Origin: Cymodocea nodosa
Lineage: Eukaryota > Streptophyta > Magnoliopsida > Alismatales > Cymodoceaceae
Length of the DNA stretch: 64,000 nt
Direction of reading: 5' to 3'
Assembly: GCA_036874045.1 (NCBI GenBank)
Contig: CM072337.1
Span: 6,572,001-6,636,000 of the forward strand
Made by a program: the position numbers and the translations under genes. Below are positions 1 through 64,000 of this stretch, piece after piece (position 1 is the first letter of the stretch; each line of letters opens with the position of its first letter). A model generated the notes under the pieces. It saw nothing but the letters and a program-made list of their open reading frames with translations, searched no databases and had not been told where the DNA came from.

Positions 1-857
1 TTTTCTTTCAGTTGATTTGTTTGATCATTTTTAGCTTCATTCGCAGATTCAGATTGTTCTTCAGTGATTTCTAGATTTTCAGCTATATTTTCATTATCAT
101 TTTGATTTTTACTCTTGTCCACCTTCATATCATTTTCATTTTGAGTTCTTGGTGGTATATCAGTTCCAGATCTTAATGTTACACATACATCTTCCAGATT
201 TTCATTATTTTCATGATGTTTTTGCATATCATTTTCGTGATTATGATCTTAAATTGCTTTTAGTTTTAAAGTGCATTTTTTAAATTCTCTTACATTAGTG
301 TTTTCTGTATGCTGTATATTTTGCAAATTATGTAGGTTTATAACATTATAATTCTCATTGTCCTGTTACATAACTTGTATTTTCATTGCATTTTCGTCTA
401 ATGTTTTTAATTTTGTTTCCAAATCATCTAATTTCATTGCATTCAATTTTTGATCAATTTTCTTTATGGCTTTTTTAGTTTCGTAAATTATATCCTGTTT
501 AGGTTCTAAATATGATTCCTTATAGTTTAACTGGTTGACTTCTTATTGTTGGCACACAAAGTATTCCAGTTTGTCAAGATTTTGCTCTATACTATGCTCT
601 AGTCTGTCATAGCTATCCCAAACTTCAGTGTCTCTCATCATATTACACATTCTATACTAACCATCAGTTGGATAAACTATAGGATTCTCATACTCATCTC
701 TATTATATTGAGGATAATTCATTTGTTGTTCATGGGATCTAACAATCTATAGACGTCTCAATTTCAAACAGTCAGAAATGTCGTGTCCTTTAGAATTGCA
801 GAATTCACATATGCTAATTACAGGTTTTAGAAATCTTTGAGTATAAGCATATGCCAT
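1..857 (-). pseudogene. Nucleocapsid-pol N-terminal region of G1 (partial, broken)
   Basis: The minus-strand frame opens with ATG at 857 and is homologous to 18078-18930 of G3. It encodes the same run: zinc-knuckle region, a YPQYNRDEYENP stretch, a coiled segment and a TLRSGT motif that usually precedes the Athila protease. Several in-frame stops are present, so it is a pseudogene, cut by the window edge. It is useful as a second copy: where G3 has a frameshift near 18305, G1 keeps two extra bases (GACACTGAAG versus GACTGAAG) and an open frame, showing that zinc knuckle and protease were once one ORF. As in G3, no capsid coding lies between the PBS and this ORF; only about 95 bases separate them. 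Confidence 0.75.
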
Positions 858-951
858 ATTCTCAATTACAGAAGAAAACACACAACTCTGACTATTAAAA
901 CGAAACTGCTCTAATAGCTGCTTATAATAATTTAATTCAATTCAATTCAAT

Positions 952-969
952 TCCTCGGCAACAGCGCCA
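952..969 (-). other. Primer binding site, tRNA-Asp type (G1)
   Basis: The minus strand reads TGGCGCTGTTGCCGAGGA, close to the plant tRNA-Asp PBS used by Athila elements. It starts 7 nt after the LTR end. Confidence 0.85.
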
Positions 970-976
970 TAAAATT

Positions 977-3027
977 TGTTTGGATTTTCCCAATACTACA
1001 CTAGAAAAACTTGGATTTGTTACTTCTGATTTTACTTAGTTAATTTATCTTTATGCTTATTCTCTCTTTTAGAAGTAAACAAACAACCTTTAATACAATT
1101 TAGATATTAATTCCAATTTGTACTTTAACTGTAAGTGCACAATGTCTATTGTATCAGTGTGCAAGTACAGGTCGATCCCACAAGGAATTGTTGACGAATT
1201 TAAGAACTATTTGATTGTTAAAAATCAAATTTATATATTCAATAAGTTCTCCATTGAATTACAGCTAACTCAACCAACTAAGTTCGTTGAGTTATGGATA
1301 ACTCAACGGACTAACCTCGTGGACTTAAGTTAACTCCACGAGCCTGCCTTTTCTTTTTAATATTGCTATTTACAGAGGAATTCGACCAACCATTGGGCGA
1401 TTCCACAGATTGTAAATAACATCAATTAAGCTCTTTAATGTTAGCTAACATTGGATTTATCATTGAGCAATACTAACATTCAGATAATTCAAACAGTAAC
1501 CATTAAAATCTTTAAGTCTTTTGAACGAACCAATTTCAGTAAATTGTAAAACTAAAGTAAACATAAAACAATCACAAAATTGATACAGATAACATTAATC
1601 ACGATATAACACAAACAATACAACACTCAAATACAACATACAAACAAAGATAAATTGTTTTTGGTATTTTTGTTTTGATGTGAACATGTAAATGGGCGAA
1701 AGGTGAAATGTAAAGTAATCTCACTTGACAGTAAATACTTCCGACACTACTTGCAACGCGATTACACCACTGAAAATTAAACCACTTACAATCCTATCTC
1801 CTCTCCCTATAGAATCGTGAGTCCAGAATTGCAAGATGATCTCCTCTTCAGCATACAGGCATCAACCCGAAGCCAAGGCTAAAAGCTTTACGATCTCCTC
1901 AAATATGAGTCGGCGCTTGGTGAAAATGGCTTCCCTTCCCATGACGCGATCACTCCTCACAATGGTTGTCAGGCACTGTGTTTGGCTTGGAATCGACCCG
2001 ACATCAGGCAAGTATCCTCACAAACCTCCGATGGTTGGTGATTGTGGTGGTGGTAACAATGGTTGGTGTGATACTTCGGAGAATCACCGATATTGTTTGT
2101 AGAAAGCTAGATGCTCCTCCTCTATATACACTGGTCGTCCATCAATCACACACTTCTTCTTTTTTTCTTCTTTTCTTTTATATTTCTTCAGTAGTAATTG
2201 CTTCTGCTTGAATGGTCGGTTGGATTTCCTTCATTCATATCAACGACGATGATTTCTTTTCCCTACGCGATTGAGTTCCTGCGTGATACGTGCAAACATG
2301 GTTTTTCCTTCAACTGTCCTGTTTTTGCAACTGCTACAGTGGCATATTAGAAAATATATAGTTCGTGGAGTTACAGATAACTCAACGGACTTTCTTCGTT
2401 GATTTAACTATAAAACACGTGCAAAAATAACAACTTAAGTTTATAACGCTAACCGAATGTGTTGCCTTAGTGTTCAATATAGCAACTCAACGCGTTTAGT
2501 TATGTTAACTTAACGAGTTCGTCTCTTCTTTTACTCACTAACTTAACGAGTTATCAAAACATGCACTGTTCATGATACAGAAGATATAACTTTAAAACAT
2601 ATTATGCTTTTCAATAAAAACACACGTTAACTTAATGTTTAGCTAAATGAGAAATTAATGCAACGAAACGACTAGTTGTTAACTTCAGGAAACTTTCAAA
2701 ACATAACTGCTCGGCAATTTAAACATAACTACCCGATACATATTCGGTCTGTTAAACATAAATATCTGAATTTGTTCGGTATGTTAAACATAAATGTCTG
2801 AAATATCAGAAAATTCGGATACTTAAGAATTTCACAACCTACAACTTACCGACAGTTCATAAATGTACTAAATTAACATTAATTCCCCCAAATTAAGCAA
2901 ATTCTTCAATTAAAGCATATAATAGTGCAATTATAACATAATGGCTTAATTCATATATGATAAGCTAAATATTGTGCAATTAACCATCATTTAACCATTA
3001 ATAATATGCACTTTTTCATTCTAAACA
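977..3027 (-). repeat. G1 5' LTR (family G)
   Basis: The LTR runs from TGTTTAGAATG at 3027 to CAAACA at 977, about 2050 bp, slightly longer than the other G LTRs (1.76-1.84 kb). It carries the family's inverted pair of GTTGAGTTA / TAACTCMACG motifs, for example at 2361-2390 and near 1255-1335. Small ORFs inside it recur as shadows in other LTR copies and are not genes. Confidence 0.85.
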
Positions 3028-3907
3028 GGGATAGATCATATTATGGGGATGGATGAAGGATTAATTATATACAGAACCAAACCAAGGTATGCAATTCTAT
3101 TACCTGATATTTTGATTAGAAATCCTATTACAAGAGAAGAATGGAATATAGGAAGACCTAATAGAAATGAAGTACCAACTGAAAATTGTGGGTCGGCTTT
3201 AATATTTTATGATAAAAATTCGTCCATTCCTAAAAAATTATATTATTGGAGACCTATAGGAAAATGAGATGAAGATTTATGCTTGAGTGTGTATAATTTT
3301 ATAAATAGATCTTGGACTAAAAACACTATGATATATCTAGGGCAGAAATCATTAATTAACAGCATACATGTCATTCTTGATGGATATATATAGATAGTCA
3401 CAGATATATTAGTTGCATTTAGATCTGATTTATACATAGTAAGCATAGATAGTTATGATGAATATATAGAAATATTACCTATACCAAGTGATAATAGCTA
3501 AACCACCATCTGCATAATATGATAAAATTCAATTAGGAATGTGGTATAATGAATATGATGATCTTACTTTATGTCTTATAAGATGGTGGGATGAATTGAT
3601 GAAATTTCAAATATAAATTATGAAAGACATAAATGAGTAGAAGTGGGAAGAGGAATATATTGAAATAGATATAGAAATAGAAACTGCTACATTATCCTGG
3701 AACCAAAAAGGATCCCTTTCTACATTTCATTTCATTAATGGTAATACACTTGTATTTAGCATTGATAATATACTACAAGTTTACAAATTAAGAAGGAACA
3801 CGAACTGCATTAAAACAAAATTAATAGCAAGAAGAATTATGCCTAAAAAGTTTGCTTGGACTGACACGTTTATTCCATTTGTTTCTACTTTTCAATCATG
3901 TTCTTAA
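3028..3907 (+). pseudogene. F-box protein remnant of element G2 (5' part removed by G1)
   Basis: This frame is homologous, at DNA and protein level, to residues 90-378 of the F-box ORF at 27959-29095. It starts mid-protein (GIDHIMGMDEGLIIY) because G1 inserted there, so the F-box motif itself is missing. It carries stops (near 3265 and 3392) and a frameshift near 3485. Where the G3 copy has a premature TAA (28868), this copy has GAA and reads on through TATLSWNQKG to a stop at 3905, which shows the original protein was about 378 residues. The sequence after it (UTR, PPT, LTR) is also shared with G3, so the F-box belongs to the family structure. Confidence 0.8.
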
Positions 3908-5660
3908 GTTGTGATTTTATGCTTTTAATGTTGTGTGTTTTCTGCATTTACTTTTAGAAAAATTTTAGTTTTATAAAAAAAACAACAAAAACAAAATATC
4001 AGTCTAGTTTGTTGGTATCTGTTCTGGGAAACCAACTAGCTTGCTTGTGAGCCACCAAAGGCATAGAAGCCTTGGTTCCACACAAGACATTGATTTATAA
4101 ATATCTGTTAACTATTATTTTGTTATATATTCTGCTTTTATCTGTGAATAAAAAGTTTTTCAGAATCAAAAATTGGAATATACAGAAGGAGATACAAACG
4201 AAACAAGGTATGTAACTGATTACTTATCTTGAATTTAGATTTAAACCCATTCGTTGAGTTAGGTGCTAAATCAACGAAACTGTATTCATGCCTACTACAA
4301 TTACCGTATTTATTGTCAAATCCTTTACATTGAGGACAATGCAAAATGTAGGTATGGGGGAGAGGTAATTAAAGTAACAGCCATGTAAGTTTGTTAATTA
4401 AAGGAGGCAAAAGTTTTATATGTGGAAAGTGAAAATTTTTGAACAAGAATTTGCTATAACTATCCAATAGTTGAAACTATTAAATTTTTTAAAGACTGTA
4501 ACTGCTTGAATGTTATATTTATAATCTTATATAAGATGCTACAAATTTTACTATTCATACAAATTTAGATATAGTATCTTATGTTTTTCCTGAAATTTAT
4601 GATTTTAACAGTTTCATGATTTTAAAATGAAATCAGAATGCTTAACTGAAAATCAGTAAATTATCTGAAGTCTTGAAAGAGCTATGTAAATTCTAGATTA
4701 AATGAAACATATATGATTAAAGATACATTTAATGTGACTGATTAAACTTGTAGAATGATTTATGTGTAAATCTTATTAAACTATAGAAAAAGTATGAGCT
4801 TATTGTTATGGATTCATATTTTCATTAAATGATAGAAGCAAGACTATATGAGATTAGTGTTTTATTGCATCTGTATTAATGAAATATGTACATGTACAGT
4901 GTTTATCTGTGTTTTTTTTTTTTAAAAAAAAAAAAACTTTGAGAGTTTATTGACTTGTTTGATTACGAGCTTTTTGTACTTGAACAGATAAGTATGTAAG
5001 GATTGTTGACCTGAAAAATGACTCTTGAAATCTGGCAACCTAAGATCCTAATCAGATTTGGGATTGTTGACTGAAAGCTCATTACTTGGGTACATTAGAA
5101 AACTCTTGTATGATTCAAGCTTGTCAAATTAACTTTTAAAGTACAAAAATACATATACTGTTCTAAAAAGATCCAAGTGTTTTGTTAAATACAGATATCG
5201 TATGAATCGAGTATATTTTTTGTTATCTAGAATTACTGAAATATGAATCTAGAACTGACTTTTGAAGTTGTTTTATGGAGATACAATTCTTTATTCTACT
5301 TGTCTTAATCAAATTGAATTGGATTGTACTTTGATTCGTATGTTGTTGAAATTTCTTCTAGAAATCTTATTGGAAAATTCAGGATGGCAGATGATGAAAA
5401 GAACAAATGATAATATAATTAACACCTATGTGATGATGATATACTTTGTATGTAATTTACATATATTCTAAGTATATTTGCAGGTTGAAGAGGAGAAAAC
5501 AATATTACTGAAACATACAGAAGATCTATATAATACAAGTTCTTATGCTGAACATATAAAAAAAAAAAAGAGGAAGAATTAATTCTTGCACTTTTAGAAA
5601 GACCAACTAATTAGATCTTAGTTTGCTAAGGGACTATCAAAAATTTAGGTATGGGGGGAG
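3908..5660 (+). other. G2 3' non-coding region with internal and terminal polypurine tracts and a possible intron
   Basis: No coding potential is visible. Collinear with 29096-30892. It holds an internal PPT-like GGTATGGGGGAGAGG (4351-4365) just after ATTGAGGACAATGC, and the terminal PPT ATGGGGGGAG (5651-5660) directly before the LTR. A good donor (AAG/GTATGTAA, GT at 4208) and acceptor (TATTTGCAG at 5475-5483) delimit a possible 1.28-kb UTR intron, conserved in position in G3. A GGCAACCTAAGATCC module lies near 5034. Intron use is inference. Confidence 0.65.
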
Positions 5661-7460
5661 TGTTTAGAATGAAAAAGTGCATAATATTAATGGTTAAATG
5701 ATGGTTAATTGCATAATATTTAGCTTATCATATGAGAATTAAGCCATTATGTTATATTTGAACTATTATATGCTTTAATGAAAGAATCTACATAATTTCA
5801 AGGAATTAGTGTTAATTTAATACATTTCTGAACTGTCGGTAAGTTGCTAGTTTTTAATTCTTTAGTATCCGAATTTTCTATTATTTTGAAGAGTTATATT
5901 GCATGTACCGGATAATTATGTTTTAAACGCTAAAAGAATATTTAGGTGAACAGTAATAATGCGTTGAGTTACATGAATACACACTAAGGTAACGCATTAG
6001 GTTAGTAGCTTATTTCTTTATTGCACGTGTTTTATAGTTAATCAACGAAGTAAGTCCATTGAGTTATCTGTAACTCCACGGACTTTTTATTTTCTAATAT
6101 GCCACTATAGTGGTTATAGAAGCAAGACATTCGAAGGAAAACCATGATCACATGTATCACGCAGGAATTCACTCGTCGAAGGGAGAAGAAATCATTGTCG
6201 TTGATATGAATGAAGGAAATCCAACCGACCATTGAAGTAGAAGCAGTTACCACTGAAGAAATATAAAAGAAAAGAAGAAAAAGAAGTAAAGAATGTGATC
6301 GATGGGTGTAGCCAGTGTTTGCAGAGGAGGATTTGCGTCGGCAATTCTCTGAAGTACCACACCAACCATCATCACCACCGCCATAATCACCAACCATCAA
6401 AGGTCTGTGAGGATACTTTCTTGATGTCGGGTTGATTCCGAGCCAAACACAGTGCCTGACAACCACTGTGAGGAGTGATCGCATCGCGGGAAGGGAAGCT
6501 ATTTTCACCAAGCGCCAACTCATATCTCAAGAGATCGTAAAACTTCTAGCCTTGGCTTCAGGTTGATGCCTATATGCTGAAGAGGAGATCATCTTGCAAT
6601 TCTAGACTCGCAATTCTATAGGGAGAGGAGGCATAATTATAAGTGATTAAGTTTTTAGTGGTGTAATCGCGTCGCATGTAGTGACGGAAGTATTTACTGT
6701 CGACTAAGATTACTTTACATTTCACCTTTTGCCCATTTCCATGCTCATATAAAAACAAAAATACCAAAAACAACTTATTTGTGTTTATATTTTGTATTTG
6801 AGTGTTGTATTGTTTGTTTTGTATTGTGATTAATGTTATCTTTGTCAGTGTTTTGATTGTTTTATGTTTGTTTTAGTATTACAATTTACTGAAGTTGGTT
6901 CGTTCAAAAGACTAAAAAAATTTTAATGGTTATTGTTTGAATTATTTGAATGTTAGTACAAATCTTACTAACATTAAAGAGCTTAATTGGTGTTATTTAC
7001 AATCTGTGGAACCGCCCAATGGTTGGCCGATTTCCTTTGTAAATAGCAGTATTAAATAGGAAAGGCAAGCTCGTGGAATTGACTTAAGCCCACGAGGTTA
7101 GTACGTTAAGTTAGCCATAACTCAACGAACTTAGTCAATTGAGTTAACTGTAACTCAACGGAGAGCTTATTGAATATATAAATTTGATTGTTAAAATCAG
7201 AACAGTTCACAATTCTTAAGCAATTCCCTATGGGATCGACCTGTACTTGTACACTAATACAATAGACACTATGCACTTGAAGTTAAAATACACATTGGAA
7301 TTAATATCTAATTTGTGTGAAAGGTTGTTTGTTTACTTCTAAAAAGGAATAGGCATAAAGATAAACTAAGTAAAAATAGAAGTTAACAAATTCAAGTTTT
7401 GCTGGTGCGTTGTTGGGTAACCAATCAAGTTTTTCCAGTGCCGTGCTAAAGATCCAAACA
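5661..7460 (+). repeat. G2 3' LTR (family G)
   Basis: A 1.8-kb LTR from TGTTTAGAATG (directly after the PPT) to GATCCAAACA. It contains a TATA box at 6262-6268 and inverted GTTGAGTTA / TAACTCMACG motif pairs at 6055-6083, 7104-7130 and 7136-7163. The right flank (7461 onward) reads into a copia gag on the minus strand, so G2 inserted into that gag. The first flank bases are CCACA; the matching left target duplication is outside the window. Confidence 0.9.
6262..6268 (+). promoter_or_regulatory. TATA box in G-family LTR
   Basis: TATAAAA, within AAATATAAAAGAAAAG. It is conserved in position in G3 LTRs (16731-16737 and 31414-31420), about 200 bp after the U3 inverted motif pair, as expected for the Pol II promoter at the U3/R boundary. 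Confidence 0.6.
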
Positions 7461-7753
7461 CCACACCTCATAAGCAGATTTATATGCCAACATTTTACTA
7501 AATTGTTCATAACTCAATGCACAAAATAAGATATTTAAGCCTTTAGCATTCAGAGTTTCATTTCTTTTTTAGTAATTGTCCAAGTATTATAAGGGGTATA
7601 TAATGAAGCATATGGTTTAGAAATCATGAACCACAACTTATGATCTATACTTTGAAGAAATATTGTCATCCTATATTTCCAATATTCAAAATGTATTCCA
7701 TCAAATAAAGGAGGACGATTAATATTTGCCTTCATACAAAGAAAAATTACCAT
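7461..7753 (-). pseudogene. Ty1/copia gag N-terminus (element K1), cut by G2
   Basis: Minus-strand frame from 7753. The start, NRPPLFDGIHFEYWKYRM, is the classic N-terminal Gag motif of plant copia elements, followed by FLQSIDHKLWFMI. After a stop at 7550 a related frame continues to 7461 and ends in a degenerate 'NAKG... AYEVW' region exactly where the G2 LTR begins. Gag binds genomic RNA and forms the virus-like particle. It lies 200 bp downstream of the K1 PBS, the expected position. Truncated and broken; the remainder is beyond G2, outside the window. Confidence 0.75.
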
Positions 7754-7952
7754 TTCCAGTAGGCATCTTACCTTAGATTTTTCAACCTATTTGATTTTAA
7801 ACAGTTTAAAACTTTAAAAACAACTTGAGCCTTAAATCAAGAAAGTTAGGAGTATGCTCAAATATTAACTTCTATTTAAAAACAATGAAGGTAGAATAAA
7901 CTTTGATATTAATTAAGTTGGTAACGATTTAATATCAAGAACTATTAACAAA

Positions 7953-7964
7953 GCTTTGATACCA
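7953..7964 (-). other. Primer binding site, initiator-Met type (K1)
   Basis: The minus strand reads TGGTATCAAAGC, one base from the plant tRNA-iMet PBS TGGTATCAGAGC. It lies 2 nt after the LTR end at 7967 and identifies K as a copia-type family. Confidence 0.85.
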
Positions 7965-7966
7965 CT

Positions 7967-9493
7967 TGTAGGATCGTATGGGTATACAAGAGGAGGGTGA
8001 ATTATGTTTTTCAACATTTTCGATTATAATTAAAACTTCAAAATTAGAAAACAAGTCGAGACACTATTTTTCATAAAATCATTTTTATTCAAAGTTTCAA
8101 TTACAAACTACAATTCAATTCTCCTTAGAAATTGTAGATACAATTATATATTGATACCATGTTTCATCTATACAATTTCATAACTACAAATAGAGAAAAC
8201 TAAGTTGCGGAATTTAAAATATTTCTCCCTGTTTGAGATCTTTCTTCTTCTTCTTTTTCTTCTTCAGCAATTCTTTAGTGACGAATATCTTGTCTTTCTC
8301 TACTTCACCAAATTTGCTTTCTCTTGATACTTTAGATCTTCAGTGACATAAATCTTACCTGTTTCTGCTTCACTAAATTTTCTTCCATCTAAGAGCTTTT
8401 CCCTAAAAGGTGTTTTTGATCCTTGAAAAGATTTTTCGTTTGGTGTGTAGGGATAACTGATCAACGAGAATTATATGCCTTTTGTACTAAATTTGTTTTT
8501 CATGCATATCCTCCACATTTAATCACTATCAGTCTTCCACTTCTTCACATCTTTTCTTTTTCCTTCATCTAAATATGCACGTTTTGACTCACGTTTACAT
8601 TTCGAATTTTCTTTAATCATCAATCTTGGATCTTTGAAAAATTTCCTACAAGATAAACTTTCTCGTCCAAAATTTTTCATTAAGTGTAATAAGAAGTCAT
8701 TACTTTAATGTTAAGTAAACGAGTAAAACAAGTAGATATATAGCACAACGTTTCTAACTTAACGAGTTCCTCATGTGCCAACTCACGTGACAAGTACTAT
8801 AGCTAACTCAACGAACTAAGCCTGTGGTGTTATGCTAACTCAACGAACCATCCTCATGGTGTTACGATAACTCTCTAAAAGTAGTTAAGTTTTCTAAGTC
8901 TCCGAAAATTTCTTTTTACCATAAAACTAGTGAGACACATGTCGTTACCTAAAAACATGACTTAAGTTACCTTTCAGAAGGTTTGATGCTAACTCACTGA
9001 AAACATTTTAAGTTTCGGATAGTTACGGTTGTAAGTCTCCGAAAAACTGTAACTCACCAATTTAGCAAAACAAATGTTTTTATAATAAGAATTTTACCAC
9101 ATGCAAAAATAACAACTTAAGTTTATAACACTAACCTAATGCATTGCCTTAGTGTTCAATATAGCAACTCAACACGTTTAGTTATGCTAACTTAACAAGT
9201 TAAACATGTGCACCTCACGTGATACAATATAACATTCGTAACCTTTAAATTCACCGCGTATACAATACTAACTTAACGAGTTCGTCTCTTCTTTTACACA
9301 CTAACTTAACGAGTTCTCATGTGACCTATTTTAACCTTTAAGCCTCTAACTTAACGAGTTGTCTAAACATGCATTGTTTATGATACAGAAAATATAACTT
9401 TAAAACATATCATGTTTTTCAATAAAAACACACGTTAACTTAACGTTTAGTTAAATGAGAAATTAATGCAATGAAATGACTAGTTATTTATCT
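7967..9493 (-). repeat. K1 5' LTR (copia family K), start truncated
   Basis: On the minus strand the LTR ends with AATTCACCCTCCTCTTG and then ACGATCCTACA, a typical plant copia LTR terminus. It is full of the motif TAACTTAACGAG and variants (for example 8752-8830, 9181-9360). About 65-bp tandem units (TTCAGTGACGAATATCTTG type) lie at 8275-8400, here in two copies. The upstream end is lost at 9493, where G4 sequence begins. Confidence 0.8.
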
Positions 9494-11079
9494 AGACGAA
9501 TCAATTTCAGTAAACAATAAAACAATTTTCTATTTTCTAAATCAAACAAACATAAAACATTCACAATACTAACAATGATAACATTAATACTAAATGTAAG
9601 CACAGATAATTTATTGTTTTTAGTATTTTTGTTTTGATATGTTCCTGAAGATGAGCGAAAGGTGAAATGTAAAAATTTCTATTGATAGTAAAAACTTCCA
9701 TCACTACATGAGATACAAAACAAACAATACATCACTTTAATACTAAATGTAAACACAGATAATTTGTTGTTTTTGGTATTTTTGTTTCGATATGTTCTTG
9801 AAGATGAGCGAAAGGTGAAATGTAAAGATCTCTATCGATAGTAAAAACTTCCATCACTACATGCGACGCGATTACACCACTGAAAACTTAATCGCTTACA
9901 ATCTTACCTCCTCTCCCTATAGAATCGTGAATCAAGAGTTGTAAGATGATCTCCTCTTCAGCATATTGGCACCAACCTGAAACTAAGGCTAGAAGTTTTA
10001 CGATCTCTTGAGATATGAGTCAGTGCTTGGTGACAATGGCTTCCCTTTCCACGATGCGAACACTCCTCACAGTGGTTGTCAGTCACCATGTTTGGCTTGG
10101 AATCGACCCAACATCCAGAAAGTATCATCACAGACCTTCGATGGTTGGTGATTTTGGTGATGTGGTTGGTGGAGGTTTAGGGAACTTTTGACGCTTTCTG
10201 TAGTTAGCGTGGTTCTCCACACTCACAGCATACTTTTTCTTTGTCTTTTATATTTCTTTAGTAATAACTACTTTTACTTAAATGATTGGTTGGATTTCCT
10301 TCGTTCTGATCAACGATGTTGATTTCTTCTTCATTCCATGAGTGAATTCCTACGTGATACATGCAATCGTGGTTTTCCTTCAAATTTCCTATTTCTGCAA
10401 CAACTATAGTGGCATATTAGAAATAAATGGTCTGTAGAGTTAGTGTAACTCAACGAACTTACTTCATTGATTTAATTATAAAACATGTGCAATAAAGAAA
10501 TAACTTATAAGCTTATAACACTAACATAATGTGTTACCTTAGTGTGTATTCAATTAACTCAACGTATATAGTTATACTAACTTAACGAGTTAAACATGTG
10601 TAGCTTATGTGACATAATAAAGTATTTAAATTCAACATGTACATAAATCTAACTTAACGAGTTCAGATGTTTCAGATACTTACAAACCTAACTATCCAAT
10701 GCTCAAACACATTTCGGATAGTTATCAAATAACTTATCGAAAATCCACTTAAGTCATGCATTAAGGTCAAAACACATGTCCTCTAGGAAATAATAAAATA
10801 TTTTTTAAGCATTTAAAACATAACTGCCTAGTATATGAAATGTAACTCTTTGAAATAATAGAAAATTCAGATAATTAAGAGTTAAAAACCTGTAATTTAC
10901 CAACAGTTCAGAAAATATCCTTAATTAATGCTAATTCCTTGAAATTATGCAAATTCTTTCATTAAAACATATATTAGTGCAATTATAACATAATGGCATA
11001 ATTCTCATATGATAAGCTAAATATTATGCAATTAACCATCATTTAACCCTTAATTTTATGCACTTTTTCATTTTGAACA
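9494..11079 (-). repeat. G4: G-family LTR, 3' end truncated
   Basis: Minus-strand LTR starting TGTTCAAAATG at 11079, collinear with other G LTRs but ending near 9494, about 450 bp short of CAAACA. A local duplication (9600-9720 versus 9720-9840) repeats a TTGTTTTTAGTATTTTTG segment together with TCACTACATG. It inserted into copia pol (11080 onward) on its upstream side. Confidence 0.75.
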
Positions 11080-11923
11080 GTTTATTTGCAGTATTTTTTC
11101 TGATTAACAAAGATGTCATTTTTCACTTGATGGATCTATAATCCTAAGATAAACTTCAACTCTCCCATCATGCTCATTTCAAAATTATTTTTCATCAAAT
11201 TCTAAAAGTCATGACATAGTTTTTTTTTATGTAGCCCCAAACACAATATCATCAATATAGATTTGGACAAACAACATATGCAAATCAAAATTTTGATAAA
11301 TAAAGTGTTGTCCACTTTGCCTATGATGAAATCATTAACAGTTAAAAACTTTTTCAATTTTTCATACCATGCCTTGGGTGCCTGTTTTAGACCATATAAT
11401 GCATTGTCTAATCTATAGACATGATCTGAATTTACTTTATCTTCAAATCTGGGGAGTTGCTTGACAAATACTTCTTGTATTTCTCCATTCAGAAATGTAC
11501 TCTTTACATCCATTTGAAATAGTTTTATTCTCATACTACTTGCAAAAGCAAGTAACATTCTAATAGCTACAATTCTAGGTATAGGTGCAAAAGTTTCTTC
11601 ATAATTAATGCCTTCTTACTAATTATATCCTTGTGCAATCAATCGAGCTTTATTTTTGAGAATGTTTCCTTCTTCATCTAATTTATTTTTGAAACTTCAT
11701 TTACTCTCAATAATGGATTTTCTTATAGATTCTTCACTAATTCCCAAACATTATTTTTCTAGAACTAGTTTAATTCTTCCTACATAGCCATTATCTAGTA
11801 ATTATCCTTACAAGCTTCATCTACTGATTTTGGCTCAATTTCTGACACAAATGCACAATAATTCTAAATATCTTGTATCTTGCTTCTTGTTTATACTTCT
11901 TTGGATATATTTCCAATTATTTG
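11080..11923 (-). pseudogene. Ty1/copia reverse transcriptase fragment
   Basis: Reading minus from 11923, the linker region (NKLDEEGNILKNKARLIAQG) leads into the copia RT core: ETFAPIPRIVAIRMLLAFAS, then KLFQMDVKSTFLNGEIQEVF and ALYGLKQAPKAWYEKL, all diagnostic of Ty1/copia RT. Further down, FEMSMMGELKFILGL is the conserved region after the catalytic motif. The catalytic YVDD-type site itself is degraded around 11240-11290. RT copies element RNA to DNA in the virus-like particle. Stops near 11620, 11790 and 11830 make it a pseudogene. It is cut by a K LTR at 11924 and by G4 at 11079. Confidence 0.85.
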
Positions 11924-12738
11924 TGTAAGATCGTATGGCTACACAAGACGGGGGTGAATTGTGTTTTTCAACATTTTCAATTATAATTGAAACTTCAAAT
12001 TTAAAAACAAGTCGAGACACTATTTTCATAAAATCATTTTTATTCAAGGTTTCAATTACAAAGTACAATGCAATTCTCCTCAGAAATTGTAGATGCAATT
12101 ATATATCGATACCATGTTTCATCTATACAATTTCATAACTACAAGTAGAGAAAACTAATGTGCGGAATTTAAAACATTTCTCCCTGTTTGAGATCTTTCT
12201 TCTTCTTCTTCTTTTTCTTCTTCAGCAATTCTTCAGTGACAAATATCTTGTCTTTCTCTACTTCACCGAATTTGCTTTCTCCTGATACTTCAGATCTTCA
12301 GTAACATAAATCTTACCTTTTTATGCTTCACTGAATTTTCCTCCATTTGAGAGCTTTTCCCTGAAAGGTGTTTTTGATCCTTAAAAAGATTTTTCGTTTG
12401 ATGTGTAGGGATTACTGATCAATGAGAATTCTATGCCTTTTATATTGTATCTTCATTTCATGCATATCCTCCACATTTAATCACTGCCAGTTTTCCACTT
12501 CTTCACCTCTTTTCTTTTTCCTTCATCGAAATACAAACGTTCTGACTCATGTTTTCTTTTCAAATTTTCTTTAATCATCAATCCTAGATCTTTGAAAAAA
12601 TTCCTGCAAAATAAACTTTCTCATCCAAAATTTTTCATCAAGTGTAATAAGAAGTCGTTACTTTAATGTTAACTAAATGAGTAACACAAGTAGATATATA
12701 ACTTAACGAGTTCCTTATGTGCCAACTCACGTGACAAG
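11924..12738 (-). repeat. K2: partial copia LTR (family K)
   Basis: Same LTR family as K1, K3, K4 and K5. The minus-strand 3' terminus (CTTGTGTAGCCATACGATCTTACA) lies at 11924; two of the 65-bp tandem units are at 12230-12360. The 5' half is missing, replaced at 12739 by the T1 LTR. Confidence 0.75.
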
Positions 12739-13748
12739 TGTTAGGCAAGTAGTACAGGTGTGGAGTATACCACAAGAAGCCCAGGTTCAATTTGAAGCTT
12801 GTTAATAGTAAATATCCAATAGATTTATATTTTCAGAAGGTTATCGGGCCTAAGTATCTGAAATAAAGTTTCAGTCAGAGGCTTTGACCTAACTATCCGT
12901 AAGTTAGAGAATTTTGGAGGGTTACTGGTTGTAACCATCCAGAATGACTTAAAGGACACTCAAATGGACAATTGGACAGTTATGTATCCGAAAGTTAGTT
13001 ACTTAAGTAGATGTTCTGACAGTTAAGAAGCCAAGTATCCGAAAAGTAGTGACTTAAGTCGATCTTCGAATAGTTAAGCAGTAATTATCTGAAAATCATA
13101 AGTTTTTGGAAGGTTACAGTTACAACCTTCCGAAATGACTAAAGAGATACTTAAGTGAGTTTTCAGATAGTTAAGACAGTAACTATCCGAAAGGCATGCA
13201 GTTTTCGGAGAGTTAACGGTAGAACCTTTCGAATGGACAAAGAGAGAAGTAAGTGGGTTTTCGGACAGTTAAGTTTGTAACTATCCGAAAGACCGAATCT
13301 CTCCAGACAATTAGCCTGCTATAGTACCACCCATTACAATAAATGAAGAAAGAAGAATATCTTTGGATAGTTAAGTCTGTAACTATCCGAAGTGTTACAG
13401 CTTTCAAAAAGTTAGGAAGATAAGGCTCTAAAATTGAAAGTCTCTTCTCCAAAGCATTATTTCTCTATTGAAATGGCTTGAATGTAATTAAAGGTTTATT
13501 AACCCTAAGTTGGGTAGTATATAAACCTTTATGATATTGTAAAACATTGTGATTGTTTGTGCTGAAGCTCATAGAAGAACTCTCAACTCTCTGTGAACGT
13601 AGGCTATTGTTGAACCACGTAAATCCTGTGTCTTCATTGTTTTCTTCTTCTTCTTTCTCTTTATCTCCAGTTTGGTGAGTTTAGTGGAGAGCTTTTTTTA
13701 GAATCGTGTCATAGAAAGTTAACTGAATGATTGGGTAATATATTAACA
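12739..13748 (+). repeat. T1 5' LTR (Tork/TNT-like copia)
   Basis: A 1.0-kb LTR from TGTTAGGCAAG to ATATTAACA, followed 2 nt later by a degenerate PBS. Its U3 is a dense array of the motif TAACTATCCGAAAG and its reverse complement (for example near 13080, 13180, 13275, 13380). A TATA-like TATATAAACC is at 13519-13528, and a TTCTTCTTCTTTCTCTTT pyrimidine tract precedes the end. Confidence 0.75.
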
Positions 13749-13750
13749 AC

Positions 13751-13763
13751 TAGTATCAAAGTC
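13751..13763 (+). other. Degenerate initiator-Met primer binding site (T1)
   Basis: TAGTATCAAAGTC, resembling TGGTATCAGAGC, lies 2 nt after the LTR end, as expected for a copia element. Confidence 0.65.
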
Positions 13764-13785
13764 GAAGGTCTTTCAATTTAATAGA

Positions 13786-14580
13786 ATGGCAGACAATAGA
13801 AAGCTCAGGATTGAGAAATTTGATGGAAAAGATTTCGAATACTGAAGGTCTCAGATAAAAGACTCTTTGTATTAGAAAGATCTTCATCAACCTCTATTCG
13901 AAAGAAAACTAGAAAAGATGGATCAGGAAGAGTGAGAGTTGCATGATAGAAAAGCTCTAAGTCTCGTCAGGTTGTCACTAGCAAGGAACGTTCATTCAAA
14001 CGTTGCTAAGGAGAAAACAACAACTGACTTGATGAAAGCTTTGTCCAACATGTATGAGAAGCCATTAGCCACCTATTTCTCATGCGTAGATTATTTAATC
14101 TAAAAATGCATGAAAGTGGAAATGTTACAGATCACGTTAATGAGTTAAATACTATTTTAAATCAACTACATTCAATAGATATAGTATTTGATGATGAAGT
14201 CAGGGCCTTGATTTTATTATCCTCATTATCAAAAAGGTGGTCTCTTGTCGTGACTAGTATAAGTAGTTCACTAGGTCATGAGAAGCTCAAAATGAGTGAC
14301 ATCCAAGATTTAATTTTGAGTGAGGACATTCACAAGAAAAGTGAATTGTCAGCTTCAACTTCTGCCCTTAGTGTTGAAAGTAGGGGGAGAAGTAAATCAA
14401 AATAATTTAAATCCAAAAGAAGGTTAAAGTCCAAAGGTACTAGTAAAGTGAGATCAAATATCAAATGTTGGAACTACAATCAATGGGGGCACTTCAAGTC
14501 ATAGTGCAAGGCTCCCAAGAAAGACAGCAAAGGGAAGGAATCAAAAGGAGCAGGTGCAAATGTTGTCTCCTACAATTTAG
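13786..14580 (+). pseudogene. Ty1/copia Gag with zinc knuckle (T1)
   Basis: The frame opens at ATG 13786 (MADNRKLRIEKFDGKDFEY), 22 nt after the PBS. It has stops and a frameshift before 14082, then a clean stretch to 14405. Motifs such as HVNELNTILNQLHSI and ALILLSSLSKRW are typical of the copia Gag (UBN2-type) of the Tork/TNT lineage. A zinc knuckle with CWNYNQWGHFK follows near 14465; its last cysteine is preceded by a stop codon. Gag forms the particle and packages RNA. Pseudogene. Confidence 0.8.
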
Positions 14581-14589
14581 ATGATGCCC

Positions 14590-14950
14590 TAGTATGCTGT
14601 GTGGACAGTTCCATTAACTCATGGGTACTTGACTCAGGAGCTTCATTCCACACTACCTATAGGAAGGATTTGTTGCACAATTATCGCGTAACTCTTGTGA
14701 AGAAAGTGTACCTAGCTAACAACACAAGTTTGGATGTGTTGGGAATAGGAGAGGTATACATAAAAACAAAACAAGGGATACGAAAATTACAAGAAGTCAG
14801 ATATGTTCCTGATCTTGCAAAGCAATTAATTTCCATAAGTTCCCTAGATAATGATGGTTATCAGATTGCCTTTGGTGTAGGCAAATGGAAGGTAACCAAA
14901 GGTGCAAGAATTATTGCCTCAGGATAGAGGGTTGGCACCTTATATCTAAC
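14590..14950 (+). pseudogene. Ty1/copia aspartic protease fragment (T1)
   Basis: The frame after the zinc knuckle contains SWVLDSGASFHTTYRKDLL, where D-S-G is the active-site triad of the retrotransposon aspartic protease, then VYLANNTSLDVLGIGEV and VRYVPDLAKQLISISSL, the usual C-terminal half. It processes the Gag-Pol polyprotein. The segment stays open from 14601 to 14927 and is then cut at 14951 by the K3 LTR, so integrase and RT of T1 are missing. Confidence 0.85.
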
Positions 14951-16202
14951 TGTAGGATCATATGACTACACAAGAGGGGGGTGAATTGTGTTTTTCAACT
15001 TTTTCTAATTATAATTGAAACTTCAATACTTAAAAACAAGTCGAGACACTGTTTTCATAAAATCATTTTTATTCAAGGTTTCAATTACAATATACAATTC
15101 AATTCTCCTTAGAAATTGTAGATGCAATTATATATCGATATCATGTTTCATCTATACAATTTCATAACTACAAATAGAGAAAACTAATTTGCGGAATTTA
15201 AAACATTTCTCCCTGTTTGAGATCTTTCTTCTTCTTTTTCTTCTTCAGCAATTCTTTAGTGATGAATATCTTGTCTTTCTTTGCTTCACCAAATTTCCTT
15301 TCTTTTGATATTTTAAATCTTCAGTGATGTATATATTACCTTTTTTTCTACTTCACTGAACTTTCTTCCAACTAATACTTCAAATCTTCAACGACATAAA
15401 TCTCACCTTTTTCTACTTCACTGAATTTTCTTCCACCTGAGAGCTTTTCTTCGAAAAGTGTCTTTCATCCCTGAAAAGATTTTTCTTTTGGTGTGTAGGG
15501 ATAGTTTGATCAATGAGAACTCTATACCTTTTATACTGTATGTTAATTTCATGCATATACTCCACGTTTAAACACTACTAGTTTTCCACTTCTTCACATC
15601 TTTGCTTTTTCCTTCATCGAAACACACACACTCTAACCCACGTTTACATTTCGAATTTTCTTTAATCATCAATCTTGGATCTCTAAAAAATTTCCTGCAA
15701 AATAAACTTTCTCTTCCAAAACTTTTCTTCAAGTGTAATAAGAAGTTGTTACTTTAATGTTAACTAAACGAGTAACACAAGTAGACATTAACTTAACGTT
15801 TCTAACTTAACGAGTTCCTCATGTACCATTTCATGTGACAAGTATTGTAGCTAACTCAACGAACTAAGTCTGTGGTGTTACGCTAACTCAACGAACCAAC
15901 TTTGTTGTGTTACGATAACTCAACGAACCAACTCCGTTGTGTTAGAGATAACTCAACGAACTAGTAATAAACAAATGTTTTTATAATAATAATTTTACCA
16001 CGTGCAAAAATAACAACTTAAATTTATAACGCTAACCTAACGCGTTGCCTTAGTGTTCAATATAGCAACTCAACACGTTTAGTTATGTTAACTTAACGAG
16101 TTAAACATGTGCACCTCACATGATACAATGTAACATTCGTAACTTATAGTTTCACCACGTGTACAACACTAACTTAACAAGTTCATTTCTTATTTTGCTC
16201 AC
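14951..16202 (-). repeat. K3: partial copia LTR (family K), split by G3
   Basis: The minus-strand 3' terminus (AATTCACCCCCCTCTTGTGT then GATCCTACA) is at 14951. It contains three of the 65-bp tandem units (15255-15440) and several TAACTCAACGAAC / TAACTTAACGAG motifs. It stops at TTTTGCTCAC (16202), mid-LTR by comparison with K4 (about 39055), exactly where G3 begins. G3 therefore inserted into K3, which had inserted into T1. Confidence 0.8.
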
Positions 16203-17972
16203 TATTTAGAATGAAAAAGTGCATATTATTAACGGTTAAATGATGGTTAATTGTATAATATTTAGCTTATCATATGAGAATTAAGCCATTATATCATAAT
16301 TGCACTGTTATATGCTTTAATTAAAGAATCCGCTTAATTTTGGTGAATTAATGTTAATTTAGTACATTTCTGAACTATTGATATGTTGCAGGCTGTGAAA
16401 TCCTTAAGTATCCGAATTTTCTGATATTTCAAATAGTTAAGTTTATAAGTATCCGAAATGCACCTGAGCATCGAATAGTTAAATTTATGCATGTGTTTTA
16501 TAGTAAAATCAATGAGGTAAGTCCGTTGAGTTATCTATAACTCCACGGACCTTTTATTTTCTAATATGCCACTGTAGCGGTTGCAGAATCAGGACAGTTG
16601 GAAGGAAAAACCACGATCGCACGTATCATGCAGGAATTCACTCGTCGAAGGGAGAAGAAATCATCGTCGTTGATATGAATGAAGGAAATTCAACCAACCA
16701 TTCAAGCAAAAGTAGTTACCACTGAAGAAATATAAAAGAAAAGAAGAAAAAGAAGTAAAGGGGTGTGTGATCGATGGGTATGGCCAGTGTTTACAGAGGA
16801 GGAGCACCGAGCTTTCTGCAGACAGTATCGACAATTCTCTGAAGTACCACACCAACCATTATCACCACCACATTACCACCACATTATCACCAACCATCGG
16901 AGGTCTATAAGGATACTTTCCTGATATCAGGTCGATTCCGAGCCAAACACAGTGCCTGACAACCATTGTGAGGAGTGATTGCGTCGCGGGAAGGGAAGCT
17001 ATTTTCACCAAGCGCCGACTCATATCTCAGGAGATCGTAAAGCTTCTAGTCTTGGTTTTGGGTTGATGCCTGTATGCTGAAGAGGAGATCATATTGCAAT
17101 TCTAGACTCGCAATTCTATAGGGAGAGGAGACAGAATTGTAAGTGGTTTAATTTTCAGTGGTGTAATCGTGTCGCATGTAGTGACGGAAGTATTTACTGT
17201 CGACTAAGATTACTTTACATTTCACCTTTCGCCCATTTCCATGTTCATATTAAAACAAAAATACCAAAAACAACTTATCAGTGTTTGTATTTTGTATTTG
17301 AGTGTTGTATCGTGATTAATGTTATATTTGTTAGTGTTTTGATTGTTTTATATTAGTTTTAGTTTTACAGTTTACTGAAATTGATTCGTTCAAAAGACTT
17401 AAAGATTTTAATGGTTACTGTTTGAATTATCTGAATGTTAGTATTGCCTAATGATAAATCCAATGTTTACTAACATTAAATAGCTTAATTGATGTTATTT
17501 CCAATCTGTGGAATCGCCCAATGGTTGGCCGAATTCCTATGTAAATAGCAGTATTAAATAGGTAATGTAGGCTCGTGGAGTTAACTTAAGTCCACAAGGT
17601 TAGTCCGTTGAGTTAGCCATAACTCAACGAATTTAGTCCGTTGAGATAATTGTAACTCAACGGAGAGCTTATTGAATATATAAATTTGATTGTTAACAAA
17701 TGGAACAATTCTCAATTCTTAAATAATTCCCTATGGGATAGACCTGTACTTGCACACTAATACAATATACACTATGCAATTGCAGTTAAAATACAAATTG
17801 GAATTAATATCTAACGTGTATTAAAGGTTGTTTGTTTACTTCTATATAAAAAAATGAATAGGCATAAAGATAAATTAACTAAGTAAAAATAGAAGTTAAC
17901 AAATCCAAGTTTTTCTAGTGCGTTGTTGGAGATTCAAATAAGTTTTCTAATGTCGTGCTAGCCAAGCAAACA
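16203..17972 (+). repeat. G3 5' LTR (family G)
   Basis: 1770 bp, starting TATTTAGAATG (the terminal TG mutated to TA) and ending CAAGCAAACA. U3 contains a near-perfect 30-bp inverted repeat (16521-16550) and a TATA box at 16731-16737; motif pairs recur near the end (17590-17665). Confidence 0.88.
16521..16550 (+). promoter_or_regulatory. Inverted-repeat motif in G LTR U3
   Basis: Arms GTCCGTTGAGTTAT and ATAACTCCACGGAC face each other with 2 nt between. Equivalent sites: 2361-2390, 6055-6083, 36376-36403. It sits upstream of the TATA box, so it is a candidate dimeric transcription-factor site. Confidence 0.55.
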
Positions 17973-17979
17973 AGTTTTA

Positions 17980-17997
17980 TGGCATTGTTGCCGAGAG
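17980..17997 (+). other. Degenerate tRNA-Asp primer binding site (G3)
   Basis: TGGCATTGTTGCCGAGAG, 7 nt after the LTR end; the G1 copy of this site is nearer the canonical sequence. Confidence 0.75.
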
Positions 17998-18077
17998 TTG
18001 AATTAATATAAGCAACTGTTAGAGCTGTTTCATTTTAATATGCAGAGTGTTGTGTGTTTTCTTCTGTAATTGAGAAT

Positions 18078-20247
18078 ATGGTATATGCTTATGCTCAAAG
18101 ATTTCTGAAACCTGTAGTTAGCATGTGTGAATTCTGCAATTCTGAAGGTCACGACATTTCTAACTGTTTGAAACTGAGACGTTTGCAGATGGTTAGATCC
18201 CATGAACAACAAATAAATTATCCTCAATATAATAGAGCCGAGTATGAGAATCCTATAGTTTACCCAACTGATGGTCAATATAGAATGTGTAATATGTTGA
18301 GAGACTGAAGTTTGAGATAAGTATGACAGACTGGAGCATAGTATAGAGCAAAACCTGGATAAACTAGAATACTTTATGTGTCATCAACAAGAAGTCAACC
18401 AATTAAACTATAAGGAAGCATATTCAGAACCTAAAAAGTATATAATTTACGAAACTGAAAAAACCATAATGAAAATTTATCAAAAATTGAATGCAATGAG
18501 ATTAGATGATTTGGAAGGAAAACTAAAAGCATTGGACAAATATACAATGAAAATACAAGTTATGCAACAGGATAATGAAAATTATAATGTTATAGATCTA
18601 CATAATTTGCAAAATATACAGCAAACAGAAAATACTAATGCAATAGAATTTAAAAAATGCACTTTAAAATTAAAAACAATTGAAGATTATAATCACGAAA
18701 ATGATATACAAAAACATCACGAGAGTAACGAAAATTTGGAAGATGTTTGTGTAACATTAAGATCTGGAACTAATATACCACAAAGAACTCAAAATGAAAA
18801 TAATATGGTGGATAAGAGTAAAAATCAAAATGATAATGAAAATGTAATAGCTAAAAATCTAGAAATCACTAAAGAACAATCTGAATATGCTAATGAGACT
18901 AAAAATGATCAAACAAATCAACTGAAAGAAAAAGAATCTTGTAAATCACAATCTTTAGCACCCTATCCTGAAAGATTACAACAAACAATACCTGAAAAAC
19001 AAGAAAAAATCAGAAAAATTTTTGAAAAAGTACAAGTTAACATTCCTTTGTTAGATCTATTGCAGAAAATGCCACCTTGTGCTAAATTTCTGAAGGATTG
19101 GTATACGAAGAAAAGAGAGCGAAAAGTTCTTAGAAAGGTCTTTTTAGCTGAGCAAAGTAGTTCCCTATTTTTGCCACAAATTCTTAAAAAGTTATCTGAT
19201 CCTGGAATCTCTGTTATATCATACACCATAGGAAATATCATTCTAGAAAGAACCTTAATAGACTTAGGTGTAGGTATAAATGTTATGCCAAGTGATATAT
19301 TTGCATCCTTAGGATTAGAAGGCTTAACTCCTACTAGTACAGTTATTCAATTAGCTGATAGAAGTATAAGATACCCTAGAGGAAAAATAGAAGATGTCTT
19401 AATTAAAATCAAAAACTTTATATATCCTATTGATATTGTAATTTTGGATTCCCAACAAATTAAGTATAAAAATAATGATACATCTTTAATTTTGGGAAGG
19501 CCATTTTTAACAACATCAAGGGGTGTTATAAATTGTAAAACTAGAGTAATGAAGTTAGCATATGGTAATGAGGATACTCAATTAAATATTTTCAAACCAG
19601 AAAGGTTTGAGGAGTTAGAAATGTCCTTATATACCATAGACTTTTTAGAGGATGAAGGAGATATGTTAGAGGATGTGATCCAAGAAGAATTAAATAGGCA
19701 AATCAATTCTGAAACTTTAGGGGAAAGTGAAAGCATAAATATAGAAGGAGATCTGGAAGAAATTAATTTAGAAATTGATGATGTTCAATTAGGAGCTTTA
19801 GCTTCTGATAGGCAACATTTAGAATTAAAACATTTACCTCCTGAATTAACCTATATATTTTTGGAAGAGAAACGAATCTATCCAATCATTATTGCTTCAG
19901 ATTTAAAAGAGGATCAAATAGCTAAATTAAAAGATGTAGTGAAAAGTTATAAAGAAGCAATAGGATGGATTATGACTGATATGAAAGGGTTAAGTTCAAC
20001 TTTATGCTGTCACCACATATATTTAGAAGAAAATACTAAACCTGTTAGAATTCTTGAGAGGAGATTAAATCCAAACCTTAAAGTAGTCAAGAAGGAAATA
20101 GTGAAATGGTCAGATAATGACATAATTTATCCAATTTCTGATAGCTCGTGGGTTAGTCCAATCCATGTAGTTCCCAGGAAATCAAGATTAACAATTATTA
20201 GGAATGAAAGTCAAGACTTGATATCTACTAGAATTCAATCAAGCTAG
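18078..20247 (+). pseudogene. G3 nucleocapsid-protease and RT N-terminus
   Basis: ATG at 18078 matches the G1 start. The zinc knuckle CEFCNSEGHDISNC fits C-X2-C-X4-H-X4-C and binds RNA. A 2-bp deletion near 18305 (compare G1) shifts the frame; from 18376 it stays open for 623 codons. In order: a coiled segment rich in K, E and N; TLRSGT (about 18755), which in Athila lies before the protease; the aspartic protease with TLIDLGVGINVMPSDIF (D at 19261), where D-L-G replaces the usual D-S/T-G as in other Athila proteases, and LILGRPFLTTSRG; then the RT entry region ending at a TAG (20245) that replaces the Trp of the usual GWR motif. Unlike standard Athila, no capsid precedes the zinc knuckle. 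Confidence 0.88.
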
Positions 20248-21465
20248 AGAGTATGTATAGACTATAGAAAGCTGAATGTTGTAACTAGGAAAGATCATTT
20301 TCCCTTACCTTTTATAGATCAAATGTTGGAAAGATTAGCAGGGCAAGAATATTTTTGTTTCCTAGATGAGTATTCAGGTTATAATCAAATTCCAGTAGCA
20401 TTAGAGGATCAAGAGAAAACAACTTTCACCTGTCCTAATGGAACTTATGCTTTTAAGAGAATGCCATTCGAATTATAAAATGCACCAGCTACCTTTCAAA
20501 GGTGTATGCAAGGCATATTTACTGGAATGATTGAAGATTTTTTGGAAATATTTATGGATGATTTTACTATATATGGCAACTCATATGAAGTTTGTTTAAA
20601 AAATTCAGACCAAATATTAAAACGTTGTGTGGAAAAAAATCTGGTTTTAAACTAGGAAAAATGTCACTTCATGGTTAAACAAGGAATAGTCTTAGGGCAT
20701 GTTGTTTCTAAGAAAGGGTTGGAAGTAGATAAAGCTAAAATAAAGTAATTTCCAATCTACCAGAACCTAAATCAGTAAAAGATATTAAATCATTTCTAAG
20801 ACATGCTGGTTTTTATAGAAAATTTATTAAAGTCTTTAGCAAAATAGCTAGACCTTTAACTAATCTATTAAAAGATGTCCCATTTAACTTTGATAAAAAT
20901 TGCAAGGAAGCATTTTTCAAACTTAAAACTAGCTTAATTTCAACTCCTATAATTTAAGCACCTGATTTGAGCCATCCATTTGAATTAATGTGCGATGCAT
21001 CTAATTTTGCTGTAGGAGCAGTGTTGGGACAAAAGATAGAAAAATCTCCTAAGTGATTCATTATGCAAGCAAAATCTTAAATGATGTTCAGTTAATTACA
21101 CAACTACTAAAAAAGAATTATTAGTTGTTGTGTTTACTTTAGAAAAGTTTAGATCATATCTGATTGGAACTAAAGTAATAGTATACATAAATCATGCAGC
21201 TTTAAAACACATAATAGCAAAAAAAGAGACTAAGCCTAGATTGATCCGATGGATATTATTATTACAAGAATTTGATCTAGAAATTAAAGATAAAAAAGGT
21301 TGTGAGAATGTAGTAGCTGATCATTTATCAAGATTACAAATAGAAAAAATAAATATTGAAATTAAGGATAATTTTCCTAATGAACAATTAATGGCCATCA
21401 ACACAATGCCTTGGTATGCAGACATAGTTAATTACTTAGTTGCTGGTTTAACACCTAAGGATTGA
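20248..21465 (+). pseudogene. G3 reverse transcriptase and RNase H
   Basis: In frame with the previous ORF across one stop. RT motifs: VCIDYRKLNVVTRKDHFPLP, then MLERLAGQEYFCFLD, then FKRMPFEL (stop) NAPATFQRCM, and the catalytic FMDD within EIFMDDFTIYG (about 20550-20580). A frameshift near 20745 is followed by SVKDIKSFLRHAGFYRKFIK. RNase H: HPFELMCDASNFAVGAVLGQ (about 20970), a frameshift near 21045, then [20 protein letters not shown] and [11 protein letters not shown], ending [10 protein letters not shown]. These domains make double-stranded cDNA from element RNA. At least three stops and two frameshifts mean the copy is dead. Confidence 0.9.
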
Positions 21466-22717
21466 AATAGACAGGATAAGAAATTGTTTTTCTCAAGAGT
21501 AAAATATTACTATTGGGAAGACCCATACTTATTTAAGAAATGTCCCGATTTAGTTCTAAGGAGGTGTGTTCCAGAAACTGAATATCAAAGCATATTACTT
21601 TTCATGACCAAGCTTGTGGAGGGCATTTTGGCTCTAGGAAAAATGGTGCAAAAATTCTGCAATGTGGGTTTTATTGGCCAACACTATTCAAAGATGCTCA
21701 TAAATACTACTTAAGTTGTTTAAGATGTCAACAAATAAGAAGAATATCAAAGAGCAATATGCTGTCTCTTAATCCTATTATTGAGGTTGAAATCTTTGAT
21801 GTGTGGGGAATAGATTTTATGGGTCAATTTCCTATGTCTAATCAATTTAATTACATATTGTTGCGAGTGGATTATGTATCTAAGTGAATAGAAGTTATTC
21901 CTACAAAAACTAATGACAACAAAGTGGTAATACAATTTATAAGAACCAATATATTTGCCAGATTTGGAATACCTAAAGCTATTATCAGTGATAGAGGAAC
22001 TCATTTCTGTAATAGAAGTTTTAAAGCCTTAATGAAGAAATATGGAGTAAACCACAAAATTGCAACATCATATCATCCACAAACAAGTGGACAAGTAGAA
22101 AGTGCTAACAAACAAATTAAGTTAATCTTAGAAAAAGTAGTAAATCCTACTAGAACAGATTGGGCTACTAAATTGATAGATGCACTTTGGGCTTATAGAA
22201 CTGCTTATAAGACAAGCTTAGGTATGTCACCTTTTATGCTAGTATATGGAAAAAGTTGTCATTTACCAACTGAAATAGAACATAAAGCTTATTGGGCATT
22301 AAAAACTCTAAACACTAATTTAAATCAAGTTGTTGAGAATAGGAAAATGCAATTAATTGAATTAAAAGAATTTAGAAATGAAGCTTATTCAAAGACTGTA
22401 AGAGAAAAAGAGAAAAAAAGAAAATGAAATTCTAGCATGATAGAAAAATTATTCCAAAAAGCTTTGAAATAGGACAAGAAGTATATCTTTATATGGCTAG
22501 AATCCATAACCATCTAGGAAAATTAAGATCTAGATGGGCAGGACCTTATATGGTTCGAAATATTTATCCTTATGGAGTTATTGAGATTGAAAATCCTAAA
22601 AATCAGAATATATTTAAAGTAAATGGACAAAGACTTAGACCTATTCTAAAAACACCAAAAAACTACTTTGGAATTGTAGAAGAAGTCAGAGTAGAGGACT
22701 ACTCGAGCTTTACTTAG
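21466..22717 (+). pseudogene. G3 integrase
   Basis: Zinc-binding HHCC region at about 21600-21735 (CHDQACGGHFG-type and CLRCQQIRR), partly frameshifted. Catalytic core: D in DVWGIDFMGQF (about 21800-21830), D in SDRGTHF (codon 21990), E in SGQVESANK (codon 22098), 35 residues apart, so the DDE triad is intact apart from one stop (TGA near 21885) between the first two. After a frameshift at about 22427 come GKLRSRWAGPYMVRNIYP and FKVNGQRLRPI, the C-terminal DNA-binding module of Athila/Tat integrases. It inserts cDNA into the genome. The ORF ends at TAG 22715. Confidence 0.92.
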
Positions 22718-23231
22718 TAAGAAATCAGTTTTTATTTTGTGATTGTAAAAAAATATATATATATATTATAAAATATAAAAATCGTTGTAGTTCAACTGAC
22801 TAGATCCATCGATATGACTGGAACATAAAAATATCTATATTAATTTTCAGAAAAAAAATGTTGGTTTTATCGAAACATAGTATCGGTTAAACCAGTAAAA
22901 ACAAAAAAATATTATTATCTTAAATTTTTTTTTTTTTTTATATCTGTTTGTACGGGAAGTTCATTGAGTTATGCTTAACTCAACGAGCTTACTCCGTTGA
23001 GTCTTGAGTTAGTCAATGAACTTATTCCGTTGAGTTAACTGTAACTCAACGGAGTACTGTAACTAAGACTACAGATGAGAGAGCGAGATTTGGTTCAGGA
23101 AATGACCCAATTACTCGCCTAAACTTAGGGTTTATTTATCTTAAACTTAGGGTTTTGGGGGCGTTATCTGGCAAATCATTTAGAACTTAGAATAGTAGAA
23201 ATCAGAGCGATTCATGTCATTGTGTAACTCC
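22718..23231 (+). promoter_or_regulatory. G3 spacer 1, between integrase and ORF-X
   Basis: Non-coding. It holds a TATATATATATATA run (22752-22771), then facing copies of GTTGAGTTA / TAACTCAACG (22965-23055), then two AACTTAGGGTTT telobox-like boxes (23120-23155). Two further G3 spacers share the TATA run and the motif, suggesting a separate promoter for each downstream ORF. Function is inference. Confidence 0.45.
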
Positions 23232-25466
23232 ATGATGAGGAAGATGACACCTGAGTTCTAGGAAGATACAGTTGACAGCACAGTTTCTGAAGGAATCAGA
23301 GGAATGGCACATGCAGAAAAAGATTCAGAATACGACAAGAGAAAAAGAGTTACAGAATGTAGAATCCGAACTTTTTAGATTAAGAAGAATATTAGTAGAT
23401 TATGGTATACAAATACCTCAGATAATGGAGACATGAATCAGAGTACCAACATAAATTGCAGTTGGTAAAGAAAGAAAAATCAGGTCGAACAATGATGTAG
23501 CCCTAGAGCAAATCCAGCGCAAGGACAGATTATGGTTCAAAAGGTGCATTGCTGGTTGTGGAAGTTGGGAAATATGGCGCCAGCAACAAGCAAGAGAACG
23601 AGAGGAACCAACTACTGAAAGACCTGCTCCTGAGGAACAACAGTCAGGACCTCCAGTTCAGCCAATAGAGCCATTGCCATAAGTAGCATTTAATTGGCCG
23701 AGAACTGATGAAGAAGAGAAAGAGTTTGCTAGCTTGGTCAAAACAGCAAGAGACCAAGGTGATGATGAAGGAATAGCTACAACTAAGGCACATATTTTAT
23801 ATGATGTCAATAAGAAAATAAGGGTCGAAGAAAAGTTGAGGGCCCAGTACAAAATTAAGATTGAACAGCATCAGGCAGCAACTAAATAAGGTGCTGCAAG
23901 AGAAGCTAAACCTGGTCCTTCGAGACCAGCAATTATTGAAAGAATTAAACAGGAAGAGCCAGTACCTATGGCTCGAAGGCCTGCAGAACCTACCTTTGTA
24001 GATTTAATTTCAGAAGATGAAGAGAAAGATCAGGTACAATTAATCAAAAAAAGGAAAGGAAAAGAAATATTGCTTGAAAATCAAGAGGAAATTAAATCTG
24101 AAGTACCAATATTAAGAGGGCCTGTAGAGCCAATTTTTATAAACCTGCTATCCGATTCTGAGGAGGAGCCGGAGCAGCACAGCAGCAGCAGCAACAGCAA
24201 CAGGAGCAAAGAGAAGAAAAACAGGTTGAAATTAGTCTGCAGCCTATACAAGAAGAAGAAACAGAAATTAGGGCAGAAACTGAATTGCTCGTGACTCCAT
24301 CCCAATCTGCCATAGAATCAGAAAGAGTAGTGACAAAGCAGATTGGTAGTCAGGAGGAGGAAGAAAGAACATAAAATGAAGAAGAAGCTAAACAAAGCCA
24401 TTTGGACAAAAATGACTTTACAAATTCCATTGAAGAGCAAGAAACTCTTCAGCAATTTATGGAAGGAATTCAAGACAGAGTGGAGAGTTCTGCCGGCTCA
24501 CCACCACAGACAAAAGCAAAAGTAAAAATTCTAGAATATGTAGAACATGTTCAAGTGTAGCCTATAGTAGAGGAAGATCAAGAACAAACCCCTCTAGAAC
24601 AACAAAGTCACATTCCTGACCCGACTGAAACAACAGTTTTGAATGAAGTACATTTTTAGTGTTAGGAAGCTTATAATAAATATCAAGTGATTAAGGGTTA
24701 TGATATTATTTACAGTAGACCAGTAAATTGGGATGGAATGCAAGAAATCAAAGAATTATTTGAATTCCAAGGTCTACTGAATTTTATTTCTCAAGAAAGA
24801 GGGCATGTAGTATATGAGAATCTAGTGCCCTATTTTTATGCAAATTTGAGAGAAGAAGAAGGAAAATTAATTTCCAACATGGAGGAAGCTGATGTACAGA
24901 TAACACCAAAGCTTCTCCACAACATTTTTGGATTAAAGAATGAAGGGTAGGAAATATTAGAAAGTACAACTTCCATTGAATGGACAAAACAGACCATAAA
25001 GGACAGTTTGGCTATCAACCCTAGTGTGCTTTTATTAAACAGACTAAAGCATTTAAATGGTAAAGCACACATGGTAGCCAACATTTTGATTAAGAATGTC
25101 TATCAATGACAAGGCCATGACATAGAATTGAGTCAATTTGTCAAATGGGCCACATTTGCAATTGTAGATAGAAATCCAATAAATTAGTCTGCAATTTTTA
25201 TCTCCAAGCTGAGAACAATAAAGAAGAAATTGTTTTATGGAGATATAATTCCACTACTAATGGTGGATAGTATTGATTTCACAAAATGAGCATCAAAGAG
25301 AATCAAATCAAGAACCATTTCAATGAAAGAGTACATAAATTATGTAGCTGCAGAGATAGTTGTACCTTTTGGAGAAATTACAGGAGCCGTAGAGAGGATT
25401 AATCAATTAGATCAACAATTAGAAAAACTCTAGAAGGAAGTAGATGAACTGAGGAATAGAGACTAA
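23232..25466 (+). pseudogene. ORF-X of G3: plant transposon-associated protein, broken
   Basis: The start is uncertain (ATG at 23232 or later). The frame is broken by several shifts and stops but reads as one protein: a charged N-terminal half (RTDEEEKEFASLVK, IRVEEKLRAQYKIKIEQ), acidic patches such as VDLISEDEEKDQ repeated as INLLSDSEEEPEQ, a Q/E-rich linker (24165-24650), then a conserved globular domain from 24687 (YDIIYSRPVNWDGMQEIKEL, YFYANLREEEGKLIS). That domain resembles the 'putative plant transposon protein' family (my recollection of PF20167) and is clearly homologous to 42091-42700 in this window. A C-terminal coiled coil (VERINQLDQQLEKL) ends at 25464. Function unknown; position after integrase parallels the env-like ORFs of Athila, but no signal peptide or membrane segment is visible. 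Confidence 0.65.
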
Positions 25467-26589
25467 ATAGTATTGTTCATCTATTTGTATATATTTGTAT
25501 GAAAAATATCTGAATTGATTGTAATGTAAATTGATTCATATTAATGAATATAAATTTTTCAAACATACTTTTCATGTCTGTTTTGAATTTGAAATGAATG
25601 GAATTTATTGAATATTATATAATTTGTGAAACATTATGAATGAATGTTTAACAGATTTACAATTTGCTGAATGACAAGATAAATGCTTGAAAATTTTTGC
25701 ATGTTAAAAGGTAAAATGCAAATTCTGCATAACATAAAATGACCTGCAAGTTAAATATTTATATAATGTTCAGATTTAAACGAATTTTGATTAGAATGAA
25801 GCATTAATGACATAGATTTAACTTTATTTTAGTTAGTAGAATGCAGAAAAAAAAGAAAGAACATAGAAGTTAATACGAGGAGTAAACTTAGAAGTTGCCA
25901 AGTGTTAACTCAACGAAGTAAGTTCATTGAATTAAACTTAACTTCACGAGGTCAATAATATAATATAAGGTCACTCCGTTGAGTCATCTGTAACTCAACG
26001 AAGTTAGTCTGTGGAGTTAGCAACAGTGACCGACATTATTCCATTGAGTTATCTGTAACTCAACGAGGTTAGTTTGTGGATTAAGTAGAACAGTTATTCT
26101 TTTAACCACGAACGAAACTTCGTTGGTTTAGCGGTTACCAAAATTTGAAATTAATAGTGGTACACGTACCCATAAAAACAGGAACCACGATGCACGTTGC
26201 AAGACATGTTCTTGCAACAAGATTTATTCACTTTATGGATGTGCATTATATATATATAATAGAATGTTATTTACGAATTATCAGCACTTTTAAAAGAAAG
26301 GAGAAAAGCATTGGAGGAACTGAAAGGTGAAGCAACTGATTCGACTTCGTCTGTCAACAAATATTTACTGAATGAAAAGCTTCAAACTGGTATGTAATTA
26401 ATTTTCTGCTATCTTATTTTATGTTAAGAGTTTATAAGCACATGGACTCGTTCTCTCAGCACTAAACGATTAGTAAGAACACCTACCTAGGAATTTTCAA
26501 CATAGAGACGTACTGAAACATTTTATGAATTGGACTTTAACGAAATCCTTTAGGGTGTAGCTAACCTTTCATTAAAAGAGAATGTAGAG
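25467..26589 (+). promoter_or_regulatory. G3 spacer 2, between ORF-X and capsid
   Basis: Non-coding AT-rich DNA. Facing GTTGAGTTA / TAACTCAACG motifs lie at 25903-26085, followed by a TATATATATATAA run (26248-26260). A donor-like GGTATGTAAT is at 26389. It may be a leader or promoter for the displaced capsid ORF. Confidence 0.45.
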
Positions 26590-27771
26590 ATGGCTGCTCT
26601 AGTAGAAAAACCATTAGGAGAAATTCTATATCCTGAATTAGTTGATGAACCTTCATGTATTCGATTACCAAACTTTAAGGGAGATAGGTTTGAACTGAAA
26701 TCTAATTATATTAGTCAATTACCACATTTTCATGGATTAGAAAGAGAGGATGTCTATTATTTCCTTAGAGAATTTAATGAAGTTTGTCAAATGATGAAAA
26801 TGCCGAACATGAGTATAGATGCTATTAAACTTAGATATATCCCTTTTACTTTAAAATGCCGAACATGGTTATATACTCTATTGCCTGATTCAATTTCTGC
26901 ATGGACTGAATTTTGCTCTGTTTTTCTAGAAAAATATTATCCAACACATCAAACGATTAAAAAGAAAAAAGAAATATTAATGTGTAGCCAAAAATAGGGT
27001 GAATCATTTTGAAAATATTTTGAAAGATTTAAAGATTTACTAACTCAATGTTCGCATCATACAATGAGTAAAGCACAATTAATAGGTATAATTTATGAAG
27101 GCATAGATGTTTCAACAAAATCTTTATTAGAATCTACTTGTCAAAATGGATTTCTGAAACTTTGTAGTGAAGAAGCATGGGCATATTTAGAAAACTTTGC
27201 AAAAAGAACTACACAGTCGGAAAACTTGGCTGAAGCTATTGTAGATAAAAGAATATTGCTAAGAGGAATGCATGAAATAGATTCGAGCACTATGCTTGAA
27301 GTGAAATTAACTGAATTAACAAAGAAAATAGAAGAGTTATCATTAAATCAAAAACTAGCACAAAAGAATGCAAACATAAATGATTTAGATATTATTTATG
27401 CTCGAAACCAGAAAGATAACTTTGGAAATTCTTATAATCCTAATTGGAGAAATCACCCGAATTTATCTTGGAGAAACAACAATTTCCAAGTAGGAGAAAA
27501 TATAAATGAGAAGAATATAAGTTATGAAGCATTACTTGAACAAGGATCTAGAATAGAGAAATTAAAAAAAATAATCTAACAATTAAACAATCGTCTGGAT
27601 TTTGTATTTGGAAATACTGCAATTCAAAATCAGAATAGAAATATACCACTTAGACAGAAGGAATCAATAGAAGTTAGATCTACTGGAGGATTGCCAATGT
27701 AAGCAGTACCTAACCCTATCAATAGAACTGTTAATGAAATTAATACCTCTTCTAGGAGGGTAGCTAAATGA
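26590..27771 (+). pseudogene. G3 Gag capsid (Athila type), located downstream of pol
   Basis: ATG at 26590. The frame is continuous to 27771 apart from four stops (26995, 27010, 27577, 27702), each one substitution from a plausible codon. Motifs follow the Athila Gag order: NFKGDRFELKSNYISQLPHF, HGLEREDVYYFLREFNEVC, IKLRYIPFTLKCRTWLYTLL, then SAWTEFCSVFLEKYYP, ESF(stop)KYFERFKDLLTQC and VSTKSLLEST. The C-terminus (STGGLPM, AVPNP) matches the LP-x-NP segment that normally lies just before the Athila protease. Capsid forms the virus-like particle. Normally it sits between PBS and zinc knuckle; here it is about 8.5 kb further on, after integrase and ORF-X. No zinc knuckle is attached. Confidence 0.85.
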
Positions 27772-27958
27772 AGCAACATATCTGAAGCAATTATCTATAT
27801 ATATATGTTTTTATTTATAGTTAATAGTATTGTAGAGTTAGTCCTTAACTCAACGAACTTAGTTTGTTGAGTTATGCCTTAATTCCACGAGGGTGTGCAG
27901 TAGTTATGTTAATTTTTGTCTCTACTAAATTTTTGTTTGTGTTATACAAAATCAATAA
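27772..27958 (+). promoter_or_regulatory. G3 spacer 3, between capsid and F-box
   Basis: 187 bp with a TATATATATATG run (27796-27806) and facing motifs TTAACTCAACGAAC and GTTTGTTGAGTTA (27833-27880). A compact version of spacers 1 and 2. Confidence 0.45.
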
Positions 27959-29095
27959 ATGGAATTGATGCAATTACCGTTGGATGCACTAAGGGAAGTA
28001 CTAAGTAACTTGTCTGCTAAAGATCTATGCATGTTGTGTTGTGTATCAAAGGAAATTAAAGACTGTATTGAAGAAAAATATTTTCAGGGACTACAAGGTG
28101 CAAAAATGACTAAGACTAGAGATGGATTCATATGGAAGTCATTTAATCGTAGTTCAATTAACCATGAATATCTGAATATGAAAGAAACTACTGGAATTCC
28201 ACCCAATACATTAGAAGGAATAGATCATATTATGGGGATAGATGAAGGATTAATCATATACAAGACGAGACCAAGGTATGTAAGTCTATTACCTGATATT
28301 TTGATAAGAAATCCTATAACAAGAGAAGAATGGTATATAGGAAGACCAAATAGATATGAAGTACCAACTATAAATTGTGGGTCGGCTTTAATATTTTCTG
28401 ATAAAAATTCTACAATTCCTGAAAAATTATATTATTGGAGACCTACAGGAAAATGGGATGAAGATTTATGCTTGAGTGTGTATAATTTTATAAATAGATC
28501 TTGGACTAAAAATACTATGATATATCTAGGACAGAAATCATTAATTAACAGCATGCATATCATTCTTGATGGATATATATATCTAGTCACAGATATATCA
28601 GTTGCATTTAGATTTGATTTATACATAGTAAGCATAGACTGTTACGATGAATATATAGAAATATTACCTATACCGAGTGAAATAGCTAAATCACCATCTG
28701 CAGAATATGATAAAATTCAAATAGGGATGTGGTATAATGAATATGATGATCCTACTTTATGTCTGATAAGATGGTGGGATGAATTGATGAAATTTCAAAT
28801 ATGGATTATGAAAGACATAAATGAATGGAAGTGGGAAGAGGAATATATTGAAATAGATGTAGAAATATAAACTGCTACATTACCTTGGAACCAAAAAGGA
28901 TCCCTTTCTGCATTTCATATCATTAATGGTAATACACTTGTATTTGGAATTTATAATATATTACATGTTTACAAATTAAGAAGGAACAAGAACTGCATTA
29001 AAACAGAATTAATAGCAAGAAGAATTATGCCTAAAAAGTTTGCTTGGACCGACACGTTTATTTCATTTATTTCTACTTTTCAATCATGTTCTTAA
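27959..29095 (+). pseudogene. F-box protein encoded by G3 (one nonsense codon)
   Basis: ATG at 27959 gives 303 codons to a TAA (28868), then 74 further in-frame codons to TAA 29093; the G2 copy has GAA at the first stop, so the original protein was about 378 residues. Residues 5-23 (LPLDALREVLSNLSAKDLC) followed by CVSKEIKDCI are a textbook F-box, which binds Skp1 in SCF ubiquitin ligases. Residues 90-130 (GLIIYKTRPRY, LIRNPITREEWYIGRP) resemble the start of F-box-associated domains of plant F-box proteins, which choose the substrate. There is no intron. It lies 187 bp after capsid and 1.8 kb before the PPT. It could be a captured host gene; its target cannot be read from sequence. Confidence 0.82.
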
Positions 29096-30892
29096 GTTGT
29101 GATTTTGTGTGTTTAATGTTGTGTCTATTCTGCATTTATTTTTAGAAAGAAAAATTTTAGTTTTAGTTTGTTTTATAAAATAAAATAAAAAAATAACAAA
29201 AACAAAAATAAAATATCAATCCAATTTGTTGGTATCTATTCTGGGAAACCAACTGGCTTGCTTGTGAGCCACCAAATGCATAGGAGCCTGGGTTCCACAC
29301 AAAACAATGATTTATAAATATCTGTTAAATGTTATTTTATTTTATATTCTGCTTTTATCTGTAAATGAAAAGTTTTTCAGAATCAAAAATTGGAATATGC
29401 AAAAGGAGATACAAACGAAACAAGGTATGTAACTGATTACTTATCCTGAGTTTAAATTTAAACTCATTTATTGAGTTAAGTGCTAAATCAACGAAATTGT
29501 ATTCATGCCTGCTACAATTACTATATTTATTGTCAAATCTTTTACATTGAGGCCAATGCAAAATGTAGGTATGGGGGGAGGTAATTAAAGTAACAGTCAG
29601 GTAAGTTTGTTAACTAAAGAAATTAAAATGGTATTGCAAAGTTTTATGGAAAGTGAAAATTTTAATGAACTTGCTATAACTATCCGATAATTGAGACTGT
29701 AATTTTTTGTATATAAATTGTAACTACTTGAATGTTATATTTATAATCTTATATAAGATGCTACAAATTTTACTATTCATACAAATCTAGATATAGTATC
29801 TTATGTTTTTGCTGAAATTTATGATTTTAATAGTTTCATGATTTTAAAATGAAATCAGAATGCTTAACTGAAAATCAGTAAATTGTCTAAAGTCCTGAAG
29901 GAGCTGAGATGTGAATTCTAGATTAAATGAAACACATATGATTAAAGATACATTTAATTTGACTGATTAAACTTGTAGAATGATTTATGTGTATATCTTA
30001 TTAAACTACAAAAAAAGTATGAGCTTATTGTTATGGATTCATATTATCAATAAATGATAGAAGCAAGACTATATGAGATTGGTGTTTTATTGCATCTGTG
30101 TTAATGAAATACGTACACATATAGTATGTGATTAATGTTTTGTTTTGTTTTTGTATTTTGAAAAAAAAAAACTTTGAGAGTTTATTAACTCGTTTAATCA
30201 CGAGCCTTTTGTACTTGAGCAGATAGGTATGTAATGATTGTTGACCTGAAAAAGGACTCTTGAAATCTGGCAACCTAAGATCCTGATCAGATCTGGGATT
30301 GTTGACTGAAAGCTCATTACATGGGTACATTAGAAAGCTCCTGTATGATTCAAGCTTGTCAAATTAACTTTTAAAGTACAAAAGAAAAAAAGAAAAAAAA
30401 ATAAATATACATATACTATTCTGAAAAGATACAAGTGTTTCGTGAAATACAGATATCTTATGAATTAAGTATATTTTATGTTATCTAGAATTACTAAAAT
30501 ATGAATCTAGAATTGACTTTTGAAGTTGTTTAATGGAGATACAATTCTTTATTCTATTTGTCTTAATCATATTGAATTGGATTGCACTTTGATTCGTATG
30601 TTGTTTCTTCTAGAAATCTTATTGGAAAATTCAAGATGACAGATGATGAAAAGAAGAACAAATGATAATATAATTAATACCTATGTGATGGTGATATACA
30701 TTGTATGTAATTTGCATATATTTTAAGTATATTTGCAGGTTGATTACTGAAACATACAGAAGATCTATATAATACAAGTTCTTATGCTGGACAGAAAAAA
30801 AAAAGGGAGAATTAATTCTAGCACTTTTAGAATGACCCATTAATGAGATCTTAGTTTGCTAAGGGACTAGCAAAATTTAGGTATGGGGGAAG
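29096..30892 (+). other. G3 3' non-coding region with two polypurine tracts
   Basis: Collinear with 3908-5660 of G2. Internal PPT TAGGTATGGGGGGAG (29566-29580) after ATTGAGGCCAATGC; terminal PPT GTATGGGGGAAG (30881-30892) directly before the LTR. Possible intron with donor CAAG/GTATGTAA (GT at 29425) and acceptor ATTTGCAG (ends 30738). A GGCAACCTAAGATCC module is near 30267. Small ORFs here are not conserved. Confidence 0.65.
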
Positions 30893-32653
30893 TGTTTAGA
30901 ATGAAAAAGTGCATATTATTAGCAGTTAAATGATGGATAATTGCATAATATTTAGCTTAACATATGAGAATTAAGCCAGTATATCATAATTGCACTGTTA
31001 TATGCTTTAATTAAAGAATCTGCTTAATTTCGGTGAATTAATGTTAATTTTGTACATTTCTGAACTGTTGGTAAGTTATCTATAACTATCCAAAATTGTA
31101 GTTGGGCATCAGATAGTTAGACTTGTAACTCTCCGAAATGTTTCTTTTATTATTAAACTACTGCTGACACGTGTCGAGATCTGGTAGATTTACTTAAGTT
31201 ATATATCGTTGAGTTATCTATAACTTCACGGATTATTTATTTTCTAATATGCCACTGTAGCAGTTGCAGAATCAAGACAGTTGGAAGGAAAAACCACGAT
31301 CGCACGTATCACGCAAGAATTCACTCGTCAAAGGGAGAAGAAATCATCGTTGTTGATATGAATGAAGGAAATCCAACCGACCATTCAAGTAGAAGCAGTT
31401 ACCACTAAAGAAATATAAAATAAAAGAACAAAAAGAAGTAAAGGGTGTGTGATCAATGGGTATGGCCAGTGTGTACAGAGGAGGAGCACCAAGCTTTCTA
31501 CAGATAGTATCGGCAATTCTCTAAAGTACCACACCAACCATTATCACCACCACATTACCACCACATTATCACCAACCATCGGAGGTCTGTAAGGATACTT
31601 TCCAGATGTCAGGTCGATTCCAAACCAAACACAATGCCTAACAACCACTGTGAGGAGTGATCGCGTCACGAGAAGGGAAGCCATTTTCACCAAGCGCCAA
31701 CTCATATCTCAAGAGATCGTAAAGCTTCTAACCTTGGTTTCGGGTTGATGCCTGTATGCTAAAGAGGAGATCATCTTGCAATTCTGGACCCACGATTCTA
31801 TAAGGAGAGGAGACAAAATTGTAAGTGGTTTAATTTTCAGTGGTGTAATCGTGTCGCATGTAGTGACGGAAGTATTTACTATCGACTAAGATTACTTTAC
31901 ATTTCACTTTTCGCCCATTTCCATGTTCATATTAAAACAAAAATACCAAAAACAACTTATCAGTGTTTGTATTTTGTATTTGAGTGTTGTATCGTGATTA
32001 ATGTTATCTTTGTTAGTGTTTTGATTGTTTTATGTTAGTTTTAGTTTTACAATTTACTGAAATTGGTTTGTTCAAAAGACTTAAAGATTTTAATGGTTAC
32101 TGTTTGAATTATCTGAATGTTAGTATTGCCTAATGATAAATCCAGTGTTTACTAACATTAAAGAGCTTAATTGATGTTATTTACAATCTGTGGAATCACC
32201 TAATGGTTGGCCGAATTCCTCTGTAAATAGCAATATTAAATAGGAAATGCAGGCTCATGGAGTTAACTTAAGTCCACGAGGTTAGTCCGTTGAGTTAGCC
32301 ATAACTCAACGAATTTAGTCCGTTGAGATAACTGTAACTCAACAAAAAGCTTTTTGAATATATAAATTTGATTGTTAACAAATGGAACAATTCTCAATTC
32401 TTAAGCAATTCCCTGTGGGATCGACCTGTACTTGCACACTAATACAATATACACTGTGTACTTACAGTTAAAATACAAATTAGAATTAATATCTAACGTG
32501 TATTAAAGGTTGTTTGTTTACTTCTATATAAAAAAAGAATAGGCATAAAGATAAATTAACTAAGTAAAAACAGAAGTTAACAAATCCAAGTTTTTCTAGT
32601 ACATTGCTAGAGATCCAAATAAGTTTTCTGGTGTCGTGCTAGCCAAGCAAACA
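30893..32653 (+). repeat. G3 3' LTR (family G)
   Basis: 1761 bp, TGTTTAGAATG to CAAGCAAACA, very close to the 5' LTR. TATA box at 31414-31420. Besides TAACTCAACG motifs it has TAACTCTCCGAAATG near 31128, the T1-type variant. It is followed by AGTTTTATG, the start of G internal sequence, rather than by host flank. Confidence 0.88.
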
Positions 32654-32661
32654 AGTTTTAT

Positions 32662-33150
32662 GTGTGCTATACAACACAAGAGATATGTTCCACTTCATCT
32701 CAAAGTGATTCTGATGTAGACAATGATAATCTAGATGTAAATATTCTTTTATCTACTATTGACAGTTTATATGTTAAATGCAAAAATTATAAAAAAGAAA
32801 TTAAGCATTTAACTACATGTTTAGAAGAAGCATATACTGAACTTGAAAATTTGCATGTTGAAAATAGAAAATGCAATAATAATAAATTGACAAATGAAAA
32901 TGAAAATCTGAAATCTAAAATTACTGATCTGAAAAATACTGTGTATAAGTTTACCAATGGACAAAATGAATTAAATAAAATCATTGGTTCACAAAGACAA
33001 TTCAAATAGATTTGGCTTAGGGTATGCCACTCCACAGGAAATACCCTACTATGGTGGTGTTATTCGACCTTATAGAGATGGTACAATAGTGTTTGCCATC
33101 AAAAGAAGATCTAGATCAATGTGGTCTGCCAAAGGGTAATAAATTAAATG
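32662..33150 (+). pseudogene. Ty1/copia Gag C-terminal region, coiled coil (element C1)
   Basis: The open frame to 33009 gives an acidic start (SQSDSDVDNDN) and a long coiled coil (YVKCKNYKKEIKHLTTCLEE, ENENLKSKITDLKNTVYKF), then NGQNELNKIIGSQR; after a stop the frame continues with FGLGYATPQEIP. This combination is typical of the segment between zinc knuckle and protease in large plant copia (SIRE-like) elements. Truncated on the left exactly at the G3 PBS region. Confidence 0.6.
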
Positions 33151-34828
33151 TTGTCAAGACTAATACTTATGGACCCAAGAAAGTATGAGTACCAAAATCT
33201 ATTTCTGTTTGAATTGCAAAATTGTATTATTCAGTGGGTGTAGCTAGTTTACAATCTCAAACTATTATCTACAAATGACCAAAATCTAAAGATCAATGGA
33301 ATGATCAATTAGAAAAGGCTGAAAACTTAAAAATTAGTTATAAGAGCAACTATTTGGTATTATAGGAGACACCATAAATTGGTAGAAAGTGCTACACAGA
33401 TTGAGTGGAAAACATGCCTAAAATCATGCTATTCAAGGAGAGTAAAATCTACAGCAAAGCATACACGAAAGAAAGCAACAACTAGACTATAGTCTCAAAT
33501 TGTTTTCTACATATGAGTGAAAGAATCTCTTGAAGAGAGATTTTAAGAAACTAAACAGTTGGAAATCAGAAGGTAATCAATTAAGAATCAGTTATGATAT
33601 TCTGAAATTAACAATTGGTATCAAAAGTAGCATCAATGATTGAATCATGTTCTTTAAAGGAAATAAGATCTACACGAGCTAGGATGGATGAATACAAAAG
33701 CAAGGAAATCAAATTTATTAGAAAAGGAAAAAAAAAATCTATAGTAGCCAGATTACAATCTTCAAATTATCTTCTGCAAATTGAAATAACCTCTTGAAAT
33801 AAAGATCTAAGAGAAGATAAATGGTTGGGAATCAGAAGATAAATGATTGAGAATCATTTATGATGTTTTTGTTTAATAATTGGTACCTAGTTCAGTTCGT
33901 ATCATAAATGACATTTTGCAAAATAAGTGCAACAAATCTATCTGCAAGGAAAAACATATAAGTAGGGGGAGAACCTACTATATGAAGGGAATTCAGAATG
34001 TTGCTTCAATTCAAAAAGAAAGTGTATAAAGAGGGCACACATATAAGGGGAGAGCCTATAGCTTATCAGAAACCCTCCATACAAATAAGGGGAGAGCATG
34101 TGGCAGCAACTACAAATATTAATTGCATAATTATAAATTGCTACATTAACAATTGTCATTTCACTATTTTTAGTTTTTACAGATAATGCAGTGAATAAGC
34201 GAGACAAAGGAAGAAATACCACAAACTAAAAGAGCAAATTACTAACTTCTCAAAATTGATATGTTAACAACTAGTATCAGACAAGGATTGAGACAATCAA
34301 GAAATTGACACTTCAATTGATATTGTGCTCAAATAAGAAAGAAGAAAAGTAGTGTAGCATCAAAGGGAGAGAAGAAAATAGAGTGCAAATTATGAAGATA
34401 TCTAAACAATTGATATCATCACAAATAGTTGATATTTAATGCAAAATCAAAATTGGTCTTCAAAGATATTGATGTAATTGATTCTTTCATCATTTGATAT
34501 CAAAAATTATTACAATAATCAGGAAATTGATATGACATCAGATATTACATCTTGACAAAAAGGGGAGAAATATGGCAATTATTTCAGCAAAAGAAAATTA
34601 TGAAACTCCTTTTATCTAATGACAAAAAAGGGGAGAAGAATATGGAAATTATAGTATTGAAATTCTCAACACATAGATAGGGGGAGAAATTAACTTCATT
34701 ATATTATATACATTGAAAATCTTTATTTTATTTATGCTCGTTGTGTTTCTCTATATATAAACAATCTATGGAGTGAAATACATGTAATTTAATGTAAAGG
34801 ATTTTTTCATTATCAAAAAGGAGGACAT
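33151..34828 (+). other. Degraded 3' region of copia element C1 with PPT
   Basis: No intact ORF. A trace of WVPK-SI-V (33190) suggests protease-linker remnants. The rest is AT-rich with repeated AGGGGAGA-type purine runs (33965, 34050, 34090, 34563, 34631, 34680), the pattern seen before 3' LTRs of SIRE-like copia elements. The PPT AAAAAGGAGGACAT (34815-34828) abuts an LTR start. Confidence 0.5.
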
Positions 34829-35102
34829 TGTTAGAACCCTTGTGTTTTGATAATGCAAACATCCTTGTGAGAAATGTATGTATTTCACAGGTTGCAGGAT
34901 GAATAGATATAGATGGAAAAGTCGAACGAAATTGTAGTCAAATAGACCAGACGATTGCTGCACAAGAAATCCAGAATATATCACATTAAGTAGTTCATTC
35001 AGAGTTGAAAGAGAAAGCTAGGAAGTTTGATCAGTTCTCAGCTAAGTATCTAAAAGGTAGTTCAAAGTAGTAGGAATTCTTTCGAAGAGTTAGAAGGCTA
35101 AT
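34829..35102 (+). repeat. C1 3' LTR, first 274 bp
   Basis: Starts TGTTAGAACCCTTGTGTTTTGATAATG right after the PPT; the same opening pattern (TGTTAAGAATTTTATTTTGATG) marks the M LTR. It is cut at 35103 by the G5 LTR. Confidence 0.6.
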
Positions 35103-36937
35103 TGTTTGGCTTGTTAACTTTTGTTTGTAACTTAGTTAATTTATCTTTATGCTTATCAGTAATTCCTTTTTAGAAATCAACAAACAATCTTTCACACAAA
35201 TTAGATATTAATTCTAATTTATATTTTAACTGCAAGTGCACAGTGTACATTGTATTTGTGTGTAAGTACAGTTCGATCCCATAGAGAATTGAGGTAGAAC
35301 TATGTAATGTTACATTTTCAATAATGAAATTTATATATTTAGTAAGCACTCTGTTGAGTTATAGCTAACTCAACGGACTAATCTCATGGAATTGAAGTAA
35401 CTCAACGAAGCTATCTATCTAGTTTAATATTGCTATTTATAGAGGAATTCGGCCAACCATTGGACGGTTCCACAGATTGCAAATAACATCAATTAAGCTC
35501 TATAATGCTAGTTAAGTATTAGGAATGATTCAATTCAGTAAACTGTAAAACTATTTTCTATTTTCTAAATTAAACAAACATGAAACATTCAAAACACTAA
35601 CAATGATAACATTAATCACGATACAAAACAAACAATACAACACTCAAATACTAACTATAAACACAGATAAGTTGTTTTTGGTATTTTTGTTTTGATATGA
35701 TCATGAAAATGGGCGAAAGGTGAAATGTAAAAGTAATCTCTATCGATAGTAAAAACTTCTGTCACTACATGCGACGCGATTATACCACTGAAAACTTAAT
35801 TACTTACAATTCTGCCTCCTCTCCCTATAGAATCGTAAGTCCAAAATTGCAAGATGATCTCCTCTTCAGCATACTAGCATCAACCCGAAACCAAGGCTAG
35901 AAGTTTTACGTTCTCTTGAGATATGAGTCGATGCATAGTGAAAATGGCTTCCCTTCCCGCAACGCGATCACTCCTCACAATGGTTGTCAAGCATTATGTT
36001 TGGCTAGGAATCAACCCGATATCAAGAAAGTATCCTCATAGACCACCGATGGTTGGTAATTATGGTGTGATGGTTGTGGTTGTGGTGGTTGGTGTGGTAC
36101 TTCAGGGAACTTCCTACGCTACCTGTAGATAGCTTGATTTGTCCTCCTCCACACACACTAGCCACATCTCTTCTTCTTTTCTCCTATTCTTTTATATTTC
36201 TTTAGTGGTAACTGCTTCTGCTTAGAGGATCGGTTGGATTTCCTTCATTCATATCAACAATGGTGATTTCTTCTCCCTTCCACAAGAGAATTCCTGCATG
36301 ATACGTGCAATCGTGGTTTTCCTTCGAATGTCCTGTTTTTGTAACCACTATAGTGGCATATTAGAAAATAAATGGTCTGTGGAGTTACAGATAACTCAAC
36401 GGACTTACTTCATTGATTTAACTATAAAACACGTGCAATAAAGAAATAAGCTGCTAACCTAACGCATTACCTTAGTGTGTATTCATGTAACTCAATGTGT
36501 ACAATTATGCTAACTTAACGAGTTAAACATGTGCATCTCACGTGACATAATAAATCATTTAAATTCAACACATGCATAATTCTAACTTAATGAGTTCAGA
36601 TATATAACTTAATGTTTTTACTCGCTAACTCAACAAGTTCTCATGTGATCACCTAAATATTCTTTTAGTGTTTAAAACATAACTGTCCGGTACATTAAAC
36701 ATAGCTCTCCGAAATAACAGAACATTCGGATACTAAAGAATTAAAAACCAGCAACTTACTGACAGTTCAAAAAGGTATTAAATTAACGCTAATTCCTTGA
36801 AATTATGCAGATTCTTTCATTAAAGCTTATAACAGTGCAATAATAACATAATGGCTTAATTATCATATGATAAGCTAGATATTATGTAATTAACCATTAT
36901 TTAACCGTTAATATTATGTACTTTTTCATTCTAAACA
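35103..36937 (-). repeat. G5: G-family LTR, possibly solo
   Basis: Complete 1.83-kb minus-strand LTR, TGTTTAGAATG at 36937 to CAAACA at 35103, with the inverted motif pair at 36376-36403. No G internal sequence adjoins either end and the 5-bp flanks (CTAAT left, TTTGT right) do not match, so it may be a solo LTR whose flank was later rearranged. Confidence 0.8.
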
Positions 36938-37714
36938 TTTGTCCAAAAATCATGTTTTACATTCATGAGCTAAACATATAAAAGTTTGACATCATTTTCT
37001 AAGGGATAATGTGATAAAATGAAAAATAGTATTAAATTTTGTTCCTACCACATAATAATTAGCATATCTATAGGTTATCTGATGTTGTCTTGTTCATTAC
37101 ATAATATTTTGGTTTGTTACAAAGTAGCTTTAGAATTTAATTTCTATATATATATATTTTTTTAAAAAACCTCAAAATATCTATTTTAGAATTATTATTT
37201 ATTGGTAGTTAAGAATTTATGAAATTCTGATTTTCATTGAAGTCAAATTATTTAAGGAAAATTCAAAAAAGGTTACTTAAGGAAAGTTGATTTAATTCAA
37301 TATGAGTAACAATTATATTTTTGTTACTTATGTATACGCCATTATAGAGATTTTAACTAGAAAATATATAGAAAATATGTACCCTTTATTAAAGGAAAGT
37401 TATTAACATACTATTAGAAAAATTAAGTCTTGCGGTTGACTCTTATTCAATTTACTATCTTGTTTTATTGTTTGTCTGCAATTACTTGAGTAATTAAGTC
37501 CATTGAGGGATCTTAAACCCTAGTCACTTGAACCAACTAGTTTGGGATGTGATGACTGAAAACTCAGTTTACAAGTATTTCAGATTCTATTTAAAAAAAA
37601 AAAGGGTTACTTGTTCTCACTTATCATTGAGTAACTAGTTATCTTTCCCCTAAGCAAGGGTTTATGATCACGTAAAAAGATGATATTGTGGGAGGTAATA
37701 CATAAGATATAAAT

Positions 37715-37747
<33 letters not shown>

Positions 37748-37835
37748 AAAGGGGGCAATGTAGTCAAGCTTAGTTTATTTTACAGGTGTTATAACAATTC
37801 TGCCATAATCTGTCCATATAATCTTTGTTATTTTT
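36938..37835. other. Unassigned AT-rich segment
   Basis: No ORF recognised. Fragments such as TTTGGGATGTGATGACTGAAA (37540) and GTGGGAGGTAATACATAAG (37689) weakly resemble the G 3' UTR; a purine run AAAAGGGGGCAATG (37746) may be an old PPT. A CA/TA microsatellite lies within. Confidence 0.4.
37714..37748. repeat. (AC)n(AT)n microsatellite
   Basis: About ten AC units followed by about six AT units. Confidence 0.9.
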
Positions 37836-39400
37836 TGTAGGATCGTATGACTACACAAGAGGGGGCTAAATTGTGTTTTTCAACATTTTTAAATATAATT
37901 GAAACTTCAAAATTAAAAATAAGTCGAGACACTATTTTAATCAAATCATTTTATTCAAGGTTTTAATTACAATATATAATTCAATTCTCCTCTGAAATTG
38001 TAGATATAATTATATATCGATACCATGTTTCATTTATACAATTTCATAACTACAAACAGAGAAAACTAATTTACGGAATTTAAAACATTTCTCCCTGTTT
38101 GAGATCTTTCTTCTTCTTCTTCTTTTTCTTCTTCAGCAATTCTTCAATGACGAATATCTTGTCTTTCTCTACTTCCCCAAATTTGCTTTCTCCTAATACT
38201 TCAAATCTTCAATGACATAAATCTTACCTTTTTCTACTTCATTGAATTTTTTTCCATTCGATACTTCAGATCTTTAGTGACATAAATCTTATCTTTTTCT
38301 GCTTCACTAAATTTTCTTCCATCTAAGAGCTTTTCCTCGAAAGGTGTTTTTGATCTTTGAAAAGATTTTTCGTTTGATGTGCAGGGATAACTGATCAACA
38401 AGAATTCTATGCCTTTTATATTGTATTTTCATTTCATGCATATCCTCCACATTTAATCACTATCAGTTTTCCACTTCTTCACGTCTTTTCTTTTTTCTTC
38501 ATCGAAATACACATGTTTTGACCCACATTTACATTTTGAATTTTCTTTAATCATCAATCTTGGATCTCTGAAAAATTTCCTACAAAATAAACTTTCTTGT
38601 CCAAAATTTTTCATCAAGTGTAATAAGAAGTCGTTACTTTAATTTTAACTAAACAAGTAAAACAAGTAGATATATAACTTAACGTTTCTAACTTAACGAG
38701 TTCCTCATGTGCCAACTTACATGACAAGTACTATAGCTAACTCAATGAACTAAGTCTATGGTGTTACACTAACTCAACGAATCAACTCCGTGGTGTTATA
38801 GATAACTCAACGAACCAGTGATAAACAAATGTTTTTATAATAAAAATTTTACCATGTGCAATAATAACAACTTAAGTTTTTAACGCTAACCTAACGTATT
38901 GCCTTAGTGTTCAATGTAGCAACTCAACGTGTTTAGTTATATTAACTTAACGAGTTAAACATGTGCAACTCACATGATATAATATAACATTTGTAACCTT
39001 TAATTTCACCACGTGTACAATACTAACTTAACGAGTTCGTCTCTTATTTTACTCACTAACTTAACGAGTTCTCACGTGACTTCTATATAAATAAAATTCT
39101 AACTTAACGAGTTGTCTAAACGTGCACTATTCATGATATAGAAAATATAACTTTAAAATATATCATGCTTTTCAATAAAAACACACATTAACTTAACGTT
39201 TAGTTAAATGAGAAATTAATGTAATGAAACGACTAGTTATTTAACTTAGTATAATTTCAAATCTAATACAGATAAGTATTTATATCAGTAAACTTTTTCT
39301 ATATTAATTGATGTTCTTAATTTACTTTTACAAACAATAATAATTGAGCAAATATGATTACTTTCATTTAGCACACATCATTAAAACAAAATACTCAACA
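37836..39400 (-). repeat. K4: complete copia LTR (family K)
   Basis: The only uninterrupted K LTR, 1565 bp on the minus strand from TGTTGAGTATTTTG (39400) to CGATCCTACA (37836). It holds three 65-bp tandem units (38143-38330) and many TAACTTAACGAG motifs (38686-39115). Its start matches the plus-strand K5 LTR at 46937. Confidence 0.85.
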
Positions 39401-40501
39401 TTTTTCTTTGTTATTATCTATTCTTTACACACAATGTAATGCATTTATTTTCTTAAGTTCTAGTACTCATTATTGAATTCTTTTAAGTTACTTGAAGGTA
39501 TATCTCTATGAATTTTCTTCTGTAAATTAAATAAAATAAAAGTTAGAAAGTCTAAATTGTTAAATCTACTACTTATTTCTGTATTTAATTTTAAAATAAA
39601 AAAAGGAAGAGAGATTCGAATCTAAAATTGGGGCTTGGCAACCTAGTTTAAGTACACCATTTGAACTTAAATGAAATATTTAAGGCTTAGCAACCCACTT
39701 AAGACATCTATTTGGAATTAATGACAAATCTATTAGAGTTTGGCAACCTAATATTAAGTACGTCATAGTTTCTCTTTACTACATTTATGTAGGTGGAGAA
39801 AAAAAAACAATAGTAAATCTAATCAAGTGCAAATATTCTGGAACTTATATTGATAAAAAGTTAGACTCATTTAGTTCGTTTAACATACAATTATGTTTTT
39901 CACTTGATATCTACTATTTTATCTCGCATATAGATAACTAACCATCCGAGTTTTTCGTATCATTATGTTTTATTCTTCTACAAACTCTAATAGTTAGATT
40001 TATTTCTGAGTTTTTATTTTAAATTCTTATATTTTATCCTTTTAAGAAACTCGAACAGTTATGCTTAAGTCTTTGAATTTTTAGCATATCCATTTGAGAA
40101 ACTCGAACAGTTAACTTAATATTATTATATTTTTATAAAATACTTTAAATATGACAATAACTATTCTAGTTTGTCGTATAGTTATGTACTTTACTGCTCA
40201 TAAAACTCGAATAGTTATCATAAGTCTTCAAGTTTTCTCATTTTTACTTAGCTAGTAGTTATTTTCTTTACACAAACAGTTACGGTAAGTCTTCTACTTT
40301 GATAAGTTGTAAAACTCGTACAGTTATTGTAAGCATTCGAGTTATTTATTAGTAACGAATCTTATATTTATGATTTCAATGATTGAATTTGTTTATCCTT
40401 TTATAAACTCGAAGAGTTATAAATGTTTTACTAACAACCTTTCGTGTTTCTACCTTAGTAAAACCCTAGTTTCACAATCTTTCCTTCCATTAAGTTCTAC
40501 A
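39401..40501. promoter_or_regulatory. Non-coding region upstream of ORF-X copy D
   Basis: Two parts. At 39630-39765 a module with GGCAACCTA recurs three times at roughly 50-55 bp spacing; single copies of it lie in the G 3' UTRs. At 39945-40420 the motif AAACTCGAACAGTTA and its complement recur about eight times. An AAACCCTAG box at 40464 precedes the ATG at 40502. It reads like a promoter/leader of the following ORF. No genes seen. Confidence 0.45.
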
Positions 40502-43080
40502 ATGAACAACGAAGATTAAATCGACAATGTCAAGATGTGGTAGAATGACAAAACTGTAGAAAAGAGAGATGGAACTTCAAAAGCTATTCAAGACAAGAAA
40601 AATTTCTGTTGGAAATTTATTAGAAACTATGCTAAGACACAGTTTAGACTAAAACAGACTGAACCTTCCACGTTACAAATATGGAAAAGAATATTACAGC
40701 CTAACCCTAAGGTTATTACAAGTTCTAAACAAGTACTTGAAAAATCGGTATAGTCTATTACTTATTATGGAAAGAAATAGGGACCAATGATAGAAAATGC
40801 CAACAAGGAATTAGAATCTTTTATTCCTAACATTATTTTCCCTCGGCTGTTTTAGACAAAATACAAAAGTTTATTAATGAATAGAAAACTACCATTTGGA
40901 AAATGGGCCTTCGAAGTGAAGGACAAAAAGTTTATCAACTGAAAATGACTAAGGTTGAGAGCTTAAAACTCTATATTCCATTATTGCAACCAAGGGAACA
41001 TGGTGAAGGACTGTCAAGACTATAGGTGCCTTTAATAGGAGAAATAAAGCAAACATTAGAACCTCCTGAACAACCTAAGACACTGTAGATATATAATCGG
41101 AAAAAGAAGAAGATAATAGAATATTTTGGACTAACTACAGGTGTACAAGGTATATTGCAGCAAAGAGAAGAATCTTTGAAAAATGAAAAATTGTGTTCCA
41201 TTGCACAAGCTAGATAGGATTTTGTTTCAGGAATCCCAACAGATGTGACAAATATCGGATTACAAGCATACACTTTAAAGTATTGTGTCACATTAGTTCA
41301 TAATGTTACTTTTAATACAATGGATAGTCTTTCACATTATGTTGCAAGCCAACATTCTTTTCCTACGGAAACAGAAAATGTAGGAAATTTTGATGATATA
41401 TATATAGATGATATCAATTATGATGACATTTTTGATGATAGACATTGAATCTATGAATTTTAAAGATATTTTATCTAAAGAGGAATGTACAGATATTTTT
41501 CCTCTTACTATATCTCGAATAGAGACTTTTAATTTTTGGTACAGTTGCTTATACTATATTTTATACATCTGGTTATGTCTGTTACAGTATACAGTATATT
41601 TGTTGATAATTGTATATAATCAGTAAAATACACAATTACAAATAGAATATGACATTGTTGATGTCTCATATATAGAAATTTCAGAATTACAGAATGATTC
41701 TATTACACAAACAGATATAGAACATTCTTTTATACAGAGATAGTTGTTTGATAGATCACTTATAGAAACAAATGTTGCTGATACAGAACATACTATAGTG
41801 ACTATTGATAATGATATAGAAATATTAATTGCTGATATATTTGAAGAATATCAAATAAAGGCAACTTAGCATATTATTCATACACCATACCAGATACTTC
41901 AGACATTTTTACAAGTTTTGATAGAAACTCCTCTAGTTCTGACAGATCTGAATATGAAGATGTTGCTACCAATATTGAAATAAGTCTCAGGTCAGAAGAT
42001 CATGACAAGAAAATACCTAATCCTAAATAGAATTTAGAGGAAAATACATTATTATGGTTTAGAAATAGATCCTATTATGAAAAATTTCAAATGTATAAAA
42101 CTTTTATAGTTTTATATTCAAGACTAGTTAAGTTTGAAGGGATGGCAAACATAAAAGAAATGTTTGAATTTCAAGGCTTGTTGACTCTACTTCCACAACA
42201 GCCAAACCATCTTGTTATACCAGAAATTTTAAGTTGCTTTTACTCAAACTTAACAGTAGAAGATGGTATTCCTATTTCAAATATACAAGAATTAGATATA
42301 TATTTAACTCTAGAAATTCTTTATCAAGTACTTGAACTGAAAAATAAAGGAGTTAAATTATTAGAAAGAAAATAGGTCTATCAATTGGGATGAGACATTA
42401 AAAGTTTAGCCAAAGATCTAACTGCCAACAATCAAATGAGATTATTAAATGATTTAAATGACCAAGCACACTTTATTTAAAAAATATTGCATGCTTCAAT
42501 GTTTAAGAGGCTTGGTCATGGAGCAGAGGTTAGCAGATGCTGTCTTTATGCTACATATGTGTTGATTAACCATATACAGGTGAACTGGTATGATATTTTT
42601 GTTTATCATATTTTAAACTTGTAGAGTAAATTATTTTATGGTGATACACTTTTAAGAATTGTAGTAAGTCAAACAAATATTACACCTTGGCTACAAAAAA
42701 GATTAAAGTCAAGATATTTCTCTACAAAAGAACTTCAAAAATATCAGGAAACATATACACCTGTGATTTGATAGCAACAACAACAACAGGATAGGCAAAA
42801 TCAGTCACAACAGCAACAGCAACAATTAACACAATTTTCAGAAGAACAATAGTAATAGATAGTAGATGAACATACAAGTATACATACAAATATACATATA
42901 GATATACATACAAATTTACATATAGATATAAATACAGATTTCTTACAGCAACTGTCACAAGCTTCACATTTAGATTTAGATCAAGCAGTAATTGATCAAA
43001 TAAATAGAGTAAGTACAGAAATTGCGCAGAAAATTTCAAATACTTTGTTAAATATTTTTCGAAGACAAAGAGGCTTGTGA
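40502..43080 (+). pseudogene. ORF-X copy D: plant transposon-associated protein, decayed
   Basis: ATG at 40502; frame broken by many stops and shifts. An N-terminal region (about 40600-41450) with KQTEPSTLQIWKRILQPNPK and IIEYFGLTTGVQGILQQREE is followed by the conserved domain at 42091-42375 (IVLYSRLVKFEGMANIKEMF, CFYSNLTVEDGIPIS), homologous to 24687-24950 of G3, then KLFYGDTLLRIVVSQ and WLQKRLKSRYFSTKEL matching 25233 onward. It continues with a poly-Q tract (42777-42850) and a repeated IHTNIHIDIHTNLHID stretch, ending QRQRGL at 43078. It directly precedes a copia-type PPT and LTR, so here ORF-X is the last gene of a different element family from G3. Role unknown. Confidence 0.6.
42775..42945 (+). 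repeat. Poly-glutamine tract and 12-bp tandem repeat in ORF-X copy D
   Basis: CAACAACAACAACAGG and CAGCAACAGCAACAA runs encode Gln, interrupted by a stop. From about 42869, 12-bp units (ACATACAAATAT, ACATATAGATAT) alternate and encode I-H-T-N / I-H-I-D. Confidence 0.75.
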
Positions 43081-43406
43081 ATATACACAAATTATGTATT
43101 GCATGATTTATTCATTGTAATTTGTTACCAAAAATTACTTATGTATAAAAATTGCATTATGTAAACTGTTTACTGCATTTAATGTCATACACTTGTTTTC
43201 GACAATTCTTGTTTAAAATAGTTTTATTTAAATAGTTTATTGTTATCCATGAAAAGTTAGGCATGTTTAAAAATTTCTTTTTAAATGATATATACTTAGC
43301 AAATTTTTCTTCATTACATGTTATTTACTTTTTTATAATGCCAAAAAGAGGGAGAAGAAAGATTATTTGACTTATTAGGTTTTGACATCATCAAAAAGGG
43401 GGACAT
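43081..43406 (+). other. 3' non-coding region and polypurine tract of family M element
   Basis: AT-rich, no ORF. It contains AAAAAGAGGGAGAAGAAAG (43344-43362) and ends with the PPT AAAAAGGGGGACAT (43393-43406) abutting the M1 LTR. Confidence 0.65.
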
Positions 43407-44694
43407 TGTTAAGAATTTTATTTTGATGATAAATGCTTTATTAAAGTTTATAAATAAGTCTAAATAGTATTTTCTAAGTATAATAGTCATGTAATTAAAT
43501 GTTAACAAGTTATCGAAAAGTTTCATTTAAAATTTCAGATAGTTAACTTTCAAATAGTTAGATTTTCGGAAAGTTAAAGCTTTCGGATAATTAGATTTTC
43601 AGATAGTTAACATTTTGATTTAGTCGAAGAGTTATGTTAAAAACTTGTATAATTAAGTTATCTACACATGTGTTTTTAATGTTTTAAGTTTTCACGTGTT
43701 TTTCATGTACACTCGATAATGAAAATTGAAGAGTTACATAACTATTCGAGTTTTTATATGCATGGATAGATAACTGTTCGAGTTTTATAAAATGACTAAC
43801 AAATAGATAAGTTTTCTTTGTTCAGTCGTGTGTTTTGCAGGTGTAAAAACTCGAAGAGTTATAGATAAGTGTTCGAGTTTTTACAAGACTTAAAAGATAA
43901 GTGTTTGACTAAAGTGGTGACTTAGAAGATATTCTACAAATCTCCAGGAAAATAAAGTTTTGATGGATCTACGATATGAAATTGTGGAAATTCAAAATGA
44001 TAGTGGAGATAGTGGAAATTTCAAAATAGAGAGTGAACATAGTGGAAATTCAAAAAGATAGTGGAAATCATGGATACTTTGAATTTGAAATTAGTACGTG
44101 GATTATGGATTAAGTGGATGAACATGTTGAACATGAAGTCATATTTTCAATTACTACTAATAGAGAGTACGAGCTGCATTATGATCATCCCAATCTCAAA
44201 TCCCAAACTAAAAAACCAAGTTTGAATGTTCAATCCCAATCTTAAATCACAATCTGAAAAACTAAGTCTGAATATTTAACTACTTATCAAATCCAGAAAA
44301 TTTCTCCAACATCAGAAGAAGTTTGAAATTCCAAGCAATTTCAGAAAAGGAGCTGCAAACACAAGAAGTCTGGAAATTTGACAACTAGAGAAGAAGAGAT
44401 ACAGAAGCTGAGCAAAAAGAAGGAAAAGGAGTTACGTGCATAAAGATTAGGTTTTATACAATTTGAAATTAGCTTAGAATAAGGACTTCATTTTCTTTTT
44501 GAATTGTATATTGGACTTCTGTATCAAAACCGATAAGAAGGGAATTGAGCTAAAAAGAAATTGTAAATTCTTTCTTTAAAGTTTATAAAGAATAGAATTT
44601 TATTTACGAGTATTTTGTACTCTTATTTTATCCGCTAGTAATTTAATTACTAAAGACACAATTCACCCCCCTCTTGTGATACAACGATCCTACA
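43407..44694 (+). repeat. M1 LTR (copia-like family M)
   Basis: 1288 bp from TGTTAAGAATTTTATTTTGATG to CGATCCTACA. The terminus (ACAATTCACCCCCCTCTTGTG) resembles that of family K, hence copia-like. Its first half repeats AACTNTTCGAGTTTT and complement (43733, 43768, 43850-43880). There is no PBS after the end; a minus-strand ORF begins instead, so M1 is a 3' LTR or the junction is rearranged. Confidence 0.75.
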
Positions 44695-45398
44695 GATACA
44701 ATGTAAGGCACAATGTCTAGACATATATTGTCCTTTGGAATTAAATACTCATCTGATTTTTCAATTAAATTGGTTTCATTAGAAACAATCTCTTTTTGCT
44801 TCATTTTTCTAACTCTTTTTCTTTTATAATAAGTCAATTCCTCTTCTGCGATTATTGCTGTTTTCTTCTGAATTTGTTTTAGAAAAGTTTTCTATTTCAA
44901 TTCTTCTAAGGCACTTTCTATAGCTATTGCCTATCGAAGACTTTTAACTTTTCTCTAATCTACAACAATATTTGTCTATTTTTCTTTTGAAAACAAAGGT
45001 GTAGGTATTGCAGATTCATGTTCTTCCTCAAATGACTATAGTCGTGTTCCATTTATAGGTGTTTGAGGAATTCTATTTGAAGAACCTACTCCTTTTTCCA
45101 AATATTAATTATATTGTTCCAAAAATGCTATTTCGGCACATTTCATATGATACTCTCTATCAAATTTACTTCTAATACTCATGTATTGTATACTGTCGAC
45201 AAGTTCTAGTCGAACTTCATCAAGTATTTCTTCAGAAAAGAAATAGTCACTATATATTTGAGCTAACCTTTTTTCAACTTGAAATATCTTCTTAAACCAT
45301 GTATGTGGAACTTCATCTTCATCTATCTGTTTTCGTTTTGCATTTCCTCTACCTCTTCCTTTTTCTCTACCACGTCCTTTGTAGAACTTTGAATACAT
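44695..45398 (-). pseudogene. ORF-X-like N-terminal fragment (copy E)
   Basis: The minus-strand ATG at 45398 opens a basic RG-rich start (GRGREKGRGRGNAKRKQ), then VPHTWFKKIFQVEKRLAQIY and SKFDREYHMKCAEIAFLEQY, a stop at 45105, and further in-frame segments (KRKRVRKMKQKEIVSNE) until the M1 LTR end. Composition and layout (short acidic block, VEKRLAQIYSDYF, then EQY followed by a linker) recall the N-terminal half of G3 ORF-X, but identity is weak, so the assignment is tentative. A TATTTAAAC box lies about 75 bp upstream (45470). Function unknown; truncated by M1. Confidence 0.4.
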
Positions 45399-46640
45399 TG
45401 TTGCAAGTGGTTACAGGAACAAGCAGGCAGAAAGATGTTACGAGATAACCTAAGTTCCCATGTAATAAGTGTTTAAATAGGGTTTCAGTAGAATAACTTA
45501 ACAAGTTTATTAGTTGGGTTTGGGTTTTAAATGAATATTGAATAAAGTTTATTCAATTGAGGTACCCGAAAAATTAAGCATAACTCATTTAGTTACCTAA
45601 CCTAACGAGTAAAACGCTGTCTAAAGGCAATTTTACACATTACCTTACATAACATAACACCTAATTAGTATACTTGACTAAAAAGTAAGTTTCAGATGTT
45701 TTCAACTGAAAGCTTCCAAAAATACTTTACAAGCTATAAGTAACTTATATAAAAGATTATCTTGAGAACATTGCAAACTATTCTAATATTCTTTCTATGA
45801 ACCTAAAATAGTTTGTTTATCTATTAAATTGTTTCATCAAGATCTTAAGAGGACTGACTAAACTTAGATTAACTAAGATTTATCTTCTGAATGATATTAA
45901 TCTGTTTTGGACATTGCAATTCCTCTCCCTACAAATATACTTCAAATATATTCAATAACATACAAAATATACTTGTATAAAATAGGTGTTAATTGTAATT
46001 ATACTTTAAATTTTTCTTTACAGAAATTTTTGTTATCTTGAATTTATCGAGAATGATTTCTAGAATCAACTCCAACTGTATATGAATCAAAACATAACTT
46101 TAAACTTAATATGATTAACACAAGAAGAATAAAGAAATGTATCTCAAATAAACATTTTCAAAAGTACTAGATTAGTTTCAACAAATCAATAGTCATATTG
46201 GTAGAAACTATATTCGATTCAAAGATATCTATATTTAATGAAACAACTTCTATCTTTTCAAAACAGTAAATATTGATAATTTTCTTTAAAAGTTAGTTTG
46301 AATCATATAAGAGTTTTCTAATGTACCCATGTCATGAGCTTTCAGTCAACAATCCCAGGTCTGATAGGACCTTAGGTTGCTAGATTTAAAGAATCCTTTT
46401 TTAGGACAACAATCCTTACATACCTATTTACTCAAGTACAAGAGGCTCATGATCAAATTGATCAATAAACTCTCAAAGGTTTTCACTTTGTAAGCACTTT
46501 TTATTTTAAACACAATATATATGTATTTCATTAATACAGATGTAATAAAGCACAAATCTCATACAGATTTTCTTTGTATAGATTTTCGTTGTACATACTT
46601 GTCTCTCGGTTTACAGATTTTTGCTGTACATACTTGTCTC
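45399..46640 (-). other. Minus-strand copy of the G 3'-UTR-like block leading into ORF-X copy E
   Basis: From 46560 down to about 45900 the minus strand is collinear with 30170-30760 (GGCAACCTAAG-type module, GGGATTGTTGACTGAAAGCT, and an acceptor-like ATATTTGTAG at the same place). It then runs into AT-rich DNA with ACTCGTTAGGTTA motifs and a TATTTAAAC box. No PPT or LTR follows, unlike in G2 and G3. A 45-bp duplication with TACATACTTGTCTCTC is at 46590-46640. Confidence 0.55.
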
Positions 46641-46936
46641 TCCGTTTTTATTCTATGTAATCATCTTTTTAATTAATGACAAAAAGGGGGAGATGATTAT
46701 AGTTTAAATGTATATGTTAAAAAGGGAGAGATGATTATGTGATCATTGTAATTTTTCTGAAAGTTTTACTTCTGAGAGATGAATTTCACACAAACAACAG
46801 AAATAAGCTTAAGTGAACTTCAGTCAACAAACTTGTTTGTTGAATTAAAACTTAACCTAACAGAGGTGCTTTGTTGAGTTAAACATATTTCATAATTGAT
46901 TTAATATGGTTTTGCCATCATCAAAAAAGGGGAGAT
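46641..46936 (+). other. 3' end of a family K copia element with polypurine tract
   Basis: Non-coding; it carries ACAAAAAGGGGGAGATG (46679) and the terminal PPT AAAAAAGGGGAGAT (46923-46936) before the K5 LTR. Confidence 0.6.
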
Positions 46937-47302
46937 TGTTGAGTATTTTGTTTTGATGATGTGTGCTAAACGAATGTAATCATATTTACTCAATTACTAT
47001 TGTTTGTGAAAGTAAATTAAGAACATCAATTAATATAGAAAAAGTTTACTAATATAAATACTTGTCTGTAATAGATTTGAAATTATGCTATGTTAAATAA
47101 CTAGTCATTAAGTTATACTAACTTTTCATTTAACTAAACGTTAAGTTAACATGTGTTTTTATTGTAAAGCATGATATGTTTTAAAGTTACATTTTATGTA
47201 TCATATACAGTGCACGTTTAGATAACTCGTTGAGTTAGCGCATTATTTGTAAAAAGGTCACATGAGAACTCATTGAGTTATAGGCTTAAAGGTTAAAATA
47301 GG
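46937..47302 (+). repeat. K5 LTR, left part (split by the LARD)
   Basis: Starts TGTTGAGTATTTTGTTTTGATG right after the PPT; reverse-complement collinear with 39400-39040 (K4). The frame of the LTR resumes at 55100 after the LARD. Confidence 0.85.
47298..47302. repeat. LARD target site duplication, left
   Basis: ATAGG, identical to 55095-55099. Confidence 0.95.
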
Positions 47303-49341
47303 TGTTACGGTTTTGATTGATAGAAAAATAAACTTGTATCTGAAAACCATGTTTTAAAATAAATAACCGCAAGCACACGGTGCAATTGTAATTTACTCCA
47401 GCAAGTACGGGTCGAATCCACAAGGATTTGGCTTTTACAAAATATTTCTAAGGTGCAAAAATAATAATAATTATAAGTGATTCAAAATTTATCAAAAATT
47501 CACTTGTTGAAGTGTAAATTCCTCATTTCCTAAAACACTAAATCACTATAGCACAGAATCTTGAAATTCAATCAGTTTCACACATATCCTCCTCTCAGTA
47601 TGCTAACGTTAAAAATACCATACTGAGTACTCATTGGATTAACTTTACAACCCCACTAATTTCGTCAAAAATTATGAAATAGGCAAGTTTCAGCAACACT
47701 TTTCCAACAAGTGTGCAGGCTGGCAACTAACATCCCTAAATTGCGCACAGTTTCTAAAAATGGCATAAGATTTTCAAATCGTCATGAAAGTTTGCAAAAT
47801 CAGCGTGCTTCGAAACTTAACTCATTCATCTAATAGTGAAAATTTACAGAGGTCGATTTCATGTTGTAGATAATAAGGAATTGAGTTCGGCACTGAAGCA
47901 AAAATCAGGGGAAAACACTAGGATGCGCCAAATGCGACATCAACGAAATAAATTTGAAAACCTATACAAATCAATTGCAAAAATTCCAAAAACTATACAG
48001 GAGTAAAGTAAACTCGAAGCTCTACAAAATAGAATCAAAAACTAAAGAAAAACATCACTAGATCATCGAGTTACGACCTAACCAAAATCGTCAAAATCAC
48101 AAGATTCTAAACCGACGATAAACAACCCCAAGTTAGCTTTGTTAACATACAAACATTCACATATGTACAAGATTCAACCAAATATGAGAGTTTCTTTAAC
48201 ATCAACAATAAAAGTAACATTACATCTACTGAAATATAAAATTTTAAATGAAATCCTAAAGTTTTAGCACATTAAAACCTAACATTACAAATGCAAGACT
48301 AGAAATCTAACCTAAATACCAATACAACTACAAATTGCATGTAAAAACCTAAAACTAATATAACCAAAGCACTCCAGCCCTTTTACCATGAACAATTAGC
48401 AACTAATGGAGGAGAATGTTGCTACACGAGTTGATCCTAGCCATTCCTTACGAAGATGCTTCCATGGCTATCACCCAAGGAAGTTCCACCAAAGAAGGGA
48501 GGTCACCCACCAAGCTCCACTATTGCAACTGCAAACTCCACCAAACTTGATTCTGTAGCCTTTCCTCACAAGTGGAGGTCCACACCAAGGGAGGGAGGTC
48601 TTCAAAGCTTGGAGGACAGCAACCTTCAGCCTTCCACGAGTTCCCAAGCCACCACCTAGTCGTCCTCTACGAGAAACCAAGCTCCAAGCCAAAGAAAGGA
48701 GGTCGTCATTGCCTTCTTCATGAGTGGAAGCTTCACCGGAGGGGAGAGGAGCACATTGAATGCAATAGGAGAGGAGGAGGATGTTGGCTACTTCTAGGGC
48801 ATGAAATTGAGTTGGTGAAGAGAGGGTGAAAGAGGAGAGAGGGTGTGCTTAAATAGAAAGTTGAGTGTTGGAGTTGATCTCCAACACCTTTGATCCAAGG
48901 GCCACCATTTTTTCTCCTTTATTAACTTTTGTTTAACCTACAAAACTCAATTAAAAACATCAAAACATTTAAGGAATAAAGTTAAATCAACTAAGATGCA
49001 TGAGTACCTAATAAAAGTTCAATATCATTACATTCCAAAAATACCCATGTACTTTATTCACCCTAATTAACCTAAGTGTTAAAATGAAATTGTCCTAGTT
49101 AATAAAACTATATTAATAACATATGTAAGGCCAACCAAGATACAATTGTGTTTCCATGAAGTACAAAATTAAGATAGAGTCTCATTTATGCAATATATTT
49201 CCATTTAAGTGCATGTTCAAATAGATAATAAAAAATGCATCAATAAATTAAATTTCACTTAAGCACATCTAAATATGGATCTTTAAAAGCATAAAATGCA
49301 TCCATTAAGTATATGAAATATGCATAAATTATGATTCTACA
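47303..49341 (-). repeat. LARD 3' LTR
   Basis: 2039 bp. Minus-strand start TGTAGAATCATAATTT (49341), end CGTAACA (47303). A TATTTAAGC box lies at about 48849. The small ORFs at 48456-48829 recur in the other LTR with disrupted frames and are not genes. Confidence 0.92.
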
Positions 49342-49355
49342 AAACCCCCAAGCCT
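49342..49355 (-). other. LARD terminal polypurine tract
   Basis: The minus strand reads AGGCTTGGGGGTTT directly before the LTR TGTAGAATC. Confidence 0.8.
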
Positions 49356-52300
49356 AAATTATGCTAGTCCCTAGCATAACTAGCTAGAAGTCCAAAAGAT
49401 AACACAATTGACAAGGCAACATACTTATTTAAAAACAAAAACTAACTACTAAAAATAGAAAACCTAACTCACTTTCGCAGGAATCGCGACTGCATTTAGC
49501 TTATGCAACAAGCCATTAAACCTCTAGGATACCCTAGTGGCGGAGTATTGTCTCCAGAGGGTTTGCAGAAGACATACCCACAAAGTCTAAATCAAAATAA
49601 ATGAAAACTAAATAAAATAAAACCATAGTAAAATAGTGTAAAATCAATACATAACACATTAAAACACTAAAAAGAGAACACACACAAAACATAAAACAAG
49701 AGAGAGATTAAAGCTCAAGTGAAAGATTGCTAGGCTCAATTACAACTATCAAGGTCTTTGGGCACTAGTGGTGGCTCAAAAAGAAAAATAACTCACAAGT
49801 CCTTTAAATTCCAACAAGTCAACACTAACATGCTCAAGAAGTCACCTGTGTACAAGGACAATTTGCCTTGCATCAAGAAGAATCTCACCCTCACTACACA
49901 CAAAAGAATATAAAGCACACGATAATGAAAATATGCAATAACCACAAAATGGTAAGTAGTGATTCCTTCCTTCCTTCCTATGAGAATTGTTGGAATATGT
50001 CTAGTCCAAGTCAACAAGATACCACACTTGATATGCCAATCCCCTAACACTCAAGAGAAGACAAATTGATAACAAAAGGAAAACTTTATTCACTCCCCAC
50101 ACCTTTCTCACTATCCATTGGACTACAAACCAACCTATTTACTTTATTGCTTTCTTTCCTTATTCTTCACTTTTTTCATATTTTTCTCTTCTTCTTTTTT
50201 TCAACCTGTTTTTTTTTTCTTTTCAAATCACACTTCTTCTTTTTCTTTTTCTTCTCTTCTTTTTAACCATAAACTAACTAATTTCATAGTGGTACACACC
50301 TTATTTCTCCAACTACTTACCCCAACACCATTCTTAGCATACCAAGTGTGATAACCTTGAAAACTGTCCTAAACACAACCTTCAAATTCTCATGAAAGTT
50401 TGGGATGATCCATATTATCTCACCTCAAGATTATAGAATAACCCATTATTATGGTGGCACTCGGCTTGGGATCGCTCAAAAATGGGTGCAAAAGAAACAA
50501 GACATTAATTCAAGTAGCTAGGAAGACTCAACTAAAAATACATCAACATGAAACTCATCTTCCTCTAAAGAACTCATAATAGGTTCATGCATATAGCTTT
50601 AGAGATACCACTCAAAATAAAATGGGGAATAGTCCCATAAATCCCAATAGCAACTCTTGAGATTTTGAAACCTCATCAAACTTGAGTTCCAATCAAAAAT
50701 AGAAAATTACAACGAAAAAAAAAAAATTTAAACACCACATAAAAACAACAAAACACATACTAATAACATGAAAATGATAACAAAATAAATATACTATCAC
50801 AAATTATCGTCAAATGCCTCCCCCCCATGCCTAGTCTATGTATTGTCCTCAATGTGAAGAAAATGACCAAGCTAAGTGGCAAGCATGCAGATGATAAAAA
50901 CAACACTATACAAGTCAAGAAATTTCCCCCCCCTCCATGCCTATCATGAACTTCATATGCACATTCAAAATAATAGCATGCCATTTGCAAAACTCATACA
51001 ATAAGTGATAAGCATGCAAATGGAACAAGAGTATAACATGAAAAACATACATGCATGAAAAAGAATAAGTACAAGGGGGGCATACCTAGCTTGTACATAG
51101 AAAAGAAACAAACTGCACTACTAACAAACACATCAAATGGGAAAATAACAAATACTTCAAATATGACAATACACAAAAGACATAAGGTGTTTTTTTTTTT
51201 TTGAATATTATTATTATTATTATTTTGATGGTGAGTTCATAGCAAATATAAGTTTAACTTTTGCATCATAGTAAATGACCACATGAATGTACCAAAATGT
51301 CTATTTGAGTAATAACATACAAAGAAACTTATAAAAGGCATATCACAAAGCTTAGGTCACACATATCATGCATTAATAATACATTCAAAAACAAAGTTGA
51401 ACTTCACCACTAGCATCATGAATATAATAAAAATGAAAGAAAATAAAACCTAAGTGAAAGGAACATGAACTTTCAAATTATTAATATATGCAAATGACAA
51501 CCCCTGCAACTATTTAGAAAATTATACATATCCAACTAAAACAATTCAAGTTCCATATTAAAATATAGGGTGTGTATAACTTAGAAAAAATATTAAATCT
51601 CATATTCATTATCCTTGATCATAGCAGGTAGGTAGTTGAATGTCATGAAAATTTTTCTCTAGATATAAAAGTAAGCTTGCATTAAGAAGTTTACACATAA
51701 ATACAAGAAGCTCGCACCCTCACACTTAAATATTGCAATAAGTTCACATTGTGGTGAAAAATATACATCTATATGCAAAAATCTGGCAATGTTGTAATAA
51801 TGACTTTGAAATGGCATCAATGTTCCCTTCAACATTTATTATTATTCATTATTTTTAATTTAAACAACAATTAAAGGTAATACAATAAGATGAATGATTT
51901 AAGTAAGCTAAGTCACCCCACTACCTTCTCATTATATCTCTTAATGCAAAAGGATATACAATAGACCCAATAATTAAATATACCATAAGGTAGGGGTATG
52001 AGCCTAAGTCACTTAAAACACTAGGAAATAAAATTCTACTAAAACTAAGGAACATACTACATTCAAAAGAAAAAATAAAATAAACATCTTAAATTAATGG
52101 TAGAAATGATAATAAAATGAAAAAAAGCATGTGGTGGTAGAACAATTACTTGAATACCTCAAAACTTTAAGTCTTTGAGTGGGAACTTCCTATCATTTGT
52201 TTGTTGTCAAAGTAAGCACCTGTATAAAATTTAACAAGCTTGTGTTTCTTCTTCTCTATACTTGCTTTATCTCATTTTAAAAAGTAAGATATCTTCTTCC

Positions 52301-53015
52301 CACACATATGTGTATAAGAAAAAAAATAAAGTCACACAACTTGTTTGCAAGATAAAACTAAAGTGCTTTTAACATTTAATTCAAAATGTAGAAATTCCCA
52401 TGCAAAGGTTAACTTATAGTTGCAATAAAATGATTATCCATCACCCCAAAAATAGCATACATATATAGCAAAATCTCAACTGCACATAAGTGCTTGGAAT
52501 TACTCAACAACAACATGTTTATATATGTCTCGTACTTTTTCAAATATTCAATTCAAGAGTGAAATTGCAATTTGACATATTTTCTAGGTACTCACATAAT
52601 CTTGAGTCTATGTGGTGAAAAATAAAACTATAATGCTATGATGGTAGATTGAGCATACCAAGGGCCCAATGGCATATCAACCTTCAATTAAAATAAGGTG
52701 CATTCATTGTTTCCATGAACCACATTTAGAACTTGTAATAGAAAATTCAACACATGACATAGTACTTTAAAAAAAAATTTGGGTAATTTTCAACATGATT
52801 TAGCAATTAACATGTTAACAAAGATAAGCATTCATGAAGATATGTCATGAAGTTTTGCAACTTCTTACAATGTAGAATTCAATTTTACCATTCCAACTTT
52901 AAAAGAATAAAGAATTAAGATGTTGTATAAACAAGAAAATTAACACATAAATTAAAAATGACATTGTAAAAATAATTTAAGCACCAAAGAAATTCGGTAA
53001 AAATTCATAACCAAA
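49356..53015 (-). other. LARD internal region, non-coding
   Basis: No ORF above about 85 codons and no retroviral motif on either strand. On the minus strand ATTGAGGACAATAC (about 50844) is followed by the purine run GGCATGGGGGGGAGGC (about 50815-50830), the same internal PPT module as in G2 and G3; two more G-runs are at 50926 and 51075. A long pyrimidine-rich stretch on the plus strand (50150-50270) is purine-rich on the element strand. An ATT microsatellite is at 51206-51223. Confidence 0.7.
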
Positions 53016-53033
53016 TCCTCGGCAACGGCGCCA
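53016..53033 (-). other. LARD primer binding site, tRNA-Asp type
   Basis: The minus strand reads TGGCGCCGTTGCCGAGGA, 6 nt after the LTR end; the best preserved PBS of the window. Confidence 0.92.
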
Positions 53034-53039
53034 AAAACT

Positions 53040-55094
53040 TGTTACAGTTTTGATTGATAGAAAAATAAACTCGTATTTGAAAACCATGTTTTAAAATAAA
53101 TAACCGCAAGTGCACGGTGCAATTGTAATTTACTTCGGTGAGTATGGGTCGAATCCGAAAGGATTTGGCTTTTACAAAATATTTTTGAAGTGTAAAAATA
53201 ATAATAATTATAAGTGATTCAAAATTTATCAAAAATTCACTCATTGAAGTGTAAATTCCTCATTTCCATTCATAAAACACTAAATCACTATAGCATAGAA
53301 TCTCGAAATTCAATCAGTTTCACACATCCTCCTCTCAGTATGCTAATAGTAAAATATGGTAAAAATACCATATTGAGTACTCATTGGATTAACTTGACAA
53401 CCCCACTGATTTCGTCAAAAATTATGAAATAGGCAAGTTTCAGCAACACTTTTCCTGTAGGCACATAGATTGGCAACTAACATCCCTAAATTGCGCACAA
53501 TTTCTAAAAATGGCATAAGATTTTCAAATCGTCATGAAGGTTTGCAAAATCAGCGTGCTTCGAAACTTAACTCATTCATCTAACAGAGAAAATTTACAGA
53601 GGTCGATTTCATGTTGTAGATAATAAGGAATCGAGTTCGGCACTGAAGCAAAAATCGGGCAAAAAACACCAAGATGTGCTAGATGCAACATCAATGAAAT
53701 AAATTTGAAAACCTATACAAATCGATTGCAAAAATTCCAAAAACTATACAGGAGTAAAGTAAACATGAAGCTCTACAAAATAGAATAAAAAACTAAAGCA
53801 AAACATCACTAGATCATCAAGTTACGACCTAACCAAAATCGTCAAAATCATAGGATTCTAAACCGACGATAAACAACCCCAAGTTAGCTTTGTTAACAAA
53901 CATTCACATATGTACAAGATTCAACCAAATATGAGAGTTTCTTTAACATCAACAATAAAAGTAACATTACATCTACTGAAATATAAAATTCTAAATGAAA
54001 TCCTAAAGTTTTAGCACATTAAAACCTAACATTACAAATGCAAGACTAGAAATCTAACCTAAATGCCAATACAACTACAAAATGCATGTAAAAACCTAAA
54101 ACTAATATAACCAAAGCACTCCAGCCCTTTTACCATGAAGAATTAGCAACTAATGGAGGAGAATGTTGCTACACGAGTTGATCCTAGCCATTCCTCATGA
54201 AGATGCTTCCATGTCTATCACCCAAGGAACTTCCACCAAAGAAGGGAGGTCGTGCAGCTTACCAAGCTCCACTATTGCAGTTGCAAACTCCCCCAAACTT
54301 GATTCTGTAGCCTTTCCTCACAAGTGGAGGTCCACACTAAGGGAGGAAGGTCTTCAAAGCTTAGAGGATAGCAACCTTCAGCCTTCCACGAGTTCCCAAG
54401 CCACTACCTAGTCGTCCTCCACGAGAAACCAAGCTCCAAGCCAAAGAAGGGAGGTCGTCCTTGCCTTCTTCACGAGTGGAAGCTTCACTAGAGGGGAGAG
54501 GAGCACCTTGGATGCAAAAGGAGAGGAGGAGGATGTTAGCTGCTTCTAGGGCACAGAATTGAGTTAGTGAAGAGAGGGGTGAAAGAGGAGAGAGGGTGTG
54601 CTTAAATAGAAAGTTGAGTGTTGGAGTTGATCTCCAACACCTTTGATCCAAGGGCCACCATTTTTTCTCCTTTATTAACTTTTGTTTAACCTACAAAACT
54701 CAATTAAAAACATCAAAACATTTAAGGAATAAAGTTAAATCAACTAAGATACATGAGTACCTAATAAAAGTTCAATATCATTACATTCCAAAAATACTCA
54801 TGCACTTTATTCACCCTAATTAACCTAAGTGTTAAAATGAAATTGTCCTAGTTAATAAAACTATATTAATAACATATGTAAGGCCAACCAAGATACAATT
54901 GTGTTTCTATGAAGTACAAAATTAAGATAGAGTCTCATTTATGTAATATATTTCCATTTAAGTGCATGTTCAAATAGATAATAAAAAATGCATCAATAAA
55001 TTAAATTTCACTTAAGCACATCTAAATATGGATCTTTAAAAGCATAAAATGCATTCATTAAGTATATGAAATATGCATAAATTATGACTCTACA
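53040..55094 (-). repeat. LARD 5' LTR
   Basis: 2055 bp, collinear with 47303-49341. It differs by scattered substitutions and a few small indels (for example an extra CATTCA-type insertion near 53268 and an AATATGGTA-type one near 53350). Confidence 0.92.
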
Positions 55095-55099
55095 ATAGG
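55095..55099. repeat. LARD target site duplication, right
   Basis: ATAGG, identical to 47298-47302. Confidence 0.95.
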
Positions 55100-56190
55100 T
55101 CATGTGAGAACTCGTTAAGTTAGTGAGCAAAAGGTTAAAATGAAGAGACGAACTCGTTAAGTTAGTATTATGCATGTGGTGAAATTAAAACTTATGAATG
55201 TTATATTGTATCATGTGAGTTGCACATGTTTAACTTGTTAAGTTAACATAACTAAATGCATTGAGTTGCTATATTGAACACTAAGGCAATGCGTTAAGTT
55301 AATATTATAAACTTAAAGTTATTATTCTTGCACATTGTAAATACCTTATTATAAAAACATTTATTTATTACTAGATCGGTGAGTTATTAGGTTTTTAGGA
55401 GACTTACAAACTTAACTATCCGATATTTAAACTGTTTCCGATGAGTTAGCACTTAACCTTCTGTAAGAAATGTTAAGTTAGTTCGTTGAGTTAACTGTAA
55501 CACCACGAAGTTGGTTCATTGAGTTAGCATAATACCATAGACTTAGTTCTTTGAGTTAGCTACAATACTTGTCATGTGATTTGGCACATGATGAACTCGT
55601 TAAGTTAGATACGTTAAGTTATAAATCTACTTGTTTTACTCGTTTGGTTAACATTAACACAATGACTTGTTATTACACTTGATGGAAAATTTGTGGATGA
55701 GAAAGTTTATTTTGTAGGAAATTTTTCAGAGATCCAAGATTGATGATTAAAGAAAATTCGAAAGGAAAACGTGAGTCAGAACGTGTGTATTTCAATGAAA
55801 GAAAAAAAGAATACATGAAGAGTGGAAAACTGATTGTGGTTAAACGTGGAGGATATGCATGAAGTGAATATACAGTATAAAAGGCATAGAATTCTCGTTG
55901 ATCAATTATCCCTACACACCAAACAAAATATATTTTCAGGATCAAAACACCTCTCTAGGGAAAAGCTCTTAGAAGAAAATTCAGTGAAGAAGAGAAAGTT
56001 AGATATATGTCACTAAAGATTTGAAGAATCAAAAAAAAGCAAATTTGGTGAAGTAGAGAAAGTTAGATATTTGTCACCAAATAATTGCAGAAGAAGAAGA
56101 ATAAGAAAAAAAAAAAAATCTCAAATAGAGAGAAATGTTTTAAATTCCGCAAATTAGTTTTCTATGTTTGTAGTTATGAAATTGATTAGA
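55100..56190 (+). repeat. K5 LTR, right part, 3' end truncated
   Basis: Resumes the K LTR after the LARD (CATGTGAGAACTCGTTAAGTT), with TTAGTTCGTTGAGTTAACTG motifs (55470-55560) and the 65-bp units (55985-56085). It ends at GTAGTTATGAAATTG near 56180, about 330 bp before the family terminus, where M2 begins. Confidence 0.8.
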
Positions 56191-56639
56191 GAAATGTTTT
56201 AGTCAAACACTTATCTTTTAACGCTTATAGAACTTAAATACTTATTTAATAACTCTTTGAGTTTTCCACTTACAAAATATGTGACTAAATAGAAAGCTTA
56301 ACATTACATTAGTTACTTATAAAACTCAAACAGTTATCCAATCTATATGTAAAAAGTTGAACAATCATTTAACTTTTCAATTTTCTCTAAAGAATCATAC
56401 ATGACAAATATGTGAAAACTTAAAATATTAAAAACACACGTACAGATAACTATAACTATACGAGTTTTTAATATAACTCTTCGATTAACTTAAAATGTTA
56501 ACTATAACTATACGACTTTTCAAAACTAATTAATATCTAACTATATGATTAAGGTAAATACTTATACTTAGACTTAGACTTATTTAGATTTATTTTCAAA
56601 TCAAGTAAAATACATATTATCAAAATATAATTTCTAATA
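56190..56639 (-). repeat. M2: partial LTR of family M
   Basis: The minus strand from 56639 (TATTAGAAATTATATTTTGATAATATG) is collinear with the first 500 bp of M1, including TTTAATATTTTAAGTTTTCAC and GAAGAGTTAT motifs, and breaks off at GTGTTTGACTA. Together with K5 it forms a broken junction between two truncated LTRs. Confidence 0.65.
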
Positions 56640-57420
56640 CTAGATCATATACTTTATTTCTAATAAATTAATTTAATTCATCTTACATTGTTAAATATTA
56701 AAATTCATATTCTAAGACATTATGATAGATATAAGATATTTGTTATGATATATCTTGCATTTGTCACAATATAAGTAATTAAGGTATATGAAATAGTTAA
56801 TACTTTTCCTATGTATATTTAGAACATTTACCTAACCTCATAGTTTACAAACTATAGCCTTATACATCATTTAGTAATCATTTATATCTATATATAAGTT
56901 TTTTTAAATTTATCTTCAATCACGATATGGACGTCTACTAAATATTTTTCTCTTTACCATAGAGTAATTTAGTAAAGGCCACATCTATGTGGACGGGGTG
57001 TTAAAATAAATTTTTACCCAATCCTCACGAGAAAAATGGGTTGCTAATAATAGATAACCAGCGAAGGCAATAAATGCAACTGATGCATTGTCAGGTTGAG
57101 TTTTAAGTTAAATATATGTTAAATGTCATCATAGAAAAATTTCGTAAATTCGCAATAACATTTTTGTCTTTACTGCATTTTTAAATGCTATAAACTTAAG
57201 TCTGTCGTTTTAAACATTGGGCGTAGAATCAATTATGAGGTAGAACAACATGCACAAAATTAGAAAAAATATATATTTAAACACAATAAAAGGATAAACA
57301 TAAATGATTATGTAAATTATGTGTATTATATTATGAAAAATTATATTTTATAGCACTAAAAATTAAATTAAAAGTAATTAGATTTAAATCTAAGTAAAAA
57401 TAATATTATCATTAGAGGAA
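56640..57420. other. AT-rich intergenic DNA upstream of the host gene
   Basis: No ORF, LTR terminus or repeat recognised. Base composition rises in GC after about 57420. Confidence 0.5.
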
Positions 57421-57928
57421 AAACGCTGAATGTAAGGCAGTTAATGCGCTCCTGCAAAATCGAGACATTAGTCCGACTTTCCAAGAATGCCCTCTTCAGA
57501 TGTCCCTTATTACTAAGCACCCTTTAAGAAGAAGGGAGAAGGCCGTTGGGCCATTGGCTCGTCGCAGCGGGGCTTCGCTCCAGGTGTCAGTTTTCTCTTC
57601 TGGTCTCCGTTTCCATAGCTGCTTCCTTTCTTCCTCAACTTCTCATCCTCCTCTTCCTCTTCTTCTGATTCTTGGCGATATCTTTTTCCAACATAGATTG
57701 TGGAAGCATTGGTCTCTTCGAAGAGAAAGTGCTTTTGTTGAAGTCTTCGTCGTGTCGCCTGGTTCGTTGTTGTTCTCGGCATCTAGATTTACCCCTTTTC
57801 TACTGCTTTTTCCCCTCTCCGCCCTTTTGTGACTTGTTCCTTTTCCTCCTGAAGAAAACGTCTGATTTAGGTTATTTCTGCTTTCTGATACAGTCGTGCG
57901 TGGCCGAGAGACCGATTGGTCGGTGAAG
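57421..57928 (+). promoter_or_regulatory. Promoter and 5' UTR of probable host gene
   Basis: GC content jumps relative to all flanking DNA. A site II element TGGGCC (57547-57552), common in plant promoters of genes for mitochondrial and ribosomal proteins, is followed by a CT-rich stretch (57600-57670), typical of plant 5' leaders, and by the ATG at 57929. ORFs across this stretch look incidental. The transcription start is not defined. Confidence 0.5.
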
Positions 57929-58030
57929 ATGATTTACAGGAGGTGGTCTCTCATGACGATGCCATTTGCTCTCGTTGGCGGGGTCGGCGTCATTGCTGTT
58001 GCTGGAGTCTTTGCATTCAAACACACGGCA
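57929..58030 (+). CDS. First coding exon of a probable host gene, small membrane protein
   Basis: The ATG at 57929 gives 34 codons, MIYRRWSLMTMPFALV then GGVGVIAVAGVFAFKHTA, ending at a consensus splice donor GCA/GTGAGTGA (GT at 58031, phase 0). Residues 12-30 are a Gly/Ala/Val-rich hydrophobic helix behind a basic N-terminus, so a single-pass membrane protein or uncleaved anchor, possibly mitochondrial given the site II promoter element; that location is inference. It resembles small plant single-pass proteins of unknown function, but I cannot name it. No convincing second exon was found before the LINE. Reading through the donor extends the frame to 58171 without support. Confidence 0.5.
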
Positions 58031-59499
58031 GTGAGTGATCTCGCTTCCTCCTTTGCCACAGTCATCCATCTGCATGCCCTTTTTTACCTCATGGTTCTTT
58101 TTTATACGAGATGTGATGGGTCTGCGATGCCATTTATCTTTATTTTGCATGAACTAGTGGAAACCTTCTAGCTAGGGCTTCACTTGATTTATATTAGTGA
58201 AAATTTCTACCATTGCCAGTAGCATTTGAAAATTGTCTCCCCTTTGTATCCAAAATAGCTTCTGAATGCCTGAATCTCCTAGGAGGAGGTGTCTTAAATG
58301 ACAAGAGAAAGCACTAGAACGCTAAATCCACATAATTTTTTGTAACGGCATCCTAATCAGGATAATAATACACTAACACGCTAATAAAACTACAGCGACA
58401 AAACTGTTTCATAAAATTGAAGGATTCATGGTTTGTTAGGTCTATGAGTTACAAAGCTTTTATTAGTCCACTGTCCACATGACCTAACACTAGAAATAAT
58501 TCACCAACAACACTGCCTGGCAATTGCCAATCTTCTGTTTGCATTTCACATTTAACACTTAAAAATGAATTTTCAGTGGTTGTATTTTTCTCATTGTATC
58601 AGCTGTTTTTCTTTTTAGCATACTAACATATCATCCCCATAATTATGGCACATTCTTTATAATCTGAAGCTTCAACTGCAAAATGAATGGTAAATGATGG
58701 CACCATTTTTCATATAGGGTGGCTCAACTATCCATTTGGTCTAAAGTCTTATTGTTATCCAGTGCACGTTGATCAGTGTACCAAGGTGTTATTGGCCAAA
58801 AATGTCATAATATGCTGAATGCTTACCTAAACACATGCGAGAAATTTGCATTGTTGGGAAACATGGCATTTTTTGCTATGGTTATTGAGTGTGATATGTG
58901 GCTTTATGAAATGTGACTTGAGATAGCATTTGTGAAAATGCTAGGATTTATTCCATGTTTACCCTTTGTTTAATACCAGAATTTCAAGCAAATTTTCATT
59001 TTTTTATTATTTTCATTCAGTTTTGCTCTACAGATTCATAAATGACAAATCTATTATTGATCAATGGTAGATCTATTATAGATGTTGTTGATCATCAATA
59101 ACAGATATGTTTTAAGATCTACAAATCATCTTTTATTTTCTTATTTTCTCTACTTTTGAGATCTATAATTGTAGGAGCATTATTATAGATCATCATTATT
59201 CATATCTATTGTTTAGCTCATCTACAGATTGTCATTTTTCAGATCTGTATTTTTCTTAGTATTGTAGATCTATCATACTTGTATGCTACTCTTTCTATTC
59301 CATGTCAACTAGTTATAGATTTTATTTCTACCTAATATTAATTATTTATTTTAATTTAGATTATCTATTTTCTAAATAGGTAAGTAACTCATACTAAAAA
59401 ATAAGTAATATTCTTAAATGATGAAAAGTTAGTCACCAGCATTTACATTAAGTAATATATATTATATTATTTTTCATATTATTACGTATCTTATAAACA
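58031..59499. other. Probable intron or downstream non-coding DNA
   Basis: No second exon identified; acceptor-like CTTTTTAG (58618) and GCTCTACAG (59034) are followed by early stops in phase 0. From 59020 to 59290 variants of AGATCTATAATT recur many times as a degenerate repeat. Confidence 0.4.
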
Positions 59500-61430
59500 A
59501 CAAGAACAATAATCCAAGCCATAATTCCACTATGAGGAGTTGATTAGATAAATCTGTTTCTTCCATATATTTTTATCTATGGTTAAATCTTTGACTAAAT
59601 TACATAAATTAAATTTTTTTCTCATAATTCCTAACCAAGTAGTTTTAGGCTTTCCTCTACTTCTTTTAGTTTTGCGAAAAATAATTTTCCTCTCCTAATT
59701 GGTGCATTCTTTGTTCTTTTAAGAATATTATTGAACCACTTAATACAATTTTCTTTTATTTTCAATTGGTGCAACTCCTCTATTTCTAATAAAGTTATTT
59801 TTTAGTTTATCTCTTATCATATTGCCATTCATTCATCTAAACATATGCATTCCAACAACACTAACTTTTTCCATATAGTCATGCTTTATAGCTCATAAAG
59901 CATATTTAGATGAATTGCAGTTCTATAGATTTTTTTTTAAATTTTAAGACCATCCTTCTATCACATAACAATGTAAAAGTATTTTTGTACTTCATCCATT
60001 CCATTTTATTCCTGTGAATGACATCTTCTCTAATTGCATCATTTCACTTATTATAGATCCTAAGTATTTAAAAGTTCTATGAATCTCATGAACATTTAAT
60101 TTTTTTCGTCATCATCTAATCATATACTTTAATCATTATTCCTATTTTTGTTGAACTTGCATTTCATATATTCAATTTTAACTTTCTCAATTTAAATCTT
60201 TTGCACTCTAAAGTATCATTTCATGATTCTAATTTAGAGTTAATTTTTGACTTACTTTCATCAATTGAAATTATGTCATTAGCAAATAGCAAACACTAGG
60301 CTATTTTTCCTTGAATTTTCTTAATTATTTCATCCATAACCAAGACAAATAAATATGAATTTAGAGAATATCCTTGGTGGAAACCTATTTCTATTGGAAA
60401 TTTTTTAGTTTGTCCTCCTATAGTATTAATGTTAATAATTACTCTTTCATACACATCCTTCATAATTTCAATATATCCTATGGATATTCCTTTCCTTTTT
60501 GAAATCTACTATAATAAGTTTCTAGATACCATATCATAAGTTTTTTCTAAATTAATGAAAACCATGTTATGTTTTGGTGGGCCTTTGGTTTAGTCTTTCT
60601 TACTTGTATCTCTTTTGTTTTGTTTTTTGGACCTTGCCCCATGAATAGATCAAAGATTTTCCTTTAAAAAATTAATGAAAACCACATGGAGGTCCTTTTT
60701 TTTCAAAATTTTTTATTAGTTGTGCAAGTAAATAAATAGCTTTCATCGTTGACCTACTCTACATAAACCTAAATTGATTTTTTGTGATTTTAGTTACATG
60801 TCTTAGTTTTTCTCAATTACCATTTCCAATAATTTTATAGCACCATAATAATTATTATAATTTTATGTCTTCCTTATTCTTAAATATAAGTATTAAAAAA
60901 ACTCTTTCTCTATTCATTTATCACGTTCTTTGTCTTTAAAATTATATTAAAATTTTTAATTAACCACTTAATCTCTACTTCACCTATGCACTTCCATACT
61001 ACAATAGGAATAGCATTTAATTCAATAGTTTTCTTATATTTCATTTTCTTAATGACTTCCTCTACCTTTAGAATACTAATTCTTCTAAAATAATTATAAT
61101 TTATATCCTTTATATTGCTACACAAATTTTGCATGCAAGAGTTTCTTATAATAGATTCAACAATAAGTTTACTAAAATACCTACATCTATCATTTATTTC
61201 ATTTTCTTTTACTAAAATTTTACCATCCTTGCCTTTAATTCACTTGACTTAAATCTCTAGATTTTCTTTTTCTAACCTTAATGAATTTATATATTTTATT
61301 TTGCCATTTTTTTGTGTTCAAATTATTATATAATTCCTTACAAGCCTTATTTTTAACTTCACTAACATTGTTTTTAGCATTCCTTTTTTCTAACTTATAC
61401 TTTTTTGAATTTTCTTTGTTTCTACATTTA
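59500..61430 (-). pseudogene. LINE (non-LTR) reverse transcriptase, decayed
   Basis: Reading minus: an upstream region KKWQNKIYKFIKVRKRKSRD (about 61290), then RRISILKVEEVIKKMKYKK and IPIVVWKCIGEVEIKWLIKN (60960-61080), RT motif 1-2 of plant LINEs. MVFINLEKTYDMVSRN (from 60564) holds the first catalytic Asp region; IGFHQGYSLNSYLFVLVMDE (about 60340-60400) follows; LLFANDIISID (about 60265-60295) is the F/YADD box with Asp changed to Asn. The tail includes IYRTAIHLNMLYEL and IEELHQLKIKENCIKWFNNI. The protein order and wording recall RTE-type plant LINEs. Many stops and frameshifts; the 5' end is missing. It would nick DNA and copy its RNA in place. Confidence 0.8.
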
Positions 61431-62035
61431 TGATAGATTTTATATATCTAAAAATGGGTACTTGGCAACAAGCTTTGGTGACCTATTTTGACTCTGGATA
61501 TGATTTCTTGGGGAATTTCCCAAGTCATGGCCTATGAATAACATGCAAACCTACTTAGGGATTTCCTAGGGTGACTTTTCAAATTAGAAGCATTTGGCTA
61601 AAAACTTGTCTTGATTTTAATCTTCACAAGTCCTTTGAATATAGATTTCCTTCTTCACGATTTCTTCCATCTTTATGCTTCTCTACTGGCCAAGTTCTTC
61701 ATGAATGGATTTGCTTGTCTTAGCCTTTTTTCATTCTTGCATAAGATTATTCTACTTATAAGTGTATTAAGTTTTGTTACATCAAAATAGAAGAAGTGAT
61801 CTCCAACATCATACACTACTAGTTATAAGTGTACTAAATATATGCTTTGTAGTGTACTATTTACCACGTCAATGAAGCAACAAGTTGTTGCCAATTTCTT
61901 CTCTAGTTCTTTTCATAATTCAAGTGAGGGAAGTGAGAGCCAAGCAAAGCATCCCACATTTTCTTAATAAATTCCTCCAAGTCATCCACTCAATTTCAAC
62001 ACCAACATTTAGTTGGCACCTTCAAGGTTCCACCT
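61431..62035. other. Unassigned segment between LINE and copia element
   Basis: No gene recognised. It contains a short direct repeat with TATAAGTGTATTAAG (61757) and TATAAGTGTACTAAA (61814). Confidence 0.35.
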
Positions 62036-62149
62036 TGTGAATGTATATGGATGTTAAATGGAGGATCCATTTAGCCTTATTTGGACCTTATATATGTATG
62101 TTGTCTTAGAATGAAAGCACATTCACTTTTTCCTAATTTACTTCTAAGA

Positions 62150-62160
62150 TGGTATTAGAG
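62150..62160 (+). other. Primer binding site, initiator-Met type (element R)
   Basis: TGGTATTAGAG, one substitution from TGGTATCAGAG. Confidence 0.75.
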
Positions 62161-62597
62161 TAAGGTTATTAAGGTTAATCTCGTGAAAGCCACCCTCATT
62201 CTCCTCCCTTCTTTCAATGCTTCACACGACATAGTTGTCTTTAGTTAGCCGTAGCTCTACCTCCTTCCATTGAGAACTCCGTTGAAAGCCATTGTTGAGT
62301 CTTCCTTTTCATTCATGCAATTGATCTTTTGATTGGTGCCCTTGTACTATTGGGTTGAAGGTTGTCGCGTGTTGTCTATTCATGAGGGCCACAACTTGTA
62401 GCCTAGTCATGGATGCCTCATGCTTGTAGACTACTTGTTCTTGTGTTGTCCTCTTTGATGGTGGTGTTGGCTCCTATTGGTGTGGTAACTATGATTAGTG
62501 CATTTGCCTTCTTGTGCTGTGTGTAGTTGCCTTCTTGTTCTGTGTTTGCTATCTCTTTGTTTGCGAAACTTTTGATGGTTAGAGAGTTGGTACTTAG

Positions 62598-64000
62598 ATG
62601 GCTTTCAAAGAAACTTCCCTAATTCGTAGTCTTATACTTGTGTTAGAACAATTGAATGACTCTAATTACATCTTGTAGGCACAAAGCTTTGAGACAATTG
62701 TACTTGTCCATAAGAAAATAAGCCACTTGACTAGTGAACCTCCAAGTGAAAAATTTGAAGTCTATGATGATTGACTTATAGATGATGTAGTTATTGTCTC
62801 TTGACTACTTGTTAGTATTGAACCAACAATTGCTTGTAGTGTTTCTATGATGCGACCTACTTGCAAGATTTAGTTGTTTTTGAAGAAAACCTATGAGTAT
62901 GAGAAAAATGTGGTCAAAACTTTTCAGGTATATGAGAGACTGTTCACCCTTAGGTAAGGGGATCAGAGTCCCTAAGAATATTATATTGTCCTTCATGGGA
63001 TTGCTAAAGAATTGGATCTCTACCAATCTCCCACCATTGACATCATTGTGACTAAGCGTTACCACGAAGAGCCACTTATGGTTGCCTTCTTAATTGGTCT
63101 AACTCTTAATCTTAGTTCCTAGATTTGGGGTCAAGTACTTGGCCTGAACTAAATGCTTGATTTGAAAGAAACTTTTGCCAAAGTCCTGTGGATCTCCACA
63201 ATTATACCTCCTACACCTACTCTTATCGATAGAACGACTTTGGTTGCCTCCACTTCCCACACTTGCAAAAAAGGAGATGGAGGAAAAGGAAGACCCAAGT
63301 GCCAACATTGTGGCAAGCTTGGGTATTAGTTTGAAAAATGTTGGGACAAATTTGGCAAGCCTATTTGAGCCCGAATTGTTATAGACATATGAGAGCTTTC
63401 TTCATTTATAGTAACCATTGATGATATACTACAATGGTGAAGGTTTCCAAGGCTTACCTTAAAAGGTTGATGTAGTCACAATTGACCTCTACTCAAGCCA
63501 CGACAACACTAGTCTCTCACTCTTCAGGTATGAGTTCCGTTATGACAACTAGAGAAGACACCACTTCCTAGATTGTAGACTCAAGAGCCTCTTAGCATAT
63601 GACAGATAGTCTCTCCTTATTTGACTGAATACAACACCTACCAAATCTTGGTAGTGTGATTTTTCTTAATGGTTGGACTTGCAAAGTTTTTGGTAGAGGG
63701 TTTGTTCAGATCACTTCTAATATTTCTTTTGACCAAACCCTTTATGTACTTGAATTACTTGTCAATCTTCTTTCTATTAGTGTCATTATTATTCAATTTT
63801 CATGCTCTGTAACATTCTTTCCTTTCCATTATACCTTTTAGGACCTTCGAACGGGGTGAGGATTGATTTCAGGCATAAAGGTAGCGATGACGTCTACACC
63901 TTTGTGCGAAACACATTTAGTTCTGGCTTGGTTGCATTGTTGTCATTTGATGACTCCTCTACCTCCTCCATACTTTGGCACTATTGTCTAGGGCATTTGT
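62598..64000 (+). pseudogene. Ty1/copia Gag-protease-integrase start (element R)
   Basis: ATG at 62598 (MAFKETSLIRSLILVLEQLN). Stops and frameshifts are frequent, but order is preserved: Gag (TIDIIVTKRYHEEPLMVAFL, a region typical of UBN2-type Gag), a zinc knuckle CQHCGKLGY near 63297-63340 with Tyr in place of the His, the protease site VDSRAS (D codon 63578), where Arg replaces the Gly of D-S-G, followed by HMTDS, then a VLELLVNLLSIS segment, and finally LWHYCLGHL (63973-63999), the start of the GAG-pre-integrase HHCC region. The loss of protease Gly and zinc-knuckle His shows an inactive copy. The element continues past the window. Confidence 0.75.

What the first reader, a model, noticed from the sequence alone, without database searches (positions are those of the whole stretch)
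27959..29095. F-box gene as a resident gene of an Athila-like retrotransposon
A 378-codon F-box protein gene (one GAA to TAA change) lies between capsid and PPT in G3. G2 has the same gene remnant in the same place before the same UTR, PPT and LTR, so at least two independent copies carry it. F-box proteins direct SCF ubiquitin ligases to targets. Plant poleroviruses use an F-box suppressor against Argonaute; a retrotransposon-borne F-box could similarly act on silencing or could simply be a captured passenger. The first part is seen, the function is speculation.
Basis: partly seen in the sequence, partly recalled or inferred. Interest (0 to 1): 0.9.

Follow-up and report, generated by a model that had tools for sequence, protein, structure and literature searches.

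The report
F-box gene carried by plant retrotransposon
A plant jumping element of the Athila type carries, between its capsid gene and its end repeat, an F-box gene of the kind plants use to mark proteins for destruction, and two decayed copies suggest that the gene was kept working while the element was active.

Summary
Window 27959-29095 is one frame with one internal stop; its first 303 residues hit Pfam F-box at E=1.8e-9 and NCBIfam F_box_assoc_1 at E=1.2e-5, below that model's cutoff. It lies between a Gag capsid gene and the 3' PPT/LTR of a 16.5-kb Athila-like element (G3). A second copy (G2) keeps residues 87 onward, UTR, PPT and LTR; the F-box domain itself is seen only in G3. The copies' right flanks differ. 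Their differences show a frame-specific excess of silent changes (21 of 61 against 12.6 expected, P=0.007) and few indels, so the gene was probably constrained while in the element. No relative was found in a protein set that holds many plant sequences. Best reading: a resident accessory gene for an SCF substrate receptor; target unknown, host silencing a guess. A single flax Ty1-copia element with an F-box gene is in print (PMC5142383), read there as gene capture. G3's gag looks split (zinc knuckle 5', capsid 3' beside the F-box), but G3 may be a recombinant. The own-genome search did not complete (23 calls), so copy number and family-wide layout are untested.

The parts
27959..28867 (+). F-box/FBA-like protein gene, first 303 codons; F-box domain at residues 4-41
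   Evidence: Pfam F-box E=1.8e-9; NCBIfam F_box_assoc_1 E=1.2e-5, below cutoff
28871..29095 (+). C-terminal 74 codons of the same frame after one internal stop, with the terminal stop
   Evidence: translation; G2 shares it at 86% identity
3028..3904 (+). G2 copy of the same gene from residue 87 on; five stops and one frameshift; upstream end cut by G1's LTR
   Evidence: tblastn; codon comparison
16204..17979 (+). 5' LTR of G3
   Evidence: 91.8% to the 3' LTR, the closest pair of the six LTR-like copies aligned
17980..17997 (+). primer-binding site, Athila-type (motif and tRNA assignment recalled)
   Evidence: 3 mismatches of 14 to the recalled motif; G1 has 1 mismatch at 969 on the minus strand
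18039..18305 (+). zinc-knuckle frame directly after the PBS, without capsid; motif C-x2-C-x4-H-x4-C read by eye only
   Evidence: no Pfam hit, best match to the 120 fetched proteins E=0.31; G1 has the same at 893-630 on the minus strand, 83%
18316..20244 (+). protease-containing frame reaching into reverse transcriptase
   Evidence: Asp_protease_2 E=0.011, below cutoff; 2496 database proteins at E<=0.001, of the 120 listed those with an organism name are plants
20248..21462 (+). reverse transcriptase and RNase H fragments
   Evidence: RVT_1 E=3.1e-9, RT_RNaseH E=5e-17
21582..22714 (+). integrase fragments
   Evidence: Integrase_H2C2 E=1.1e-9, rve E=1.1e-7, 0.1 bit below cutoff
23077..25466 (+). 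broken 3' additional ORF, weakly Transposase_32-like (env position); limits are my estimate
   Evidence: PF20167 E=0.0075, below cutoff; three-frame reading
26590..27772 (+). Gag capsid and downstream linker, in pieces, lacking the zinc knuckle
   Evidence: Retrotrans_gag E=1.9e-5; aligns with Gag of P0077 and P0053 with a gap at their zinc-knuckle segment
27847..27873 (.). repeated motif between capsid and F-box gene, both orientations
   Evidence: motif scan
29096..30890 (+). 3' untranslated region with two PPT-like sites (29569 and 30881)
30892..32658 (+). 3' LTR of G3
5661..7450 (+). 3' LTR of G2
1..3028 (-). G1: same-family element inserted in G2's F-box gene; 5' LTR (3028 to about 970), PBS, zinc knuckle, start of protease frame

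Best explanation
An Athila-like LTR retrotransposon lineage of this plant carries a resident accessory gene for an F-box protein with a plant-type F-box-associated C-terminus, in the 3' part where Athila elements otherwise carry env-like ORFs. Shown: the F-box match, the position, two copies, coding constraint on residues 87 onward. Inferred: the protein is made from the element's RNA, binds Skp1/ASK through its F-box and makes the host SCF ligase ubiquitinate a protein chosen by the C-terminal domain. Most likely the target is a host factor that restricts the element, an RNA-silencing or RNA-directed DNA methylation component being the first guess; that last step is speculation.
For: F-box E=1.8e-9 and F_box_assoc_1 E=1.2e-5, below cutoff. 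Gene, UTR, PPT and LTR are collinear in G2 and G3 while their right flanks differ. NG86 dN/dS 0.377 over 291 codon pairs, six stop-bearing pairs among them left out of the ratio. 21 of 61 changes silent against 12.6 expected, P=0.007; no excess in frames +1, +2 or the reverse strand; the start of the element's own protease frame, G1 against G3, behaves alike (22 of 59 against 15.1, P=0.023). Holds without CG/CHG transitions (P=0.008) and on transversions alone (P=0.012); 2 gap events in 876 bases, one of them an end effect, against 22 in 1790 of UTR, P=0.008. Motif clusters lie in the four gaps 3' of integrase, both sides of the F-box gene included. GC3 22% against 16-29% for the other ORFs.
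Against: Only two copies, both broken; the F-box domain itself is in one copy, so its constraint is untested. The C-terminal 74 codons alone show no silent excess (4 of 14 against 3.6, P=0.50). The AlphaFold model is unusable (mean pLDDT 37), so C-terminal fold and target are open. Nothing bears on expression or Skp1 binding. G3's flanks share no target-site duplication, so G3 may be a recombinant. The one printed case of an F-box gene in an LTR element that I found was read as simple gene capture (PMC5142383).
Confidence: 0.57

Rival explanations
1. Passenger: a host F-box mRNA was captured once by template switching and copied along without benefit to the element.
For: Plant LTR elements capture many host genes (passages of PMC7264820 and PMC13317346); [quoted passage not shown] The copies are decayed and G2 has five stops.
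Against: Frame-specific silent excess and indel scarcity between two insertions; no relative at E<=10 among 516 word-sharing candidates in a set rich in plant proteins, though that search is word-based and this plant is not closely represented.
Confidence: 0.23
2. Two-part system: a pol-less element (LTR, capsid, F-box, LTR) and a capsid-less element (LTR, zinc knuckle, pol, env-like, LTR) share LTRs and complement each other; G3 is a recombinant of the two. The F-box gene then belongs to the non-autonomous partner. This can be true together with the best explanation.
For: G1 and G3 both have PBS, zinc knuckle and protease with no capsid between; G3's capsid lies 3' of integrase without a PBS before it; G3's flanks do not match. 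Precedents seen in passages: Arabidopsis Athila elements with gag or gag+env only, under purifying selection, and recombination between families (PMC2410132); Cereba/Quinta (PMC11302176).
Against: G3's two LTRs are each other's closest relatives (91.8%; site split 31:15:9), as expected of one insertion; the same motif runs through the gaps of G3.
Confidence: 0.35
3. The F-box protein acts on the element's own life cycle or the cell cycle (for example turnover of Gag, or entry into DNA synthesis as proposed for nanovirus Clink), not on silencing.
For: The gene lies next to the capsid gene; Clink is an F-box protein acting on retinoblastoma-related protein (review passages, PMC3588083).
Against: No target evidence of any kind; no test run.
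Confidence: 0.2
4. Chance nesting: an unrelated host F-box pseudogene interrupted by or adjoining retrotransposon DNA.
For: The window is dense with nested repeats.
Against: Same gene, UTR, PPT and LTR in the same order in two places with different right flanks.
Confidence: 0.03

Closest known systems
[quoted passage not shown] one passage seen)
   Same: An F-box gene inside a plant LTR retrotransposon
   Different: Ty1-copia, one example, read by its authors as transduplication; the passage gives no second copy and no selection test. Sequence not compared here
Athila-lineage Ty3/gypsy elements with 3' sense additional ORFs (env-like, Transposase_32)
   Same: Gag/Pol relatives in plants, Athila-type PBS (motif recalled), weak Transposase_32 match in the ORF after integrase; sunflower Athila 14 has a Transposase_32-like 3' ORF (PMC11728184, passages)
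   Different: An F-box gene lies before the 3' PPT; capsid is 3' of integrase and apart from the zinc knuckle
Phalaenopsis Ty3/gypsy elements with an m6A demethylase domain (PMC9289625; section 12 and passages read)
   Same: A host-type regulatory domain held as an extra ORF by an LTR retrotransposon lineage
   Different: 2-oxoglutarate dioxygenase, not F-box. The section reports 15 unusual domains over 121 genomes and names nine, F-box not among them; the word is absent from the main text; its supplement was not seen
Polerovirus P0 and nanovirus Clink (viral F-box proteins; PMC3588083, passages)
   Same: A virus-encoded F-box protein that could redirect the SCF ligase
   Different: By the review P0 lacks the usual C-terminal interaction domains of F-box proteins; no sequence relation was tested
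Plant F-box/FBA proteins (TIGR01640)
   Same: N-terminal F-box, C-terminal similarity E=1.2e-5
   Different: Below curated cutoff; no database relative at E<=10; gene sits in a retrotransposon
Semi-autonomous partners such as Quinta/Cereba (PMC11302176, passages)
   Same: Gag plus an extra domain without pol in one partner
   Different: Here only a rival reading; no separate pol-less copy is seen in full

Membership tests
F-box proteins | F-box domain above curated score | tested here: met
   PF00646 37.6 bits against cutoff 20.5; only G3 has this part
F-box proteins | binds Skp1/ASK | not testable with these tools
   needs a binding assay
Plant F-box-associated (FBA, TIGR01640) | C-terminal domain above curated score | tested here: inconclusive
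   E=1.2e-5 but 24.8 bits, below cutoff 37.9; no Pfam FBA hit
Athila-lineage LTR retrotransposon | Ty3/gypsy domain set protease, RT, RNase H, integrase in order | tested here: met
   (protease weak, E=0.011, below cutoff)
Athila-lineage LTR retrotransposon | Athila-type PBS after the 5' LTR | tested here: met
   17980 (3 of 14 mismatches) and 969 minus (1 of 14); motif recalled
Athila-lineage LTR retrotransposon | gag 5' of pol, capsid followed by zinc knuckle | tested here: not met
   capsid at 26590-27772, zinc knuckle (by eye) at 18039-18305; possible recombinant
Athila-lineage LTR retrotransposon | placement in an RT tree with named Athila references | not tested
   no named references fetched; the name Athila-like rests on PBS, Gag/Pol relatives and the weak Transposase_32 match
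Complete single LTR insertion (G3) | LTR pair with matching target-site duplication | tested here: not met
   LTRs pair best with each other but flanks share no duplication
Polerovirus P0-type silencing suppressor | degrades Argonaute | not testable with these tools
   needs an assay

The most novel reading that the evidence does not exclude
A plant Metaviridae lineage with a rearranged, multi-cistron genome (zinc knuckle and pol at the 5' end; env-like, capsid and F-box cistrons at the 3' end, the gaps marked by one repeated motif) in which a resident SCF substrate receptor supplements env and disarms a host restriction factor such as RNA silencing: an endogenous-retrovirus counterpart of polerovirus P0, evolved from host F-box genes.
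Probability: 0.22. Interest if true: 0.87.

Novelty: new variant of a known kind. Interest (0 to 1): 0.58.

Why it matters
Plant LTR retrotransposons are mostly silenced, and how they resist silencing is poorly known. A retained, constrained F-box gene would be a concrete candidate for element-encoded control of host protein degradation. It gives a testable link between the large, fast-evolving plant F-box families and mobile elements, and a possible function for the puzzling extra 3' ORFs.

Tried and rejected
Closest host gene: two protein searches with the 303-residue piece (516 word-sharing candidates; none at E<=0.001, none at E<=10). The database does hold plant proteins, but the search needs shared 5-residue words and similar length. 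Viral contigs with the F-box piece (10 pattern stretches, no relative) and with a capsid piece (9, none); genome contigs (3, none): collections of viruses and prokaryotes, uninformative for a plant. PDB sequence searches: whole piece, one match at E=0.16 to an unrelated protein; N-terminal 47 residues, six matches at E 0.58-1.5, two of them F-box only protein 4 at 0.65-0.66, none significant. AlphaFold on the single sequence: mean pLDDT 37, not used for a fold search. tRNA and Rfam: none.

Segmental duplication of G2 and G3: rejected on the right flank. Chance nesting: rejected. A PBS before the capsid gene: looked for, not found at 3 mismatches to the recalled motif or 5 to G3's own. A related 3' UTR fragment at 45928-46574 (minus) carries no detectable F-box. 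That G3's right flank is copia gag is my reading by eye; Pfam did not find a gag domain there.

Literature: ten searches. Some lists were capped: 25 of 76 papers (48), 20 of 893 (72), 16 of 17 (38), 25 of 34 (97). I found no second case: PMC7602945 and PMC12062965 speak of host F-box genes near or fused with transposon parts. PMC8764390 mentions an 'LTR-gene' of the F-box family in Thlaspi, that is, by the passage, a retro-duplicated host gene; I did not look deeper. For PMC7264820, PMC11728184, PMC13317346, PMC9289625 and PMC11963269 'F-box' has zero occurrences in the main text. PMC11302176, PMC2410132 and PMC3588083: passages. Of PMC9289625 section 12 was read whole; no other paper was read beyond passages. 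Subscription papers and supplements were not seen.

Full report
What is there. The frame 27959-29095 holds 303 codons, one internal stop, then 74 codons and the terminal stop. Pfam finds an F-box at residues 4-41 (E=1.8e-9, above cutoff). NCBIfam finds the F-box-associated domain at residues 172-300 (E=1.2e-5, below its cutoff). Pfam lists no C-terminal domain with the threshold at E=10.

The element. Self-comparison and domain scans give for G3: 5' LTR 16204-17979, PBS 17980, zinc-knuckle frame 18039-18305, protease frame 18316-20244, RT/RNase H to 21462, integrase 21582-22714, a broken ORF with weak Transposase_32 similarity (E=0.0075, below cutoff) at about 23077-25466, Gag capsid 26590-27772, F-box gene, UTR with two PPT-like sites (29569, 30881), 3' LTR 30892-32658. 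Apart from the long protease frame the coding regions are in pieces.

The copies. G2 (3028-7450) shares the F-box gene from residue 87, the UTR, both PPT-like sites and the LTR. Its upstream end is cut by G1, a minus-strand element of the same family whose 5' LTR begins at 3028. G1 shows LTR, PBS, zinc knuckle and protease start as in G3. G2 and G3 similarity stops at the LTR ends, so on that side they are separate insertions.

Selection. Over 291 codon pairs, six with a stop left out, dN/dS is 0.377 (NG86). Placing the 61 observed changes at random on matching bases gives 12.6 silent changes; 21 are seen (P=0.007). Shifted frames and the reverse strand give no excess (18 against 16.6, 10 against 15.8, 16 against 16.1). 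The last 74 codons alone show none (4 of 14 against 3.6). As a yardstick the start of the element's own protease frame (18316-18932), G1 against G3, gives 22 of 59 against 15.1, P=0.023 (all); its dN/dS is 0.287. Dropping methylation-context transitions (16 of 48 against 9.0, P=0.008) or keeping transversions only (8 of 24 against 3.4, P=0.012) leaves the result. Gap events are 2 in 876 bases, one of them an end effect of the cut, against 22 in 1790 of UTR (P=0.008). Over all sites the F-box stretch differs by 61 of 878 bases and the UTR by 126 of 1703, nearly the same: the signal lies in where the changes fall, not in a lower overall rate. Changes that make or remove a stop are slightly more than expected (7 against 5.0), as for later decay. 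The F-box domain itself cannot be tested, being absent from G2.

Architecture. The 3' capsid gene aligns with Gag of database elements (P0077, P0053) across capsid and the downstream linker, with a gap where those have their zinc knuckle. A zinc-knuckle motif is at G3's 5' end instead; it is recognised by eye only (no Pfam hit; best match to the 120 fetched proteins E=0.31). An 11-base motif (at most one mismatch) occurs 10 times inside G3's interior, in four clusters, in the gaps integrase/env-like, env-like/capsid, capsid/F-box and F-box/first PPT; 98 of 12,909 circular shifts put all four clusters outside the ORFs, and 0.39% of random placements do, with ORF limits that I set after seeing the map. 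At two mismatches three sites fall inside ORFs (18392, 18920, 24745). The motif is also in the LTRs and other repeats of the window (48 sites in all at one mismatch), so it marks non-coding DNA of these repeats rather than the F-box gene alone.

One insertion or a recombinant. G3's LTRs are each other's closest relatives (91.8%; informative sites 31 for this split, 15 and 9 for the others). But the left flank is a repeat broken in mid-sequence and the right flank is different DNA (copia-like by eye, not confirmed by Pfam), with no shared duplication. So the order zinc knuckle-pol-capsid-F-box rests on one copy that may be recombinant. The 3' linkage F-box-UTR-LTR rests on two copies.

Origin. 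No relative at E<=10 among 516 word-sharing candidates in a set where the protease frame finds 2496 relatives, with names from Vitis, Malus, Zingiber and others among the 120 listed. GC3 of the F-box frame is 22%, as in the other ORFs (16-29%). This fits long residence but does not prove it, since host genes of this plant were not available.

Mechanism. Most likely the protein joins the host SCF ligase through its F-box and brings a target by its C-terminal domain. That a constrained copy was carried suggests benefit to the element. A silencing factor is a guess from viral analogies (P0, Clink; PMC3588083 passages); own-Gag turnover and cell-cycle control are open.

Known or new. Extra 3' ORFs in plant LTR elements are known (PMC7264820, PMC11728184; passages), and acquired host domains too (PMC9289625). 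An F-box gene inside an LTR element is also in print once that I found: a flax Ty1-copia element, one example, read as gene capture (PMC5142383, passage). What is added here is a Ty3/gypsy element, a second copy with the same 3' linkage, and a sign of coding constraint. I file it as a new variant of a known kind.

Noticed in passing
window 18039-18305 and 26590-27772; G1 893-630 (-): Gag of this family looks split: zinc knuckle (by eye) after the PBS without capsid, capsid and linker 3' of integrase without zinc knuckle.
   Followed up: partly
window 4352, 5649, 29569, 30881: Two PPT-like GTATGGGGG sites per copy, about 1.3 kb apart, in both G2 and G3; these four are the only exact matches in the window on either strand.
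   Followed up: partly
window 47303-49342 and 53040-55095: LTR-like pair at 93.8% identity with an exact match to the recalled Athila-type PBS beside it on the minus strand (53033); 3.7 kb interior without an ORF of 120 codons: a likely non-autonomous Athila-type element.
   Followed up: no
window 45928-46574 (-): Divergent (72-74%) copy of part of the 3' UTR of the F-box element, without detectable F-box.
   Followed up: partly
window 42076-42351: Second ORF segment 43% identical to the Transposase_32-like segment of G3.
   Followed up: no
window 22960-23053, 25907-26067, 27847-27873, 29485-29495: Motif AACTCAACGAA, in both orientations, clustered in the gaps of G3 3' of integrase and present in the LTRs.
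   Followed up: partly
window 26389, 29423 (G2 4206), 30225: Splice-donor-like words upstream of the capsid gene and in the UTR; possible spliced expression. The same scan also hits inside the F-box frame (28274).
   Followed up: no
window 11205-11615 (-), 14058-14402 (+): copia-type RVT_2 and gag fragments.
   Followed up: no
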